Of a DNA stretch of 64,000 nt, positions 1-64,000 are shown one piece after another. Both the position numbers and the translations under genes were made by a program. The stretch lies in assembly GCA_030427245.1 (NCBI GenBank), contig JAUHXA010000010.1, positions 89,208-153,207 of the forward strand. Direction: 5' to 3'. This DNA is from Bacteroidia bacterium. GTDB lineage: Bacteria; Bacteroidota; Bacteroidia; Chitinophagales; UBA2359. Within the stretch, counting starts at the first letter, position 1. Each line of letters begins with the position of its first letter. The notes under the pieces were generated by a model, which was not told the DNA's origin, did no database searches, and was given only the letters and a program-made list of their open reading frames with translations.

Positions 1-3000
1 GATTTTGAATTGGGTGATATCATTATTGACGGAACAGATGCCATCATTGGCGGTGAAGACGGATTCGATATACAGCAAGCCGATGGCATAGAATTTTATG
101 GGTTGGTCATACAGAATTTTCCTGATGATGCCATACGTATGTCGGGCGCAAGCAATGTCATTATCCATAACAACATCCTTATTAACAATGGATTAAACAG
201 TACTCATGGCAATGGAATCTACATAGAGGGAGGCTCAGAATTCGTGACGATTCAAAACAACTATATTGGCTACGACCCCATCAATGACATTGCAGCAGGG
301 AATAGCAGAGAAGGCATTCAAATCCAAAATTCTGGCAATGTCACGATTGGCAGCTCAATAGATTATTCCTTTGGAAATGTCATTGCTGGAAATGGAGAAG
401 AGGGAATTTGGATTCACAACTCTTCTATTGGAATTGAAATAATGCACAATTATATTGGCACCAATGCCGAGTCAGACAATGGTTTGGGCAACGGCAATTC
501 AGGCATTCTCATTCAAAACTCCAACTTCATTCCCCTTTATTCCAATATCATTGCCTACAATCAAGGTTATGGTCTTGAAGTAAACTCCACTTCCAATGAG
601 GTCACTTTTAGCTCAGGTAGTATTTTCTGTAATACCGATGGTGGAATTTTTATGGAAACAGGTGGTTCACTCAACGAATCCCCTCCCAGCATTACCACCG
701 CAAGCCCCTCCATTATTGAAGGAACGGCACAACCCAACGAGAACATTGAAATTTACATACACAACCACGAAACCTGCACAGAAAACACGACTTGCCAAGG
801 GAAGACATCCTTTGCAAATACAACAGCAGATGCTTCAACAGGTGAATGGTCAATTGATTTAAGCTCAGCAAACTTGACAGAAGGAATACAAATCAGCGCA
901 TTAGCCACCAACTCGTCTAATAATACTTCCGAATTTTCAACCTGTACTACCATCACTACCTCCACCTGCTCACCCGACGACAACGGCAATATCTATGTCA
1001 CCACCCTCTCCGACAATGGCGACAACGATAATCCCCCAGTCGGTTCACTCAGAGCAGCCATCATTTGTGCCAACGAAACCTCAGGGCCAAACCACATTTA
1101 CCTCGACACCAATTCCATTCCCACAGATGGACCTTACTTAATTCAGCCATTGACCGAACTGCCTTCATTGACCGATGCCCAAACCTATATCGACTTTGCT
1201 TATACAGACAACACCTCCACTGGTTATGTCGAATTAGATGGCAGTTTATTGGATTCGTCCGTAGATACACAAGCAAAAGGCTTGACCCTTCAAGGCGATA
1301 GTAGTGAAATATGTGGATTCTATATCCACAGTTTCCCCGATGATGGAGTATTCATTGATGGCTGCGACGGCTGCAAAATTGGTTCACCAGGCAAGGGCAA
1401 TATCATTGCAGGAAATGGAACAGTGAATAGCCCTTTTGGAGAACAAATCTATGTTTTCAATGCCGATAACATCAACATTATTGACAACTTGATAGGAACA
1501 AATTTGATAGGCGATGATTTTTCGGATTATCCATCAGGAGAAGCGAGCGAAGGCGTATTCGTCGAAAATTCCTCCAATGTGGTCATTGGAGGCGATGATG
1601 CTGATTGGGGAAATACTATTTCGGGAAATACTGGCAATGGCGTTTGGTTGGAAGGCTCTGAAAATGTGGTTTTGAAAAACAACTTTATCGGCACGAATGC
1701 TGAGGGAACGGCTGCAATTGGCAATACCGTTCATGGCATCCGAATCAGCGATACCTTCAATCCTACTATTGGAGGAGAAGGCATGGGCAATGTGATTTCG
1801 GGCAACGAACAAAGTGGCCTTTACTTAGAAGGTGCTGCCAATACTTCGGTAATTATCAACAACAAAATAGGTACAGACCTAGATGGGACGTTTGCTATTG
1901 CCAATGGTGACAGAGGAATTTATATGGAAAATGTGCATGACATATTTATCGAAGGGGACAACCTCATTTCTGGTAATTCTCATGATGGCATTTGGGTAGG
2001 TGACGCTTCCTTCAATGTGCAAGTAACGGGAAATAAAGTAGGAACAGATGCTACAGGCACAGCGTCCATTTTGAATGGCTGCAATGGAATTTCGATTTCA
2101 GCTGCAAATGAAGTATTGATAGGAGATTTAGACGAGAGGAATTTGATTTCGGGCAACAATCAAACAGGGATTTGGATTGGTGATGCATCTGACAATATCA
2201 CCGTCTTTTTTAATTATATAGGCACAGATATTTCTGGAACATTTGCTTTGCCAAACGGTGAGGAAGGCATTGAAATAGATAGTTCAAATAATGTGGCAAT
2301 TGACACAAATATAATTTCTGGCAATAATTCTGATGGTATTCTTATTCACAATAATTCTGAATTCCCACTTATTTTTGGCAATACAATTGGCGCAAATGCG
2401 GGTGGTTCAGAGGCCTTGTCGAATAATTCGCATGGAGTAAATATTACCCAAAGTTATCGGGTGGAAATGACTAAAAACTTGATTTCGGGCAACGGATGGG
2501 ATGGGATTCACATTGGAAATGGAGCAAATCTAACCTTTGTCTATGAAAATAAAATTGGTACCGACATTACAGGAACATTTATCATTGGCAATGGATTGGA
2601 AGATAGCGATTCGGAAGGAGATGGAATAGCTATAAAAGGAGCATATCAGATAGCGATTGCAGATAACTTAATTTCTGGAAATCGAGATGGAATAGACTTG
2701 TCGTTTATGGCGACTGAAGTAGAGTTAGTGGACAATAAAATTGGTATCGACATTACAGAGGAAAATACTCTGGGAAATACTGAGTCGGGTATCAAAATTG
2801 ACAGTTCTGCGATTACATTGGTACGTGGTAACATCATTGGAGGAAATGGTGAAACGGGAATCTTAGTAGAAAATGCTTCAAATAATACGACCATCAAAAG
2901 CAATTTCATTGGAGTAAGTGAAGACGGTACAATGGATTTGGCGAATGGAACTTTGGGGATAGAAATTTGGAATAGTATCAACACAAAAATTACCAACAAT

Positions 3001-6000
3001 CAAAACCAAACAGATGGAAATACGATTGCCAATCATACCATAGGAATCGGCGTTTATGGAAGTTCCGATTCGACAACTATTCACTTGAATAGTATTTACT
3101 GTAATACCCATACAGGAATCGACATTGGAACTGACAATCCTACTCCCAATTTACCATTTATCACAAAAGCAACTCCCATTCAAATAACAGGAACAGCCGA
3201 TACTAATACCACCATAGAACTCTTCCTCCACAACGACACAGCCTGCAATGGCGTGCCTTGTCAGGGAAAAACATTCATCGGCACAACCACCACAGACAAC
3301 GAAGGAAATTGGACAATAAACAGCAGCAACTTTATTCAACCCTTAACAGTAGGACAAAACATCACTGCAACAGCCACCTTCAATGGCAATACTTCTGAAT
3401 TTACCGAATGTCTGCAAGTTTGTCCAACGATTGAGCCGATTATCACTGGTGAAACCGCTTTTTGTGAATGGAATTTTACCACCTTAACCGTCAATGATTT
3501 TAGCGATTTTGTGGCAGAATATTTTTGGTCGACAGGCGAAAACAGCCAAGCAATTGAAGTGAGCGAAAGCGGCATTTACACCGTTACCGTTTCGGATGGC
3601 GGCATCTGTTCGGGAACGACAAGCATTGAAGTGATGCAAAACACCAATCCTATAGTAACCATTTTTTCACCCAATGGCACTCAGTTTTGTTTGGGCAGTT
3701 CGCTCACCTTATTTGTAGACGTTTTGAGTACTTCCAACATTGTTGCGTATGAGTGGTCGACAGGTGAAAGCGGGCAGAATATTGCAGTGAGCGAAGGTGG
3801 TATTTTCACCCTTACGGTCACAGATAACAACAATTGCAGCGCATCAACCTCGATTTTTATTGAAGAATACGAATCGCCTACACTTCTCATTGATGGAGAC
3901 TTAGAATTTTGTAGTGGTGAAAGTACCTTGCTATCTACAAATGAAACATATATTTCTTACTTGTGGTCAAATGGTTTGCAAACTCCTTCTATTGAAGTAA
4001 CAGCACAAGGTTTTTACAGCCTTATTGTAACGGACGAAAATGGGTGCAGTGCTGAAAAAGACGTTTTTGTGGTGGAAAACAACTTGCCAAGTGTGCTTAT
4101 CGAAGGCGAAAACATGCTTTGCGACCCCAGTATATTGTTGAACGCTTTTACCTCACAGGGCAGTGGCGAATATTTCTACAAATGGTCAACAGGCGATACG
4201 GAAAAAGAAATAATTGTGACCGAAACAGGCACTTATTCCGTTACAGTAAACGACTCTAAGGGCTGTTCTTCCATGGATGAACACCTTGTAGAAGCGTGTA
4301 TAGAAGACTGCGATGTAATCCCCTATTTTGTACTTCAAGACACTATTTGCACTTCCGTTTTTCTTACATTCAGTGAGCTCCTCACCGATAGCACTACTAC
4401 AGGAGGAATTTGGGAAATTACCTATCCAGATGGCACAATCGTTCAGCCCACAGATGATGTTTTGACATTTCCCCAAATTGGTATATACACTCTTGTCTAT
4501 TTTGTATCCTCCTCTATCTGCAATGACAGTCATACCGAAATCATTTACGCTGGTTTTCCAGACGAACCTTTTTGGTCTTTAGAGGGAGGCAACAATGATA
4601 TTTGTGAAACCAATATACCAATTGCAGTATTCCCTGACAATGAAGGAGGTTACTGGTGTTGTGAAGGTTTTGAAAACTGCAATGCCACCGATGAAAGCTG
4701 CTTTACAATTATTGACGACCAAATGTATTTTGCCCCAACTAGCAATTCCAATGCCATTGAATCCTATGAATTATCCTATGTGACCACCTTTGAAAATTGC
4801 AGCAGCCACAGCACCAAAACGGTGAATATATACGCCCAACCTTCTGCCCCCGAAGTAAGCACCTCTACTACTACTTTTTGCTTAGGTGAAATCACAGATG
4901 CTTTCATAAACATAACAGCCCCATCACAATTCCCCAACCAACTTTTCACCTTCAATATCTATGACGAAAGCGGAAACTTACTCATTGAAGGGGTAAAATT
5001 CAATGAGGATGTTGTAGATGTCACAGGCTTGTTGACTTCAATTGGCACGCACACTTTTTGGGTTAAGACTATAAATGGAGCTTGTGAAAGTGAGGCGGTG
5101 GATGTGAGTTTTTTGGTGGAAAGTTGTTCGAGTGAATTTACTGCAATAGACGACAACTACACCACCTGCACCAATACTCCGATCACTTTCACTCCTTTAG
5201 AAAACGATTTGGGAGAATGTTTAGAAATTATAGGACTCATGGTGAGTGGTGAAAACATTACCTTAGAGCAAATCGGTAATGAAATTACTTATACACCTGC
5301 AACAGATTTTTTAGGAACAATTGACTTTGAATACATTCTTACAGACTGTTTAGGACAAATAGATACCGCTTTGGTGACGATTGAAGTACTTGAAACAACT
5401 CTTATCGAAGCGGTGAATGACACCGTTTATATTTGGGTTTTAGCGAATCCATTGATAGACAATACATCCTATGTAGTTTCCTTCAATATATTGGAAAACG
5501 ACAAAGGGGATGGTATTAGATTGATAGACATTGACTATGATGATACATTTTTAGGAGAAAGTATGACTTTTTCAGAAAACGGAACCGTCGTTTTTCATCC
5601 AACAGAAGGAGAAGCTGGAATGAGTTTGATCAATTATACAATAGAAGGAAATGGATGTCAAAATTCCACAGTCACTTCTACGGGAACGATTCACCTACAC
5701 ATACATCCTCATCTTGAGTTTTTAGATGAAGCCAACAAAGCCAATCAGATGGTCGAAACAATTTTAGGGATGTGTGTACCCTACGAAAATGTCACCCTCA
5801 CAGGTACGTCTATGTCTTATTCACAAGTAACAGATAGTCACCTATCTGATGCGGAATCGCATGGTTTGGCGGACATGAACAACTTACCCTTTACAGATGG
5901 AATCATCCTCTCAACAGGAAACGCTTTAGATGGAATGTTAAGCCCAAATACTACAGGAAGTTTGGGGACAAACAATGGTTTGGATGGAGATGCGGATTTG

Positions 6001-9000
6001 ATGACTGATGAAACAGAAACCTTTGATGCGACTTCCTTAGAATTTGATTTTACAGCAATTTCGGAGTCGATTTCTTTCCGTTATTGGTTTGGTTCTGAAG
6101 AATATCCCGAATGGATAGAGAGCCAGTTCAAAGACAGAATGGCGATTTTTATCAGCGGAGGGCAGTTTACTGACCCACTCAATATTGCCACCTTAGCCGA
6201 TGGTACAGCAGTTGGAGTAGAGACGGTCAATCAAAACACAAACAGTGATTTTTTCCAATGGAACGAATACGGTGCATTGCCCCAATACGATGGTTTTACC
6301 ACTGCACTTGAAGCCATTGCAACAGGCTTGACATTGGGCGAAACCTACCACATCAAAATCGTTATTGCGGATGTGGGTGATGCAGAATACGATTCTGGTA
6401 TCTTCATTGAAGCCAATATGGATTTCAATGATTTAGAATTTGTGGTTAGTGATGATGCGACTATCAATTTAGGAGATACCTTTAAGTTGTCTGCCGAAGT
6501 ATTGAACACCACTGCAAATGTTACGTATGAATGGACTCCAACCCAAACCTTAGACAATCCAAATATTGCCAATCCCACTGCAAGTCCTACCGAAACTACG
6601 ACTTATAAAGTGTCTGCAACAATAGGCGATTGTTCATGGACAAGTTTTGTTACCATAACGGTAATTGACAACCCTGTTCCCTGTACTTCTGACAATGGCA
6701 TTATCTACGTCACAACAACGGAAGATAATGGAGACGATAACAATCCAATAGTGGGTTCTCTTCGTGCAGCTATTCTATGCGCCAATGCTGACCCCGATTT
6801 GGATTTGATTCACTTCAATATCACCAATCAAGCTGCTCCATACATCATTCAACCCACCCAAACTACGCTCCCTGCTTTGGAGGATGAAGGGATAGTGATA
6901 GATGCGACTACACAGCTTGATTGGGAAATGGGCAAAGTAGAATTAGATGGTAGTCGCTTAATTGAAGAAGGAGAAATAGGTTTAACAAATATCCGAGGTT
7001 TTCAAATCTATGTCGAACAGTGTGCGATTTACGGTTTTTATCTACACGATTTCACCAATCATGGTATAGTTAGTTATAGCCCATTCACACAAATTGGAGC
7101 AGCCAACAAAGGCAATGTTTTCAACCGCATTGAGTTTCCGATTACTATGGACGGTGCAGCTTTTAGCAAGATTCAAGGAAATTACATCGGTACAAATCCT
7201 TTGGGAACAGCATTTACTGGCGAAGGTAGCAATGGAGGAATTGGCATCAATAACAGTGAATTGGTTTGGATTGGAGGCGAAACCGAAGCAGAAGGAAATG
7301 TAATCAGCGGCAATACAAGCATTCTCAGCCTGAATAGTTCACCCAATTCCTTTGTCCAAAACAATCGAATCGGAACAGACATCACAGGTTCTTTTGTGAT
7401 TGGAAATCAAGGTCATTTGTTGATAGCAAGTGACAGTGTTTCTATTGTGAACAATCTCATTTCTGGAAACGAAACAAGTACAGCAACCGTTTGGATTCAA
7501 AATGCAACAGGTGGTATCATTGAAGGAAACAAATTTGGAACAGATATCACAGGCAATATGCTTTTTGGCAATTTGGCAAGAGGCATCACCATCGAAAATT
7601 CCTCCAATATTTCTATCGGTAGCCCTTCCTCCGATTTCCGACAAGTTTTTGCAGGAAACGGTACAGCCATTTTGTTGAAAACTTGTGACAACATCACCCT
7701 TCAAGGAAATGCCATCGGAACAGACATTGCTGGTATTCAGGATTTTGGGAACGATACACACGGATTGGTTATTGACAACTCTACCAATATTTTGGTGGGT
7801 GGCAGCATGGAAGGTGAAGGCAATTTGATTTCGGCAAATGGCTCCAATGGAGTAGTCATTACAGACAATTCGAGTGAGGTATATATTGAAGGAAACAAAA
7901 TCGGGACAGACATTACAGGCAAAGAAAATTTCGGAAACGGGCGAGAAGGAATCTTGATTGACAATGCCCAAAACATCTATATCGGCAGCAGCGAAGGAGG
8001 ACGTAATTTGATTTCAGGCAACTTAGAGGGCATCCGAATCGCCAATAAAAGCCAAAATATATTCATGGTCAACAACAAAGTTGGAACAGATATAGATGGT
8101 GAATTTGCGATTCCCAACCAAGAAGACGGAATAGACATAGACACGACGACCTTCAATTTGTTTGTGGGAGATGCAGAAACGGAAATAGGCAATCTAATCA
8201 GTGGAAATGGACAAGATGGCATTGACTTGCATGGTGCAATAGATGTCTATATAGGCTTCAATATCATCGGTTTAACCCAATCCCAAAACGAAATTTTACC
8301 AAACGAAGAATCAGGTATTGACTTAGAACTTAGCGAAAACATCACCATCGAACAAAATACATTGGCGGGGAATACAGCACATGGGCTTTTGGTACAAGGC
8401 GGTGCAACCTCTTTGAAGTGCAGCAACAATTTTATTGGCACTAACTCCCTGCAAGAAACAGGATTGGGCAACCAAAAAGAAGGTATTTTGGTCTTATACA
8501 CCGCTCCAAATACGGCAAATGAAAACAACGAAATCACCAACAATACCATTGCCTACAATGCTTTTTCCGCTATTCAAATCAACTTCGCCCAACATTTTCT
8601 AATAAGTGAAAACAGCATCTTCTGCAATGAAGGAGGAGGTATTTTGTTGCGAGATGGAGCGAACAACAATCACTCCTCCCCCATTATCACCAATGTTGCA
8701 ATCAACCAAATTGAAGGAACGGCAATGGCATCCGATGTGATAGAAGTTTTTGCTGAAGATGTGAGTTGTGCAGATTGTCAAGGTAAAATATACTTGGGAA
8801 CAACCATAGCAAATGACTTGGGTGATTGGGAATTAAACGCACCTTTCGACAGTAATTTGGTGCTGACCAATGGCATGAACATCACCGCCACTGCAATTAC
8901 CAATGAACACCACACTTCCGAATTTGCAGACTGTAAAGCAGTTGTAAATGTTCCCTGTGAAGGACTATCTGCGGGTGTTTTGTCCTTCATAGAGCCCTAT

Positions 9001-12000
9001 GTTTGCTTTGGAAATACAATAGGAGGTGAAATACCTATTGAAGCTTCTGATTTCACATTGAGAGAAGGAGACGTTTTGGGCTATGTATTGCAGGATGGAA
9101 GCGGCAATGTATTGGCTTACCGAACAGATAATGCCAATTTTGGTTTTGCAGATATTGAAGGACCTGGTGGAGCGTACAATACAGAATATTTTGTGATGGC
9201 AATTGCAGGGTTGGGCAATGGAAGTGGTGAAGTAGATTTGACGGGAGAATGTATTGACCGTAGTAATTCATTTGCAGTGGTCTTTTTAGAAGAAATAATC
9301 CTCAATACCAATGTCTTATGCCAAGACAATGAACAATTCCAAATTGAGGTGAGTTTGTCGGGAGGTTTACCCGATTATATTGACGATGCAACCTACCAAC
9401 TCACCGAATATGAAGGCGATATTTTTACTGGTCAAACCGTTATCGTTGGACCTTTCGATAGCCAAGAAATTATCGAATTGGAGGCGACTGATGGCAATGG
9501 ATGCTTCTCCTCCGTAGAAATTCAGAACTACTCTTTAGCCATTTTTGTAGGCGTGTTAGACATCACCAATGACACTATCATCATCAGCGAAGGCGAATCC
9601 GTTCAGTTGGTGGCACAAGTATTGGGCAGCAATGTGGTGAACTACAATTGGACACCAACCGAAGACCTGAGTTTCCCACAAATTCCAAGCGTCACCGCTA
9701 CTCCCGATACAAGCAGAACCTATACCGTAGAAGTGTTGATAAACAACAATTGTAGCTTGACAGCAAACATCACGATTTTGGTATTGCCGACTGCAAACGA
9801 CTGCGTAGATGCCATTCTGCCTTGTGACAACGAGCCGATTCAGTACAACAGCGGAGGAGAAGGCATTGAAGAGATTGCAGGAAAACCCGAACAAGGCTGT
9901 TTGGCAAATGGAGGCGAGCATTATTCAACTTGGGTCAGGCTTCAAATTGACAATTCTACTCCCGATAACGAAGCATTGACTTTCACCATTTCTCCCAATG
10001 ATGGACAAAAAGATTACGATTTTGTGTTGTACAAATCAGCAGATTGCAGTAGTTTGGGTGCGCCTATTCGCTGCTCTTTTGCAGATTCTGACCAAACGGG
10101 CTTGAACCTCGAAGATACCGACACCGAAGACCAAGACAATGGTTTTGCGAGTTATGTAGAAGTCAATGGCGGGGAAGTGTATTATCTGATGATAGACAAT
10201 TTTAGCGGTAATTTTCAAGGCTTTACCCTCGAATGGACCAACCCAAATGTGGCGTTCAATTGCGAACCGACTCCTGAATGTTTGGCAGAAGGAGGTGAAT
10301 TGTCATTGAACAAACAAAACTACTGCGACGAATCCAATATCGTGGCTACCTTGATTGGAGAAAACACCGATTTTCTAACCACCTATTTGTTCTTGACCGA
10401 AGACAGCATCATTGTTTCCAATCCCGAAATTGGGGTTTACTGTTTGGTAGCGCTCAATTATCCACCTGATGTAGTTGTGGACGATTACACCACTATTGAA
10501 GAAATCGAAGAAGCCGTTGCAGCAGGGGTTTGCATGGACTTGAGCAACATTGTGTGTTTTGAAGTCTTAGAAGTTCCTCCACCACCGACTTTTGATTCCA
10601 AACATTGCGACCACGAAATTTTGCATGGAGATGTTATTGCCTTGGCAGATGCCGATATTCGTTGGTATGCCGCAGATACGCTTTTCACCATCGGAAACAA
10701 TGTGCATCTCGAAACAGCGGGTATTTATCACGTCACTCAAACGCTGAACGATTGTGAAAGTGAGGTTTTGGAGATTGAAGTGACCGAAGCGGATTTGGTA
10801 TGTTTGGGAGATTGCCCCGATAATTTGGTGCAAAATTTCAGCTTTGAAGAATACGACAACTGCCCTGAATTTGCAGGAGACATCAGAGAAGCCGACTTCT
10901 GGCGTTCACCCATTGGCACAGCCGAAAGAGCCGATTACTTCAATGACTGCAATCCGACAACCAACAATTACGGTACGCCTCAAAACATAGTTGGAACGCA
11001 AACTGCTTTTGAAGGCGTTTCTTATGCTGGTTTGAAGGCTTACAACCAAGCCAACAACGATTTGATTAGTCGAGAGTACATTCAAACACAGTTAAATTCT
11101 ACTTTGATTGAAGGGCAAAGCTATTGTGTTTCTATGCAAGTGAGCCTTGCCGAAAACAGCCAATTTGCGATAGACAATTTGGGAATCTATTTTTCTGAAA
11201 ATCAAATAATGGGCAGTGACATTGAAGATATTTTAGAGCCTCAAATCGAACACCAAGGTTTTTTGGAAGACACAGAAAATTGGATGGAAGTCAAAGGCAC
11301 ATTCACCGCTACATCTGGGCTGCAATATTTAGCAATCGGCAATTTCGCATTGAACAGCGGTGTGAAAGAGGTCAATTCAACCGGCAATGGAGAGGCGTAT
11401 TACTACATTGACTTCATAGATATACGTCCGACCAATGAGATAGAAAGTTTGCTGGCCTTCGATGAGAATGGAGAACAACTCAATACCGAAAGCAATACCA
11501 TTGTGATTTGCCCTGACGAAACCATTCGCTTGGAAGCGACTACAACAACGACCAATTTTTCTTGTGATTTGGGATGGATTGAAGCCCTAACAGACACCAT
11601 TCACCAAATGAGCTACACCATTCAACCTACACAAGATACGACTGTTTACCACTTTTGGGTCAGCAATGGCTTGTGTGAAGTGGCAGATAGTTTGGTGGTA
11701 ATTTTGGGAGATGTGGGAAGTGATGGAGATTGTGCATTGTCGGTGTGTCCACAGATACAAGAACTGACCAGTTTGCTGCAAAACTTGGAATTGAGTATTC
11801 CTTATCAAATGAATGAAATAGAAGTAGATTTGACGCAAGAAGTCGGCGGTCAGCTGCTGCAATTGGCACAAACAATTGAAGGATTTGACGAAGGTTTGTT
11901 GGCTGGTTTTGAAGTGAATATGGTGGCAGGAAGTTTGCAGACCGAGATGAATCCAGCATATCTTGAATTCCATCCCAATCGCATTGTTTACAACAATTCT

Positions 12001-13182
12001 GACCCGTCCAACTATGCCTATATCGGACAAGACCAACTCACCTACACGCTTACTTTTCCTTCGTGTGGTACGGTGACTCGAAGTTTGACGATAGACTTTT
12101 TATGCCCTGATTTTGAAGTAAATGAACCTAGTAGCGATTGCCAAACTGCTTTTTTCCGATTGACCAACCCAACCATGTTTGTTTTTCCAAACAACACCAT
12201 CAACCTCATTGAAGCCAGTAATTTGGGATGGTCGTATCAATACAAAATTGAAGGAGAAAACAGTGATTGGATGGCTGCAAGTGAGGAAACTTTCTTGGAA
12301 ACAAATGACAATTACACTGTTTTGTTGCGCATCGTAAAAGCCAATTCGAATCCAATTGAACCGATTTTTCAAGGCAGCTATGCCGAAACCTGCGGAGTTT
12401 CTATCGCTACACCTTCATTGGAAGGAATGACGGTGGGCATTGTAGAACGGTGTTTGGAAGATGGAAGCGTAGAATTGACAATCGCAACAGAGGGTTTGGA
12501 CGAACCTGAAAACTTTGTTTTTGAGTGGTCGACAGGAGAAACGACACAGCAAATCGTTGTCAGTCCGCCGTTTGACGAAAGTTATTGGGTCGAAGCCCTG
12601 AGAATAAACGATGGATGTAGAGGAATAGATTCGGTTTTCCATATCGGACCACCAGATGTCTTCATCGAATACACCGATAAGAGTCGTTGTGTGGCAACGA
12701 TTGGTATTCGCAATTCTATTCCGCAAAGCATCACCTGCTATAACGAACAGATTCCAGAAGAAGATTGCTGGTGGAATCAAGCAGAACAGGCCTACAAATG
12801 TGAAATCAACCTCTGGGAAACTACTTCCGAAATGGCTTATGTGGTCGTGAACGACTTCAAAGGTTGTACCGACAGTGTAGCATTGTTTACCTGTCTACCT
12901 GATATCCATGTCGTCAAACCCAATCCTTCTAAGCGCCTGTTTACCATAGAGCTAACAGGTATTCCGATTCAAACGCCCATTCGATACTATGTCTATGATA
13001 TAAGTGGTCGAATGGTTATGAGTTCGGACAACCTTCAAGGTTCTGGTAAACAACCTCTGGAGAATTGGCGGACGGTGAATATTGATTTGGATGAGCGTTT
13101 TGTGAGCGGAATGTATTTTGTGCAGTTTTCTGTGGAGGATTGGGCAGAGCCTTTGAGGACGAAGTTGGTGAAGGGGGAGTAA
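1..13182 (+). CDS. Giant T9SS-secreted beta-helix/Ig-repeat surface protein (5' end outside window)
   Basis: The reading frame is open from base 1, so the N-terminus and signal peptide lie upstream; about 4390 residues are visible. Counting from base 10, there are three blocks of right-handed parallel beta-helix repeats (roughly residues 1-215, 440-1040 and 2260-2870), full of N-x-I-x-G-N and IGTDxxG turns. Two of the blocks are preceded by the same module, reading IYVTT, DNGD and GSLRAAI. Between them lie Ig/PKD-like modules with recurring WSTGE motifs (about 1145-1440) and a choice-of-anchor-L-like domain (about 1910-2145). The last 95 residues have the pattern of a type A T9SS sorting domain: PNPS, then YDISGRMV, then GMYFVQF, then a basic end. 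Established knowledge: such proteins cross the outer membrane by T9SS and are cell-attached or released. Adhesion or glycan binding is inference. Confidence 0.88.
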   Translation, partial: DFELGDIIIDGTDAIIGGEDGFDIQQADGIEFYGLVIQNFPDDAIRMSGASNVIIHNNILINNGLNSTHGNGIYIEGGSEFVTIQNNYIGYDPINDIAAGNSREGIQIQNSGNVTIGSSIDYSFGNVIAGNGEEGIWIHNSSIGIEIMHNYIGTNAESDNGLGNGNSGILIQNSNFIPLYSNIIAYNQGYGLEVNSTSNEVTFSSGSIFCNTDGGIFMETGGSLNESPPSITTASPSIIEGTAQPNENIEIYIHNHETCTENTTCQGKTSFANTTADASTGEWSIDLSSANLTEGIQISALATNSSNNTSEFSTCTTITTSTCSPDDNGNIYVTTLSDNGDNDNPPVGSLRAAIICANETSGPNHIYLDTNSIPTDGPYLIQPLTELPSLTDAQTYIDFAYTDNTSTGYVELDGSLLDSSVDTQAKGLTLQGDSSEICGFYIHSFPDDGVFIDGCDGCKIGSPGKGNIIAGNGTVNSPFGEQIYVFNADNINIIDNLIGTNLIGDDFSDYPSGEASEGVFVENSSNVVIGGDDADWGNTISGNTGNGVWLEGSENVVLKNNFIGTNAEGTAAIGNTVHGIRISDTFNPTIGGEGMGNVISGNEQSGLYLEGAANTSVIINNKIGTDLDGTFAIANGDRGIYMENVHDIFIEGDNLISGNSHDGIWVGDASFNVQVTGNKVGTDATGTASILNGCNGISISAANEVLIGDLDERNLISGNNQTGIWIGDASDNITVFFNYIGTDISGTFALPNGEEGIEIDSSNNVAIDTNIISGNNSDGILIHNNSEFPLIFGNTIGANAGGSEALSNNSHGVNITQSYRVEMTKNLISGNGWDGIHIGNGANLTFVYENKIGTDITGTFIIGNGLEDSDSEGDGIAIKGAYQIAIADNLISGNRDGIDLSFMATEVELVDNKIGIDITEENTLGNTESGIKIDSSAITLVRGNIIGGNGETGILVENASNNTTIKSNFIGVSEDGTMDLANGTLGIEIWNSINTKITNNQNQTDGNTIANHTIGIGVYGSSDSTTIHLNSIYCNTHTGIDIGTDNPTPNLPFITKATPIQITGTADTNTTIELFLHNDTACNGVPCQGKTFIGTTTTDNEGNWTINSSNFIQPLTVGQNITATATFNGNTSEFTECLQVCPTIEPIITGETAFCEWNFTTLTVNDFSDFVAEYFWSTGENSQAIEVSESGIYTVTVSDGGICSGTTSIEVMQNTNPIVTIFSPNGTQFCLGSSLTLFVDVLSTSNIVAYEWSTGESGQNIAVSEGGIFTLTVTDNNNCSASTSIFIEEYESPTLLIDGDLEFCSGESTLLSTNETYISYLWSNGLQTPSIEVTAQGFYSLIVTDENGCSAEKDVFVVENNLPSVLIEGENMLCDPSILLNAFTSQGSGEYFYKWSTGDTEKEIIVTETGTYSVTVNDSKGCSSMDEHLVEACIEDCDVIPYFVLQDTICTSVFLTFSELLTDSTTTGGIWEITYPDGTIVQPTDDVLTFPQIGIYTLVYFVSSSICNDSHTEIIYAGFPDEPFWSLEGGNNDICETNIPIAVFPDNEGGYWCCEGFENCNATDESCFTIIDDQMYFAPTSNSNAIESYELSYVTTFENCSSHSTKTVNIYAQPSAPEVSTSTTTFCLGEITDAFINITAPSQFPNQLFTFNIYDESGNLLIEGVKFNEDVVDVTGLLTSIGTHTFWVKTINGACESEAVDVSFLVESCSSEFTAIDDNYTTCTNTPITFTPLENDLGECLEIIGLMVSGENITLEQIGNEITYTPATDFLGTIDFEYILTDCLGQIDTALVTIEVLETTLIEAVNDTVYIWVLANPLIDNTSYVVSFNILENDKGDGIRLIDIDYDDTFLGESMTFSENGTVVFHPTEGEAGMSLINYTIEGNGCQNSTVTSTGTIHLHIHPHLEFLDEANKANQMVETILGMCVPYENVTLTGTSMSYSQVTDSHLSDAESHGLADMNNLPFTDGIILSTGNALDGMLSPNTTGSLGTNNGLDGDADLMTDETETFDATSLEFDFTAISESISFRYWFGSEEYPEWIESQFKDRMAIFISGGQFTDPLNIATLADGTAVGVETVNQNTNSDFFQWNEYGALPQYDGFTTALEAIATGLTLGETYHIKIVIADVGDAEYDSGIFIEANMDFNDLEFVVSDDATINLGDTFKLSAEVLNTTANVTYEWTPTQTLDNPNIANPTASPTETTTYKVSATIGDCSWTSFVTITVIDNPVPCTSDNGIIYVTTTEDNGDDNNPIVGSLRAAILCANADPDLDLIHFNITNQAAPYIIQPTQTTLPALEDEGIVIDATTQLDWEMGKVELDGSRLIEEGEIGLTNIRGFQIYVEQCAIYGFYLHDFTNHGIVSYSPFTQIGAANKGNVFNRIEFPITMDGAAFSKIQGNYIGTNPLGTAFTGEGSNGGIGINNSELVWIGGETEAEGNVISGNTSILSLNSSPNSFVQNNRIGTDITGSFVIGNQGHLLIASDSVSIVNNLISGNETSTATVWIQNATGGIIEGNKFGTDITGNMLFGNLARGITIENSSNISIGSPSSDFRQVFAGNGTAILLKTCDNITLQGNAIGTDIAGIQDFGNDTHGLVIDNSTNILVGGSMEGEGNLISANGSNGVVITDNSSEVYIEGNKIGTDITGKENFGNGREGILIDNAQNIYIGSSEGGRNLISGNLEGIRIANKSQNIFMVNNKVGTDIDGEFAIPNQEDGIDIDTTTFNLFVGDAETEIGNLISGNGQDGIDLHGAIDVYIGFNIIGLTQSQNEILPNEESGIDLELSENITIEQNTLAGNTAHGLLVQGGATSLKCSNNFIGTNSLQETGLGNQKEGILVLYTAPNTANENNEITNNTIAYNAFSAIQINFAQHFLISENSIFCNEGGGILLRDGANNNHSSPIITNVAINQIEGTAMASDVIEVFAEDVSCADCQGKIYLGTTIANDLGDWELNAPFDSNLVLTNGMNITATAITNEHHTSEFADCKAVVNVPCEGLSAGVLSFIEPYVCFGNTIGGEIPIEASDFTLREGDVLGYVLQDGSGNVLAYRTDNANFGFADIEGPGGAYNTEYFVMAIAGLGNGSGEVDLTGECIDRSNSFAVVFLEEIILNTNVLCQDNEQFQIEVSLSGGLPDYIDDATYQLTEYEGDIFTGQTVIVGPFDSQEIIELEATDGNGCFSSVEIQNYSLAIFVGVLDITNDTIIISEGESVQLVAQVLGSNVVNYNWTPTEDLSFPQIPSVTATPDTSRTYTVEVLINNNCSLTANITILVLPTANDCVDAILPCDNEPIQYNSGGEGIEEIAGKPEQGCLANGGEHYSTWVRLQIDNSTPDNEALTFTISPNDGQKDYDFVLYKSADCSSLGAPIRCSFADSDQTGLNLEDTDTEDQDNGFASYVEVNGGEVYYLMIDNFSGNFQGFTLEWTNPNVAFNCEPTPECLAEGGELSLNKQNYCDESNIVATLIGENTDFLTTYLFLTEDSIIVSNPEIGVYCLVALNYPPDVVVDDYTTIEEIEEAVAAGVCMDLSNIVCFEVLEVPPPPTFDSKHCDHEILHGDVIALADADIRWYAADTLFTIGNNVHLETAGIYHVTQTLNDCESEVLEIEVTEADLVCLGDCPDNLVQNFSFEEYDNCPEFAGDIREADFWRSPIGTAERADYFNDCNPTTNNYGTPQNIVGTQTAFEGVSYAGLKAYNQANNDLISREYIQTQLNSTLIEGQSYCVSMQVSLAENSQFAIDNLGIYFSENQIMGSDIEDILEPQIEHQGFLEDTENWMEVKGTFTATSGLQYLAIGNFALNSGVKEVNSTGNGEAYYYIDFIDIRPTNEIESLLAFDENGEQLNTESNTIVICPDETIRLEATTTTTNFSCDLGWIEALTDTIHQMSYTIQPTQDTTVYHFWVSNGLCEVADSLVVILGDVGSDGDCALSVCPQIQELTSLLQNLELSIPYQMNEIEVDLTQEVGGQLLQLAQTIEGFDEGLLAGFEVNMVAGSLQTEMNPAYLEFHPNRIVYNNSDPSNYAYIGQDQLTYTLTFPSCGTVTRSLTIDFLCPDFEVNEPSSDCQTAFFRLTNPTMFVFPNNTINLIEASNLGWSYQYKIEGENSDWMAASEETFLETNDNYTVLLRIVKANSNPIEPIFQGSYAETCGVSIATPSLEGMTVGIVERCLEDGSVELTIATEGLDEPENFVFEWSTGETTQQIVVSPPFDESYWVEALRINDGCRGIDSVFHIGPPDVFIEYTDKSRCVATIGIRNSIPQSITCYNEQIPEEDCWWNQAEQAYKCEINLWETTSEMAYVVVNDFKGCTDSVALFTCLPDIHVVKPNPSKRLFTIELTGIPIQTPIRYYVYDISGRMVMSSDNLQGSGKQPLENWRTVNIDLDERFVSGMYFVQFSVEDWAEPLRTKLVKGE

Positions 13183-13211
13183 ATTTTGTTACTATTCAAC
13201 ATCTTTTTTGA

Positions 13212-13238
13212 AATTGTCGCATCAGTGATGCGACAATT
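13212..13238. terminator. Perfect palindrome between convergent genes
   Basis: Two 13-base arms (AATTGTCGCATCA and its complement) flank a single base between the convergent ends of the giant surface protein and the NACHT gene. There is no clear T-run after it on either strand, so a role as bidirectional terminator is inference from its position. Confidence 0.5.
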
Positions 13239-13266
13239 GAAAGGATGATTATAGAGAACTCTTTAT

Positions 13267-16143
13267 TCATGGCTTGGGTTTATCTTCCTCAATTATCGTC
13301 AAATCCAGTAATTCTTTCTTCAATTCATTTTTTTGAAAATCAGATAATTGATTTGGAGAAACTCTTAGTATTCTTAACTTTTTTAGCGAATAAAGTGGGG
13401 ACAAATCTTGAACTTTAATATCACGTATATGTAATTCATCAAGCTCCTTGAGGTTTTTAATAAAATCAAAATTTTGAATCAGAGTATTGGATATATCCAA
13501 ATGCACCAGCTTTATCAATTTACTTATTGGCTGTAAATCTTTAATTCTAAGGTTACCTAGAGATAAACCAATTAGCTTTTCAAGTTTAGATAAGCTACTT
13601 ATTTCAGTAATATTTGTCGAAGCAATATTCAAAATTTCTAATTTCTTCAAATGACTTAGGCATTCTATGCTATTTATTTTTGTATCATTTAAATATAATT
13701 TTTTCAGTGCTTTTAGCTCTCTTAGAAGTTGTATATCTTCAATTGGAGTCACTTGTATAGCAAGCATTTTTAGCTTTTTTAATGCAGAAATATTAGGGAT
13801 TATAGTAATAAAATCGCTATTGATTAATAATTCTTCTAAGGACAGAATTTCTTCTATTTTAGTAAAATCTTTTACTCCTGTATTATAAACCCATAATTTC
13901 CTTAGGTTTTTTATCCTATCTAAAATTTTCAAGTTTTTAATAAGCCTATTTCCTCCTAGCCCTATATCTCCTCCTAAAACTAATGTGTTTTTCAAATCAT
14001 ATTTGATAAATTCATTATTAAATGTACAGTCAACTAGTTTACAGTTTTCAAAACCAATCGTATTCATAAAAGAAGTGCTACTGAAACCCACTTCATAAAA
14101 ATCACATCCATAAAACTGTATGTCTCTTGGAATTTTTCTTCTGTGATGAGAAAGAATCTTTATTACTCGAACTGCATTTGTTTCTATCCATTTATTATTT
14201 TTCTTTCGATTTTTAGAAGTTTGTACTAATTTTAATAAGAATTTTTGATTCGGATTTCCTTCTTTTATAAAATCTAATATTTCATTTCTGTATTTTCTCT
14301 TACCAAATTCAGCAATTTTTTCTGTATTGATTTCATGTATAAGCACTTGTGATATAAGATAATCTTGAAACGATTTGTGAGAAAAACTAAAACACTTTTC
14401 TCCGCTTGGAACCAACAAAGACAATTTCAGAAATTCATTTAATATGGCTTTATAAGCTGATTCAGACTTTGGCGTTTCTATTTTTTTGATAAATTTTCTT
14501 ATCTGCTTAGAATCCTTCTTAATTTTTAAATTAAAACTTAAACTTTCATCATTTTGATAGGTCCATAAAGCAATTTCTTTGAGAATTTTTAATTGTAGCT
14601 CACTGTTAATAATGGTATTATGATTCTTCTGACTTCGTTTAATCTCTTCCTTGATAACATATTCATAAATCTCTGAAGTAGTTATTTTAGTGATAGATTT
14701 TCTTTGCTTTAATAAAGAGGGGAGATATTTAACAATAAAATACAATAAAACAGGGCGTTTAGCTAAATCATTTAAGTCATATTTTTCATGAATATTTCTT
14801 TGATATTCATCAGCTTTTAGTGGAACAGTTTCATTTAAATACTCCTGTGTTTGCTCCTTCGTTAAATATTGGGTATAAACTATTTGAGAATTTGATTCAA
14901 ATGTATTTTCTATTTCCTTCATTGACTGAAAATATTCTAATCTTGTAGTTAAAATGATTTTCACATTAGGATAATCCGTAATTATTTTCTTAATTTTCTG
15001 AAAGTGAGCAGTTTTCTGATTAGCACTACTCTGCTTAGTAATTTCGTCAAACCCATCTAATACAAGTATTAGATTTCCATTTTCTAGTTCTTGGCTAAAC
15101 TTAAACCCATTGAATTTATCAATTCCTTCGTTTCTGCAAAAATTTATGATGAAGTGTATTAAATTACCTCCCGTATAATCATACAAAGGAATATAAAGAG
15201 GAAAACGTACCTTCTCTTTATAATCTTTTATAATATTTACACTTTTCATACCTAAAAATTGAACAGCAAGCTCCCTCATTAAAAATTTAAGAAATGTGGT
15301 TTTGCCTGTACCATATTCTCCAACAATTACTAATAAATTCCTGTTATTTTCTAACCATGATATCACATATCCATCCATAGAATTTTCAGATTTAATTCTA
15401 TATTCTAAATCATTATTAGGATTTCTTGAGAGTGGGGAAATCAACTCTTTTTCTTTTCCGTCAATATGTAGATAATGTTTTATTTTTTTGAGAGTTCTTT
15501 CCCATTCTTTCACTTGAAATAATTGATATTCTTTCAGCTGAAAACTATAAGAATTTTGCTTTTGGTCTTCTTGATAGCGATAGTAAAAATCAGTAATTAG
15601 GATATTGGTTTCTAATGTAAAATTATAAATTGTTCTCTCTGATGGATTATTACTTTTTATCCATAAATTATAGAATATGTCATAAAATGCCTGTATTTCT
15701 TTTTGATATTTTTCTATGGAAGGACTTTCATAATGTAAGTTCACTAATGAAGTCGGTGTATCTACAAAATTATGCTTACAAAATGCAGTTTTAATATTTT
15801 TAGCTCTTTCAGCATGAGTTATTTTAGAACTTCCCCAATGTTTATTAAATAACTCAATAACTTCGGGCAAACTCATTAATTCAACCCAACCTTTTTCATC
15901 AATATTTTTTTCACAACCATAATTAATTAAGGCATGTATATATATACTCTCAAATGAGTTTTCTAATTTTAATATATCTAGTTCTTGAAATATTTTTGCA
16001 ATTCTTCTATCCTTCTGTAAATTCTTTTTAGTGAATTTAAAAATTGTATTGACGGCTGATATTAAAAATTTTGCTATTTGGGCAGTTTCTAAAGGTGTCA
16101 TAATATCATTATTTTTGGATAGTATTTGTTCTTCGTTTACCAT
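13267..16143 (-). CDS. NACHT NTPase with C-terminal leucine-rich repeats (bacterial NLR-like)
   Basis: A protein of 958 residues from the ATG at 16143; a TTG 51 bases upstream is an alternative start. Residues 1-250 are mostly helical and not recognised. A NACHT-type STAND NTPase follows: Walker A GEYGTGKTT at about 275-283, Walker B LILVLDGFDEI at about 358-368 with the acidic residues typical of NACHT, and a TTR sensor-like motif about 50 residues later. The C-terminal 270 residues form short leucine-rich repeats with recurring LKKLxxLxI and LxxLxL patterns. Established knowledge: bacterial NACHT proteins of this layout are antiphage NTPases that sense phage proteins through the C-terminal repeats. 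No toxic effector domain could be named at the N-terminus. The gene is much more AT-rich than its neighbours, which suggests acquisition by transfer. It stands alone, with no obvious partner. Confidence 0.85.
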   Translation of the reverse strand: MVNEEQILSKNNDIMTPLETAQIAKFLISAVNTIFKFTKKNLQKDRRIAKIFQELDILKLENSFESIYIHALINYGCEKNIDEKGWVELMSLPEVIELFNKHWGSSKITHAERAKNIKTAFCKHNFVDTPTSLVNLHYESPSIEKYQKEIQAFYDIFYNLWIKSNNPSERTIYNFTLETNILITDFYYRYQEDQKQNSYSFQLKEYQLFQVKEWERTLKKIKHYLHIDGKEKELISPLSRNPNNDLEYRIKSENSMDGYVISWLENNRNLLVIVGEYGTGKTTFLKFLMRELAVQFLGMKSVNIIKDYKEKVRFPLYIPLYDYTGGNLIHFIINFCRNEGIDKFNGFKFSQELENGNLILVLDGFDEITKQSSANQKTAHFQKIKKIITDYPNVKIILTTRLEYFQSMKEIENTFESNSQIVYTQYLTKEQTQEYLNETVPLKADEYQRNIHEKYDLNDLAKRPVLLYFIVKYLPSLLKQRKSITKITTSEIYEYVIKEEIKRSQKNHNTIINSELQLKILKEIALWTYQNDESLSFNLKIKKDSKQIRKFIKKIETPKSESAYKAILNEFLKLSLLVPSGEKCFSFSHKSFQDYLISQVLIHEINTEKIAEFGKRKYRNEILDFIKEGNPNQKFLLKLVQTSKNRKKNNKWIETNAVRVIKILSHHRRKIPRDIQFYGCDFYEVGFSSTSFMNTIGFENCKLVDCTFNNEFIKYDLKNTLVLGGDIGLGGNRLIKNLKILDRIKNLRKLWVYNTGVKDFTKIEEILSLEELLINSDFITIIPNISALKKLKMLAIQVTPIEDIQLLRELKALKKLYLNDTKINSIECLSHLKKLEILNIASTNITEISSLSKLEKLIGLSLGNLRIKDLQPISKLIKLVHLDISNTLIQNFDFIKNLKELDELHIRDIKVQDLSPLYSLKKLRILRVSPNQLSDFQKNELKKELLDLTIIEEDKPKP

Positions 16144-16212
16144 AATTAGGAATATTTTCTCTGTAAAATTCTTGAATCCACACACTAACAACAATTACCC
16201 CACTAAATCAAT

Positions 16213-16296
16213 TCACTTCCTTTTCTTCAACCTATCAGGATTCGCCGCCAAAACCACCACTCCAAGCACATCCGTAGCATCAAAATCTTTCGGCAT
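16213..16296 (-). pseudogene. Possible 3' remnant of a displaced gene
   Basis: Just upstream of the NACHT gene, in the 120-base gap after the TPR gene, the minus strand reads 27 codons (starting MPKDFDATD, ending in a basic run) with a composition like that of core genes rather than of the AT-rich NACHT gene. It may be a tail left by a rearrangement, or chance. Nothing further supports it. Confidence 0.2.
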
Positions 16297-16317
16297 TGCA
16301 TCGAGCTATAAACCAGA

Positions 16318-17445
16318 CTACTCATACTGCATTCGGTGAAACATATACCCTTCATTGATTACCAAAGGATTTTCTGAAAACCACATTAAAAACTCCTCAA
16401 ACTCCTTTTCATTCGCTTCAAAATAAGCCTTGAATTCTTCGGTTGCTCCAAGCGCAAAAAGCCAATAATTGTACATTTCAAAATACCCCTCGTCTATCAG
16501 CTTTTTGTGCCAAGTAAACAAGATATTCGTGTAATCTTTGTGGTGTTCTTTTTCGTACCAATTGTTGATGAAGTCGGTGCGATATTGATGTAGTTTTTTG
16601 ATACTTAGTGCCGTAGTATCCATTGCAGTAGTAGTACTATCCGAAAGCTCTGAAGCTGTAATACCAACAGTCATAATGGCTTCAAAGACCAATGGAAAAG
16701 GAAGTTTGAACTCCTTTTTTTGCGCCCCTAATAAGCTTTCTACAGATATTTGCATTTTTTGGGCAAACTTAACATACATCGAAGTATCAGAAGTAATGTC
16801 AATAGATTGGTCGTAAGCACCAAATAGGGTTTCGCTAAATGCAAAAGAACGCTCCGAAGCAGGCTCTAAATTTCGGAAGAGCTCCCCATACATGACCGCC
16901 CAAAGTCGCTCCGTTGTTTCGGAATAGATTTGAGCCGCCCGATAGTAATTAGGTGCATATTCAGGGTCCACCGCAATACCTTTTTCCCAATAGCGTAAAG
17001 CCGCATCGTAATCCTCTTGCAGTATCTGCATCATACCCATTTCGACATACAGCATCCCATCTTCAGGAAACAATTTCAAACCTTCTTCGTAGGTTTCTAT
17101 CGCTTTTTTGGGCTGCCCATTGTAATCGTAACTGTTTCCGAGAAATTGAAAATACTGCCCCGTTCTATCCTTGGCTTTGATGAGTTTCTTGCCAATTTTA
17201 ATCGAATTTTTGAAGTCCTTTTGAAGTGTATGAGCATATCCGATTTCGTAGAGATAAATGCTGTTACCAGGATCCAACTCCAAACATTCTTCCAACATTT
17301 CAATGGACTTTTCAATTTGCCCTTCGTCCATAAGGGCAATTGCCTCCGTTCCTAGTTTGTAGGCCTTTTCTTTGTCGGCAGTACTTTGGGCAAATATTAG
17401 AGAGGTGGTAATAAATAAAATAGAGAACAGGATAAGGTTTTTCAT
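16318..17445 (-). CDS. Secreted TPR-repeat protein
   Basis: A protein of 375 residues starting with a Sec signal peptide (MKNLILFSILFITTSLIFAQ, cleavage likely after the AQ). At least four tetratricopeptide repeats follow (about residues 25-175) with the usual A-x(n)-Y/F-x(n)-P spacing, including the recurring helix pair around SIEMLEECLELDPGN and AIETYEEGLKLFPED. The C-terminal half, about 180-375, is acidic, helical and without a recognised domain. TPR proteins of this type in Bacteroidota are usually periplasmic scaffolds. Function here is unknown. It lies downstream of the glycosyltransferase on the same strand, separated by 150 bases. Confidence 0.8.
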   Translation of the reverse strand: MKNLILFSILFITTSLIFAQSTADKEKAYKLGTEAIALMDEGQIEKSIEMLEECLELDPGNSIYLYEIGYAHTLQKDFKNSIKIGKKLIKAKDRTGQYFQFLGNSYDYNGQPKKAIETYEEGLKLFPEDGMLYVEMGMMQILQEDYDAALRYWEKGIAVDPEYAPNYYRAAQIYSETTERLWAVMYGELFRNLEPASERSFAFSETLFGAYDQSIDITSDTSMYVKFAQKMQISVESLLGAQKKEFKLPFPLVFEAIMTVGITASELSDSTTTAMDTTALSIKKLHQYRTDFINNWYEKEHHKDYTNILFTWHKKLIDEGYFEMYNYWLFALGATEEFKAYFEANEKEFEEFLMWFSENPLVINEGYMFHRMQYE

Positions 17446-17593
17446 TGATGGTAAAATTTATAGGAAGAGTTATTGCTTCATGCACATTATACTGTAATAT
17501 AGAGGATTTCGCTTGAAATAGAAACATTGTTTTTAACTTTTTAGTATTCAATAGACTTCAAAAGTTTCCAAATTTTTTAAAGTTTCATCTTTT

Positions 17594-19585
17594 TCACGAT
17601 TTATTACCCAAACTCCCAATCCCTCTCCAAAAAATCTTCCAATCTGTGCTCGTATGATAATCCTTCGCATAGAGCCAATTCAAGCGGTTTCGGGTAGCCT
17701 CGTCATAGCTATATTCAGACAACAAATCCGTAGGATTCAGCACTCCGTTTTTGATTTTAGGTAGCCGTTTCTGCTCTTTATTCACTTCTACTTGTGCATA
17801 ACCCACCCAAGAAAGACGACTTATCAACACTTTCCACCAGTTTGCCCACAATCCTTTGCGGTTTTCCACCAAGAATACAAAAAACGGAAACCCCATCAAA
17901 ACGATGATACACAACAAAATATCCAACATACGCTTATTTCTTCGATAGCGATTTTGGTGGATAAGTAGGGAGGTGTCGACTGTGTATAAATCCCCTGCCG
18001 TATTCTTCGAGTTGCTGCCGATGATGCTGTTGCTGTTTGCAGGAACGATTTTGAAATCAATGTCTTTACCCAAAGTCTCCATCCATTGCATGATTTCCTT
18101 GGCGGAAATGCTTTTGCTGCAAAAAATCACCTCTTCAATTCCGTAAATTTCTACTGTTTGCTTCAATGCTTCAATAGATGCCAAAAGAGGAAATTTTCCT
18201 TCAATCAGTGCCTCCTCTCCTACTCTTTTCCTTTCAGTATTCACATACCCCATTACTTCAATAGCCGCCTCGACTTCTTTCAAAAGCCCTTTCACCCGCT
18301 TTGCCTCTTCAAAATCGCCCACAATGACCGCCCGTTTTTCGACCGTTTCCCCCAAACGAAAATCCCCCTTTTGCAGAAAATGTGCCGTCAAACGCCAACC
18401 GACCGTTGTGAAAGCCGCCCAAGCCGTTCCCAACAAAATCATACCCCTCGAAAAACGCATTTCTTCAGGCAAAAAACCATACAAAGCTGCAATCAACACA
18501 CTACCCATCAATACGCCCCGCACAATTTTGGAAGGCTGAGTAGGTTTGTCATAGCCTCCACTAAAAAAGATAGCTGACAACCAAATCGCAATGTAAATCG
18601 GCACATTCACCAGCATATACTCCAAAGGATAGGGATTCAAATGCACCCTTGTTTCCCAAAAATGCTTCACCCAATACATTCCGCCATACATCACCAAAGC
18701 ATCTGCAATCGGCACAGCTGCACGCCCCAAAAAGTTCTGAAAAAGGGTCAGTGCTGCATGAAAATAAATCGCCACTTTGATGCCTGCAATGTAGAGCCAC
18801 GCTTTCTGGGATTTGAAGTGCTTTTGAGCAAAAATAATCATGGCATTGTAGAACACCCGCACATAGTTAAGGCTGCCTTTTTTAGTGCTTTCGCCTTTGT
18901 AGTGAATGATTTGGGTGTAGGGATAGTAGTAGTTTTTAAAACCGCCCTGCAAAATCCGCCAAGATAGGTCAATGTCTTCTCCATACATAAAAAACGTTTC
19001 GTCCAACAAGCCAATCTCATCCAACACGCTTTTCCGCATCAACATAAACGCCCCCGCCAATACTTCAACTTCTTGCACCTCATTCGGGTCTAAATGCCCC
19101 AAATAGTACCAATTGAAGGTTTTGGATTTAGAAAAGACTTTCGACAGCCCAAACATTTTGCAGAACGCAACGCTTGGGCTGGGCAATCCTCGTTTGGATT
19201 CGGGCAAAAATTCCCCTTTTCCATCTATCATTTTCACCCCCAAACCGCCTGCATCTTCGTGGGCATCCATAAACTCAATTACCTCCTCAAAGGTATCTTC
19301 CGCCACGACTGTATCGGGATTCAAGAGCAAAATGTATTCTCCTTTGGCTTGTCGAATCGCCTGGTTATTGGCAGTCGAAAAACCCGTATTTTTTTGATTG
19401 GCAATCAATTGCACTTCGGGAAATTGATTTTGGACGAGTTCTACCGAATTGTCATGGGAGTTGTTGTCAACCACAAATACCTCTGCTTCCCATCCCTTTC
19501 CTTCAATGGCTTCCCGCACCGATAGCAATGCCTGCTCTAAAAAGTAGGCAACATTGTAGCTGACGATGATAATGGAGAGTTTCAT
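17594..19585 (-). CDS. GT2 glycosyltransferase fused to a truncated polyprenyl glycosylphosphotransferase-like half
   Basis: A protein of 663 residues. Residues 1-240 are a GT-A family 2 glycosyltransferase: SIIIVSYN at the N-terminus, LLLNPDTVV (about 87-94) carrying the metal-binding acidic residue, and YGEDIDLSWR (about 201-210) carrying the catalytic ED. This part resembles rhamnosyltransferases. Residues 260-405 hold several transmembrane segments. Residues 417-545 form a Rossmann-like domain (RAVIVGDFEEAK) like the CoA-binding domain of WbaP/WcaJ-type phosphotransferases. Near 551-572 is the RRNKRMLDILL helix that begins a bacterial sugar-transferase domain, but its catalytic part is missing. 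The protein therefore looks like a GT2 joined to the N-terminal half of an initiating phosphotransferase. A role in surface polysaccharide synthesis at the inner membrane is inferred. Confidence 0.8.
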   Translation of the reverse strand: MKLSIIIVSYNVAYFLEQALLSVREAIEGKGWEAEVFVVDNNSHDNSVELVQNQFPEVQLIANQKNTGFSTANNQAIRQAKGEYILLLNPDTVVAEDTFEEVIEFMDAHEDAGGLGVKMIDGKGEFLPESKRGLPSPSVAFCKMFGLSKVFSKSKTFNWYYLGHLDPNEVQEVEVLAGAFMLMRKSVLDEIGLLDETFFMYGEDIDLSWRILQGGFKNYYYPYTQIIHYKGESTKKGSLNYVRVFYNAMIIFAQKHFKSQKAWLYIAGIKVAIYFHAALTLFQNFLGRAAVPIADALVMYGGMYWVKHFWETRVHLNPYPLEYMLVNVPIYIAIWLSAIFFSGGYDKPTQPSKIVRGVLMGSVLIAALYGFLPEEMRFSRGMILLGTAWAAFTTVGWRLTAHFLQKGDFRLGETVEKRAVIVGDFEEAKRVKGLLKEVEAAIEVMGYVNTERKRVGEEALIEGKFPLLASIEALKQTVEIYGIEEVIFCSKSISAKEIMQWMETLGKDIDFKIVPANSNSIIGSNSKNTAGDLYTVDTSLLIHQNRYRRNKRMLDILLCIIVLMGFPFFVFLVENRKGLWANWWKVLISRLSWVGYAQVEVNKEQKRLPKIKNGVLNPTDLLSEYSYDEATRNRLNWLYAKDYHTSTDWKIFWRGIGSLGNKS

Positions 19586-19982
19586 GGGATGTTTTAGATT
19601 TTGAAGGCGATTGGGAAAGCAAATTTAAGCAATTCGTTTTAGGATTTGGTCACATTTGAAGCCTTGAACAGAAATCTCGTATTGAAAGGAATTTCTGCAC
19701 TTGGTATAGCGTATTTACCAATGCGTTGTACGAGATTCTTTTTCATAGTAGATTCATGTTCAAGGCTGATAGAATAACCCCCAATGAAAAAATTAGTACT
19801 TCCTCCTTTACTTCAATCTCTCTCAAAATCAATCTAAAAAACATCTCCTCAAAAAATTTTTTACTTTTTTTTAGCCAAACAACTAAAAAAATTAGTTTTT
19901 ATGCCAAAAATGTTAGTATATTTGTATCGTGAAGCTAATAGTAATAGCATTTTTCTATTTTCAACCTCCAAACCTTATACTT
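19586..19982. other. Intergenic region with a nested inverted-repeat structure
   Basis: Between 19660 and 19767 three nested complementary pairs are seen: AGCCTTGAACA (19660-19670) with TGTTCAAGGCT (19757-19767), AATCTCGTA (19673-19681) with TACGAGATT (19729-19737), and TTGGTA (19701-19706) with TACCAA (19716-19721). The RNA or single strand could fold into one long hairpin. It could be a miniature transposable element or an RNA; no coding potential is evident. Confidence 0.5.
19917..19924 (+). promoter_or_regulatory. -7 box (TATATTTG) for the transglycosylase-like gene
   Basis: The octamer matches the Bacteroidota TAnnTTTG consensus and lies about 59 bases before the ATG at 19983. No good TTTG -33 element is seen at 19-20 bases upstream. 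Confidence 0.45.
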
Positions 19983-20699
19983 ATGATACCTACTATTACA
20001 GAAAAAAAAGTCTTACTTGATTTTAGAGCAGCCAGTATGATTGTGATGATTGTCATCATGACCAATGGATTTACCTATGCTCTCTTCAACAAAAGTGCAG
20101 CAGGTGCGAGTCTTTCTAATGCAAACGCTACGGAAGTTGCTGCCGAACAATTGTACTTACTCGACCAAGCAAGTGTATTTGTAAACGATGTGGACAAATT
20201 TGAAAAAAAGGTCAGAAAAGTTAGTAAAAAACTATCTGTCCCCGCTGAATGGCTAATGGCAGTTATGTACAGTGAATCAAAATTTGATGCCTCTGTATCG
20301 AATCACCGAGGAAGTGGTGCAACGGGTTTGATTCAATGGATGCCTACAACAGCCCAAGATTTTGACATCACCGTAGAAAAACTACGCAACCTAAACCACA
20401 GCGAGCAATTGGACTATGTCTATGACTATCTTGACCGAGTGCGCCGAAAATACAAGCAATACGAAACACTGACTGAACTGTATTTGGCGATTCTATACCC
20501 GAAAGCGATTGGTGAAGATTACTGCTATACGATGTATGCAAAACCTTCTGAAGCTTACAAACTAAACATTGGTTTGGACATTGACAAAGATGGACGAGTG
20601 ACAGTAAAAGATATTGATGATAGAATGAAAAAAATGTATCCAACGGCTTATATGGCAGAACTCGAAAAAGGAACTGTTTGGAGTTTCTTGGGTATGTAG
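19983..20699 (+). CDS. Lytic transglycosylase-like (SLT fold) membrane-anchored protein with EF-hand-like motif
   Basis: A protein of 238 residues from the ATG at 19983. One hydrophobic segment near residues 17-35 could be an anchor. Residues 84-170 resemble the SLT/goose lysozyme fold: VPAEWLMAVMYSESKFDAS carries the candidate catalytic glutamate (E98), followed by GATGLIQWMPTTA, the usual G-x-x-G-L-x-Q-x-P/M-T stretch. Near 198-212 a D-x-D-x-D-G motif (DIDKDGRVTVKD) resembles an EF-hand or dockerin calcium loop. Expected activity is cleavage of peptidoglycan glycan strands in the periplasm. Similar domains also occur in phage tail proteins, but no phage genes flank it. Confidence 0.7.
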   Translation: MIPTITEKKVLLDFRAASMIVMIVIMTNGFTYALFNKSAAGASLSNANATEVAAEQLYLLDQASVFVNDVDKFEKKVRKVSKKLSVPAEWLMAVMYSESKFDASVSNHRGSGATGLIQWMPTTAQDFDITVEKLRNLNHSEQLDYVYDYLDRVRRKYKQYETLTELYLAILYPKAIGEDYCYTMYAKPSEAYKLNIGLDIDKDGRVTVKDIDDRMKKMYPTAYMAELEKGTVWSFLGM

Positions 20700-20806
20700 T
20701 CCTCTGAAATATAAGACTATTTGGAGGTCAAATATAAAGAATGATGGATGGATTAGTGACTTGTAAGTTGTTTCGACTTTATTGGCTAATCAAAAATCAG
20801 AAAAAT

Positions 20807-20850
20807 AACCCACCCACAAATTCGATTGGATTTGTGGGTGGGTTTTTATT
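20807..20850 (+). terminator. Strong intrinsic terminator
   Basis: A 14-base GC-rich stem (AACCCACCCACAAA with its complement at 20831-20844) is followed by a T-rich tract. It lies after the transglycosylase-like gene and before the convergent MFS gene, and could work on both strands. Confidence 0.85.
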
Positions 20851-20910
20851 TTATTCTGTGTGGAATTTGCAATTATTGAAATTCAAACTATCACCATTTT
20901 CTCCCAACTC

Positions 20911-22095
20911 TTATTGTTTTCTTTGATTATTGCCAATCACCCCCAAACAAACCAATCCAACCACACCAAAAATCACAAAAGCCACCAACAGTGCTTCCTG
21001 AATGGTATAAACATCTGTTATCCAACCCAAAAACGGGGCAAGCACTGCAAAAATCAATCGAAACAAAAACGAGCGAATAGACAGCACCGTAGCCCGTCTA
21101 TCAGAAGAAGTATGACTGTTAATGAAGTTATTGAAGGTTGGAGTAGCGATTCCTCTCCCAATATAGACGACAAACAAAAAGGCAATTCCCACCATTGCAG
21201 GCGAAAAAGCTGCCCCCAAGTATCCGCCCACAATCAGCACAAAAACGCCCCACATCAAGCCCAAAGCCGTAACACTGTCTTCTACTTTGTGAGCAAACCA
21301 CGAAGCCACTCCAACCGTAAGATTCAATGCAGTCCAAAGAATGCCATAATAGACCAACGGAACTTCTGCAAACAAAAAATAAGGCTGTGCAAACCAAGCG
21401 ATTGTAATAGTAGCACCGCCCATAAGTGAAGCATACAAAATCAACCATTTTAGTTCTTGATTCCCCACAAAAACATAGTGAATCGTATCCTTGATGTTTT
21501 GCCAATTACTTTTGGTCGAGAAAACTTGTGTTCTTTCAGGCTCAACCAAACTGATTGCTGCAAAAATACCGATAACAGAAACGGCTGCTTGTCCATAAAA
21601 AGGGAAAACCAAGCTAAAATGCGCTGCCAACAAACCGCCCAAAACTCCTGCAATCGCTTCCGCAAAATTCCCAATCGCATAGTATTTCCCCTCCAATTTG
21701 ACATATTCCGAAGTGCGGTCGAGTCGCAACAAAGTATCGTACAACAAAGCAGAATCTGATCCCGACACAAAACTTGTTCCAATTCCCAAAGTCACCGCCG
21801 CCACCAAAAAGCCCATAAAACCGCTTGTCAAACAATAGAATACATAACCCACAAAAACCAAAACACTCCCCACTATCAGCGATTTTCTACGCCCCAAAAC
21901 ATCCCCCATATACCCCGAAGGCACTTCCATCAAGACCACTGCAATCGAAAAAATGGATTGAATCACCATCACATCTTGTATGTCCATTCCACTTTCTTGA
22001 TAAAAAAGCACAATAATGGGCATGACCAACAAAAACCATTTCGATATTTTCAACCAATAGAGCTTGTATATATTGGAGGCTAAGTTTTTTTCCAT
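20911..22095 (-). CDS. MFS transporter
   Basis: A protein of 394 residues, nearly all hydrophobic helices, consistent with the 12-helix major facilitator fold. The motif A loop between helices 2 and 3 is clear (GYMGDVLGRRKS, around residues 62-73). The first half also has SGSDSALLYDTLLRL after helix 4, typical of a subgroup of small-molecule efflux carriers in Bacteroidota. Substrate cannot be told from the sequence. It is convergent with the transglycosylase-like gene and separated from it by a terminator. Confidence 0.85.
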   Translation of the reverse strand: MEKNLASNIYKLYWLKISKWFLLVMPIIVLFYQESGMDIQDVMVIQSIFSIAVVLMEVPSGYMGDVLGRRKSLIVGSVLVFVGYVFYCLTSGFMGFLVAAVTLGIGTSFVSGSDSALLYDTLLRLDRTSEYVKLEGKYYAIGNFAEAIAGVLGGLLAAHFSLVFPFYGQAAVSVIGIFAAISLVEPERTQVFSTKSNWQNIKDTIHYVFVGNQELKWLILYASLMGGATITIAWFAQPYFLFAEVPLVYYGILWTALNLTVGVASWFAHKVEDSVTALGLMWGVFVLIVGGYLGAAFSPAMVGIAFLFVVYIGRGIATPTFNNFINSHTSSDRRATVLSIRSFLFRLIFAVLAPFLGWITDVYTIQEALLVAFVIFGVVGLVCLGVIGNNQRKQ

Positions 22096-22197
22096 AGAGT
22101 AGTTACATATAAAATCCCAACATAGTTCCTAAGTCCATATAATTGTAGTGTGAACAAAATCAAGTGAGCAAGTCCTTTTCCATCTACAAGTTCATGT

Positions 22198-23619
22198 TCA
22201 CAAATACCCACTCAAAACCTTCAAAATCAACTCACTCCCACCTTTATTCTTCAAAACATATGCTCGACTTGCCGTTGAAGCCTCTTTATACAAAACCTCA
22301 TTCTCCTGCAATTCCCTCACCTTCAATACTAAATCCTCCACTCCTTCAATACAATACGCTCCTCCCCCTTCAATCAAATCCACCGCCTCCTGAAACTTTT
22401 CATAATTCGGTCCAAAGAAAATCGGCACCCCAAAAACAGCCGCCTCCAATATATTATGAATCCCAGCCCCAAAACCACCACCAATAAACACATAATCAGC
22501 ATATTGATACATACTCGACAACATTCCAATATTGTCAATAATCAATACTTGAATATCCTCTCCTTCAAAATCGGTCTCTTCACTACAATTAGAATAACGC
22601 ACGCTTTTGACCGTCAAAAGTGCTTCAATCTGAAGCAAATGCTTTTCATGAATTTCATGTGGAGCGATTACAAAACAGTAATTATCAACACCCTTCCCTC
22701 CATTTTCCACAAATCTCTCCACCTCCCTACCTGCACCTCCAATACTTCTCTCCACCTCCCCGTCTCTCCGTTCAAAATCCCTCTGTGCCACTGAGTCTCC
22801 GTGTTCATTTTTTGTATCAGTTAAGAATTGAGCTAAAATTTCCTCATCTTTCGACCAAGTACTCCCCGCTACCCAAAGTTTTGCATCACCTTTGAAAACC
22901 TCCACAATAGGAATCTGTTTGGCTGTTTGGCTGTTGTCAAAAACCCTATCCAAACGAGTATCTCCTGCAATGCTGACCTTCTCCATTCCAATATTTTGCA
23001 GCAATTGAAGAGACTCCTCGTTTTGCACAAAAATATGCTCACAATACTCCAACAAAGCACGAAACAAACTACCATACCATTTGAAGAAATGTTGATTCGG
23101 GCGAAAAATAGCCGACACAATGAAAATGGGAATGTTGCGCTCCTTCAATGCTTCAAAATAATAGTACCAAAATTCGTATTTCACAAACACCACCAAATCA
23201 GGCTTCAAAGCCTCAACAAATTGCTGAGCATTTCGTCGGCTGTCCAAAGGCAGATAATACACATAGTCCGCAACGGTGTAGTTTTTGCGGATTTCGTAGC
23301 CCGAAGGAGAGAAAAAGGTCAAAACCAAAATACAGTTGGGATACCGCTTTTTGATGCCTTCCATAATCGGTCGCCCCTGCTCAAACTCCCCCAAACTTGC
23401 GGCATGAAGCCAAACGGTTTTTCGCTTTTCTCCATTCTCCACCCGCTTCAATTCACCAAAATCCACCTTCACCTTTTGCAGCAAACCCTTTCGACCTGCC
23501 ACCCATTTTTGGGCTTTGGGATTGAAGACTGCCGCCATTCTGATGAAAGTTTGATAAATCATCAACACCAAGTTATACAGCAAAAGTGAACTTCTAAAGC
23601 GTTTATTGAAGGAATTCAT
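22198..23619 (-). CDS. waaA: 3-deoxy-D-manno-octulosonic acid (Kdo) transferase
   Basis: A protein of 473 residues. It transfers Kdo from CMP-Kdo to the lipid A precursor at the cytoplasmic face of the inner membrane. A hydrophobic N-terminal anchor (about 10-30) is followed by WLHAASLGEFEQGRP (about 70-83) with the catalytic glutamate, the SGYEIRKN stretch, KYEFWYYYF, and the C-terminal GT-B donor site with GGGFGAGIHNILEAA and FFGPNYEKFQEA. Family members are usually about 420 residues. The excess is largely an insertion near residues 268-312, rich in Glu, Arg and Gly, in the inter-domain region just before the conserved FVIAPHE. The gene is divergent from the retropepsin-like gene, with a minisatellite between them. 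Confidence 0.93.
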   Translation of the reverse strand: MNSFNKRFRSSLLLYNLVLMIYQTFIRMAAVFNPKAQKWVAGRKGLLQKVKVDFGELKRVENGEKRKTVWLHAASLGEFEQGRPIMEGIKKRYPNCILVLTFFSPSGYEIRKNYTVADYVYYLPLDSRRNAQQFVEALKPDLVVFVKYEFWYYYFEALKERNIPIFIVSAIFRPNQHFFKWYGSLFRALLEYCEHIFVQNEESLQLLQNIGMEKVSIAGDTRLDRVFDNSQTAKQIPIVEVFKGDAKLWVAGSTWSKDEEILAQFLTDTKNEHGDSVAQRDFERRDGEVERSIGGAGREVERFVENGGKGVDNYCFVIAPHEIHEKHLLQIEALLTVKSVRYSNCSEETDFEGEDIQVLIIDNIGMLSSMYQYADYVFIGGGFGAGIHNILEAAVFGVPIFFGPNYEKFQEAVDLIEGGGAYCIEGVEDLVLKVRELQENEVLYKEASTASRAYVLKNKGGSELILKVLSGYL

Positions 23620-23696
23620 ATTTTCTATTTGGCTGCAAATTTCTTAAAAATTTACTTAAAGCCCTTAAAACACCCCAATTCTCCAAAATATACATA

Positions 23697-23942
23697 AGCA
23701 TCCCCAGCATCCACAGCATCCACCAAGCATCCACTGCATCCACAGCATCCACAGCATCCACAGCATCCACAGCATCCACAGCATCAACAGCATCCACAGC
23801 ATCAACAGTATCCACCAAGCACCCACAGAATCAACCAAGCACCCACAGAATCAACCAAGCACCCACAGAATCAACCAAGCACCCACAGAATCAACCAAGC
23901 ATCCACAGCATCCACAGCATCCACAGCATCCACAGCATCCCC
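23697..23942. repeat. Minisatellite: 9-bp and 20-bp tandem repeats
   Basis: The outer parts are runs of a 9-base unit (CATCCACAG and close variants, about 15 copies on the two sides). The core, 23821-23900, is four exact copies of a 20-base unit (ACCCACAGAATCAACCAAGC). It fills the divergent upstream region between waaA and the retropepsin-like gene. The long frame it opens on the minus strand (repeating V-D-A) is a product of the repeat, not a gene. Confidence 0.95.
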
Positions 23943-24043
23943 AAGAATTAACAAAACTTAATGCTATTTAGAATTAATTGGCATTGATTCTCATTCGTAA
24001 GGCTTATTATTGTAGCGTATTTCAAATCCAAAAAATAGATATT

Positions 24044-24976
24044 ATGCAAAAACTGACCCTTTTGTACCTAGCAGTCCTATGTCTTGTACTCACCTATTCC
24101 CTCACCCACGCCCACATCAATACGCCAACGGACGAAGAAGAAACGGCTGCCAAAAGCTTTACCCAAATCTCCTTTGAACTCATTCACAAACTCATCGTTG
24201 TGGAAGCCACAGTAGATGGACAGACAGGCAAATTCATCTTAGACAGTGGTGCCTCTGACCTATACCTAAACGAAAAATACTTCACTGCTCATTACGAACC
24301 ACAAGAAAATACCTATGCAGGAGGCATTCACGACAAAAATCCGACCGTTGGGATTTACATTTCCAAAAAATTCCAGTGGGGCAACCTAAAATTGAAGAAA
24401 ATACGTGCTTACACCAATAATTTGCAGCACCTCGAAAATGTTCTACAACAAAAAATTATGGGCTTGATTGGTTATCCGATTTTGAAAAAATACGAACTCT
24501 TGATAGACTACAACAAACGCACTTTAGGAATTTTTCAGCTCGACAAAAAAGGCAACTGCTTGTATAAACGTGCTTCAAAAAAACCGACTCACATTCTCCC
24601 TTTCAAAATGTCGCAACATTTCCCTGTTGTAGAAGGCGAGATTGCAGGACGAAAAGTGCGATTGGGTTTGGACACAGGCGCAAGTATTGGTTTTTTAGAC
24701 CAAAAATTGCTCAAACATTTTGGAGAGGAAGTAGAATTGAAAGCTAATGGGAATGTATCAGGAGTACATGGTACTCGACAATCGGTCACGAGAGGCAATG
24801 TCAATCAAATCAATATAAATTTTCTTCAATTGAAGGATATGGAAGTCGCTTTCTCCAATATGGAACATTTCAAGCAAGACTACCGAAGCTTTATTGACGG
24901 TTTGATAGGTTACGCTTTTTTCAGCAATGCGCCTATTGCGATTAATTATTTGAAGAAGCAGTTGTTTATTTGGTGA
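24044..24976 (+). CDS. Retropepsin-like aspartic protease with two DSG/DTG motifs
   Basis: A protein of 310 residues from the ATG at 24044. The N-terminus is a hydrophobic signal segment (about 4-22). Two aspartic protease half-sites are present: FILDSGASDLYL (D67) and LGLDTGASIGFLD (D210), each followed by the hydrophobic-hydrophobic-G stretch of the retropepsin fold (GLIGYPIL and GLIGYAFF). A single chain with two half-sites can form a pseudo-dimeric active site. Similar bacterial proteins are secreted or periplasmic. The substrate is unknown. Confidence 0.8.
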   Translation: MQKLTLLYLAVLCLVLTYSLTHAHINTPTDEEETAAKSFTQISFELIHKLIVVEATVDGQTGKFILDSGASDLYLNEKYFTAHYEPQENTYAGGIHDKNPTVGIYISKKFQWGNLKLKKIRAYTNNLQHLENVLQQKIMGLIGYPILKKYELLIDYNKRTLGIFQLDKKGNCLYKRASKKPTHILPFKMSQHFPVVEGEIAGRKVRLGLDTGASIGFLDQKLLKHFGEEVELKANGNVSGVHGTRQSVTRGNVNQININFLQLKDMEVAFSNMEHFKQDYRSFIDGLIGYAFFSNAPIAINYLKKQLFIW

Positions 24977-25091
24977 TGTAGGAAGTAGGACGTAAGACCA
25001 CATTCGCTGTCAGAAGAGGGATGTCAATTTATAGATAATAAAATTACTCATAATGAAATATCTGATAGCTTCTCACCTCTTGCTTCCTTCT

Positions 25092-26669
25092 TCATATCTT
25101 AACTTCAATCAATCCACTCTCCCCTACTTCATACTTCAATTTTGCCGCATCCAATACACTCCGCACAGCCTGTTCATCATTGCGGAAATACTCGTATAAC
25201 AAAGGAATGATTTTGTATTGAAGGTGATACGCCAAGTCAAAATTGCCCATTCTGTCCTTCAAAAAATAAGCATGACCAATCTGAAATTCTCGCCCTCTGA
25301 GTTGGGTGATTTTTCGATTCATTTTTTGCAGCACATCGGGATATGCCAACTGCGGCAAATCATAGCGAGGATAAACCGCCTGGAAGTCAAAACGCCGCCG
25401 CAAAGCCATGTCTAAGAGTGCAATGGATTTGTCGGTTGTGTTCATCGTGCCGATAATATAGAGATTGGGCGCAACTACAAAAGGCTGACCCGAAGGAAGC
25501 CGCAAACTAATTGCATTGCGCTCGTCGTAGCGTTTGTCTTTTTCGATAAGGGTAATCAATTCACCAAAAACACTCGAAATATTCGCCCGATTGATTTCGT
25601 CAATCACCAACACATAATTTTGTCTATCTACCCGCTTTCCTTCCTTCAATTGCCGCTCATAAACTGCCTGTTCCTCATTGACCGAATAGTGGCTATATTG
25701 TGTAGATTGCAGCGGCATGGTTTGTTGAAGGTATTGCAGTAGGTGTCTATCTTTTCGAGTCAATTGCACTTTTGAAGCCAAATAGTTGAGAATCGCTCGG
25801 TCGGCAATGCGTTTGAAAATTCCGTCTTTGAGTTCAAACTCCAAGCCTTTGTTTCGGTTGGTCATTGGACGCAAGCCCTGTATAAAATCTTCATAGGCAT
25901 AGTTGGGGTGAAAGCTGATCATTTCGATTTGGCTGCCCAAAGCTCGCTGAAAAATCGCTTGATTGACCTCATGCTCAGGGTTAGATTTGCCGATAATTTC
26001 CGCCGCAATGTCTATACAATTGTAGGTCTTTCCTGTACCAGGAGGGCCGTAGAGCAAGAGATTTGGATTGGGGAATCTGTCTCGAATTTCTTCAAAATGT
26101 TCGGGCGGAATGTCCGATGGGTGTTCAATGCTTTTTTGGAAATCGCTGTCCAATACCTCCGACAATGCTTCAATGGTATCGGGATATTTTTCCGCCAAAA
26201 ACTGCAATACCAACTCTAAGGAAAAACCCAATTGATTGACCAACGAAAAAGCATCTGGATTCGGGGTAGTGATGTCGAAATGATGTAAAACGGGCTTAGA
26301 AAGAGCATGTAAAAACTGCATCCGAATGGCAGGCGAAGGTTTATTTTTGCCGAGCTTCAATTTGGGATTACTAATGTGGTAATCAGTCGCTGCAATCCCC
26401 AAACCATAGTAATGTGTTTTGTCCATCAACACCATCAAATCTTGCCGATTCAGTTCATTGACCCATTTTGGAATCACTCGCTTGCCTCGCTTCAACTCTG
26501 ATGGAGAAATTCGCTGATAATCTGTTTCGGCATCCATCCACCACAAAGCCAACAAACCTTTCTTTCTAAAATCTGTCCAATATTTCAAATCCCCAAACCG
26601 CCACATTTTTCGGGCACTCAATTGCAGTAGGTTATGGATGTGATGAATATCGGTTGCCAATTGAGACAT
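25092..26669 (-). CDS. McrB-type AAA+ NTPase
   Basis: A protein of 525 residues from the ATG at 26669. Residues 1-190 are not recognised and would be the DNA-recognition or adaptor part. The AAA+ module begins with Walker A GPPGTGKTY (about 208-216), then FHPNYAYEDFIQGLRP (about 253-268), a McrB-family signature, Walker B VLVIDEINRANIS (about 353-365), GTMNTTDKSIALLD (about 407-420) and the arginine finger RRRF. In the McrBC family, McrB hydrolyses GTP and drives the McrC nuclease to cut DNA with modified cytosines. No mcrC-like gene follows; the next gene downstream is convergent. It may serve an unlinked nuclease or have another role. Confidence 0.85.
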   Translation of the reverse strand: MSQLATDIHHIHNLLQLSARKMWRFGDLKYWTDFRKKGLLALWWMDAETDYQRISPSELKRGKRVIPKWVNELNRQDLMVLMDKTHYYGLGIAATDYHISNPKLKLGKNKPSPAIRMQFLHALSKPVLHHFDITTPNPDAFSLVNQLGFSLELVLQFLAEKYPDTIEALSEVLDSDFQKSIEHPSDIPPEHFEEIRDRFPNPNLLLYGPPGTGKTYNCIDIAAEIIGKSNPEHEVNQAIFQRALGSQIEMISFHPNYAYEDFIQGLRPMTNRNKGLEFELKDGIFKRIADRAILNYLASKVQLTRKDRHLLQYLQQTMPLQSTQYSHYSVNEEQAVYERQLKEGKRVDRQNYVLVIDEINRANISSVFGELITLIEKDKRYDERNAISLRLPSGQPFVVAPNLYIIGTMNTTDKSIALLDMALRRRFDFQAVYPRYDLPQLAYPDVLQKMNRKITQLRGREFQIGHAYFLKDRMGNFDLAYHLQYKIIPLLYEYFRNDEQAVRSVLDAAKLKYEVGESGLIEVKI

Positions 26670-26727
26670 TATTTTTGGTTGATTGTTTTTTTTGTTAATT
26701 TGCAAAGGTTATTTAAACATTAAAGAT

Positions 26728-27282
26728 ATGAAAATTTTTGTTTTTTTGTCGATTTTAAGCATAGCTATACTCGCTAGTTGCACCCCCAAAATTCATTCTT
26801 CTGTTTCTCAAAATGAAGAAATTATGTCTAAACAAAATAACCCAGACAAACCCAGTGACGAAGAGGAAATGGTGGACGTTCAGTTGATTACCGATGTTTT
26901 GGGTTTGGACAAAAAAATCACCGTAAAGGTCAAGAAAAAAGACGGTATTTTGAAGCCCCTAAAGTTTACCGACCAAACAAAATATTACATCGGCATCCTG
27001 AACTACAACCTCAACATGAAGCCCCAAAGTTCACTTAAATTGTTGACTTGGGAAATTCCCATGACCGAAATCAGCATGATGGAAGCTCGTGAACCTTCGC
27101 CATTGATTATTTCGGAATACGATATAGGCAAGTTGGCGATTGTACAAGGCTATTCGGATGGAGGCATGATTTATTTGGCCAATATTGCAGCAGTATTTGA
27201 GCAGAAACCAATGGCTTTGTTGATGGAATTGATGAATAACGAAAGCTTTGATTTGGAGAAACATATCCGGAAGGATTTTTGA
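26728..27282 (+). CDS. Predicted lipoprotein of unknown function
   Basis: A protein of 184 residues from the ATG at 26728. The start MKIFVFLSILSIAILASC ends in a lipobox (L-A-S-C), so lipidation at Cys18 is likely. The mature part is Lys/Asp-rich at first and then forms a compact domain without motifs that I recognise. It is divergent from the McrB-like gene, with start codons about 58 bases apart, so the two may share a promoter region. Confidence 0.65.
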   Translation: MKIFVFLSILSIAILASCTPKIHSSVSQNEEIMSKQNNPDKPSDEEEMVDVQLITDVLGLDKKITVKVKKKDGILKPLKFTDQTKYYIGILNYNLNMKPQSSLKLLTWEIPMTEISMMEAREPSPLIISEYDIGKLAIVQGYSDGGMIYLANIAAVFEQKPMALLMELMNNESFDLEKHIRKDF

Positions 27283-27327
27283 ATACTGAGTTTTTTAGCA
27301 AAACACCGCCAAACCTCCTCAAAGCCT

Positions 27328-28653
27328 TCAACTGCTGACAAGGGCTGAAAAATAATTCGTCATTCTACCCATAGCAACTTCCAAATGAGGAACAGATACG
27401 GCTGTATGTACAATCCTAAAAAGCCCCTTCTTTTGATGTTGAAAACCGATGCCTGGGGTTAGCAAAACGCCCGTATTTTTATAGATGTCCATCCAAAGTT
27501 CCTCCTCTCCTATTTCACTATATTCCTTCAAATATTTAGAAAAATCCGCCCACACAAACAAGCTTCCCCTACTCGGAACATAAGGAACACCTATTTTTTG
27601 CAGAGCTTCAATAACCAATCGATAACTTTGGTTAATCAGCCCTTTGTTTTCCTCAATATACGCTTCGATAAAATCGCCATTCTTCAACATTTCGCCTATC
27701 ATCCACTGCGTGACATTTGAAACCATGTGAGGAACATTGGCGTTTCCAAATCCCGTCAAAAATCCCTCGTTCAAAGAATGTACAATGCCAAACCTCAATC
27801 CAGACATGGCAAAATCTTTGGAAAACGCATACCACAGGTGTAAGTAATCGCTCTTCAAATCGTGCATAATGGAAGCAAAAGAAACATACTCACCATCATC
27901 ACTGTATTCCTGTTGAAGTGCATCAGCTTGGGTATCAATCAAAGAAAGCCCATAAATCTCATTGACAATCAGGTGAACCTCATGCCGAATACACCAATCT
28001 GCAAACTCTTTTAGTTGGGATTCTGAATACCTACAACCCGTTGGATTATCGGGAGAGGTAATCAATAATATTTTAAAACATTTCCCTTCTGACTTCAATT
28101 CATTCCATGCACTATCCAAAAGCTCCGTTGTAACAGGTGCTTTAGAACCCATCTCTTGAATGTGGTAATGCGTTTGAAGGTCGTAGCGTTTCATTCCACT
28201 TTTTACACCAAGGTCGTTGGTGTACATCGGATAAGAAGGCGCAGGAATCACCACCACATCATCAGGATTTGCCAGAACAAATGAACTCACTTCAATAATC
28301 GCACTCGCCCCAGCAGAAAACCCAATGGTATCAGGAGAAATGGGACACTTACAAAGGTATCGCTCCATAAATCGAGCTACTTCTATCCTCACCTCCTCAT
28401 GCCCCAGCAAGCCGGTATAATTCAAGACCCAATCGGGTATTTCTTTTTGTTGGACAATGGAAGTCAATTGATTCTTGATGATTGAAGTCGTCAGGTTGTT
28501 CTCCGCAACATTCAAAGGAAATGCTCCATTTGGATTACTCTCTGGGCAATATAGGTTTTGACTTGCCTCCATAAATAGTTCCATATCCACTCTTGCAGGA
28601 TTGGCAGCCAAATCTCTTCCTCTTGCAGATAGACTTTTGTAGGGGTTGTTCAT
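27328..28653 (-). CDS. PLP-dependent aminotransferase, class I/II (ACC-synthase-like)
   Basis: A protein of 441 residues with the fold type I aminotransferase signature. SAGASAIIE (about 113-121) lies near the cofactor phosphate, SPDNPTG (about 200-206) is the substrate/cofactor asparagine loop, and AFSKDFAMSGLRFG (about 276-289) carries the Schiff-base lysine (K279). NEIYG replaces the more usual DE-x-Y at 231-235, that is, Asn stands where Asp normally contacts the pyridine nitrogen. The N-terminal NVAENNL and the overall layout resemble the 1-aminocyclopropane-1-carboxylate synthase-like subgroup. Substrate is uncertain. It is divergent from the allantoinase gene, so a link to ureide nitrogen use is possible but unproven. 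Confidence 0.85.
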   Translation of the reverse strand: MNNPYKSLSARGRDLAANPARVDMELFMEASQNLYCPESNPNGAFPLNVAENNLTTSIIKNQLTSIVQQKEIPDWVLNYTGLLGHEEVRIEVARFMERYLCKCPISPDTIGFSAGASAIIEVSSFVLANPDDVVVIPAPSYPMYTNDLGVKSGMKRYDLQTHYHIQEMGSKAPVTTELLDSAWNELKSEGKCFKILLITSPDNPTGCRYSESQLKEFADWCIRHEVHLIVNEIYGLSLIDTQADALQQEYSDDGEYVSFASIMHDLKSDYLHLWYAFSKDFAMSGLRFGIVHSLNEGFLTGFGNANVPHMVSNVTQWMIGEMLKNGDFIEAYIEENKGLINQSYRLVIEALQKIGVPYVPSRGSLFVWADFSKYLKEYSEIGEEELWMDIYKNTGVLLTPGIGFQHQKKGLFRIVHTAVSVPHLEVAMGRMTNYFSALVSS

Positions 28654-28746
28654 GTTTTACTCTCGTTTAGATAATTCATTGGAAAATAACAGAGGCTGTA
28701 ATTTACAAAAAGGAATGGAACGTTTGAATGTATCAGGGATTTCTTA

Positions 28747-30153
28747 TTGAAGGAAATAAGTGGTAATTTAACCCTCAAACAAAACCTTCAATTCTTGCAA
28801 AAAAAATCAGCCATACACAGCAAACGTTGTTGGATAGAAAACCAGCTTCAAGAAGCCACCATTTTTTTTGAAAATGGAAAAATCACCGAAATCGTCAAAG
28901 GTTCCTCTTCTACTTTCGATTCCTTCAATAGCAACAATATTATTGACTTCGGCACCGCTCTAGTCATGTCGGGCGCAATGGACGTGCATGTGCATGTAAA
29001 CGAGCCAGGAAGAACCGAATGGGAAGGTTTTGATACTGCCACACAAGCGGCTGCCGTTGGAGGAATCACCACTATTGTCGACATGCCTCTCAATTCCAGT
29101 CCAGTCACAACTTCTGCTACTGCCTTCAAACAAAAACTCGATGCTACCAATGGAAAACTGCACGTCAATTGTGGCTTTTATGGTGGATTAGTTCCCGACA
29201 ATGTGGGAGAATTGGAAGGTTTGATAGAAGCAGGAGTTTTGGGAATCAAGGCATTTTTGACTCATTCAGGCATTCCCGACTTTCCGAATGTGGGCAGAAA
29301 AGAATTGGAAGAAGCGATGCCGATTATTGCGAAATACCAAATTCCTTTGTTGGCGCATTGTGAGTTGAGCGATGAAACGGTAAAGACAGATTGGAACAAA
29401 ATAGCTGCGGGAAATTACCAAGCCTACCTTCAAAGTCGCCCGAAAAGATGGGAAAACGAGGCAGTGAAATTGATGATTGAATTGTGTGAAAAGTACACTT
29501 GTCCTGTTCACATTGTCCATGTTTCATCTGCCGAAGCATTACAGGAAATCGCTGCTGCAAAAGCAAAAGGGCTTCCCATTACCGCCGAAACCTGCGCCCA
29601 TTACTTGTACTTCAATGCCGAAACTATTCCCAATGGCAATACCCTCTTCAAATGTGCGCCTCCTATCCGAAATCGTGCAAACAATGAGCAGTTGAAAGAG
29701 GCATTGAAGTCTGGCATTTTGGACTTTATCACCTCCGATCATTCACCCGCACCTCCTTCTATTAAGGAACTCGAATCGGGCAATTTGCAGAAAGCATGGG
29801 GCGGTATTTCGAGCCTTCAATATGTTTTTTCGGCAGCTTGGACAAGTTTAAAAAATACGCTTACAATAGAAGAATTCATTCCTTTATTCACTTCTCATCC
29901 TGCAAAATTTTTGGGAATGGAAGACCAAAAAGGTACGCTTCAAAAAGGCATGGATGCAGATTTTACGATTTGGTCGCCCGAAGAAAGTTTTGAAGTGCTT
30001 CAAAAGGACAATCGACACCGACATTCTATCAGTCCTTATATTGGGGAAAGATTGTTTGGGAAAGTGAAAAGTACGTATGTTGGAGGTGTGGAGGTTTTTA
30101 ATTATCAGACAGGATTGAAGAAGGGATTTGGGAAAAGGATTTTAAACAAATAA
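28747..30153 (+). CDS. allB: Allantoinase
   Basis: About 460 residues of a metal-dependent amidohydrolase that opens allantoin to allantoate. Metal and catalytic motifs are present: DVHVHVNEPGR (H-x-H), GIKAFL with the lysine that is carboxylated, LLAHCE, HIVHVSSAEAL and FITSDHSPAP. The frame has no ATG near its 5' end; an upstream stop lies at 28699. Translation must therefore start at TTG 28747 or TTG 28795, both before the first recognisable strand (SKRCWIE). It heads a run of purine-degradation genes on the plus strand, followed by allantoicase after about 100 bases. Confidence 0.92.
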   Translation: MKEISGNLTLKQNLQFLQKKSAIHSKRCWIENQLQEATIFFENGKITEIVKGSSSTFDSFNSNNIIDFGTALVMSGAMDVHVHVNEPGRTEWEGFDTATQAAAVGGITTIVDMPLNSSPVTTSATAFKQKLDATNGKLHVNCGFYGGLVPDNVGELEGLIEAGVLGIKAFLTHSGIPDFPNVGRKELEEAMPIIAKYQIPLLAHCELSDETVKTDWNKIAAGNYQAYLQSRPKRWENEAVKLMIELCEKYTCPVHIVHVSSAEALQEIAAAKAKGLPITAETCAHYLYFNAETIPNGNTLFKCAPPIRNRANNEQLKEALKSGILDFITSDHSPAPPSIKELESGNLQKAWGGISSLQYVFSAAWTSLKNTLTIEEFIPLFTSHPAKFLGMEDQKGTLQKGMDADFTIWSPEESFEVLQKDNRHRHSISPYIGERLFGKVKSTYVGGVEVFNYQTGLKKGFGKRILNK

Positions 30154-30191
30154 TCCCAAGCACAAACCTGCTAAGACGTTATAGGACATTC

Positions 30192-30212
30192 AGACGTTTT
30201 GGTAAAACGTCT
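30192..30212. repeat. Short perfect hairpin (AGACGTTTT stem)
   Basis: Two 9-base arms (AGACGTTTT and AAAACGTCT) with a 3-base loop lie between allB and alc. There is no T-run, so it looks more like a short extragenic palindromic repeat than a terminator. Confidence 0.5.
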
Positions 30213-30256
30213 CTACGCCAACACAAAATCAACCTAAACAAATAAAAAACAAACAC

Positions 30257-31294
30257 TTGAACACGCAAACACATAAACACAATTTTACCCAATTCCTCGA
30301 TTTAGCCTCTGCAAAATTAGGAGGAAAAGTTCTCTATGCTACCGATGATTTTTTTGCAGAAAAAGAAAATCTCCTCAAAGAAGGCGATGCCGTTTTCATA
30401 GCAGGAAAATACACTGACAGAGGTAAATGGATGGACGGTTGGGAATCCAGACGCAAGCGGACAGCGGGACACGATTGGTGCATTGTGGAGTTGGCAGAAA
30501 GTGGGCGCATCAAAGGTTTTGACATTGACACCAGCCATTTTCTCGGCAATCACCCACCCTTTGCAGCCATTGAAGCGGTGAATTTGAAGGATGGGCCAGA
30601 AGTCGATAATTGGGAAACAACCCAACTTGTATGGACTGAAATTCTTCCAAAATCACCCCTCGACCCAGGCAGTCACAACTTCTATGAATCCAACTCCAAT
30701 GAGATTTTCACCCACCTCAAACTCCACATCTATCCCGATGGAGGCGTGGCAAGATTGCGGGTGTATGGGGAGGTCTATAAAGATTGGTCAAGGCACCCTC
30801 AGAATGAAGTCATTGATTTAGCGGCTGCAAAAGTGGGCGGCAAAGCCATTGCCTGCAACGATATGTTTTTCAGCGCAATGGACAATCTAATCATGCCCAA
30901 TCGTGGAGCAAATATGGGCGATGGATGGGAAACGAAACGCAATAGAACACCCAATAACCGAGATTGGGTGATTTTGCGTTTGGCACATACAGGCTGCATC
31001 GAAAAAGTCCTCGTTGATACCTGTCACTTCAAAGGCAACTATCCCGATTCTTGTTCTATTGAAGCTTGTTTTGCAGAAAATGACCAAGCCGTCATTGAAG
31101 GAAAGGTGGAATGGCAGACCTTATTGCCGCAGCAAAAACTAAGTGCTGACTTTGAGCATTTTTACGAAAAAGAAGTGGTTTCTATTCCCCGTATTTCTCA
31201 CGTGCGCTTGAATATTTTTCCAGATGGTGGGGTGAGTCGGCTGCGGTTGTTTGGCAAGATTCTACAAAATTACCACAATAACCCTACAGCATAG
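30257..31294 (+). CDS. alc: Allantoicase
   Basis: A protein of 345 residues, starting at TTG 30257 because no ATG fits. It hydrolyses allantoate to ureidoglycolate and urea. The chain is an internal duplication typical of the family: KWMDGWESRRKR with DWCIVELA and GFDIDTSHFLGN in the first half (about 1-170), and GDGWETKRNR with DWVILRLA and VDTCHFKGNYPD in the second. Both halves end with the conserved IYPDGGVARLRVYG or IFPDGGVSRLRLFG. It follows allB, and its last 25 bases overlap the 3' end of the opposing PIN toxin gene. Confidence 0.93.
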   Translation: MNTQTHKHNFTQFLDLASAKLGGKVLYATDDFFAEKENLLKEGDAVFIAGKYTDRGKWMDGWESRRKRTAGHDWCIVELAESGRIKGFDIDTSHFLGNHPPFAAIEAVNLKDGPEVDNWETTQLVWTEILPKSPLDPGSHNFYESNSNEIFTHLKLHIYPDGGVARLRVYGEVYKDWSRHPQNEVIDLAAAKVGGKAIACNDMFFSAMDNLIMPNRGANMGDGWETKRNRTPNNRDWVILRLAHTGCIEKVLVDTCHFKGNYPDSCSIEACFAENDQAVIEGKVEWQTLLPQQKLSADFEHFYEKEVVSIPRISHVRLNIFPDGGVSRLRLFGKILQNYHNNPTA

Positions 31295-31653
31295 GACGAA
31301 AAATAAATATCTTTGGTAACTATTGGAATACCTTCAGTAATGGCTTGAGCTATTATTAGCCTATCAAAAGGGTCTCGATGATAATACGGCAATGTCAGCA
31401 AAGGCTTCAAATGAGTAAAGTCAAAATCCAAAATAAGGAAATTATGGTTTATTAGAAATGCTTCTAAATCATTGAAATGAATAGAAATATCTAATTTATT
31501 TAAACTCAACTTAATCACTATTTCCCATATACTTGCCTTACTAACAAAAATTTGATTGCCTTCATTATCAATTGCTGCAATTGCCTTCGAAGAAAGCTGT
31601 GTATCTCCTTCAATATACCATATTAGGGCATGGGTGTCTATCAATAAATCCAT
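31270..31653 (-). CDS. vapC: PIN-domain toxin (VapC-type RNase)
   Basis: A protein of 127 residues from the ATG at 31653; a GTG at 31659 would overlap the antitoxin stop by 4 bases. It is a PIN-domain ribonuclease. The acidic residues of the active site are visible: LLIDTHALIWY, SIWEIVIK, HRDPFDRLIIAQA and VTKD. Its partner gene lies immediately upstream on the same strand. Toxin action would be cleavage of RNA when the antitoxin is lost. The 3' end runs 25 bases into alc on the other strand. Confidence 0.88.
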   Translation of the reverse strand: MDLLIDTHALIWYIEGDTQLSSKAIAAIDNEGNQIFVSKASIWEIVIKLSLNKLDISIHFNDLEAFLINHNFLILDFDFTHLKPLLTLPYYHRDPFDRLIIAQAITEGIPIVTKDIYFSSYAVGLLW

Positions 31654-31655
31654 AA

Positions 31656-31880
31656 TCACATATACTCTTTGAAATCCTCTAGTGGTTCATCAAAATCGTC
31701 TGAAATATAGGTAAATATACCTTTTCCACATCCAAACTTCCTCTTCTTAGATTTAGGATTTGGTGTAGATTTTGAGAATGTAGAACTATCAATAATTACT
31801 TGCAGCGCTGCCAACAAATCAACATCCTCAATTTGAGCAATTTTTTGTTGCAGAACAGTTTTTAAAGTCAATGTACTCAT
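31656..31880 (-). CDS. Antitoxin of the PIN toxin (DUF2281-like)
   Basis: A protein of 74 residues from the ATG at 31880. The C-terminus (GIFTYISDDFDEPLEDFKEYM region) matches the pattern of DUF2281-type antitoxins, in which the acidic DEPLEDF stretch binds the PIN toxin. The N-terminal 35 residues are helical. Translationally coupled to the toxin gene. The pair sits between alc and the urate oxidase gene on the opposite strand. Confidence 0.8.
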   Translation of the reverse strand: MSTLTLKTVLQQKIAQIEDVDLLAALQVIIDSSTFSKSTPNPKSKKRKFGCGKGIFTYISDDFDEPLEDFKEYM

Positions 31881-31963
31881 ACCTCTATTTATATTTTCTT
31901 CTATAGAAAGACAATTCAAAGAACCCAATGGTTCACTTCTTACCATTTTTATAATTATCCTGC

Positions 31964-31971
31964 TAACTTTG
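31964..31971 (+). promoter_or_regulatory. -7 box (TAACTTTG) for the urate oxidase gene
   Basis: TAnnTTTG match 33 bases before the TTG at 32004. No clear -33 TTTG. Confidence 0.45.
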
Positions 31972-32003
31972 GTAAAAAGTACAACCTTCAAAAACCAAAT
32001 AAT

Positions 32004-33431
32004 TTGACTTTATTCCTCATAATAGGCATGGCTATCGGATTAAGCGTATTGCTGATGTTGCTGAGTTTGCAGAAAACCATCGGCAAAACAAAGAGCGATA
32101 TACTTCAGACAGAACAATCTGACGCAGTAAAAGAAGAAAAATATGGAGGCATATTAGAAAACCTTCAAGGCTATCTGTATGGCGCAGCAGCCTTGATGGT
32201 AGTAGTCATTTTGGCACTTATCTTCTTCAACATTGAAGGCACACCCTACGAGGGACATTTCAGAGAGTGGCTCAATTTGTTGGTTCGTTGGGCGCACATC
32301 ACCTTCGGAATCGCATGGATAGGCGCATCGTTTTACTTTGTGTTTTTGGAAAATTCGCTGAATCGAACCAAAGGCTTGCGAGATGAATTGGCGGGTAATC
32401 TATGGGCAGTGCATGGTGGCGGATTCTACTATTTGGAAAAATACAAAATCGCTCCCAGCGAAATTCCCAAAGACCTACACTGGTTCAAATACGAAGCCTA
32501 TTTCACTTGGTTGAGTGGTTTTTGTCTGTTGTGTGTGGTCTATTACTTCAATGCCAAAGGCTTTTTGATTGACCCCAATGTACTGGATATTTCGCCCATT
32601 GCAGCCATCGGCATTGGAGTCGGCTCATTGGCATTTGGTTGGGTTTTGTACGAATGGTTGAGTAGGTCGGTACTTGCCCAAAAAGGAGTTTGGTTTGCCA
32701 TCGTAGGATTTTTCGTACTGGTCTTTTTTGCTTGGTTTTATGCTCAAGTGTTCAGCAGTCGAGCCGCCTACATGCATTTTGGTGCATTGATAGGTACGTT
32801 AATGGTCGGCAATGTGTTTTTTGTCATCATTCCCGCCCAAAAAGAAATGGTGAAAGCCGCCAAAGAAGGTCGTCCCCTCAATCCCGAACTCGGCAAACAC
32901 GCAGGTTGGCGTTCTTTGCACAACAACTACCTCACACTTCCCGTGCTATTCGTCATGATTAGCAATCACTTCCCCAGCACCTTTGGGCATGAACACGCTT
33001 GGGCAGTATTGGTGGTGTTGAGCCTCAGCAGTGCGGGACTGAAACACTATCTCAATCTGATAGAAAAAAAGCAAGAATCTACTTGGGTTTTACCAATTTC
33101 CGTATTTTTACTCTTGTCGGTTGTCTTTGTCACTGCCCCGCAAGTTTCGGATGGAGAATGTGAGGAAAATGTGAGCTTTACCACCGTTTATTCGATTGTC
33201 AATGAACGCTGTATCTCCTGTCATTCTGCCCAACCTACGGATGATGTTTGGACGAGTCCACCGAATGGAGTCATGTACGACACACCCGAACAAATCGCCA
33301 GTTTGACCGACAAAATTATGCAAAGAGTGGTGATTACCAAGACGATGCCGCAAAACAACAAAACGGGTATGACTCCCGAAGAACGGGATATTATTCGGTG
33401 TTGGATTGAGCAAGGGGCGAATATTGAATGA
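32004..33431 (+). CDS. puuD: Membrane urate oxidase PuuD with C-terminal cytochrome c domain
   Basis: A protein of 475 residues from TTG 32004; an ATG at 32028 is an alternative start, within the first membrane helix. Eight or nine transmembrane segments carry the conserved LVRWAHITFGIAWIGASFYF and GNLWAVHGGGFY stretches of the urate hydroxylase family. After about residue 385 comes a periplasmic cytochrome c domain with the heme motif CISCH (C403-H407) and a candidate Met ligand in TKTMPQNN. It oxidises urate to 5-hydroxyisourate and passes electrons to the respiratory chain. The next gene supplies the two following steps. Confidence 0.92.
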   Translation: MTLFLIIGMAIGLSVLLMLLSLQKTIGKTKSDILQTEQSDAVKEEKYGGILENLQGYLYGAAALMVVVILALIFFNIEGTPYEGHFREWLNLLVRWAHITFGIAWIGASFYFVFLENSLNRTKGLRDELAGNLWAVHGGGFYYLEKYKIAPSEIPKDLHWFKYEAYFTWLSGFCLLCVVYYFNAKGFLIDPNVLDISPIAAIGIGVGSLAFGWVLYEWLSRSVLAQKGVWFAIVGFFVLVFFAWFYAQVFSSRAAYMHFGALIGTLMVGNVFFVIIPAQKEMVKAAKEGRPLNPELGKHAGWRSLHNNYLTLPVLFVMISNHFPSTFGHEHAWAVLVVLSLSSAGLKHYLNLIEKKQESTWVLPISVFLLLSVVFVTAPQVSDGECEENVSFTTVYSIVNERCISCHSAQPTDDVWTSPPNGVMYDTPEQIASLTDKIMQRVVITKTMPQNNKTGMTPEERDIIRCWIEQGANIE

Positions 33432-33504
33432 AAATTAAAATAGTTTATCCCGATTACTCGGGAAGAATAAAAATTAAAAATACACTTCAATTTATTTCAA
33501 TAAA

Positions 33505-34371
33505 ATGACCCTACAAAACTTCAATAAAAAAGACCAAGCTACTGCAAAATCTGCCTTACTGCAATGTTGCGGTGCTGCAAAATGGGCAGATAAATTACTG
33601 CAATATTTTCCTTTCAATTCGGAAGAAGAATTGGTTTCACGTGCCACTTCAATCTGGTATGAAGACTGCAATTCTGAAGATTGGAAAGAAGCCTTTTCGC
33701 AGCATCCCAAAATTGGCGATGTGGAAAGTTTGACCAAAAAATTTGCAGCGACCTCACACCTTGCAGAACAAGAACAAGCAGGAGTCAATCAGGCTTCAAA
33801 GGATACAATTGCAGCTTTGGCGAAAGCGAACAAGGAATATGAATCAAAAAATGGATTTATTTTCATCATTTGTGCAACAGGCAAAACGGCTGCCGAAATG
33901 TTGCGTTTGTTGGAAGATAGATTGAAAAATGACACAGCGGAAGAGCTGCAAATTGCGAAGGGAGAACAGCACAAAATCACCTTGATTCGACTGCAAAAAT
34001 TATTGTCTGATGCCGATTGGAATTCATTGAAGGTAAGTCAATTGACGACTCATGTTTTGGACACTTCAATGGGAAAACCTGCCCAAAATTTGACCATTCA
34101 ATTACAGGCTTACCAATCAGAGAAATGGCAGACGATGGCACAAGGGGTGACGAACAAAGATGGGCGTATTGCAGATTTATTGCCGCCCAATCGAATTCTT
34201 TCGCCCAACAATTACCGAATGGTTTTTGATACAGGTGCTTATTTTGAAGCCCAACAAATCAAGGCTTTCTATCCAATGGTCGAAATACAATTTACTATCT
34301 TTGACGACCAACATTATCACGTACCTTTGTTGTTGAATCCTTTTGGGTATTCGACGTATCGGGGGAGTTAA
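33505..34371 (+). CDS. Fused OHCU decarboxylase / 5-hydroxyisourate hydrolase
   Basis: A protein of 288 residues. Residues 1-165 are UraD: SQHPKIGD carries the catalytic histidine, and LAEQEQAGV the conserved EQ-x-G. Residues 173-288 are UraH (transthyretin-like): LTTHVLDTSMGKPA, DGRIADL and the C-terminal YRGS tetrapeptide that closes the active site. The UraH half produces OHCU and the UraD half converts it to S-allantoin, so the fusion carries out two consecutive steps. With PuuD, AllB and Alc it completes the route from urate to ureidoglycolate. Confidence 0.94.
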   Translation: MTLQNFNKKDQATAKSALLQCCGAAKWADKLLQYFPFNSEEELVSRATSIWYEDCNSEDWKEAFSQHPKIGDVESLTKKFAATSHLAEQEQAGVNQASKDTIAALAKANKEYESKNGFIFIICATGKTAAEMLRLLEDRLKNDTAEELQIAKGEQHKITLIRLQKLLSDADWNSLKVSQLTTHVLDTSMGKPAQNLTIQLQAYQSEKWQTMAQGVTNKDGRIADLLPPNRILSPNNYRMVFDTGAYFEAQQIKAFYPMVEIQFTIFDDQHYHVPLLLNPFGYSTYRGS

Positions 34372-34372
34372 G

Positions 34373-34441
34373 AAATTCAAACAAAATCTTGTAAGCGAGA
34401 CACTTGGGTTCTCTGAATGATTTAATATTTTTGTTTGCCTT
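34373..34441. repeat. Dispersed intergenic repeat, copy 1
   Basis: Shares AAATTCAAACAA, TGTAAGCGAG and TTTAATATTTT followed by GTTTGCCT, in the same order, with 40172-40213. Both copies follow the 3' end of a plus-strand gene. Confidence 0.5.
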
Positions 34442-35204
34442 AGTTCCAGATTTCATTTGCTCTGGTCAAAATAATCGGCTTGCCATCCGTCACCACAATC
34501 GTATGTTCGTGCTGGGTCACAAAACCTCCTTTGTCGCCTACCATTGTCCATTTATCCTTTAGTGTCACCGCAGAAGACGACCGAGTAGAAATAAACGTTT
34601 CAATAGCAACTACCATATTTTTCTTGAACCGTTGGCGATTCATAGGGTCTCTGTAATTGAGAATGTGTTCGGGGTATTCATGCAGACTTCTGCCCACTCC
34701 ATGACCCGCAAGGTTTTCGATAACCTTATAGCCTTTTTTCTTTGCCTCTGTTTCTATGAGGTGTCCAATGTCTGCGATTTTCACGCCCGTTTTGATGCGC
34801 CCAATTGCTTTAAACAAAATTTCTTTGGAGGCATCTACAAGCGGTTGATGTCGGTGAATGTCTCGCCCCAAAACAAATGAACCTCCATTGTCTGACCAAA
34901 AACCATCTAATTCGGCAGATACATCAATGTTCACCAAATCTCCTTCCTTCAAGATTTTTTTCGCCGAAGGGATTCCGTGTGCCGCCTCTTTATTGACACT
35001 GATGCAGGTCCAGCCAGGGAAACCATAGGTCAACTTGGGCGCAGATTTAGCCCCAAATTCCTTCAAAATTTCCCCACCGTATTCGTCTAACTCTTTGGCA
35101 GTCATTCCTACTTTGGCATATTCCCGCATCTTTCTTAGAGTGATTGCTACGGCTTCACTGATTGCCTCCATTCCTTCCAATTCCGATTCTTTTGATATGG
35201 ACAT
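34440..35204 (-). CDS. map: Methionine aminopeptidase, type I
   Basis: A protein of 254 residues that removes the initiator methionine from new proteins. All five metal ligands are visible in order: VNIDVSAELDGFWSDNGG (two Asp), AGHGVGRSLHEYP (His), VVAIETF (Glu) and TQHEHTIVV (Glu). CISVNKEAAHGIP supplies the substrate-contacting His. There is no N-terminal zinc extension. It is convergent with the UraD-UraH gene. Confidence 0.95.
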   Translation of the reverse strand: MSISKESELEGMEAISEAVAITLRKMREYAKVGMTAKELDEYGGEILKEFGAKSAPKLTYGFPGWTCISVNKEAAHGIPSAKKILKEGDLVNIDVSAELDGFWSDNGGSFVLGRDIHRHQPLVDASKEILFKAIGRIKTGVKIADIGHLIETEAKKKGYKVIENLAGHGVGRSLHEYPEHILNYRDPMNRQRFKKNMVVAIETFISTRSSSAVTLKDKWTMVGDKGGFVTQHEHTIVVTDGKPIILTRANEIWN

Positions 35205-35535
35205 ATTCTAAGTCTTTGTCGTTTGATTTGTAATTCTTAGTATCAATCAATAAAGAGGGGTTTATGTTCTTAGAATCCTTGAATTTAGACAACAAATTTA
35301 AATTTTAGTAGGCAAATCAATTGATTGAAGTTCTCTATCAATCTATTAATTTTTAATGCGATTTTGTAGTTTCCACTTTGTTCAATTGGCAAATCCTTTT
35401 CATTATAAACTCAAAAAAGTTACCTTTTGAAAAAAAGGTGTTATATATTATGGAACTGAAAGGGAGAAAAAATGGTAGATAACCATTTTAATATTTTTCA
35501 AAGATTTGCACACATATACTACAAAACTCAATACC
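35205..35535. other. Intergenic region with no gene seen
   Basis: AT-rich. The only structure noticed is a small hairpin at 35422-35439 (ACCTTTT with AAAAGGT). Confidence 0.5.
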
Positions 35536-36003
35536 ATGTACCCGATATCCAATGATTTTATTCCCAATCTCAAAAAGTTTTATGTAATACAATACCAAGA
35601 TATAAGACATCAACATATTCACAATGCTATATTTGGTAGAGCAAGCCAGCCCTATCACTTTAGTTTCTGCAAAGTGAAAGAAGGCAACTATTTGTTGGTT
35701 CGCCAAAAAGATGAGCGAGTATTGTGTTTTGATGGAGAAAGCTTGAGCATGAATTTTATGCACGATACCATTCACGCTGTGATGGTAAAACCCATCAAGA
35801 TAAGAGAAGGAGCGTATGCCTTACAAGTGCAAAATCAATCCTTGGCAGAAAAATATATTTGTTATGATGGTTATGTACTGCATGAATACTATATTGGGCT
35901 AAGTGAAGTAAACTCTGTGGAAGATGCAGCTATCTGGACTATTGGGGAAGTGCCAAACATTAATAATTCTGTTATTAACTGCATGGAATTTGCTTTGAAT
36001 TAG
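35536..36003 (+). CDS. Hypothetical protein
   Basis: A protein of 155 residues from the ATG at 35536 (a TTG 30 bases upstream is also in frame). No signal peptide or membrane segment. It contains two similar short segments, CKVKEGNYLLVRQKDE and IKIREGAYALQVQNQ, which suggest a small beta-rich domain with an internal repeat. I do not recognise the family. It is convergent with the methyltransferase gene. Confidence 0.5.
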   Translation: MYPISNDFIPNLKKFYVIQYQDIRHQHIHNAIFGRASQPYHFSFCKVKEGNYLLVRQKDERVLCFDGESLSMNFMHDTIHAVMVKPIKIREGAYALQVQNQSLAEKYICYDGYVLHEYYIGLSEVNSVEDAAIWTIGEVPNINNSVINCMEFALN

Positions 36004-36048
36004 AGTTTTCCCTAAAAAGAACTTTCTGTCCGCTTTCGATTGTTATTT

Positions 36049-37659
36049 TCATTTGGATTTCAACAGATTGATGCTCACCGTTGCCAAATCCGAATTGGGA
36101 AAACGGTTGAAATGTTTCTCTACCGAAAACAACCCTGCTTCGGCAGCAACTTTGTGGAAGACTTCAATTTCAACGATGTATTGATCTGAAAAACCATGCG
36201 TTGCATCGTAAGCCGTTGCAGCGGTTCTACCTATGTTTTGAGCGGTCAATTCAGGAGCGATTGTGTGCAGCTCAATAACCAATAAGCCAAATTTTTGGAC
36301 ATAAGGGGTCCATTTTTGGAGGTGTTCACGAAGATTGTCCTCCACATCCACATTCGAGAGTCGTTTGCCTCGAAACGCAAAAGCACCTGTTGAAGCACTC
36401 GTCCGACTTGGCGTTTGATTTTTAGGTTCTGTCCATACTCGATTGTGGTCGAGAAAAGTCCGCACATTCAGTAGTTCTTGCAATTGGATACCGTAATTTT
36501 CTTGAAGGTCATTTGCCAAAAAATCAGGATTACCGATATCGCCCCAAATCACCTTTGCCCAAATATCTGCTTGAATCAAATTGGCTCTCGTTACCTTCAA
36601 TGCCGCCCGATTGTAGTCCGCACCCACCAAAAAAAGTGGGTATTCCTCCAGCATCGTTCCCCGCAAGGTTCGATGTTCAATGACATCAAACAAATGCTCC
36701 AAAAACGCTCCATTGCCGCATCCCATATCAAGGATGCCTTTTGGTTGTTCGTCAATCGGTTGATTGAAGAGGTCAATGATGATTTCATCAATTTTCTTGA
36801 AGTAGGTCGCATGTGCCCCACCACTTCCCCACACATTCATTTCTCTATCTACGTGAATTTCGGGCGCGCCCTCAGGCACTTGCCACAGTACGGTTGGATC
36901 GCCGTAAATCAACTCTTTGAGTTTCCGAAACATCGGAATATATGAAACCGTCACTCCATAAGCACTCGCTCGTTTGGCATAAAACAAACCCTTTTCGGTG
37001 AAGCTATAGGTGTCGTTTCGTTTATTGAACCATTCCAAAAACACAAACATATCCAGCAGACGTTCAAAGCTGTCTGAATCTTGGTGAAACTCTTCAGGCT
37101 TAAACGATGCTTCCATAAAATACTTGTGAAACATTCCTCCCATTCCCAAGGCAACGACTGTCGGACCTACAATGATTCCTTCAATGTGCTTCAAAACCTG
37201 CCATTGCAGCTCTTTTGTTGAAGCATCGGAAGACAAAGTCAGTCCATATTGATTTTTATACTTTTTGAAAATCCGTTCCCAAAGAATAAAAGGCTCTTTG
37301 GCAAACTTGCGAGGATGAAATTTGCCTGAATAGGCCATCAAGCCTACCACATCTTTGTAGAGTGGAATCAAGTCAAAGGCTCTTTCACTCCTATCATTCA
37401 ACTTCAATCGTATCGCGCTTTCTCCTTCAATCTCATAATCCAACCACCCCTGCGAAGCCAATACTCTCAAAGCAATGTTTAGATATCCTTCATTTGCATT
37501 GAACCTCTCGGTTAATTGTTGAAGTGAGGCTTTCTTTACTTCAAGCAAGTAGGTCAATACACCGTATTCATGCAAGGCATAGGCAGTAGGTGCGGTCACA
37601 ATTCCGTCCAAATGACGAAATAAGTCGGCTCTCAGTTGATTTTTGATTGCTTTATTCAT
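36049..37659 (-). CDS. Class I SAM-dependent methyltransferase (large, PKS-methyltransferase-like)
   Basis: A protein of 536 residues. The N-terminal 270 residues are helical with a winged-helix-like part. The SAM fold follows: motif I ILDMGCGNGAFLEHL at about 315-330, acidic VGADYN after strand 2, and VIWGDIGN after strand 3. The C-terminal part has GLLVIELH. The long N-terminus and the LREHLQKWTPY segment are reminiscent of methyltransferases embedded in polyketide synthases, but no synthase genes are nearby. Substrate unknown. Confidence 0.75.
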   Translation of the reverse strand: MNKAIKNQLRADLFRHLDGIVTAPTAYALHEYGVLTYLLEVKKASLQQLTERFNANEGYLNIALRVLASQGWLDYEIEGESAIRLKLNDRSERAFDLIPLYKDVVGLMAYSGKFHPRKFAKEPFILWERIFKKYKNQYGLTLSSDASTKELQWQVLKHIEGIIVGPTVVALGMGGMFHKYFMEASFKPEEFHQDSDSFERLLDMFVFLEWFNKRNDTYSFTEKGLFYAKRASAYGVTVSYIPMFRKLKELIYGDPTVLWQVPEGAPEIHVDREMNVWGSGGAHATYFKKIDEIIIDLFNQPIDEQPKGILDMGCGNGAFLEHLFDVIEHRTLRGTMLEEYPLFLVGADYNRAALKVTRANLIQADIWAKVIWGDIGNPDFLANDLQENYGIQLQELLNVRTFLDHNRVWTEPKNQTPSRTSASTGAFAFRGKRLSNVDVEDNLREHLQKWTPYVQKFGLLVIELHTIAPELTAQNIGRTAATAYDATHGFSDQYIVEIEVFHKVAAEAGLFSVEKHFNRFPNSDLATVSINLLKSK

Positions 37660-37946
37660 TCTGCTAATCTACAAAATTTTTCAATCATATACCTCCTCTC
37701 AAATTTTGAAAGAATGCAACTTTTTTTGGAAAAATACTGTTGGCTTGATCGAACAAACATGCTTATCTTAGCTGTTGTAATGTTTAGAATTTGTACGAGG
37801 ATGCAAAGAGACGAGAAATAAGGCATTGATTTAGGCTTAGTTGTTTAGAATCTACACTAATCATCAATGATTTTTTTACACATAAAAACCCGCTTCTCAC
37901 TTCTTTCGTCCGAAGTCCAAATAATATGAACCGAATAATATAATGT

Positions 37947-38372
37947 ATGTCAAATAATTCAGAATCAAAAGTACGGGTAGATAAATGGCTTTGGGCGGTA
38001 AGAGTATTCAAAACCAGAACCTTAGCAAGCGATGCTTGTAAAGCAGGAAGGGTCAAAATCGATGGAAAAAGCGTGAAACCTTCCAGAATGATACAAATCG
38101 GAGATACGGTAACGTCTCAAAAAGGACAGGAAAAAAAGGTATTGAAGGTGGTTAAACTGATTGAAAAACGAGTTGGTGCAAAAATTGCCGTTGAATGTTA
38201 CGAAGATTTATCCCCTCCTCCTATTCCCCGAACTCCCAGCGAATTGCAAAAATCTGCTTTTTGGGAATACCCAACCGCTACTCGTGAGCGAGGTGCAGGA
38301 CGTCCAACTAAAAAAGAACGTCGAATATTGGATGATTTTTACGACGACTTTGATGATGATTTTGAGGATTGA
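37947..38372 (+). CDS. hslR: S4-domain RNA-binding protein, Hsp15 (HslR) type
   Basis: A protein of 141 residues. The S4 domain spans about 8-65: VRVDKWLWAVRVFKTRTLA, then GRVKIDGKSVKPS and IGDTVT. Hsp15 family members bind stalled 50S subunits carrying nascent chains. The C-terminus is a very acidic tail of alternating D and F/Y residues after a basic patch (GRPTKKERR), which is usual in the Bacteroidota versions. Confidence 0.88.
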   Translation: MSNNSESKVRVDKWLWAVRVFKTRTLASDACKAGRVKIDGKSVKPSRMIQIGDTVTSQKGQEKKVLKVVKLIEKRVGAKIAVECYEDLSPPPIPRTPSELQKSAFWEYPTATRERGAGRPTKKERRILDDFYDDFDDDFED

Positions 38373-38414
38373 TTTATTTTCATTTTGGCTTATCGTAAAT
38401 TCAAATAAACTTCT

Positions 38415-38696
38415 ATGAAACCTTCCTTCAAAGTCTTGTTGTTCAACTTTCTGATTTTGCTTTTGTACGCTGTTTCCATTGGTTATTACAGCATAGACGA
38501 ATATGAAGGAGAAATGGTTTTATTCTTATTTGTCTTCATTGCTGTCGCTGTTCACTTAGGCATATTATTTATCTTGACCATTTTCAACTTTGCTAAAGGT
38601 AATTCCTCAAAAGGAAGAATATTTTTATTCAATTTGGTGATGGTGCTTATTTTGGCTGTAATCCTTACTCCATTGATGCTGTCAATTTTTCATTGA
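38415..38696 (+). CDS. Small membrane protein
   Basis: A protein of 93 residues with three predicted transmembrane segments (about 7-24, 33-57 and 71-91) separated by an acidic YSIDEYEGE loop and a basic NSSKGR loop. It starts 40 bases after hslR on the same strand and could be co-transcribed. Function unknown. Confidence 0.6.
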   Translation: MKPSFKVLLFNFLILLLYAVSIGYYSIDEYEGEMVLFLFVFIAVAVHLGILFILTIFNFAKGNSSKGRIFLFNLVMVLILAVILTPLMLSIFH

Positions 38697-38834
38697 TGTA
38701 CCTAACACTCAACTGCAAGTTGTCATACCGAGAAATCGCACAGAACCATATTTTTTCACAAGGAACTTTTTCTACCCACTCCCTCGTTGTTCTTAAAGTC
38801 ATCAAACAATTTTAACCCTCTAAACACAACAATT

Positions 38835-40112
38835 ATGTCCTCAAATATTCTTCAATTTTCTGCACACTTAGACAATGCCTATTTTTTTCGAGGCAGCAAC
38901 AAACGAGAAGTTTTCTTATATGCCACCCTCAAAGCTGGGAAAGCTCCAACAACCCAAGAGCGAGTTCCGTTGAACATTTCTTTAGTCGTTGATAGAAGCG
39001 GTTCGATGCAAGGCGACAAACTCAACTACGTCAAAAAAGCGGTTGATTTTGTGATTGACAATCTCAATGCCAGCGACTATCTTTCTATCGTACAATACGA
39101 CAATGAAGTAGATGTGGTCAGCGCATCTGCTACTGTTACCCACAAAGCCAACCTTCACCAAAAAGTCAAAACCATCGAAGCCAGAGGAATGACGAACCTA
39201 AGCGGTGGAATGTTGGAAGGCTATACACAGGTTAAAAACACGCAACAATCAGGCTTTGTGAATCGCACGCTTTTACTTTCTGATGGGCTTGCCAACCAAG
39301 GCATTACAGATCCACAAAGGTTGCAGCAAATCGCTCAAAAGAAATTCAGAGAACAAGGAATCGCCCTTTCGACTTTTGGCGTAGGCGCAGATTTTAACGA
39401 ATCACTTATGACCCAACTTTCTGAATTTGGTGGTGCAAATTATTATTTCATTGACAAACCCGACAAAATTCCTCAAATTTTCGCCCAAGAATTGGAAGGT
39501 TTATTATCCGTTGTCGCTCAAAACACCAAACTTACCCTTCAATTCCCCAATACTCATTTTCGCCCTACAAAAGTGTATGGTTATCCTGCAAGCATTGGTC
39601 GTTCTGATATTACGGTCAACTTCAATGATGTTTTTGCAGAGGAGGAAAAAGCGATTTTGATTGCCTTTGAAGTATTGCAGCCCATTGATGAAACACAGAA
39701 TTTCAAGCTGCAATTGCAGTACGAAGATGTGGTTGAAAAACTGGAAACCATTGAAGAAGAATTGGTTTTAAGTCTTCAATCTACACAAAACAAAGAACAA
39801 TATGAAGCGAGTGTTCATGCAATTGCGATTCAAAACGTAGCCTTGTTTGTTTCCAATGATTTGTACGAACAGTGTTTGGCGGCTGTAGACAAAAGACAAT
39901 ATGATAAAGCAAAATCTCTATTGAAGCAAGCTAAAACCTACATTGAAGCCTATATCAAATTGTATGCTTCGGAAGAATTGCAGCGACAATATGAGCAAAT
40001 TTTGGAGTATGAAAGTAAACTGGAGAGCCTAAAAGAGATGCCTAAAGCGGATTTTATGATGGCTCAAAAGTTTTCAAAAAGTGCGAATTATATGTCGAGA
40101 AAGAAACGCTAA
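38835..40112 (+). CDS. VWA-domain protein
   Basis: A protein of 425 residues from the ATG at 38835. The von Willebrand factor A domain spans about 44-215 with an intact MIDAS: VVDRSGSMQG (D53-x-S55-x-S57), a Thr in GMTNLSGG and LLLSDGLANQG. A C-terminal coiled-coil-like helical part (about 315-425) is rich in Glu, Lys and Gln. There is no signal peptide, so it is probably cytoplasmic. Metal-dependent protein binding is expected; the partner is unknown. Confidence 0.85.
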   Translation: MSSNILQFSAHLDNAYFFRGSNKREVFLYATLKAGKAPTTQERVPLNISLVVDRSGSMQGDKLNYVKKAVDFVIDNLNASDYLSIVQYDNEVDVVSASATVTHKANLHQKVKTIEARGMTNLSGGMLEGYTQVKNTQQSGFVNRTLLLSDGLANQGITDPQRLQQIAQKKFREQGIALSTFGVGADFNESLMTQLSEFGGANYYFIDKPDKIPQIFAQELEGLLSVVAQNTKLTLQFPNTHFRPTKVYGYPASIGRSDITVNFNDVFAEEEKAILIAFEVLQPIDETQNFKLQLQYEDVVEKLETIEEELVLSLQSTQNKEQYEASVHAIAIQNVALFVSNDLYEQCLAAVDKRQYDKAKSLLKQAKTYIEAYIKLYASEELQRQYEQILEYESKLESLKEMPKADFMMAQKFSKSANYMSRKKR

Positions 40113-40171
40113 GGTAAATTCAAATTAAAAACTCAAATGCAAATTCAAACAATACTTTGTAAGCGAGCAAA

Positions 40172-40213
40172 GTAAATTGCAGAAATGCCTAATTTAATAT
40201 TTTAGTTTGCCTA
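40172..40213. repeat. Dispersed intergenic repeat, copy 2
   Basis: Partner of 34373-34441. The shared part begins further upstream, near 40140, with the AAATTCAAACAA and TGTAAGCGAG blocks. It lies after the VWA gene. Confidence 0.45.
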
Positions 40214-40242
40214 AAGGTTTGGGAGTCCAATAAAATTATTTT

Positions 40243-40285
40243 CAAGCGGTTGTTCGGGAAAACCAAACAATCGCTTTTGTTATTT
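40243..40285 (+). terminator. Intrinsic terminator after the VWA gene
   Basis: A hairpin pairs CAAGCGGTTGTT with AACAATCGCTTTTG (one G-T pair) and is followed by a T-rich stretch. It sits between the convergent VWA and UbiB-family genes. Confidence 0.65.
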
Positions 40286-40410
40286 TCACACCTCACAATC
40301 CACTGCCGTTTTGAAGTTGACATTTGAGTTTGAACTTTATGGTTCTGGCTGCGTCAGGTTAGATTTGCCAATCAAATAAAGCCCACATTTAGGCAAAAAC
40401 TTTTGAAGGT

Positions 40411-42096
40411 TCACCTTCCATTGTTCCGCCACATCTGCCACAAAAGCCCCAACAACAACACTCCTGCCAATACAAAACCAAACAAACTGATATAGGGTAT
40501 GCCGTAGCTGCTCACTGGTCCTGCCGTACTTCCTGCGGTCATGCTGATAGCTGAGGTAATCAATATCCCCACAATCAACAAGGCAATGATAAAGCGATTT
40601 CCGACTCGGTCAAAGGATTCAAGGAAAGAATCAAAGTTGTCCAACACCATGCGGGATTGGTGCTTGCCTTTCCGCATTTGCTTCAAAATTTCCCTTGCTT
40701 CAATGGGAAAAGTCGTGGCGAGACTCATAAAACTGGTAAAAACGGTGTAAGCATCTGAAGCCAAGTTTTTGGGAGAATATTGTTCTTGAATCAGTTTGGC
40801 TCCATACGGTTTTACATACCGAAATACATTCATGTCGGGATGTATACTCTTACCAATGCCCTCCAAAATGGCAATGGCTCGTAAGATGATAAATATGCTA
40901 CCAGGCACTCGAAGTTTGTAGTCGTAAATGAGTTTTTGGATGCGTGCGGTCAAATCTGCAATGCTGCTTTCGCCCACATCTAAAGCCGAAAAATCTTCCA
41001 CCAATAGATTCAAATCTTGTTCCAAAGCCCGCATGTCCTCCACTTGATCGTCAATCGCCAACTTCCGTAAATTGATGGCCATAGCTTGGGCATTTTGCTG
41101 GACCATGCCGATGAAAATACCCGAAAAGGCATACTTGTCCCGTCGGGTCAATTTACCGACCATTCCAAAATCAATCAAACAAATCACCCCATCTTCCCTC
41201 ACCAAAACATTGCCTGGGTGAGGGTCAGCGTGAAAATACCCAAACTCAAAAATCTGAGTGAGGTAGATGTTCATGCCATTCTCTGCAATTTGAGTAGGGC
41301 TCAAGCCCCATTTTATGATTTGCTCTACATCGGTGATTTTGCAGCCTTTGACGAACTCCAAAACCAAAACCCGCCCAGTCGAAATGGATTTGTAGGCATT
41401 GGGAACATAAAATTCCTTGTGGTCTTTGTAAAATTCTCTAAATTGGATAATATTTCGAGCCTCGTTTTTGTAGTCCAGTTCTTTCTGCATACTACGCTCA
41501 AAGGCCTCGACTACGTCCATTGGATTCAAAATACCCAAACCCTCAAAATAACTTTCCCCTCGCCTGACAATCTCCTTGATGATCGAAATATCGGTCTCGA
41601 TTAATTGGGCGACTTCGGGACGTTGTACCTTCACCACTACTCTTTCACCTGTCTTCAATTTGGCAGCATACACCTGACCGATAGAGGCTGCACCAATGGG
41701 TTTTTCATTGAAATAGCTGAAAATGGTCTCCAAAGACTTACCCATGTCTTCTTCAATGATTTGACGGGCAAGTTCATACTTGAAAGCAGGCACATTATCC
41801 TGCAATTTTTCGAGTTCGAGAATGAGTTCTTTGGGTAAAATATCGGGGCGATTACTCAATACCTGTGCGCCTTTGATAAACGTTGCCCCCAATTCTTCAA
41901 CCGCTAAACGAACACGCTCCCAACGGCTGTATTCAAAAACGGGTTTTTCGGCTCTCAACCAAGTCAATCGTCTTTTTTGGGGCACAAAGTTTTTGAGAGG
42001 TGTATTTGTCACCATGTCTTCAAAGCCATATTTCAACAAAATGGCAATGATTTCCCGTGTGCGGCTGATATTTTTTAGCGTTTGGTCGAAAAACAT
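40411..42096 (-). CDS. AarF/UbiB (ABC1) family atypical kinase
   Basis: A protein of 561 residues. It carries the family's KxxQ-type motif in ATFIKGAQVLSNRPDILP (about 71-88) and the Ala-rich nucleotide loop in PIGAASIGQVYAAKL (about 132-146). The catalytic and metal motifs are FGYFHADPHPGNVLV and CLIDFGMVG. Two transmembrane helices end the protein (about 500-550). Family members support quinone synthesis or lipid homeostasis at the membrane by ATP hydrolysis. A quinone-related role is inferred only from the family. Confidence 0.9.
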   Translation of the reverse strand: MFFDQTLKNISRTREIIAILLKYGFEDMVTNTPLKNFVPQKRRLTWLRAEKPVFEYSRWERVRLAVEELGATFIKGAQVLSNRPDILPKELILELEKLQDNVPAFKYELARQIIEEDMGKSLETIFSYFNEKPIGAASIGQVYAAKLKTGERVVVKVQRPEVAQLIETDISIIKEIVRRGESYFEGLGILNPMDVVEAFERSMQKELDYKNEARNIIQFREFYKDHKEFYVPNAYKSISTGRVLVLEFVKGCKITDVEQIIKWGLSPTQIAENGMNIYLTQIFEFGYFHADPHPGNVLVREDGVICLIDFGMVGKLTRRDKYAFSGIFIGMVQQNAQAMAINLRKLAIDDQVEDMRALEQDLNLLVEDFSALDVGESSIADLTARIQKLIYDYKLRVPGSIFIILRAIAILEGIGKSIHPDMNVFRYVKPYGAKLIQEQYSPKNLASDAYTVFTSFMSLATTFPIEAREILKQMRKGKHQSRMVLDNFDSFLESFDRVGNRFIIALLIVGILITSAISMTAGSTAGPVSSYGIPYISLFGFVLAGVLLLGLLWQMWRNNGR

Positions 42097-42281
42097 CTAA
42101 TGTGATTGGTAAATAATGACTGGTGATGTGTCTTGAATCAGATGGCTATATCCAAACCAAAGCTACCATTTTCTGAAATGAAAATGAAAAACCGCCCCCC
42201 TTTTCATCAAAGAGTTTGGCGAACATTGACTTTTCCTTTTCGGAAGATTGGGCAGCCATTCAGAAAATGATGAATAAAATC

Positions 42282-42412
42282 ATACTACTGTACATTTTTA
42301 ATTCAACCACAAAAGGCACAAAGAAAACAAAAGTAAAGACTTGAAATTCAATAACCTCTTTTGTGCCCTTTTGATACTTTTGTGGTTCAAAAATCATTTT
42401 GTATAGTAGTAT
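42282..42412. repeat. MITE-like inverted-repeat element
   Basis: The ends ATACTACT (42282) and AGTAGTAT (to 42412) are inverted repeats, and pairing continues inward through TCAACCACAAAAG / CTTTTGTGGTT and GGCACAAAG / CTTTTGTGCC. It is about 131 bp long, without an ORF, in the 367-base gap between the UbiB-family and NhaC genes. The rest of that gap shows only a weak inverted repeat (around 42172 and 42258). Confidence 0.6.
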
Positions 42413-42463
42413 GGAATAAAATATTAAAATGGTGTTCCAATCTTGGACTTTTTTTAACGCAGG

Positions 42464-43945
42464 TTATAGAGTAGTAATCCCCAAAATCAAATACAAAACC
42501 ACACTGATTCCACCCATAGCCAAAGCATAAGGCATTTGGGTTTTTACGTGGTCAATGTGATCACTTGCCGAAGCCATAGAGGACAAAATAGTGGTGTCGG
42601 AGATGGGTGAACAGTGGTCGCCAAAAATGCCCCCTCCCAAAGCAGCCGCCAAGGTAAGGTGAACATTCACTCCCATTGTTTCGGCCATCGGCATGGCTAT
42701 CGCTATCATAATCGCAAAAGTTCCCCAGCTCGTTCCTGTAGAAAAGGCAATGATGGAACTGACCAAAAATACAATGGCAGGTACTAAGGCAGGTGATAGC
42801 CAAGATTTGGCAACCGTGGCAATATACAGCCCTGTCTGCAATTCTTTGCAAACTGCTCCAATCGCAAATGCCAATACCATCAACAAGGCAAGCGGTAGCA
42901 AGGCTGCAATACCTTCTAAAGATAATTCTACCATTTCACGAATACCAAAAACACCTTGTACTTTGTAGAGTATCATGCTGATGAGAATCGAAGTAATGAC
43001 CGCCACCAAAACGGCGGTAGAACCGGATCCTTTGCCAATCGCAAGTAAGGCGGTTTGTAGGCCTGTCGCATTGGGAAGTTCTGCAAGAGCCGTTTCCCAT
43101 CCTGTATAAATCAATAGTATGGGCATCATCAAAACCATCGTAACAATCGGGATAATCATGTTGAAGGCTTTGGGCGTAATCGTTGTTTTGGTTTGAAGGA
43201 GGGTGATGTCGGAACTCATCATCGGAACGGCATCGTCTGACAATAATTTGCCTTCTTCTCTCGCTCTTTTTTCAGCTTTTTCCATTGGGCCAAAATCTTT
43301 TTGGGTGAGGATCAAAGTCAATACGAGCAGTAAGGCAAGGATGGGGTAAAAATTGTAAACCATAGATTGGAGGAGGGTACTGAGTGGATTTTCGAAACCT
43401 TGTGTGAGCAACAAACCCATAATGAAGGCTCCCCATGCATTGAAGGGCATCAAAATACAAGCAGGGGCAGAACTCGAATCGGCAATATAAGCCAGTTTTT
43501 CACGAGGAATCCCCATTTTATCAAATATTGGGCGGTACAATGCGCCAACGGTTAAAACAGAAATACTGGATTCCACAAAAATCAAGATGCCTGTGAGCCA
43601 AGCCAATAACTGTACGGTCACTCGGCTGTTTGTCTTCCCATTTGCTTCTCTTTTAAGCATCCAACGGTTTACCACATTGATGAAACCTTCGACACCTCCC
43701 GATTTCTGAATAAATACAATCAATGCTCCTACCAAGGCACAAAACATCACAGTTCGGGTATTGCCTTCATCCTGAAAAACATCAACCAATGCTTGGACAG
43801 TGGCAAAGCTTCCAGTGAGTAAATTCCCACCATGCAAAATAATCCAGCCCAACCAAATTCCGAACAACAGCGAAATAAATACTTGTTTGGTGCGAATGGC
43901 AAGAATGATAGCTATCAAAGGAGGAGCAAGAGAGAGAATGGTCAT
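42464..43945 (-). CDS. Na+/H+ antiporter, NhaC family
   Basis: A protein of 493 residues from the ATG at 43945; a TTG 24 bases upstream is possible. There are about 11-12 transmembrane segments. Family signatures are visible: FVESSISVLTVG, a SSSAPACILMPFNAWG stretch in the core, STGTSWGTFAIM and, near the C-terminus, GDHCSPISDTTILSS followed by DHIDHVKTQ. It exchanges sodium, or possibly an organic cation or metabolite pair, for protons at the inner membrane. Confidence 0.9.
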   Translation of the reverse strand: MTILSLAPPLIAIILAIRTKQVFISLLFGIWLGWIILHGGNLLTGSFATVQALVDVFQDEGNTRTVMFCALVGALIVFIQKSGGVEGFINVVNRWMLKREANGKTNSRVTVQLLAWLTGILIFVESSISVLTVGALYRPIFDKMGIPREKLAYIADSSSAPACILMPFNAWGAFIMGLLLTQGFENPLSTLLQSMVYNFYPILALLLVLTLILTQKDFGPMEKAEKRAREEGKLLSDDAVPMMSSDITLLQTKTTITPKAFNMIIPIVTMVLMMPILLIYTGWETALAELPNATGLQTALLAIGKGSGSTAVLVAVITSILISMILYKVQGVFGIREMVELSLEGIAALLPLALLMVLAFAIGAVCKELQTGLYIATVAKSWLSPALVPAIVFLVSSIIAFSTGTSWGTFAIMIAIAMPMAETMGVNVHLTLAAALGGGIFGDHCSPISDTTILSSMASASDHIDHVKTQMPYALAMGGISVVLYLILGITTL

Positions 43946-43969
43946 GGTTACAATGAAAGTTAAATTCAA

Positions 43970-44817
43970 GGAAAGGAAATGGATGGAACAACATCCATTT
44001 ACAATAATTCGTAAATTTAAGTATTAATTGTCCAACAACTTACAAATAGGGAACTTATTTGTATCTCTCTTTAGAGAAGAAACGTCTTATAAAAGTTAGG
44101 AGGTGAAAGGAGAGAAAAAAGTAGCAGTGCTGTATCATTAAAGATTGCAAAGAATTACTCGTTTATAGAAGTGGAAGTATAGAAGTTGAAAGAAGAAATT
44201 ACACACACACACAAATTTTTCAACAATTAACCACCAGAGTAGAAAGAGCAATTTTGCTAATGAAGACAACACTGCATATTTTTAAGTATATAGTCAAGAT
44301 ACGTCAATAAACAATAATAGTTTCAATTGTCTCTAATGTAAGATGACGAATATCATGCCAACATTTATTCAAATACCATTATGCTATATATCAATGGATA
44401 TACAATAAGTTTGCTTTTACATTCTATAACCCTATCTTGGATGGCATTTAATTTTTCAGTTTCAAATTAAAACATCAAACAAAAACATATCTTAAAAAAA
44501 ATATGTTTTTTCCTATTTCCAACTCAGACTGCAAAAGTAGTAAATTCTGAAATCAAATAAAAGTGATTTGAAATTTCATTCTATTAATTATAAGTTAAGT
44601 TACAGAAAATCCATCTAAAAATAAAATTTTTCTTTATCTTTTTTTTACACATAGGAGTATAACTCAATGTTTTTCTTAGCCTAAGGATAGAAATAAGAAA
44701 AAGGATATAATCTGAATATGATTTATTCTAAAACTAAAACCGCATCACTTATAAGGATATAGTAAAAAGTGATGCGGTTTCCTGTTTTAGCAAAACAATC
44801 TTTTTTCAAAAGATTGT
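43970..44817. other. AT-rich gap of about 850 bases without a gene
   Basis: No convincing ORF. It holds a short (CA)n run near 44202, a hairpin at 44481-44510 (AAAAACATAT with ATATGTTTTT, then T-rich) and the terminator at its right end. Confidence 0.6.
44737..44780 (-). terminator. Terminator of the CHRD-protein gene
   Basis: Stem AACCGCATCACTT with its complement and a loop of about 17 bases. On the minus strand it is followed by TTTTAGTTTTAG. It lies about 40 bases after the stop codon. Confidence 0.75.
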
Positions 44818-47800
44818 TTAATACTTCAAGAATTTATGCTGAATGGTTGTTTCTCCGTTGTTGATTTGCAATAAATATACTCCAACCTTCAAATTCCTAA
44901 CATCAATTGCAAATGTATTCACTTGATCAGCCGAGCTGTTCATTCCTTGTTCCATTATCTTTCGTCCGCTTACATCATGGATTTGAACCGAAAGGCGTTG
45001 ATTACTTGGAGTACTAAATGACACATTCAACCAATCGCTGGTAGGAATGGGTTTTACTTCTATCCAACCAAAGTCGCTTTCTCCTCTTCGAAGGCTGATA
45101 GTGGCCAAAAATTCTATGCGCCCATCGAAGTCTGTTTGAGACAAACGGTAATAAGTGATTGCAGCCGTTGTTTCTCTGTCCAAGTATTCGTATCTACTCG
45201 GCAATTGACTGTTGCCAACTCCTGTTATCTTAGCAATTGTTTCAAAAGATTGTCCATCAAAAGAACGCTCTAAGGTGAAAAAATCGTTGTTGGTTTCGGA
45301 GGCTGTCACCCATTGAAGTTGGTTTCCTTCTGTCAATACTTCTCCTTCAAAACTCAAAAATTCGACAGGTAAGATTTTGCAGTCAATGACATCCGATACA
45401 ACACTTGCTGTACATCCATTTGCATCTGCAATATTGATGGTGTAAGAAGTGCCACTTTCAAAAGGGCCTAAAGAAAAGCTATCCTCTTCAATGACATCAA
45501 CTACCGTTCCTGTTAGGCTGTAAGGAGCGGTGCCATTCGTAATCGTAACCTCCACCATATAGGTATTGGCTTGATTGTCATCGCTACATTCAAATAAGTG
45601 TTCAATCCCAATAGGATTGGTTTCACAACCATCTTTAGAACAAGCAATCACATCAGAATTAATTTCTGCAGTACAACCATTTCCATCTTCAACTGCAAAA
45701 TTGTAGGTTGTTCCATCTGTAAAAGGCCCAATGGTGAAAGTGTTTTCATCAATTGTTTCATTCAATGCGCCGGTTATGATATAGGGTGCGATTCCATTTA
45801 GAATCGTTACATTGACTGTATACAAACCACTTGCTTCATCACAATCTACTTCATGTATTACATTTATTGGATTGGCTTCACAATCAATCTTAGAACAAGC
45901 GATGATGTCAGAATTGACTTCTGCGGTACATCCTAAATCGTCCACAACAGCAAAATTGTACGTTGTTCCGTCCGTAAAAGGGCCAATGGCGAAAGTGTTT
46001 TCATCGATCGTTTCGTTTAGTGCACCTGAAATGGTGTAAGGTCCTGTTCCGTTCAAAATAGTTACATTGACAGTATAAGTTGCATTGGCAAAATCACAAA
46101 TCACTTCGTGTTCGATGGTCAAAGGATTGGTTTCACAGTCCACCAATACCAAAGGAGGGCAAGTCAAATCTTTGATGATCTGTCCACGGACTTCTCCACC
46201 AGGGTGCATTGCTGTATGTACATTGACATACGTATTGCCGTCTTGAATTGCTCTTGCAGCGTCTTCCGTAAATGGCGTATCGTTCATGTCACTCCAATAA
46301 GTAAAGATTCCTCCATCGTTATACAGGTCAGACATATTGAAGATAACACCGCCATCTTCACCTGTTGCTGCTTGGTGAATATGTGCGCCTGTCACATCAC
46401 CTGTCAGCCCGCTCACAACGACCATTACGTGTGCATTGCTCAAGTTTCTATCTATTGAAGCCATTCCACCACCTGTTGCAGTCGGAGCATTGACAGCACT
46501 CGTCTCTTGGTCGGAACACAAATCATAACCATATCCATCTCTTGCCAATCGAAACAATTGACCCCGAATTTCGCCGCCTGGAAAACCGGGTGTATGCACA
46601 TTGATGTAAATTTGTCCTGTCAATAAAGCATTGATTAATTCGGACGATACATCTGTTGTACTGCCAGAGGTTTGATTCCCATCTATTCCCTCCGAAAGAT
46701 TCACCAATACGCCTCCGTTTTCGCCCAAAGGAGCATTGTGAAAATGAGCTGCATCAAAATTACCACTCATTCCATCTGTCACTACTCGATAGGTGATTTC
46801 GTCAAAAGTTGGGCTCAAAGTAACTGCTGCAAAACCTTTCGCTTCAGTAAGGGAAGCAGGAACTTCTTGTGCGCCTGACAACCACGTATCGAAAGTCAAA
46901 CCTTTGTTTAAAATTAACTGTCCACGAATCTCTCCACCGGGATTGGCTTCTGTATGTACATTCACATAAATATTGCCTGCCTGCAAATCGGCTAAATACT
47001 CTGCAGGAAATACAACGCCGTGAATTTGATTGCCATGTATAAAATCGCTTAGGTTTTCTACTACACCGCCATTCTCACCTACTGCTCCCAAATGCAAATG
47101 TGCGCCAGTAATAGGACCACTTAGATTTTGCACCAATACATTCACTTCCAGTTTGTTCACATTCGGTGTATAGTTGAAGGTAGCCAACCCATAAGCATCT
47201 GTCATAACAGGAGGATTTTCTTGTCCGCCTGTTAAATCAGCATGATAAGTCACTTCCGTTTCGAGTATCAGTTGTGTTCGGATTTCACCGCCAGGATTGG
47301 CTTCTGTATGTACATTTAGGTAATATGCTCCTGTCAAAAATTTGGCTAATTGGTCAGCCGAAAAATCTGTCAAAGTAGTGCTGACTCGATTTCCATTTAT
47401 AAAATCACTTAGATTAAAAATCACATCACCATTTTCTCCTACTGCACCTTCATGGACATGAATACCTGTAATCGGACCACTCAAACCATTGACACTTACA
47501 TTTACTTCAATGGCATCTCTTGTATCGTTCAATAAAAAAGAAGTCACCCCCACTGCGTCGGTCACAACAGGCGGGTTTTCTGCTCCACCTGTTAGTTTTC
47601 CTGCAATCAGTAAATCACCGCTAAACTTAGGATCTACAGGTAAGTCTTCAAGAAATTCGCTTCCACGAACTACATTTCCTCTGATTTCTCCTCCAGGAAA
47701 ATTAGCCGTATGGATGTTTGCATAAATCGTATTGCTTCGGAATTTTGCAGCGTGAGTATTGAAGGGTTCTGTATCGTTTTCTGTCCAATAACCATAAGCA

Positions 47801-49185
47801 CCGCCTACTGGATTGAAAAAAGAACTCAAATTAAAAATGACTCCTCCATTGGTTCCAGGTCGAGCTTCATGAAAATGTGCGGCATCAATAGGTGCAGACA
47901 GTCCGCTTACCACCATCATGAAGTGAGCATTGCTTTGATCTCTATCAATAGAAACCATCCCTACACCTGTTCCAGCACTTCCAGATGGAGGAACTTCTTG
48001 TCCACCACTGAATTCATAAGAATATCCTTCTCGTGCCAATCTGTAAACTTGTCCACGGATTTCACCTCCTGGATTCGCTTCTGTATGAATATTGAGATAA
48101 ATTCCTGCAGACAACATACTGTTTAATATGTCGGCGCTCAAGGCTTGACTTCCCATAATTCGATTCCCCATCACATCATCCGTCAAGTTGACTACTACGC
48201 CACCGTTGTTTCCGACTGTGCCTGTGTGAAAGTGTGCGCCTGTAATCGGACCACTCAGTCCATCTACTACAATATTGTAGCTAACTTCATCAAGTGTATT
48301 GCTCACATTTATTTTCGCAACACCCGTAGCAGTTGTCACAACAGGAGGATTTTCTTGTCCACCATCCAAAGATGAATCAAAGTGCAATACATCGTCTAAC
48401 AATGCCTGACCACGAATTTCGCCGCCCGGATTCGCTTCTGTATGTACATTGATGTAAATATTACCAGATTGAAGAGCTGCTAAATAAGCCGCAGGATCCA
48501 CCGTAGCAATAATGGTATTTCCGTTCACAAAGTCCGTTAAGTTTTCCACAACACTGCCGTTTTCGCCCGCAGCAGCTTCGTGAAAGTGTGCGCCTGTAAT
48601 CGGGCCACTCAAACCTTGTACGACTACATGAATCTGCAATTTGTAGCCACTTTTGGATAGATTGAAAACACCCAACCCATAAGCATCGGTCATGACAGCA
48701 GGCACTTCCTGACCTCCTTCTAACATGGCGGTATATCGAAAATCAGACTCTAAAATAACTTGCGCTCTGATTTCTCCACCAGGATTGGCATCTGTATGCA
48801 CATTGAGGTAATAGCCGCCACTGATAAAAGTAGCTACTTGATCGGCTGTCAAGTTCGTCAATCGAGTTTGAATGCGATTCCCATTGATGGCATCACTTAG
48901 ATTGAATACTACACCACCATTTGCGCCAGCTTCGCCTTCATGTAGGTGAATACCAGTGATTTCGCCGCTTAGTCCGTTCACACTCACGTTGATATCCAAT
49001 GTTGTTTTGTCTTCGCTTAGGGTAAAAACGCCTAAGCCTTCTGCATCTGTCATGACTGGAGGAACTTCGTTACTCCCATTCATTCGGGCAGTAAACTGTA
49101 AGGTACTCGATAGATGTGCTGCATCTATACTAACAAATGTAGCGCTTATAAATAGTAAGGAGAAGAGTAAATAGATGTGTCTCAT
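44818..49185 (-). CDS. T9SS-secreted protein with eight CHRD domains
   Basis: A protein of 1455 residues. A signal peptide (about 1-22) is followed by eight tandem CHRD domains (to about residue 1035). Each has G-x-E-x-PP near the start, then GLSGxITGxHxH and VNVHTxxxPGGEIRGQ. Domains 1-4 and 5-8 match each other in order, so a four-domain block was duplicated. Next come three Ig-like repeats of about 75 residues sharing YTVNVTILNGxxPY, GPFTDGTTYNFAV and GCTAE. Last is a T9SS sorting domain (PIPTSDWLNVSF, then HDVSGRKIM, then GVYLLQI). CHRD domains are named from chordin; their bacterial role is unknown. Surface location is inferred from the sorting domain. Confidence 0.9.
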   Translation of the reverse strand: MRHIYLLFSLLFISATFVSIDAAHLSSTLQFTARMNGSNEVPPVMTDAEGLGVFTLSEDKTTLDINVSVNGLSGEITGIHLHEGEAGANGGVVFNLSDAINGNRIQTRLTNLTADQVATFISGGYYLNVHTDANPGGEIRAQVILESDFRYTAMLEGGQEVPAVMTDAYGLGVFNLSKSGYKLQIHVVVQGLSGPITGAHFHEAAAGENGSVVENLTDFVNGNTIIATVDPAAYLAALQSGNIYINVHTEANPGGEIRGQALLDDVLHFDSSLDGGQENPPVVTTATGVAKINVSNTLDEVSYNIVVDGLSGPITGAHFHTGTVGNNGGVVVNLTDDVMGNRIMGSQALSADILNSMLSAGIYLNIHTEANPGGEIRGQVYRLAREGYSYEFSGGQEVPPSGSAGTGVGMVSIDRDQSNAHFMMVVSGLSAPIDAAHFHEARPGTNGGVIFNLSSFFNPVGGAYGYWTENDTEPFNTHAAKFRSNTIYANIHTANFPGGEIRGNVVRGSEFLEDLPVDPKFSGDLLIAGKLTGGAENPPVVTDAVGVTSFLLNDTRDAIEVNVSVNGLSGPITGIHVHEGAVGENGDVIFNLSDFINGNRVSTTLTDFSADQLAKFLTGAYYLNVHTEANPGGEIRTQLILETEVTYHADLTGGQENPPVMTDAYGLATFNYTPNVNKLEVNVLVQNLSGPITGAHLHLGAVGENGGVVENLSDFIHGNQIHGVVFPAEYLADLQAGNIYVNVHTEANPGGEIRGQLILNKGLTFDTWLSGAQEVPASLTEAKGFAAVTLSPTFDEITYRVVTDGMSGNFDAAHFHNAPLGENGGVLVNLSEGIDGNQTSGSTTDVSSELINALLTGQIYINVHTPGFPGGEIRGQLFRLARDGYGYDLCSDQETSAVNAPTATGGGMASIDRNLSNAHVMVVVSGLTGDVTGAHIHQAATGEDGGVIFNMSDLYNDGGIFTYWSDMNDTPFTEDAARAIQDGNTYVNVHTAMHPGGEVRGQIIKDLTCPPLVLVDCETNPLTIEHEVICDFANATYTVNVTILNGTGPYTISGALNETIDENTFAIGPFTDGTTYNFAVVDDLGCTAEVNSDIIACSKIDCEANPINVIHEVDCDEASGLYTVNVTILNGIAPYIITGALNETIDENTFTIGPFTDGTTYNFAVEDGNGCTAEINSDVIACSKDGCETNPIGIEHLFECSDDNQANTYMVEVTITNGTAPYSLTGTVVDVIEEDSFSLGPFESGTSYTINIADANGCTASVVSDVIDCKILPVEFLSFEGEVLTEGNQLQWVTASETNNDFFTLERSFDGQSFETIAKITGVGNSQLPSRYEYLDRETTAAITYYRLSQTDFDGRIEFLATISLRRGESDFGWIEVKPIPTSDWLNVSFSTPSNQRLSVQIHDVSGRKIMEQGMNSSADQVNTFAIDVRNLKVGVYLLQINNGETTIQHKFLKY

Positions 49186-49309
49186 AGCTATGAAAATATT
49201 GGTTTTAGGAAATTTTGTATTAAAAATAATCTTTTCTATTCAAAATACCTACGAGAAAAAGAAATATTTGGATTTTCCTTTGCCTATTTTTCTTTTAAAA
49301 CTATACGAT

Positions 49310-50500
49310 TTAGACTCTCCAATAACCTGCCTTCAAATATTTCCCTTCTTCAAACGCAATCGGATGATCCACATCATGAAAGGTTCGTTCCAGTTCTCGA
49401 AATCGTCTGCCAGAAGATTGTAAGGTCTGAATGATTACTTCAAAAAAATCATCGGCAGAGACTCGACTCGAACAAGATGCCATCAATAGAATACCTCCTT
49501 TTTGGACAAGTGGAATGGCAAGGCGGCAAAGTTGGGCGTATTTGTGCAAGGCTCTATTTCGTTCACTGTCTCGCTTGGCGAAAGAAGGAGGGTCTACAAC
49601 CACTATGTCAAAAAAACGTTTTTGTTGGTGAAGCTGTTGAAGCCCTTCAAAGGCATCTGCGGCAATGGTTTTATGTTTTGAAGTTTGTAAATCTGGATTG
49701 AGGGCTACATTTTTTTTTGCCATTTCCAAAGCCTGCTTGCTGATGTCCAAGCTCACGACTTCTGCCGCTCCTCCACCCAATGCATGAACCGAGAATCCTC
49801 CAGCATAGGCAAATACATCCAAAACTTTTTTGCCTTTTGCCATTTGCCCAACCTTGAAGCGGTTGTGGCGGTGATCGAGGAAATAACCTGTTTTGTGTCC
49901 CCTTACGACATTGGCCGAAAATTGAAGGCCATGTTCTTTGAAGATTACTTTCTCTTCCTGCAGTTTTCCATACAGTATTTGTCCATCCTGCAGTCCTTGC
50001 AATTCTTTGGTCAATTTTTGAAGTGAACGACTCAATCGAAGGACAATGGTGTTGCAGTTGGTAAGAGATTGAAGGATGGGAAGCATTATTTTTAAGTAGG
50101 GTAGCCATATTGCAGCGTAGAGTTTGACGACCAACACTTCGGCATAAACATCGGCGATAAAACTCGGTAGTCCATCGTTTTCGCCATGAATCAGGCGGTA
50201 ACTATTGGTATCAGATGTGGTCAAAAGTCGCTGACGAACTTGATATGCCTGCTCGATTTTTTGCTGAAACCAATGGGTATCAATTTTTGCAGGTTGTCGA
50301 TATTGAAGGAGCTTGATGCGAATAGGAGAATGTGGATCGTATAAGCCGAGAGCCAAAAATTTGTTTTTCTTTTGGTCATACACAATGGCTAAATCACCTG
50401 CTGTGCCTTCTATGTTTTGCTTTACAATTGCAGCTTCAAAAACCCACGGATGACCTTTCTGAATAATTTTTTCAACTGCAGGTTTTACTTTTACAGCCAT
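49310..50500 (-). CDS. RlmI-type class I rRNA (cytosine-C5) methyltransferase
   Basis: A protein of 396 residues from the ATG at 50500. It has an N-terminal PUA domain (AVKVKPAVEKIIQKGHPWVF), the central GHKTGYFLDHRHNR signature, SAM motif I VLDVFAYAGGFSVHA and catalytic-region motif VVVDPPSFAKRD. The C-terminal LLMASCSSRVSADDF carries the conserved Cys. RlmI methylates C1962 of 23S rRNA in E. coli; orthology here is inferred from motif order. Confidence 0.88.
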   Translation of the reverse strand: MAVKVKPAVEKIIQKGHPWVFEAAIVKQNIEGTAGDLAIVYDQKKNKFLALGLYDPHSPIRIKLLQYRQPAKIDTHWFQQKIEQAYQVRQRLLTTSDTNSYRLIHGENDGLPSFIADVYAEVLVVKLYAAIWLPYLKIMLPILQSLTNCNTIVLRLSRSLQKLTKELQGLQDGQILYGKLQEEKVIFKEHGLQFSANVVRGHKTGYFLDHRHNRFKVGQMAKGKKVLDVFAYAGGFSVHALGGGAAEVVSLDISKQALEMAKKNVALNPDLQTSKHKTIAADAFEGLQQLHQQKRFFDIVVVDPPSFAKRDSERNRALHKYAQLCRLAIPLVQKGGILLMASCSSRVSADDFFEVIIQTLQSSGRRFRELERTFHDVDHPIAFEEGKYLKAGYWRV

Positions 50501-50607
50501 TCTTTTAGGGGAGTGATCTGGTAGTCTTGAGAACATTTTTCTGTTTATTTACCAACTTATTTGATTCAACTTCGTAAAAATAGGCAAACAAGCCCAAAAC
50601 AACCACT

Positions 50608-52386
50608 ATGTCTATCAATGGAAAAACAACCCTTACATCTAAAACATTGTCTCTACAGAAAACAGAGCGTGTTTTAGAAATCTTAACTAAGGTTGTCAAT
50701 GAAATCCCTTCAAATATTGAAACTCTGGTAAAAGAGGTCTTACCCATTGCTGAACAGTTAGAAGAAAAAAAATATCTGTTTTTTTTGCACATGAGATGGG
50801 GGTATTATTGCCACCGTTTAGAAAAATACGATAAAGCTGAAAAGCACTATCTCTCTGCTCTGCAAGTTGCACAAAAATCTCAAAATAACGATTTTATTGC
50901 CTTTGCTTACAATAATTTGGGCCTGATTTATCTTCGCAAAAACCACTATCACAAAGCACTTCAATCTTTATTCCGTGCCCTAAGCGAAAACTCAGAGGAT
51001 TTACAAGCTTCCATTTACTCCAATATCGGTACAGTCTTTTTTCAGCAGCAAAAATTTGAGAAGGCATTGGAGTATTATCAAAAAGTGTTAGAATATTCCT
51101 TAGCATCCAATCTAGATAACATTTTCAATGCGTACATCAATATAGGTGTCGGGCTACAAAGCTTGAACAGATATGAGGAGGCAGTAGAATACTATCTGAA
51201 GTCGCTGGAAATAATGGGCGAAAATAAGCAATATGCAGGTCAAAAAGCAGCTTGTTTTGAAAATTTGGGAGAGGCAAGATTGGCACAAAAAAAGTATGGG
51301 GAAAGTCTAACTTACTTACAAACAGCCCTCGACTTCAATATGAAACTAAAGCAGTTTAAGCGAGTCACGACTTGTCTTTATCTGATAGGAAAAAACTTTT
51401 TTGCGCAGAAAAAATACAAAGAAACTTACGAATATCTTCAAAAATCACTGTTTTATGCTCGGGAATATAGCTTTCTTATTGAAGAAAAGGATACCCTCTT
51501 AATGCTCATTCAATACTACAAAGAGACCCAGGAATGGGAAGACTGTATTCGATATCAAGACCAATTGATTGAGTTGCAATCCCAATATTTTTATCCTGAA
51601 AAGAAAGAGGAAGTACAGGCTATTCTGAATAAAAAAGAGGAAGAGTTTGATATTTTGGCAGAAAAAAATCTAAAAATAGTACAACAAAATCAGCGTTTGC
51701 AGCAATACAATCGTGAGCTCAAACAATATGCTTTCATCGTTGCGCATGACCTGAAAGAACCTCTCTGCAATATCAGCGGTTTCACTACTTTATTGTCAAC
51801 CAAACACAAAGAACAACTTAGTGAAGAAGCGCTTGAATTTTTGAAATACATTGAAGGTGGCGCTCAATACATGCACAGTCTGTTGGAAGACTTGCTTCAA
51901 TATACTACTTTGCAGCTTCAAGAAGAAAAAATCGTGCGACTCAATACCAATCAACAACTTCAAACAGTATTGTCCCAACTAAAAACCGAAATAAGCACTG
52001 CAAATGCTAAAATTCAAGTGAGTGAATTGCCTGCACTATACATAGAACCCAAACATTTTAAATGGCTTATGATTCAAATTCTCAGCAATGCTTTGAAATT
52101 CATCCATCCCGATAAACCCTGTTATGTGTTTGTCCATTCTTACGAAAAGAAAGGCAAGCAATACATTGAAGTAAGAGACAATGGCATTGGCATTGAATCT
52201 GTTCAACAGCAAAAAATATTTGGAATTTTTCAGAGATTACACAAGCAAAACTATGAAGGAACGGGTATTGGTTTGGCCATTTGCAAGAAAATTATAGATT
52301 TGTATGGTGGTGAAATTGGACTTCACTCAAAGGAAAATGAAGGAACTGCCTTTTATTTTTCGCTGCCTACTATTGTGATTCCCTAA
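50608..52386 (+). CDS. Sensor histidine kinase with N-terminal TPR repeats
   Basis: A protein of 592 residues with no signal peptide or membrane helix. TPR repeats fill about residues 50-345, followed by a coiled coil (about 345-375). The HisKA domain has YAFIVAHDLKEPLCNISG with the phospho-accepting His near 380. The ATPase domain has the N box QILSNALKFIHP, G1 DNGIGIES, an F box and G2 GTGIGLAICKKI. No response regulator lies next to it. The lack of a membrane part suggests cytoplasmic sensing through the TPRs. Confidence 0.9.
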   Translation: MSINGKTTLTSKTLSLQKTERVLEILTKVVNEIPSNIETLVKEVLPIAEQLEEKKYLFFLHMRWGYYCHRLEKYDKAEKHYLSALQVAQKSQNNDFIAFAYNNLGLIYLRKNHYHKALQSLFRALSENSEDLQASIYSNIGTVFFQQQKFEKALEYYQKVLEYSLASNLDNIFNAYINIGVGLQSLNRYEEAVEYYLKSLEIMGENKQYAGQKAACFENLGEARLAQKKYGESLTYLQTALDFNMKLKQFKRVTTCLYLIGKNFFAQKKYKETYEYLQKSLFYAREYSFLIEEKDTLLMLIQYYKETQEWEDCIRYQDQLIELQSQYFYPEKKEEVQAILNKKEEEFDILAEKNLKIVQQNQRLQQYNRELKQYAFIVAHDLKEPLCNISGFTTLLSTKHKEQLSEEALEFLKYIEGGAQYMHSLLEDLLQYTTLQLQEEKIVRLNTNQQLQTVLSQLKTEISTANAKIQVSELPALYIEPKHFKWLMIQILSNALKFIHPDKPCYVFVHSYEKKGKQYIEVRDNGIGIESVQQQKIFGIFQRLHKQNYEGTGIGLAICKKIIDLYGGEIGLHSKENEGTAFYFSLPTIVIP

Positions 52387-52908
52387 CCTTGCAAAGTCAG
52401 TACTATAAAATTCAATTCAAAACCGCACTTGATTTAGACTTTGGACGAAGGGGCAAAGAGGCAGGAAGCAGGATTTAAATATTTGAAACTCCCCCTTTAT
52501 TGGTTTTCAAAAAATGGTTCATGGTTTTATAGGAATCTAAACTGTGATTTAATTATTTGACTATAAGCTCTATTTGTAGCCTATGAATTATTGTTGTTCA
52601 AAAATCAATCGGGTATTTTTAGTTTCGAACCTTTAACAAATTTTACCCATTCATACGGTTTGTAAATACGTTCTCACAGGATATTTACAATATGACACCT
52701 CTCTTTTTGTCCTTCTGTAATGTCTGTCCCAACACCTCAGGAAATCTTGTGAATAAATCGGACAAAATTTAAAACAGGTATATATACTATTCCTGAAAAA
52801 GCGTAAGTCTTCAGTGTTTACTGAATAAAGGGAATATAGGTTGGAAAGTTATTTTTTCATTCTTCCTTAACTATCTTTGCGGGCAATTCAGCAACCTCAA
52901 ATATTGCC
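52387..52908. other. Intergenic leader region of guaA, about 520 bases
   Basis: No ORF supported. A hairpin pairs TTGTAAATA (52660-52668) with TATTTACAA (52682-52690). I saw no known riboswitch pattern. Confidence 0.5.
52872..52879 (+). promoter_or_regulatory. -7 box (TATCTTTG) of guaA
   Basis: TAnnTTTG match 30 bases before the guaA ATG. A TTG lies about 28 bases further upstream, which is longer than the usual spacing. Confidence 0.5.
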
Positions 52909-54444
52909 ATGCAACACGAAACAATCCTTATTTTAGATTTTGGCGCACAATACCGTCAATTGATTGCCAGAAGAGTGCGAGAAGCGAAAGTCTATTGTGA
53001 AGTCCTTCCTTGGAGTGCTTCCCTTGAAGAAATCCAGTCTAAAAATCCCAAAGGAATCATTTTTACGGGTGGGCCCAGTGTCGTCTCTGCAAAGGATGCG
53101 CCGATTGTCGACAAAGGTATTTTCGATTTGGGTATCCCGATATTTGGCATCTGCTACGGTGTGCAAGTGATAGGCCACTTGTTGGGTGGAAAAGTGGAAC
53201 GGTCGGCCGAAAGAGAATACGGCAAAAAACCCCTTCACGTCACCTCCAATCACCCATTACTGCAAGGAGTCGAAAAAGAAACTACTTGTTGGATGAGTCA
53301 TACCTACTATGTGAGTGAACCTCCAAAGGGCTTCAAAACGATTGCTTCAACGGATACTTGTCCTGTGGGTGCAATCGCCAACGATGTCCAGAAAATTTAT
53401 GGGGTTCAGTTTCACCCCGAAGTCGTGCATACTCCTTATGGTTCTCAAATCCTTCAAAACTTCCTCTACCATGTTTGTGGCTGCAAAGGCGACTGGATCA
53501 TGGGCGATTTTGCCAAAGAAAAAATTGCAGCTTTGCGGGCGAAAATTGGGGATAAGAAAGTCTTGTGTGGTTTGTCGGGTGGTGTAGATTCTTCGGTGGC
53601 AGCGGCATTGATTCATCATGCGGTGGGCGAACAATTGACCTGCATTTTTGTGGATCATGGGCTATTGAGGAAAGATGAAGGGGATGAAGTAGAGGAGTTT
53701 TTCAAGGGTGAATTCAAACTCAAATTGATTAGAGTCAATGCTCAAGAACGCTTTTTGTCGAAATTGGCGGGCATAAGCGACCCCGAAAAGAAGCGCAAAA
53801 TCATCGGGGAAGAGTTTATTCGAGTATTTGAGGAGGAGGCCAAAAAGATTGGAAAGGTGGACTTTTTGGTGCAAGGCACTATCTATGCCGACATCATCGA
53901 AAGCGGTAGCAAGCATGGTGCGACTATCAAGAGTCATCACAATGTGGGAGGCTTGCCCGACCATGTAGATTTTGAGGAAATCATCGAGCCTTTAGAAGAT
54001 TTATTCAAAGATGAAGTGCGTGCAGTCGGTCGTGCTATTGGCTTACCCGATTACCTCACCGAGCGTCAGCCTTTTCCTGGGCCTGGTCTTGCGATTCGGG
54101 TCATCGGCGACATTACAGAAGAAAAGCTAGCGATTCTGAGAGAAGCCGACTATATCTATCGAAGCGAAATCGCCAAAGCAGGCTGGGATAAGCATATTTG
54201 GCAGTATTTTGCAGTTTATACAGGCATCCGAAGTGTAGGGGTGATGGGAGACGAACGCACCTATGATACAGCAATAGCCTTGCGGGGAGTGACGAGCACG
54301 GATGGCATGACTGCCGATTGGGCAAGAATCCCGTATGAGGTTTTGGAGCGCATTTCTACAAGGATTGTGAATGAGGTGCCTCATGTGAATCGGGTGGTGT
54401 ATGACATTACTTCAAAACCTCCTGGAACGATCGAGTGGGAGTAA
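52909..54444 (+). CDS. guaA: GMP synthase (glutamine-hydrolysing)
   Basis: A protein of 511 residues, normal length. The N-terminal glutamine amidotransferase has the catalytic Cys in [10 protein letters not shown] and the His/Glu pair in [10 protein letters not shown]. The ATP pyrophosphatase domain has the P-loop [15 protein letters not shown]. The dimerisation domain follows, with [13 protein letters not shown] and the C-terminal KPPGTIEWE. It converts XMP to GMP. It is the last core gene before the cassette array. Confidence 0.97.
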
Positions 54445-54601
54445 AATTTCGAGTCAGTGTAGTGGTAAACCTCAAAGTTAGAGAACTAGGTAAACTCAAA
54501 GTTTCAAAGCGCTATTTGGAACTCAAGGGAGCTAAAAGTGGCTTCAATAACTTGAGCAGCCCTTTGGATAAGCTGAACATATAAGGATTATCACGATGTT
54601 G

Positions 54602-54807
54602 TTACGCAACTCATATTGTGAATTATAATAAATTATTACGCAACTCATATGGTGTATTGATTTAAATTGTTACGCAAGACATATGGTTTATTTATTTATG
54701 CGAAATATTGATACGCTTATTTTTTGTACATAGCAAATTTTATTTTGCATAGATGGAATAGTTTTTTTACTTTTGGATATTGTTGAAATATACGCAATGA
54801 GTTGCGT
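54602..54807 (+). promoter_or_regulatory. Direct repeats of ACGCAACTCAT: candidate attI-like site
   Basis: ACGCAACTCAT occurs at 54604 and 54639, a variant ACGCAAGACAT at 54672, and the reverse complement ATGAGTTGCGT at 54797-54807, ten bases before the first cassette junction (54818/54819). Forward copies are spaced 35 and 33 bases. Established knowledge: attI sites carry direct repeats bound by the integron integrase next to the insertion point. Calling this an attI is inference; the repeats could equally bind another regulator. Confidence 0.4.
54744..54775 (+). promoter_or_regulatory. Candidate cassette promoter (Pc-like)
   Basis: TTTG at 54744-54747 and TACTTTTG at 54768-54775, separated by 20 bases, match the full Bacteroidota promoter consensus (TTTG, 19-20 bases, TAnnTTTG). 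It points into the array and lies about 43 bases before its first base. Confidence 0.6.
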
Positions 54808-54818
54808 TATTGAAGATG

Positions 54819-55160
54819 TTGGGCAGAAATCCCTCTCCTTCGTCGAGCGATTTCTGCCCAACGGAGCGAGCGATATTGTTACGATATTCTCGTTCCGTTA
54901 AGCTTTAGGCATGTCCTAAAGCTGGGTCGTGCCTTCTTTACGCTTTGGGAAAGGTTCAGTCGTTGGGCACGGACTACGACTGTCGAATTTTAGAATTCGC
55001 CTTCCATAAGGCAGAAGGCACTATCCGCCAACACTGTGTACACGCAATAGCACCCACTATTGCAGGTTCACAGTTACTTATATTTTTTAAAGGTACGTAC
55101 CTTAGCAGCGAGCTTTCGCTACACGTGGTCGTGGGTGCGACTGCGTGTACACTCGCTCCG
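54819..55160 (+). repeat. ORF-less repeat cassette R1
   Basis: A unit of 342 bp. It starts TTGGGC, and a 14-base inverted repeat (GTTGGGCAGAAATC, its complement ending at 54862) closes a short 5' hairpin. GCCCAAC at 54856-54862 opens the attC-like part. This ends at GTTCTCG (55160-55166), making it about 311 nt. Its outermost arms AACGGAGCGAG and CTCGCTCCGTT are perfect complements. Inner hairpins include AGCTTTAGG/CCTAAAGCT, GCAATAG/CTATTGC and a long GTGTACACGC/GCGTGTACAC pairing. Confidence 0.85.
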
Positions 55161-55269
55161 TTCTCGGCAAGCAGAAAAAAACAAGAAAACCAAACAAAAA
55201 CGTATCTTACGAGAAAATTACATCATCAAAAAAATTAACAAATTGAAGCAAAAAAGGGATAGATATGAA

Positions 55270-56817
55270 ATGCATAAATATTGGGGGAAAAAGCCCTCAA
55301 ATAATCTTAAATGCTTGATTGAGAAGTATTCAAAGGAAGGAGATACTGTATTTGACCCATTTTCAGGTTATGGAGTGTTTTGTTGCGAAGCGTTCATACT
55401 CAATAGAAACATAATATCTAATGACTTGAATCCTATTGCAAATTTTCTAAACGAGCAACTTTTAGAGAAAGATGTAAACCTCACGATTTTAGAAAAGCAA
55501 TGGAAGAAAATAAAGTCAGAATTTGAACTATATAATAATAAATGGTTTGAATGGAATTTAGAGGGCAATTCCGTTCAGTTAATCTCAATTCTAAGGAATA
55601 AAAATGATATTCCAATCAAAGCCAAGTATAAATGTAATGGTGATAGAAAGGCAACGGAAATAGACTTGCCCCCAAACAAGATTAAGGAGTATTTAGAATA
55701 TGAAAATAAATTTGAGATTACAGATTGGTATCCCCAACATAAACTAATTCAAAACTCTCGTATTTCTGCAAAAGAAGGGATGACAGTAGCAGACCTTTTT
55801 ACAAAAAGAACGCTTGCTTGCCATGCAAGATTATTAGCCCTAATCGAAAAGTATTCGAAGGGAAAGGAAAAAGATATATTAAAGGTTGCATTTACTGCAA
55901 ATTTAGCGAACTGTTCAAAACTTGTTCCTCCCATAAAAAGTAGAGGGGCAATGGCTCCAGGTGCATGGATGACAGGCTTTTACGTAGGAGAAACATATTT
56001 AGAAAATAACGTTCTGAGGTATTTTGAAAATCGACTTTCAAAAGTTATAAAAGGAAAAAGAGATTATTTGAATCAACTTGGCAATAATGGTGAATTCAAT
56101 TTTAATCCAACCCAATACAATAATAGTTTTACAATTCTTAATGACGATGCAAAATCTTTAAGTGTAAAATCAGAAACTGTTGATTATGTTTTTACGGACC
56201 CACCTTATGGAGACGCCGTTCCATACTTTGAACAAAGTATAATATGGAATTCATGGATGAATTTTGTTCCTCAATACGAAAGCGAAATAGTTATTTCAGA
56301 CAGTAAACAACGACAAAAAAACACTTCAAATTTTGAAGAAGATATTAACATGGCTTTTTCAGAGATAAGACGAGTCTTAAAACCAAAAAAATATTTCTCA
56401 CTTACTTATCATTCACTATCAGGTTTAGAATGGAAAGCTATAACTAACGCATGTATTAGAAATGGATTTGAGTTAGTAGATTTTCAATGGTTAGTTCAAA
56501 AATCATTTACACCAAGACAACTAAACAGACTAAAAAGTATAAAAGGCGATGTTTTAGTAACCTTTAAAAAGTGTGAACTACCAAAAGAATTAAACCTTGC
56601 ACCCGATAGCGAAGTGGTACAAAAATTTGTCAACTCTATTACGAGTTGGTTAAAAAAAGAAATATTAGATACGAATGAAATATTTCTCCGAATTATGAAA
56701 ATGGTTTTTTCAGATAAAATTTTAATTGGAGAAGTAGATTTACTCAAACTTCTAACAGAGAACTTTGAGTTTTCTGAAACACAAAAATGGTTATTGTATG
56801 ACGAACTTACAGTTTAG
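55270..56817 (+). CDS. DNA methyltransferase of a cassette-borne type II R-M system
   Basis: A protein of 515 residues from the ATG at 55270. A TTG at 55243 is a plausible alternative because the residues just before the ATG (RDRYE) look coding. The frame stays open back into R1, but that part is repeat sequence. MHKYWGKKP opens the protein, followed by SAM motif I VFDPFSGYG (about 27-35) and, 275 residues later, the catalytic motif TDPPYGD (about 309-315). This is of the DPPY type that methylates N6-adenine or N4-cytosine. The long stretch between the two would hold target recognition. It shares its cassette with the next gene, which it overlaps by 20 bases. Confidence 0.85.
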   Translation: MHKYWGKKPSNNLKCLIEKYSKEGDTVFDPFSGYGVFCCEAFILNRNIISNDLNPIANFLNEQLLEKDVNLTILEKQWKKIKSEFELYNNKWFEWNLEGNSVQLISILRNKNDIPIKAKYKCNGDRKATEIDLPPNKIKEYLEYENKFEITDWYPQHKLIQNSRISAKEGMTVADLFTKRTLACHARLLALIEKYSKGKEKDILKVAFTANLANCSKLVPPIKSRGAMAPGAWMTGFYVGETYLENNVLRYFENRLSKVIKGKRDYLNQLGNNGEFNFNPTQYNNSFTILNDDAKSLSVKSETVDYVFTDPPYGDAVPYFEQSIIWNSWMNFVPQYESEIVISDSKQRQKNTSNFEEDINMAFSEIRRVLKPKKYFSLTYHSLSGLEWKAITNACIRNGFELVDFQWLVQKSFTPRQLNRLKSIKGDVLVTFKKCELPKELNLAPDSEVVQKFVNSITSWLKKEILDTNEIFLRIMKMVFSDKILIGEVDLLKLLTENFEFSETQKWLLYDELTV

Positions 56818-57907
56818 TGAACTTGATACAGCGTTCAGAAATAATGATTTTCCGACTATCGAAAATGATATTAGAGGCATACGATTTCTTAAATTGAGAA
56901 GTATGTCCCGAAAAGCAACAATGGAGGAATTTTGCGAATTGCATAATATCAATTTAGAGGGCATCAACTCAAGAGGTTATTTTCCTCATGTTTTTGAGTT
57001 AGCGAATGTAGATGATGCCATGTTAAATAATTTTATCAACGAAAAGTATCAAGAAGAGCGAGCAAACAGAATCAATAATCAAGATTATTTAGTTGACCAA
57101 TTAAACAGGCTACAGCATTTCGATTGGGGAGGTTCTTTTGGGAACAGCTTAGAGAAAAACATAGTGAATAACTATGTGAAGAAAATTCAATCCTTTGAAA
57201 GAATAAATGAAGAAATCGAAGGAAATCTTCTTAGTAGTTTAAGAGGATATACCTTAAACTCATGGTACAACCATTGGACATCAATAATAATTGAAGACTT
57301 ATTTAAAGACAATGACGCGGTACTTCCTACTGTTGGGTTAGTTAAGAAGATTGATTTTTTCATAAACGATATTCCGTTCGATTTGAAAGTGACATATTTC
57401 CCTGAGCAACTTTTAAAGGATAAATTAAAGGCTAACGGATATGGAAATGAATTGACAATGCTGAAAAGAGTTTGCAGAGAGTTAGAAATTTATATTCCTA
57501 CCGACTTAAAAGATAAAGCACTAAAGCTGCATCTTTATAACAAGGTTTCAGAAGACCAAAGAGCGGAAGCGAGGGATTTTATTGCAGAACTCAAAGAGCA
57601 AAAAAGAATAATTATCCAAGAAGCAGAAGATAATCCTGCCGAATTAAAAAAGTGGTTTTACGAAAATCAAGGTGAAGCAAGATTTGATGCATCCAATCGT
57701 TTTTTCTTGGTTTTGACAGATGAAACAGATATGTCAAATAGTTGGAAATTAAAACGAAACGTTGTATTTCTAAGGGAAAACATCAACGAACATTTAGATA
57801 ATTTATCAGTGGATATGACAAGTCTTAAAACTGAATTCTATTGGCACAAAGACCAACAAACATATAATTGCAAATCCGATATTCTATTCCTAAAATATAG
57901 TGAATAA
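56798..57907 (+). CDS. Probable type II restriction endonuclease (PD-(D/E)xK-like)
   Basis: A protein of 369 residues from the ATG at 56798, which overlaps the methyltransferase stop by 20 bases; an in-frame ATG at 56765 would overlap more. The best nuclease signature is KIDFFINDIPFDLKVTYFP: Asp near 186 and D-x-K near 195-197, with hydrophobic strands around them, as in PD-(D/E)xK enzymes. I do not recognise a specific subfamily or its target sequence. The call rests on that motif and on coupling to a DPPY methyltransferase in one cassette. Confidence 0.7.
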   Translation: MTNLQFSELDTAFRNNDFPTIENDIRGIRFLKLRSMSRKATMEEFCELHNINLEGINSRGYFPHVFELANVDDAMLNNFINEKYQEERANRINNQDYLVDQLNRLQHFDWGGSFGNSLEKNIVNNYVKKIQSFERINEEIEGNLLSSLRGYTLNSWYNHWTSIIIEDLFKDNDAVLPTVGLVKKIDFFINDIPFDLKVTYFPEQLLKDKLKANGYGNELTMLKRVCRELEIYIPTDLKDKALKLHLYNKVSEDQRAEARDFIAELKEQKRIIIQEAEDNPAELKKWFYENQGEARFDASNRFFLVLTDETDMSNSWKLKRNVVFLRENINEHLDNLSVDMTSLKTEFYWHKDQQTYNCKSDILFLKYSE

Positions 57908-57922
57908 AAGAAGAAAGCCAGC

Positions 57923-57989
57923 CGAGAACAAAGGCTAAAACGGCAATATGGGCTATGCGCCCATATTGCGTTTAGCCGAGCCGTTGTGC
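57923..57989 (+). other. attC site of the restriction-modification cassette
   Basis: CGAGAAC (57923) to GTTGTGC (57983-57989), 67 nt. The stem is GGCTAAA...TTTAGCC with an inner ATATGGGC/GCCCATAT hairpin. The unequal spacers next to the core boxes give the asymmetry usual in attC. CGAGAAC complements the cassette's first bases, GTTCTCG at 55160. Confidence 0.85.
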
Positions 57990-58010
57990 GTCATATGAGA
58001 AAAACTGCAA

Positions 58011-59078
58011 ATGAATAATAAATTGAATTTGATTTACCTAATATTTTTCTCGATTCTGAACTTTTCTTGCGTTGAAAAGGAAGAAGCCGATAAAGAAAAA
58101 AACAAAACTGAATTGGTAAGTAAGTCAGACTCTGACACTTTAAAATTTACTAATGGAATTAATTCAATTTTCCAAGATAGCAAAGGGAATTATTGGTACG
58201 GAAGTCGTCAAGAAGGAGTAGCTATTTATGACGGACAAACCTATAAGTATTTTACAACTAATGAGGGGTTGCCAGATAATCAGATTCGTTCAATAAAGGA
58301 AGATAACAATGGGAACATTTGGTTTGAAACAGCAAATGGAATTAGTAGCTATGACGGAAAGAAAATCACAAATCATACTATAATTGGAAATGCAAACTCG
58401 CAAAATGAGTGGACGAAAACTTCTAATGACCTTTGGTTTAGTGCAAGAAATAAGGAAGGAGTATATAAATATGACGGTCAAAGATTGTATTATTTAGCAT
58501 TTCCCAATCCAAAAGTCATTAACCCCAATAATTTATATTCCGTGACAAGTATTTCAGAAGGGAAAAATAATATACTTTGGTTTGGTACTTACGCAGGTGT
58601 TTTTGGCTATAATGGAAGTGACTTTATAATTATCAATGATGAAACTCTCGAACTTGATATTGAAACAGAACCACTACATATTCGAAGCATTTTTGAAGAC
58701 TCAAAAGGCAGACTATGGATGGGAAATAATGGAATTGGCGTATTATTGAAAGACGCTGACACAATTATTAACTTTTCTGAAAAAAATAATCTAATTCACC
58801 CAACAAGTTCAAGAAGAGGAGATAAGTCACAACCAGGTACACTTGAACACGTTTTTGCGATTGAAGAAGATGGAGAAGGAAATATTTGGTTTGGAGATAG
58901 AGATTCAGGAGTTTGGAAATATGATGGTGATACTATTAAGAATTACACCGACAGTTTAGGACAATCAAATGATTTTGTTCATAGTATATACAAGGATAAC
59001 AATGATGCTTTATGGTTTATACTGACTAACGGTAATGTATTCAAATTCAATGGAAAAACATTTAATAAGAAATATTAG
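58011..59078 (+). CDS. Lipoprotein with two-component-regulator-propeller repeats
   Basis: A protein of 355 residues. The signal segment ends in a lipobox (L-N-F-S-C20). From about residue 45 there are beta-propeller blades of the Reg_prop type: repeated D-x-x-G-N-x-W-x-G/F with YDG a few residues later (for example DSKGNYWYGS, DNNGNIWFET, DSKGRLWMGN, DGEGNIWFGD). In Bacteroidota such propellers form the sensor part of hybrid two-component systems; here the blades stand alone on a lipoprotein. Its start lies 27 bases into the cassette. It directly follows the R-M cassette, with no repeat unit between them. Confidence 0.8.
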   Translation: MNNKLNLIYLIFFSILNFSCVEKEEADKEKNKTELVSKSDSDTLKFTNGINSIFQDSKGNYWYGSRQEGVAIYDGQTYKYFTTNEGLPDNQIRSIKEDNNGNIWFETANGISSYDGKKITNHTIIGNANSQNEWTKTSNDLWFSARNKEGVYKYDGQRLYYLAFPNPKVINPNNLYSVTSISEGKNNILWFGTYAGVFGYNGSDFIIINDETLELDIETEPLHIRSIFEDSKGRLWMGNNGIGVLLKDADTIINFSEKNNLIHPTSSRRGDKSQPGTLEHVFAIEEDGEGNIWFGDRDSGVWKYDGDTIKNYTDSLGQSNDFVHSIYKDNNDALWFILTNGNVFKFNGKTFNKKY

Positions 59079-59089
59079 AAAATACGAAC

Positions 59090-59155
59090 GCACAACAATG
59101 TATAAGCGATAATGCTCCCTAAACGGTCGCACTCCGCTTATACAAACCGTTGGGC
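59090..59155 (+). other. attC site of the propeller cassette
   Basis: GCACAAC (59090-59096) to GTTGGGC (59149-59155), 66 nt, stem TGTATAAGCG/CGCTTATACA. GCACAAC complements the cassette start GTTGTGC at 57983. Confidence 0.85.
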
Positions 59156-59492
59156 AGAAATCCCTCTCCTTCGTCGAGCGATTTCTGCCCAACGGAGCGA
59201 GCGATATTATTACGATATTCTCGTTCCGTTAAGCTTTAGGCATGTCCTAAAGCTGGGTCGTGCCTTCTTTACGCTTTGGGAAAGGTTCAGTCGTTGGGCA
59301 CGGACTACGACTGTTGAATTTTAGAATTCGCCTTCCATAAGGCAGAAGGCACTATCCGCCAACACTGTGTACACGCAATAGCACCCACCATTGCAGGTTC
59401 ACAGTTACTTACATTTTTTTAAAGGTACGTACCTTAGCAGCGAGCTTTCGCTACACGTGGTCGTGGGTGCGACTGCGTGTACACTCGCTCCG
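59150..59492 (+). repeat. ORF-less repeat cassette R2
   Basis: A unit of 343 bp, differing from R1 at only a few bases. attC-like part 59187-59498. The 60-70 codon frames that open in it recur in other copies and are not credible genes. Confidence 0.85.
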
Positions 59493-59518
59493 TTGGGCAC
59501 CATTAGAAAAAAAGAAAA

Positions 59519-60391
59519 ATGCGATTTCCAATAAAAGGAAAAGATATAATTGAATTATCAATCGAAGAATGTGAAATAAATGCAATACTCGAATCATTCG
59601 AAGAATTGTTCAATAAAGAATTTGAATCAATTGAATTTTATAGCAGAAATCATATTGAAAACAAAGACTATGTAAGAAAAAAAATATATTACAATGAATC
59701 TGGTTTTATTCATCGAATTGAATTTTATAAGCCCTCTTCTGGAAAACCAAATGCAATAACATACTTTGAAAAATCAAAGTGTGAAATTATTTCCAAAAAA
59801 CAACTTGAATATGGTTTTGCAGAAGAAATATGGAAATTTAATAGCAACGGAAACATAATAAGTTTTCAAAGTGAATATGGAAGCAATTATTTATTTAAAT
59901 ATGATGAGAATGAAAATTTGGAAAGTGTAAGTGAAGGGTTCAAATTTAAATGGAAAAATGGCGGTATATCGGAATTGATTAATGAAACAGATAACTCCCT
60001 AATCAAGAAAATCAGTAGAAAGAAACAAGAAGTAATAGTAGAGTCTCCCAGTAGAAAGAATAAAAATATATCTGGAATTACAACCTATAAATATGACGAC
60101 TTTGGAAGATTAATTAGAATTGAGTCTACTTCAGGAAAAAGGTTAACAGAAATTAATTACGAACTAAAAAATGGTTTAAAATTACAAACCTCAATCAGTT
60201 CCTTCAACCAAGAACAAACTTCTTTCTCAAGGATAATTGAAAAGTCTTTAACAGAAAATAAGGTAGAAGTAGAATTTCAATTTCAACAAAGTAAAAATAG
60301 TCCAATTATGAAATCAAAAATAGTGCAAAATAAAAGAAAAAAAACGGTGCCCAACAAAGCATACAACGGCAATCAGCCCTATGCGGGCTGA
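59519..60391 (+). CDS. YD-repeat-like protein of unknown function
   Basis: A protein of 290 residues with no signal peptide. It contains imperfect beta repeats of the YD/RHS kind (YNESGFIHRIEF, YLFKYDENENLESV, TYKYDDFGRLIRIES). The start is 27 bases inside the cassette. The last 15 or so residues are encoded by the attC site itself: the reading frame passes through GCCCAAC and stops in the attC hairpin, so the C-terminus is set by the recombination site. Function not recognised. Confidence 0.65.
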   Translation: MRFPIKGKDIIELSIEECEINAILESFEELFNKEFESIEFYSRNHIENKDYVRKKIYYNESGFIHRIEFYKPSSGKPNAITYFEKSKCEIISKKQLEYGFAEEIWKFNSNGNIISFQSEYGSNYLFKYDENENLESVSEGFKFKWKNGGISELINETDNSLIKKISRKKQEVIVESPSRKNKNISGITTYKYDDFGRLIRIESTSGKRLTEINYELKNGLKLQTSISSFNQEQTSFSRIIEKSLTENKVEVEFQFQQSKNSPIMKSKIVQNKRKKTVPNKAYNGNQPYAG

Positions 60392-60416
60392 CTGCGTGTA
60401 TGCAAAACCGTTGGGC
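60349..60416 (+). other. attC site of the YD cassette
   Basis: GCCCAAC (60349-60355) to GTTGGGC (60410-60416), 68 nt, stems GCATAC/GTATGC and CAGCCC/GGGCTG. Complements the cassette start GTTGGGC at 59492. Confidence 0.85.
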
Positions 60417-60753
60417 AGAAATCCCTCTCCTTCGTCGAGCGATTTCTGCCCAACGGAGCGAGCGATATTATTACGATATTCTCGTTCCGTTAAGCTTTAG
60501 GCATGTCCTAAAGCTGGGTCGTGCCTTCTTTACGCTTTGGGAAAGGTTCAGTCGTTGGGCACGGACTACGACTGTTGAATTTTAGAATTCGCCTTCCATA
60601 AGGCAGAAGGCACTATCCGCCAACACTGTGTACACGCAATAGCACCCACCATTGCAGGTTCACAGTTACTTACATTTTTTTAAAGGTACGTACCTTAGCA
60701 GCGAGCTTTCGCTACACGTGGTCGTGGGTGCGACTGCGTGTACACTCGCTCCG
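60411..60753 (+). repeat. ORF-less repeat cassette R3
   Basis: A unit of 343 bp, essentially identical to R2. attC-like part 60448-60759, ending at the next cassette's GTTAGGT. Confidence 0.85.
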
Positions 60754-60772
60754 TTAGGTGCAATAAATAGAA

Positions 60773-61387
60773 ATGGCCGACATAATAAGTTCACTTAAAG
60801 CTGGAATGACAATTTACAAAGTCATAGAATGGTTTTTCTCAGATGTATATGATGAAATCGGAAAAGTGTATATAGATATGGCAGAAGCTCATTTTTCGTC
60901 TGCCGAACAAGCATTCAAAGCATATAAAAAGAGTAAGAAACCCGAAACTGAAATTAGAGTTTTACTAAGTCACCTCAGGGATGCATATAATATTTATGAC
61001 AAAGTAGTTAGGAGAACAGTAACTGAAACCCAAATGATTTTTTGGTCATCAACTTCAAAACCTCATTGTAGCAATAAAAACACTCAATTAGTAGTGGATT
61101 TAGCTATTATGATTTCTTTCATTTACAGAGATTTGGGAGAAATTAGTAATGCAGAGGACTGGAGCAAATTAGCATTAAGAAGTTTTGAATATCATCAAGA
61201 GAATTATGAACCAGATTATTATGAACTGATTAAAATAAATTCTAAATACGGATACACAAAAAGAAGGCGAACATCAAGATACGAATATACTACCTATTGC
61301 TATGTTTCGGACGAAGGAAAGGAATTTGCTCGAAATCGGTTGCGAACTCAAAAAAAAGAATTACAAAGAATTTTATCAGGAGAATGA
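60773..61387 (+). CDS. Hypothetical cassette protein, 204 residues
   Basis: Start ATG 20 bases into the cassette. The N-terminal 70 residues are helical and rich in Ala/Lys (MADIISSLKAGMTIYKVIEW, then AEAHFSSAEQAFKAYKK), and two further helical regions follow (about 60-85 and 105-145). The pattern is somewhat TPR-like, without a clear consensus. The C-terminus is strongly basic (YTKRRRTSRY, RNRLRTQKKELQ). No membrane segment. Not recognised. Confidence 0.6.
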   Translation: MADIISSLKAGMTIYKVIEWFFSDVYDEIGKVYIDMAEAHFSSAEQAFKAYKKSKKPETEIRVLLSHLRDAYNIYDKVVRRTVTETQMIFWSSTSKPHCSNKNTQLVVDLAIMISFIYRDLGEISNAEDWSKLALRSFEYHQENYEPDYYELIKINSKYGYTKRRRTSRYEYTTYCYVSDEGKEFARNRLRTQKKELQRILSGE

Positions 61388-61399
61388 ATTAAATAAAGC

Positions 61400-61465
61400 A
61401 CCTAACAATGGCTAAAACGACAAGTGCCGCTAAACGCGTCACCTGCATTTAGCCTGACGTTGGGC
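61400..61465 (+). other. attC site of the 204-residue cassette
   Basis: ACCTAAC (61400-61406) to GTTGGGC (61459-61465), 66 nt, stem GGCTAAA/TTTAGCC. Exact complement of the cassette start GTTAGGT at 60753. Confidence 0.9.
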
Positions 61466-61803
61466 AGAAATCCCTCTCCTTCGTCGAGCGATTTCTGCCC
61501 AACGGAGCGAGCGATATTGTTACGATATTCTCGTTCCGTTAAGCTTTAGGCATGTCCTAAAGCTGGGTCGTGCCTTCTTTACGCTTTGGGAAAGGTTCAG
61601 TCGTTGGGCACGGACAACGACTGTTGAATTTTAGAATTCGCCTTCCATAAGGCAGAAGGCACTATCCGCCAACACTGTGTACACGCAATAGCACCCACCA
61701 TTGCAGGTTCACAGTTACTTACATTTTTTTTAAAGGTACGTACCTTAGCAGCGAGCTTTCGCTACACGTGGTCGTGGGTGCGACTGCGTGTACACTCGCT
61801 CCG
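61460..61803 (+). repeat. ORF-less repeat cassette R4
   Basis: A unit of 344 bp. It differs from R2/R3 in the T-run length near 61730, GATATTG for GATATTA and GGACAACG for GGACTACG. attC-like part 61497-61809. Confidence 0.85.
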
Positions 61804-61838
61804 TTCACAACAATCAGAAAAAACAAAAAAAATCAACA

Positions 61839-62864
61839 ATGGATATTTTTCAGGGAAATCGAAAGTTAGAAGAAGCAATATTTACAGGATTGGATTACGC
61901 ATTATGGTCACGACATGACCTCAATGATGCCTTTACGCCATTTATGATGTTGCATAAAAACGGAAATTCAAAACTGGTTAGAGTTGTAGCAGATGGAAAT
62001 CCAATGGAATCGTTTGAAAGTATGTTGAAAAAGGACAATGAGCAATACGACCAAATTGTAATGTGTTTAGAAGGTAGAGTGCCACATAATGGAGAAAAAC
62101 AAGATGCAGTAATTGTAAAAGGGTTTGATACAAGTCAAGAAAATGGATTAATGTTTATGCAGAGATTTAGAGGTAAAGAATCGGGGCAACCATTTCAAAA
62201 ATTGGGTAATCCAGCGTTAGTCGGCAACAAAGAAATTCTACCTGTACCTTTGGTCAATAGAGATTCAAACAAAACAATAGAAGAACCTTATTTGTCAGGA
62301 ATTACTTTAAAGGAAGAATCAGGAGAAATAAGTAGAGAAATATTTGCAGGACATCAAAACTCATCATATTTAGCTAATCAATTATTTAATGCAGTATTGA
62401 ATATCCTCGATAAAAATGAACCAAATTTTTCGGGCAAATTGAGTTTCAATTTTGTTCCTAATACCATAAAATTGGGAGCATTTACGGAGTTCATCTTTAA
62501 TCAACTTGTAAGTGATTTAAAAAATAATCCTACTGTAAAAAATTGGGAAGATACTAATGGAAAGAGTTTAAAAATTGAATTGAAGTACAATGAAAATGAA
62601 GTTGTACAAGAAAAGAAAGTAGAGCCGAAAAAGAATGAAAAATCAAAATCTGATAAACCAAATTATTCTTCATTAACTAATGATGAACTTAATAAAGAAT
62701 ATTATAGACTGATTTCTATACCAAATGCAAGGACAAATATCTCTGCTTTGACAGCGATGACTGAATTAATGGCTGAATACCAAAAAAGGGGGATAGAAAT
62801 GCCGAATAGTAAGAAAAAACAAAACCCCAAGAAAGATGATAAGCCTTGGTGGAAATTTTGGTAA
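61839..62864 (+). CDS. Hypothetical cassette protein, 341 residues
   Basis: Start at the ATG 35 bases into the cassette; an in-frame ATG at 61788 lies inside R4 and is not credible. Residues 1-230 form one domain without a recognised motif (MDIFQGNRKLEEAIFTGLDY, then MCLEGRVPHNGEKQDAVIVK, then FMQRFRG). A Lys/Glu-rich linker (about 255-285) leads to a helical C-terminal piece ending in a basic run and WWKFW. No signal peptide. Function unknown. Confidence 0.6.
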   Translation: MDIFQGNRKLEEAIFTGLDYALWSRHDLNDAFTPFMMLHKNGNSKLVRVVADGNPMESFESMLKKDNEQYDQIVMCLEGRVPHNGEKQDAVIVKGFDTSQENGLMFMQRFRGKESGQPFQKLGNPALVGNKEILPVPLVNRDSNKTIEEPYLSGITLKEESGEISREIFAGHQNSSYLANQLFNAVLNILDKNEPNFSGKLSFNFVPNTIKLGAFTEFIFNQLVSDLKNNPTVKNWEDTNGKSLKIELKYNENEVVQEKKVEPKKNEKSKSDKPNYSSLTNDELNKEYYRLISIPNARTNISALTAMTELMAEYQKRGIEMPNSKKKQNPKKDDKPWWKFW

Positions 62865-62882
62865 AATGAAAAAGAAGACTGT

Positions 62883-62949
62883 TGTGAACAAAGGCTAAAA
62901 TGTTCATGTGGGCTATGCGCCCACACGCCATTTAGCCAGACCGTTGGGC
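62883..62949 (+). other. attC site of the 341-residue cassette
   Basis: TGTGAAC (62883-62889) to GTTGGGC (62943-62949), 67 nt, stems GGCTAAA/TTTAGCC and GTGGGC/GCCCAC. Complements the cassette start GTTCACA at 61803. Confidence 0.88.
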
Positions 62950-63285
62950 AGAAATCCCTCTCCTTCGTCGAGCGATTTCTGCCCAACGGAGCGAGCGATA
63001 TTGTTACGATATTCTCGTTCCGTTAAGCTTTAGGCATGTCCTAAAGCTGGGTCGTGCCTTCTTTACGCTTTGGGAAAGGTTCAGTCGTTGGGCACGGACT
63101 ACGACTGTTGAATTTTAGAATTCGCCTTCCATAAGGCAGAAGGCACTATCCGCCAACACTGTGTACACGCAATAGCACCCACTATTGCAGGTTCACAGTT
63201 ACTTACATTTTTTAAAGGTACGTACCTTAGCAGCGAGCTTTCGCTACACGTGGTCGTGGGTGCGACTGCGTGTACACTCGCTCCG
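62944..63285 (+). repeat. ORF-less repeat cassette R5
   Basis: A unit of 342 bp. attC-like part 62981-63291, ending at GTTAGCT. It shares the shorter T-run and CACTATTGC with R1. Confidence 0.85.
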
Positions 63286-63317
63286 TTAGCTTCCATTAAA
63301 AAATAAATAACAGCGAA

Positions 63318-63878
63318 TTGAAGATTGTCAATGAAAATAAAATATTCACCTTGATATCGGTTGATAAAACAACAGAGGGGAATTCTGTCAAATTAGAACT
63401 AAATGGAAATCCTTTTTTACCACGAGAATTTAATGCTAAAAAATACTTCAAATACCAGTTAGTAATTTACGGTCTGAAAAATGAAAATAAATTCATAAAA
63501 GAGATTAGCGAATTCATTGAAAGTTATATTGATATCGATGAATTAGAAAATAAAAAATTAGATTTTTGGAGCGATGGCTACCATATTGGTGAACTTGAAT
63601 TCGATGGATATGATGAAATCGTTGAACCATATGAAAAAGAAGATTGGATTAAAGAACACAAGGAACTAATCGAATATCATCATCGAAATTCTGATAACAG
63701 CATAAAAGATTTTTATCGGCGGAGAAAGTTTATTGACAACTTGGAAGTTTTCTTAAACAAAGAGATTGGAAATTATAAAACCAAGAATGAATTCTTAACA
63801 GATAAACAAAAAGCTGTTAAGACGAATAAGAAAGCAATCGAATTAGCTAATAAAATCCAATATCTAATCGAACAATAA
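63318..63878 (+). CDS. Hypothetical protein of the last, incomplete cassette
   Basis: About 186 residues from TTG 63318; no ATG fits the frame near the 5' end. Acidic, helical, cytoplasmic-looking (ISEFIESYIDIDELENKK, then WSDGYHIGELEFDGYDE). Not recognised. The cassette begins GTTAGCT, so its attC should begin with AGCTAAC, but no such box appears before the window ends. The 3' end of the cassette therefore seems lost or replaced. Confidence 0.6.
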   Translation: MKIVNENKIFTLISVDKTTEGNSVKLELNGNPFLPREFNAKKYFKYQLVIYGLKNENKFIKEISEFIESYIDIDELENKKLDFWSDGYHIGELEFDGYDEIVEPYEKEDWIKEHKELIEYHHRNSDNSIKDFYRRRKFIDNLEVFLNKEIGNYKTKNEFLTDKQKAVKTNKKAIELANKIQYLIEQ

Positions 63879-63910
63879 GTACCTCTTCAAATTTAATGGG
63901 CTAAAATGAT

Positions 63911-63918
63911 TATTTTTG
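63911..63918 (+). promoter_or_regulatory. -7 box (TATTTTTG) before the last partial gene
   Basis: TAnnTTTG match 25 bases before the ATG at 63943. No -33 element identified. Confidence 0.35.
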
Positions 63919-63942
63919 CTTAAATACTAAATAATTTAAATT

Positions 63943-64000
63943 CAATGCGTTATATAGATTTAGATAGTGTATCTTTAGAGATGCTAAGAGAGATGTGCAA
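63943..64000 (+). CDS. Partial CDS at the window end, possibly an IS630-like transposase N-terminus
   Basis: Nineteen codons are visible (MRYIDLDSVSLEMLREMC...). The start resembles the N-termini of IS630-type transposases, which begin with a helix-turn-helix, but this is too short to be sure. An insertion here would explain the missing attC of the last cassette. Confidence 0.3.

Follow-up and report, generated by a model that had tools for sequence, protein, structure and literature searches.

The window analysed here, a stretch of 64,000 nucleotides from a Bacteroidia bacterium, is the end of contig C39, the last base of the one being the last base of the other. It closes with an integron-type platform that, to judge from its sequence, was probably assembled by a tyrosine recombinase without the IntI-specific (I2) insertion, for which the genome holds an intact gene at another place. 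This reading draws on what is observed of the anatomy of the array, the missing insertion, the structured and covarying sites, the association between sites and integrases across genomes, and the breakpoints at G|TT.

A gene at 52909-54444, which we take from its sequence to be guaA, lies upstream of the array. It is followed, all on the plus strand, by the degraded 3' end of a patch-less (that is, I2-less) integrase gene with internal deletions (54446..54584, placed by blastn against the integrase region of contig C141), an attI region of about 230 bp (54585..54818), and cassettes up to the contig end. With gene cassettes numbered and a non-coding unit denoted U, the order of units is U, 1, 2, U, 3, U, 4, U, 5, U, 6, and G|TT stands at every junction listed. 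The U units lie at 54819..55160 (U1, with its own R'' at 54856-54862), 59150..59492 (U2), 60411..60753 (U3), 61460..61803 (U4) and 62944..63285 (U5). Cassette 1 (55161..57983; GTT from 55160, R'' from 57923, attC 57923..57989) carries a type II-like DNA methyltransferase ORF (55270-56817; MTase_II, E 1.1e-154) and a second ORF (56798-57907). Cassette 2 (57984..59149; GTT 57983, R'' 59090, attC 59090..59155) carries a propeller-repeat protein ORF (58011-59078), and cassette 3 (59493..60410; GTT 59492, R'' 60349, attC 60349..60416) a YD/RHS-repeat-like ORF (59519-60391). The ORFs of cassette 4 (60754..61459; GTT 60753, R'' 61400, attC 61400..61465; ORF 60773-61387) and cassette 5 (61804..62943; GTT 61803, R'' 62883, attC 62883..62949; ORF ending at 62864) are of unknown type. 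Cassette 6 (63286..64000; ORF 63318-63878) is cut by the contig end and shows no R'' before it. The first-pass annotation of this DNA had noticed the gene cassettes, but did not recognise the 343-bp spacers between them as cassettes, and overlooked the attI region and the integrase remnant.

That annotation reported five cassettes in which the starting 7-mer is the reverse complement of the 7-mer that opens the 3' hairpin (R''). All five pairs are exact in the window sequence, and the hairpins measure 66-68 nt as described when both 7-mers are counted. Its further contention, that the matching is hard to put down to chance, is borne out by the 16 cassettes of the arrays on C39 (n = 5), C141 (n = 7) and C114 (n = 4), counted without the U units and the degenerate contig C137: 13 of the 16 match exactly, while 200,000 shuffled pairings gave a mean of 1.25 and a maximum of 8. 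The three mismatches are a one-base slip in a C141 cassette, a C114 cassette whose start lacks some bases, and a C114 cassette whose start is that of another cassette. A match longer than 7 nt between start and R'' is not special to the window array, as class 1 and classical controls match over 8-12 nt.

The contents of the other arrays may be described briefly. One of the 16 cassettes, on the minus strand of C141 (L022, ~1960-1150), is AT-rich and has no evident gene on the cassette strand. Another on the same strand (~6990-4620) holds several genes in a row, which is unusual for a cassette; Dps-like and TetR-like proteins are recognised among them by eye. On C114 (L023), the last U is followed at ~8300-8660 by an N-terminal fragment of another tyrosine recombinase, which recurs in more decayed form about 1.8 kb farther on (~10110-10400), and similar repeats are present in C137. 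The minus strand of C137 (L024, ~10600-7490) bears a third, diverged attI-like region and degenerate cassettes, one of which ends in a 315-nt form of the U attC and another in a form of 130 nt, with no integrase visible beside this attI-like region.

The attI region of the window is near-identical to the region 3' of the intact integrase on C141, and the two sequences diverge after GTT. An attI beside an integrase gene is found on C141, and its copy in the window. Comparison of the window remnant with the C141 integrase region by blastn gives a 39-nt block at 85% identity and a second block that runs through the integrase stop codon into attI. The window attI contains repeated TTACGCAACTCATAT motifs, and an inverted ATGAGTTGCGTT adjoins the crossover point.

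The inner parts of ten short-type attC sites, taken without the 7-mers, form a covarying hairpin in which 91.3% of the cells are paired (24-36% in a slid control) and 11 of 16 pairs are changed on both sides. The ten sites were chosen by a stem criterion on the outer 16 nt, and the covariation of the outer stem is therefore partly built in; the apical helix, however, lies mostly beyond the selected part, and six of its seven pairs are changed on both sides. Searched with a covariance model of this inner part, 118 kb yield 17 sites, including the ten used for training. Sixteen fall within the arrays read, and the remaining one lies farther along C114 (L023:15851). The model missed a 91-nt site on C141, and a comparison with Rfam gave nothing above chance. 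An attC with complementary R''/R' and a conserved fold is present, as expected of an integron platform.

A longer type of attC, about 131 nt with its cores, is found in the relatives. In 28 such sites all 16 pairs covary, and the paired share of cells is 89.0% (35-42% in the slid control). Pairing was a selection criterion for the outer 15 nt, though not for the six inner pairs. A model built without the cores gives 67 matches in 1.15 Mb, of which 28 are the training sites; 59 of the 67 are downstream of the integrase on its strand, and eight are upstream, six of these in one Maribacter record. Of the 21 untrained sites that have another site before them, 15 agree with the earlier junction over at least 7 nt, compared with 5.6% over all pairings (two matches without AAC and those first in a row were set aside). 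The six upstream matches (L125, Maribacter halichondriae, minus strand 732-6694) are on the other strand from the integrase, and four of them are about 182 nt long. The source genome has no long-type match at E 1e-5, its attC sites being of the short type, and the short-type model gives only seven matches in 95 relative loci.

An intact recombinase of 469 aa adjoins the C141 array. It scores 224.8 bits against the IntI model TIGR02249, under the cut-off of 265, and the search for intI in the rest of the genome, which the first-pass annotation had proposed, found nothing that passes this cut-off. Its conclusion that an integron integrase built the array therefore stands in part: a cassette array, attC-type hairpins, G|TT junctions and movement of whole units are all supported, but the enzyme has to be understood in a wider sense. 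Between two catalytic motifs, 57-63 aa are found in all 69 relatives in which the spacing could be measured (among the best 80 of 581 relative loci), in contrast to 100 aa in IntI1, and the insertion is kept in 10 of 10 classical controls. When the C141 recombinase is aligned to the IntI4 structure (2a3v), a gap falls where the insertion around patch III with the I2 helix sits. Many members of the patch-less family have an N-terminal extension.

The tree places patch-less integrases and IntI in one group against XerC/D (100/100), and the assignment of the C141-type recombinase to XerC/D was rejected on this ground; the 16 Xer rows of the outgroup are of XerC/D type only. Within the group, IntI falls in a branch with patch-less rows from Bacillota, Spirochaetota, Nitrospirota and an archaeal MAG (94/99), which suggests that IntI may have arisen among patch-less integrases, although a topology that unites all patch-less rows also survives the test (p-AU 0.256). 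The C141-type recombinase is not an IntI by membership; the system is integron-like in anatomy.

A protein search with this recombinase returned at least 8000 homologues. The best 80 of 581 loci of the genome scan are mostly of Bacteroidota, the others carrying labels such as Nitrospirae, Spirochaetes and Bacillota. The set includes many MAGs, and mis-binning is possible in some cases. Chained sites are found downstream of the integrase in 27 of these 80 loci (52 sites in 349 kb), compared with one on each strand in 683 kb upstream. The reverse strand of the downstream parts has 21 chained sites in 12 loci, as would be expected because the site criterion is mirror-symmetric. Of the loci with 3.5 kb or more of downstream sequence (n = 35), 24 have a site that is chained or recognised by the model, and neither method found one in the other 11; no convincing array is seen in long flanks such as those of L046 and L053-L055. 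In 45 of the 80 the locus sequence stops no more than 3.5 kb beyond the integrase on the downstream side, and in 12 it stops that soon upstream, as repeats would cause.

Patch-less integrases stand directly at arrays in many genera. A Rufibacter locus, for example, has a run of eight consecutive sites, of which six or more match the junction that immediately precedes them. A cassette common to a Runella and a Belliella locus (676 columns, 69%) has its start at G|TT and its end no more than one base from R'', while the attC interiors and the neighbours differ. Genomes G036 and G031 have in common a cassette (93.7% over 1048 bp) whose ORF is, by eye, of restriction type; it comes directly after the integrase in the former and third in the latter, and begins with G|TTAGGTGCAAGCG in both. 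The attI regions of two Pontibacter records part from each other no more than five bases from G|TT, and the same is true of two Nitrospirae records. Breakpoints away from G|TT had been named beforehand as evidence that would speak against an integron; the Runella/Belliella cassette and the related attI regions break at G|TT.

Among the 295 genomes sampled from the class, 205 have long-type attC (E 1e-5 or better), 147 have a patch-less integrase (E 1e-45 or better) and one has a classical IntI. The sole classical IntI (G035:C40:3592-4530) is in a genome without long-type attC at the threshold. Long attC and patch-less integrase occur together in 136 genomes and are both missing from 79, with an odds ratio of 14.2, uncorrected for kinship; 69 genomes have long attC but no integrase at the threshold, and 11 the reverse. 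Forty of 150 listed long-type sites share a contig with a placed integrase. Of these, 26 are on the same strand, downstream and within 30 kb, seven are on the opposite strand, upstream and within 30 kb, and another seven are farther away. In G385, G419 and G551 (family f105) and in G038, long attC and integrase are on opposite strands with the attC upstream, which is the classical integron arrangement, though a second integrase may lie nearby. Classical IntI exceeds the cut-off in 84 of the 296 genomes of the phylum sample; of the 85 with any IntI match, one is of the same order and the rest are labelled other classes of the phylum. At the phylum's classical-IntI loci with clear arrays, the array is divergent from intI.

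By the mechanism proposed, one strand of a circular cassette would fold into the attC hairpin, and the recombinase would cut after the G of GTT and join the cassette to attI or to another attC. The local integrase gene being degraded, the C141 integrase would serve the window attI in trans. Without I2, the folded site would have to be recognised otherwise, possibly by the N-terminal HARP-like extension (cf. PF07443, SMARCAL1 HARP). Several points speak against this explanation: the reported need for I2 in cassette capture (PMC7790495), the relative loci in which neither method found a site, the class genomes that have long attC or the integrase but not both at the thresholds, the missing long-type match in the source genome together with the few short-type matches in relative loci, and the seven sites upstream on the opposite strand.

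That the window platform itself lacks an intact integrase also counts against this explanation, and lends some weight to the view that the arrays are inert relics, or were spread by homologous recombination between repeats, and that nothing moves now. The degenerate sites on C137 and C114, and a C114 cassette that resembles a product of recombination between repeats, point the same way. This view is nonetheless unlikely, considering the intact integrase with a nearly identical attI in the genome, the five of five intact core pairs in the window, and the 98-100% identity of the U copies. It is less likely still that a classical IntI, acting in trans or in the past, built the arrays, with the patch-less recombinase as a bystander, for example a resolvase of chromosome dimers. 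IntI is described as the sole enzyme shown to do so in the portion of the source available (PMC7790495), and it is common elsewhere in the phylum; in this genome, however, none exceeds the cut-off, the class has one in 295 genomes against long attC in 205, separate XerC/D-like genes are present in the source genome, and it is the patch-less integrases that are directly at the arrays in many genera.

The U unit (342-344 bp, with no plausible gene) has five copies in the window and twelve full copies, 98-100% identical, on C39, C141 and C114, with two diverged or partial ones on C137. The copies differ in nine columns, and variants are common to different contigs. The folding energies of the two strands are -80 and -87 kcal/mol, against -41 and -43 for shuffles, and the layout is GTTGGGCAGAAATC-loop-GATTTCTGCCCAAC, then GGAGCGAG ... 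CTCGCTCC, then GTT. U is best read as a cassette whose body would be almost wholly an oversized attC, and it may have multiplied because it recombines well. The number of near-identical copies, often one after each gene cassette, would also suit a small transposable element that targets attC sites. Such an element is improbable, as U is bounded by G|TT on both sides, carries a matched R'' and L''/L' arms of its own, is the first unit at attI in the window, and shows no target-site duplication by eye; moreover, units of the same layout and unrelated sequence occur in three copies in G027 (core GTAAC instead of GTTAC) and once in a Saprospiraceae array. Further hairpin-opening units are at cassette junctions in L132 (2673) and L104 (4741, from the integrase end), the latter cut by the contig end.

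According to the available text of PMC9668308, integrons are searched for with two profiles together, one for tyrosine recombinases and one specific to IntI, and in the part of the IntegronFinder 2 paper at hand (PMC9024848) Bacteroidetes proper have one complete integron, in Salinibacter; an excerpt of a review lists Bacteroidota among the integron-bearing phyla (PMC8618304). I2 is called necessary for cassette capture and is missing from Xer proteins (PMC7790495, in part), and its origin is presented by Escudero et al. 2016 (PMC4792948, in excerpt) as a chicken-and-egg paradox, of I2 before attC or attC before I2. This question becomes directly testable with a family that has attC arrays but lacks I2. 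If the family works as proposed above, integron-type arrays, until now nearly unseen, would be present in most of the genomes sampled from a major class of bacteria, and recombinases would have a second means of reading a DNA hairpin. We tentatively propose, as a possibility on the weaker side, that integrons predate I2, that a widespread I2-less family captures gene cassettes at folded attC sites and recognises the hairpin by an N-terminal HARP-like module, that IntI is a later branch that gained I2, and that most Bacteroidia integrons have gone uncounted because searches ask for the domain acquired last.

The system resembles sedentary chromosomal integrons with IntI (2a3v; loci L180-L189) in the attI that adjoins the integrase, the co-oriented cassette arrays, the hairpin sites with R''/R' cores and the G|TT junctions. 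It differs from them in the spacing of 57-63 aa instead of 100 aa and in the N-terminal extension of many members. The patch-less integrases and their arrays are mostly co-directional (26 of 33 sites within 30 kb), whereas in classical controls with clear arrays (L181, L182, L183, L187) the integrase is divergent from it. As in CALIN, there are attC arrays and no IntI over the model cut-off, but here a dedicated integrase is present, without the domain that detection requires in the accessible text of PMC9668308 and PMC9024848. Unlike the Xer recombinases (XerC/D, archaeal XerA), the patch-less integrase adjoins cassette arrays, and it groups with IntI against XerC/D (100/100). In the available text of Smyshlyaev et al. 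2021 (PMC8138268), the insertion is called essential for integron function among 'integron-like' tyrosine recombinases and no arrays are tied to members without it, whereas in the present loci patch-less members adjoin such arrays.
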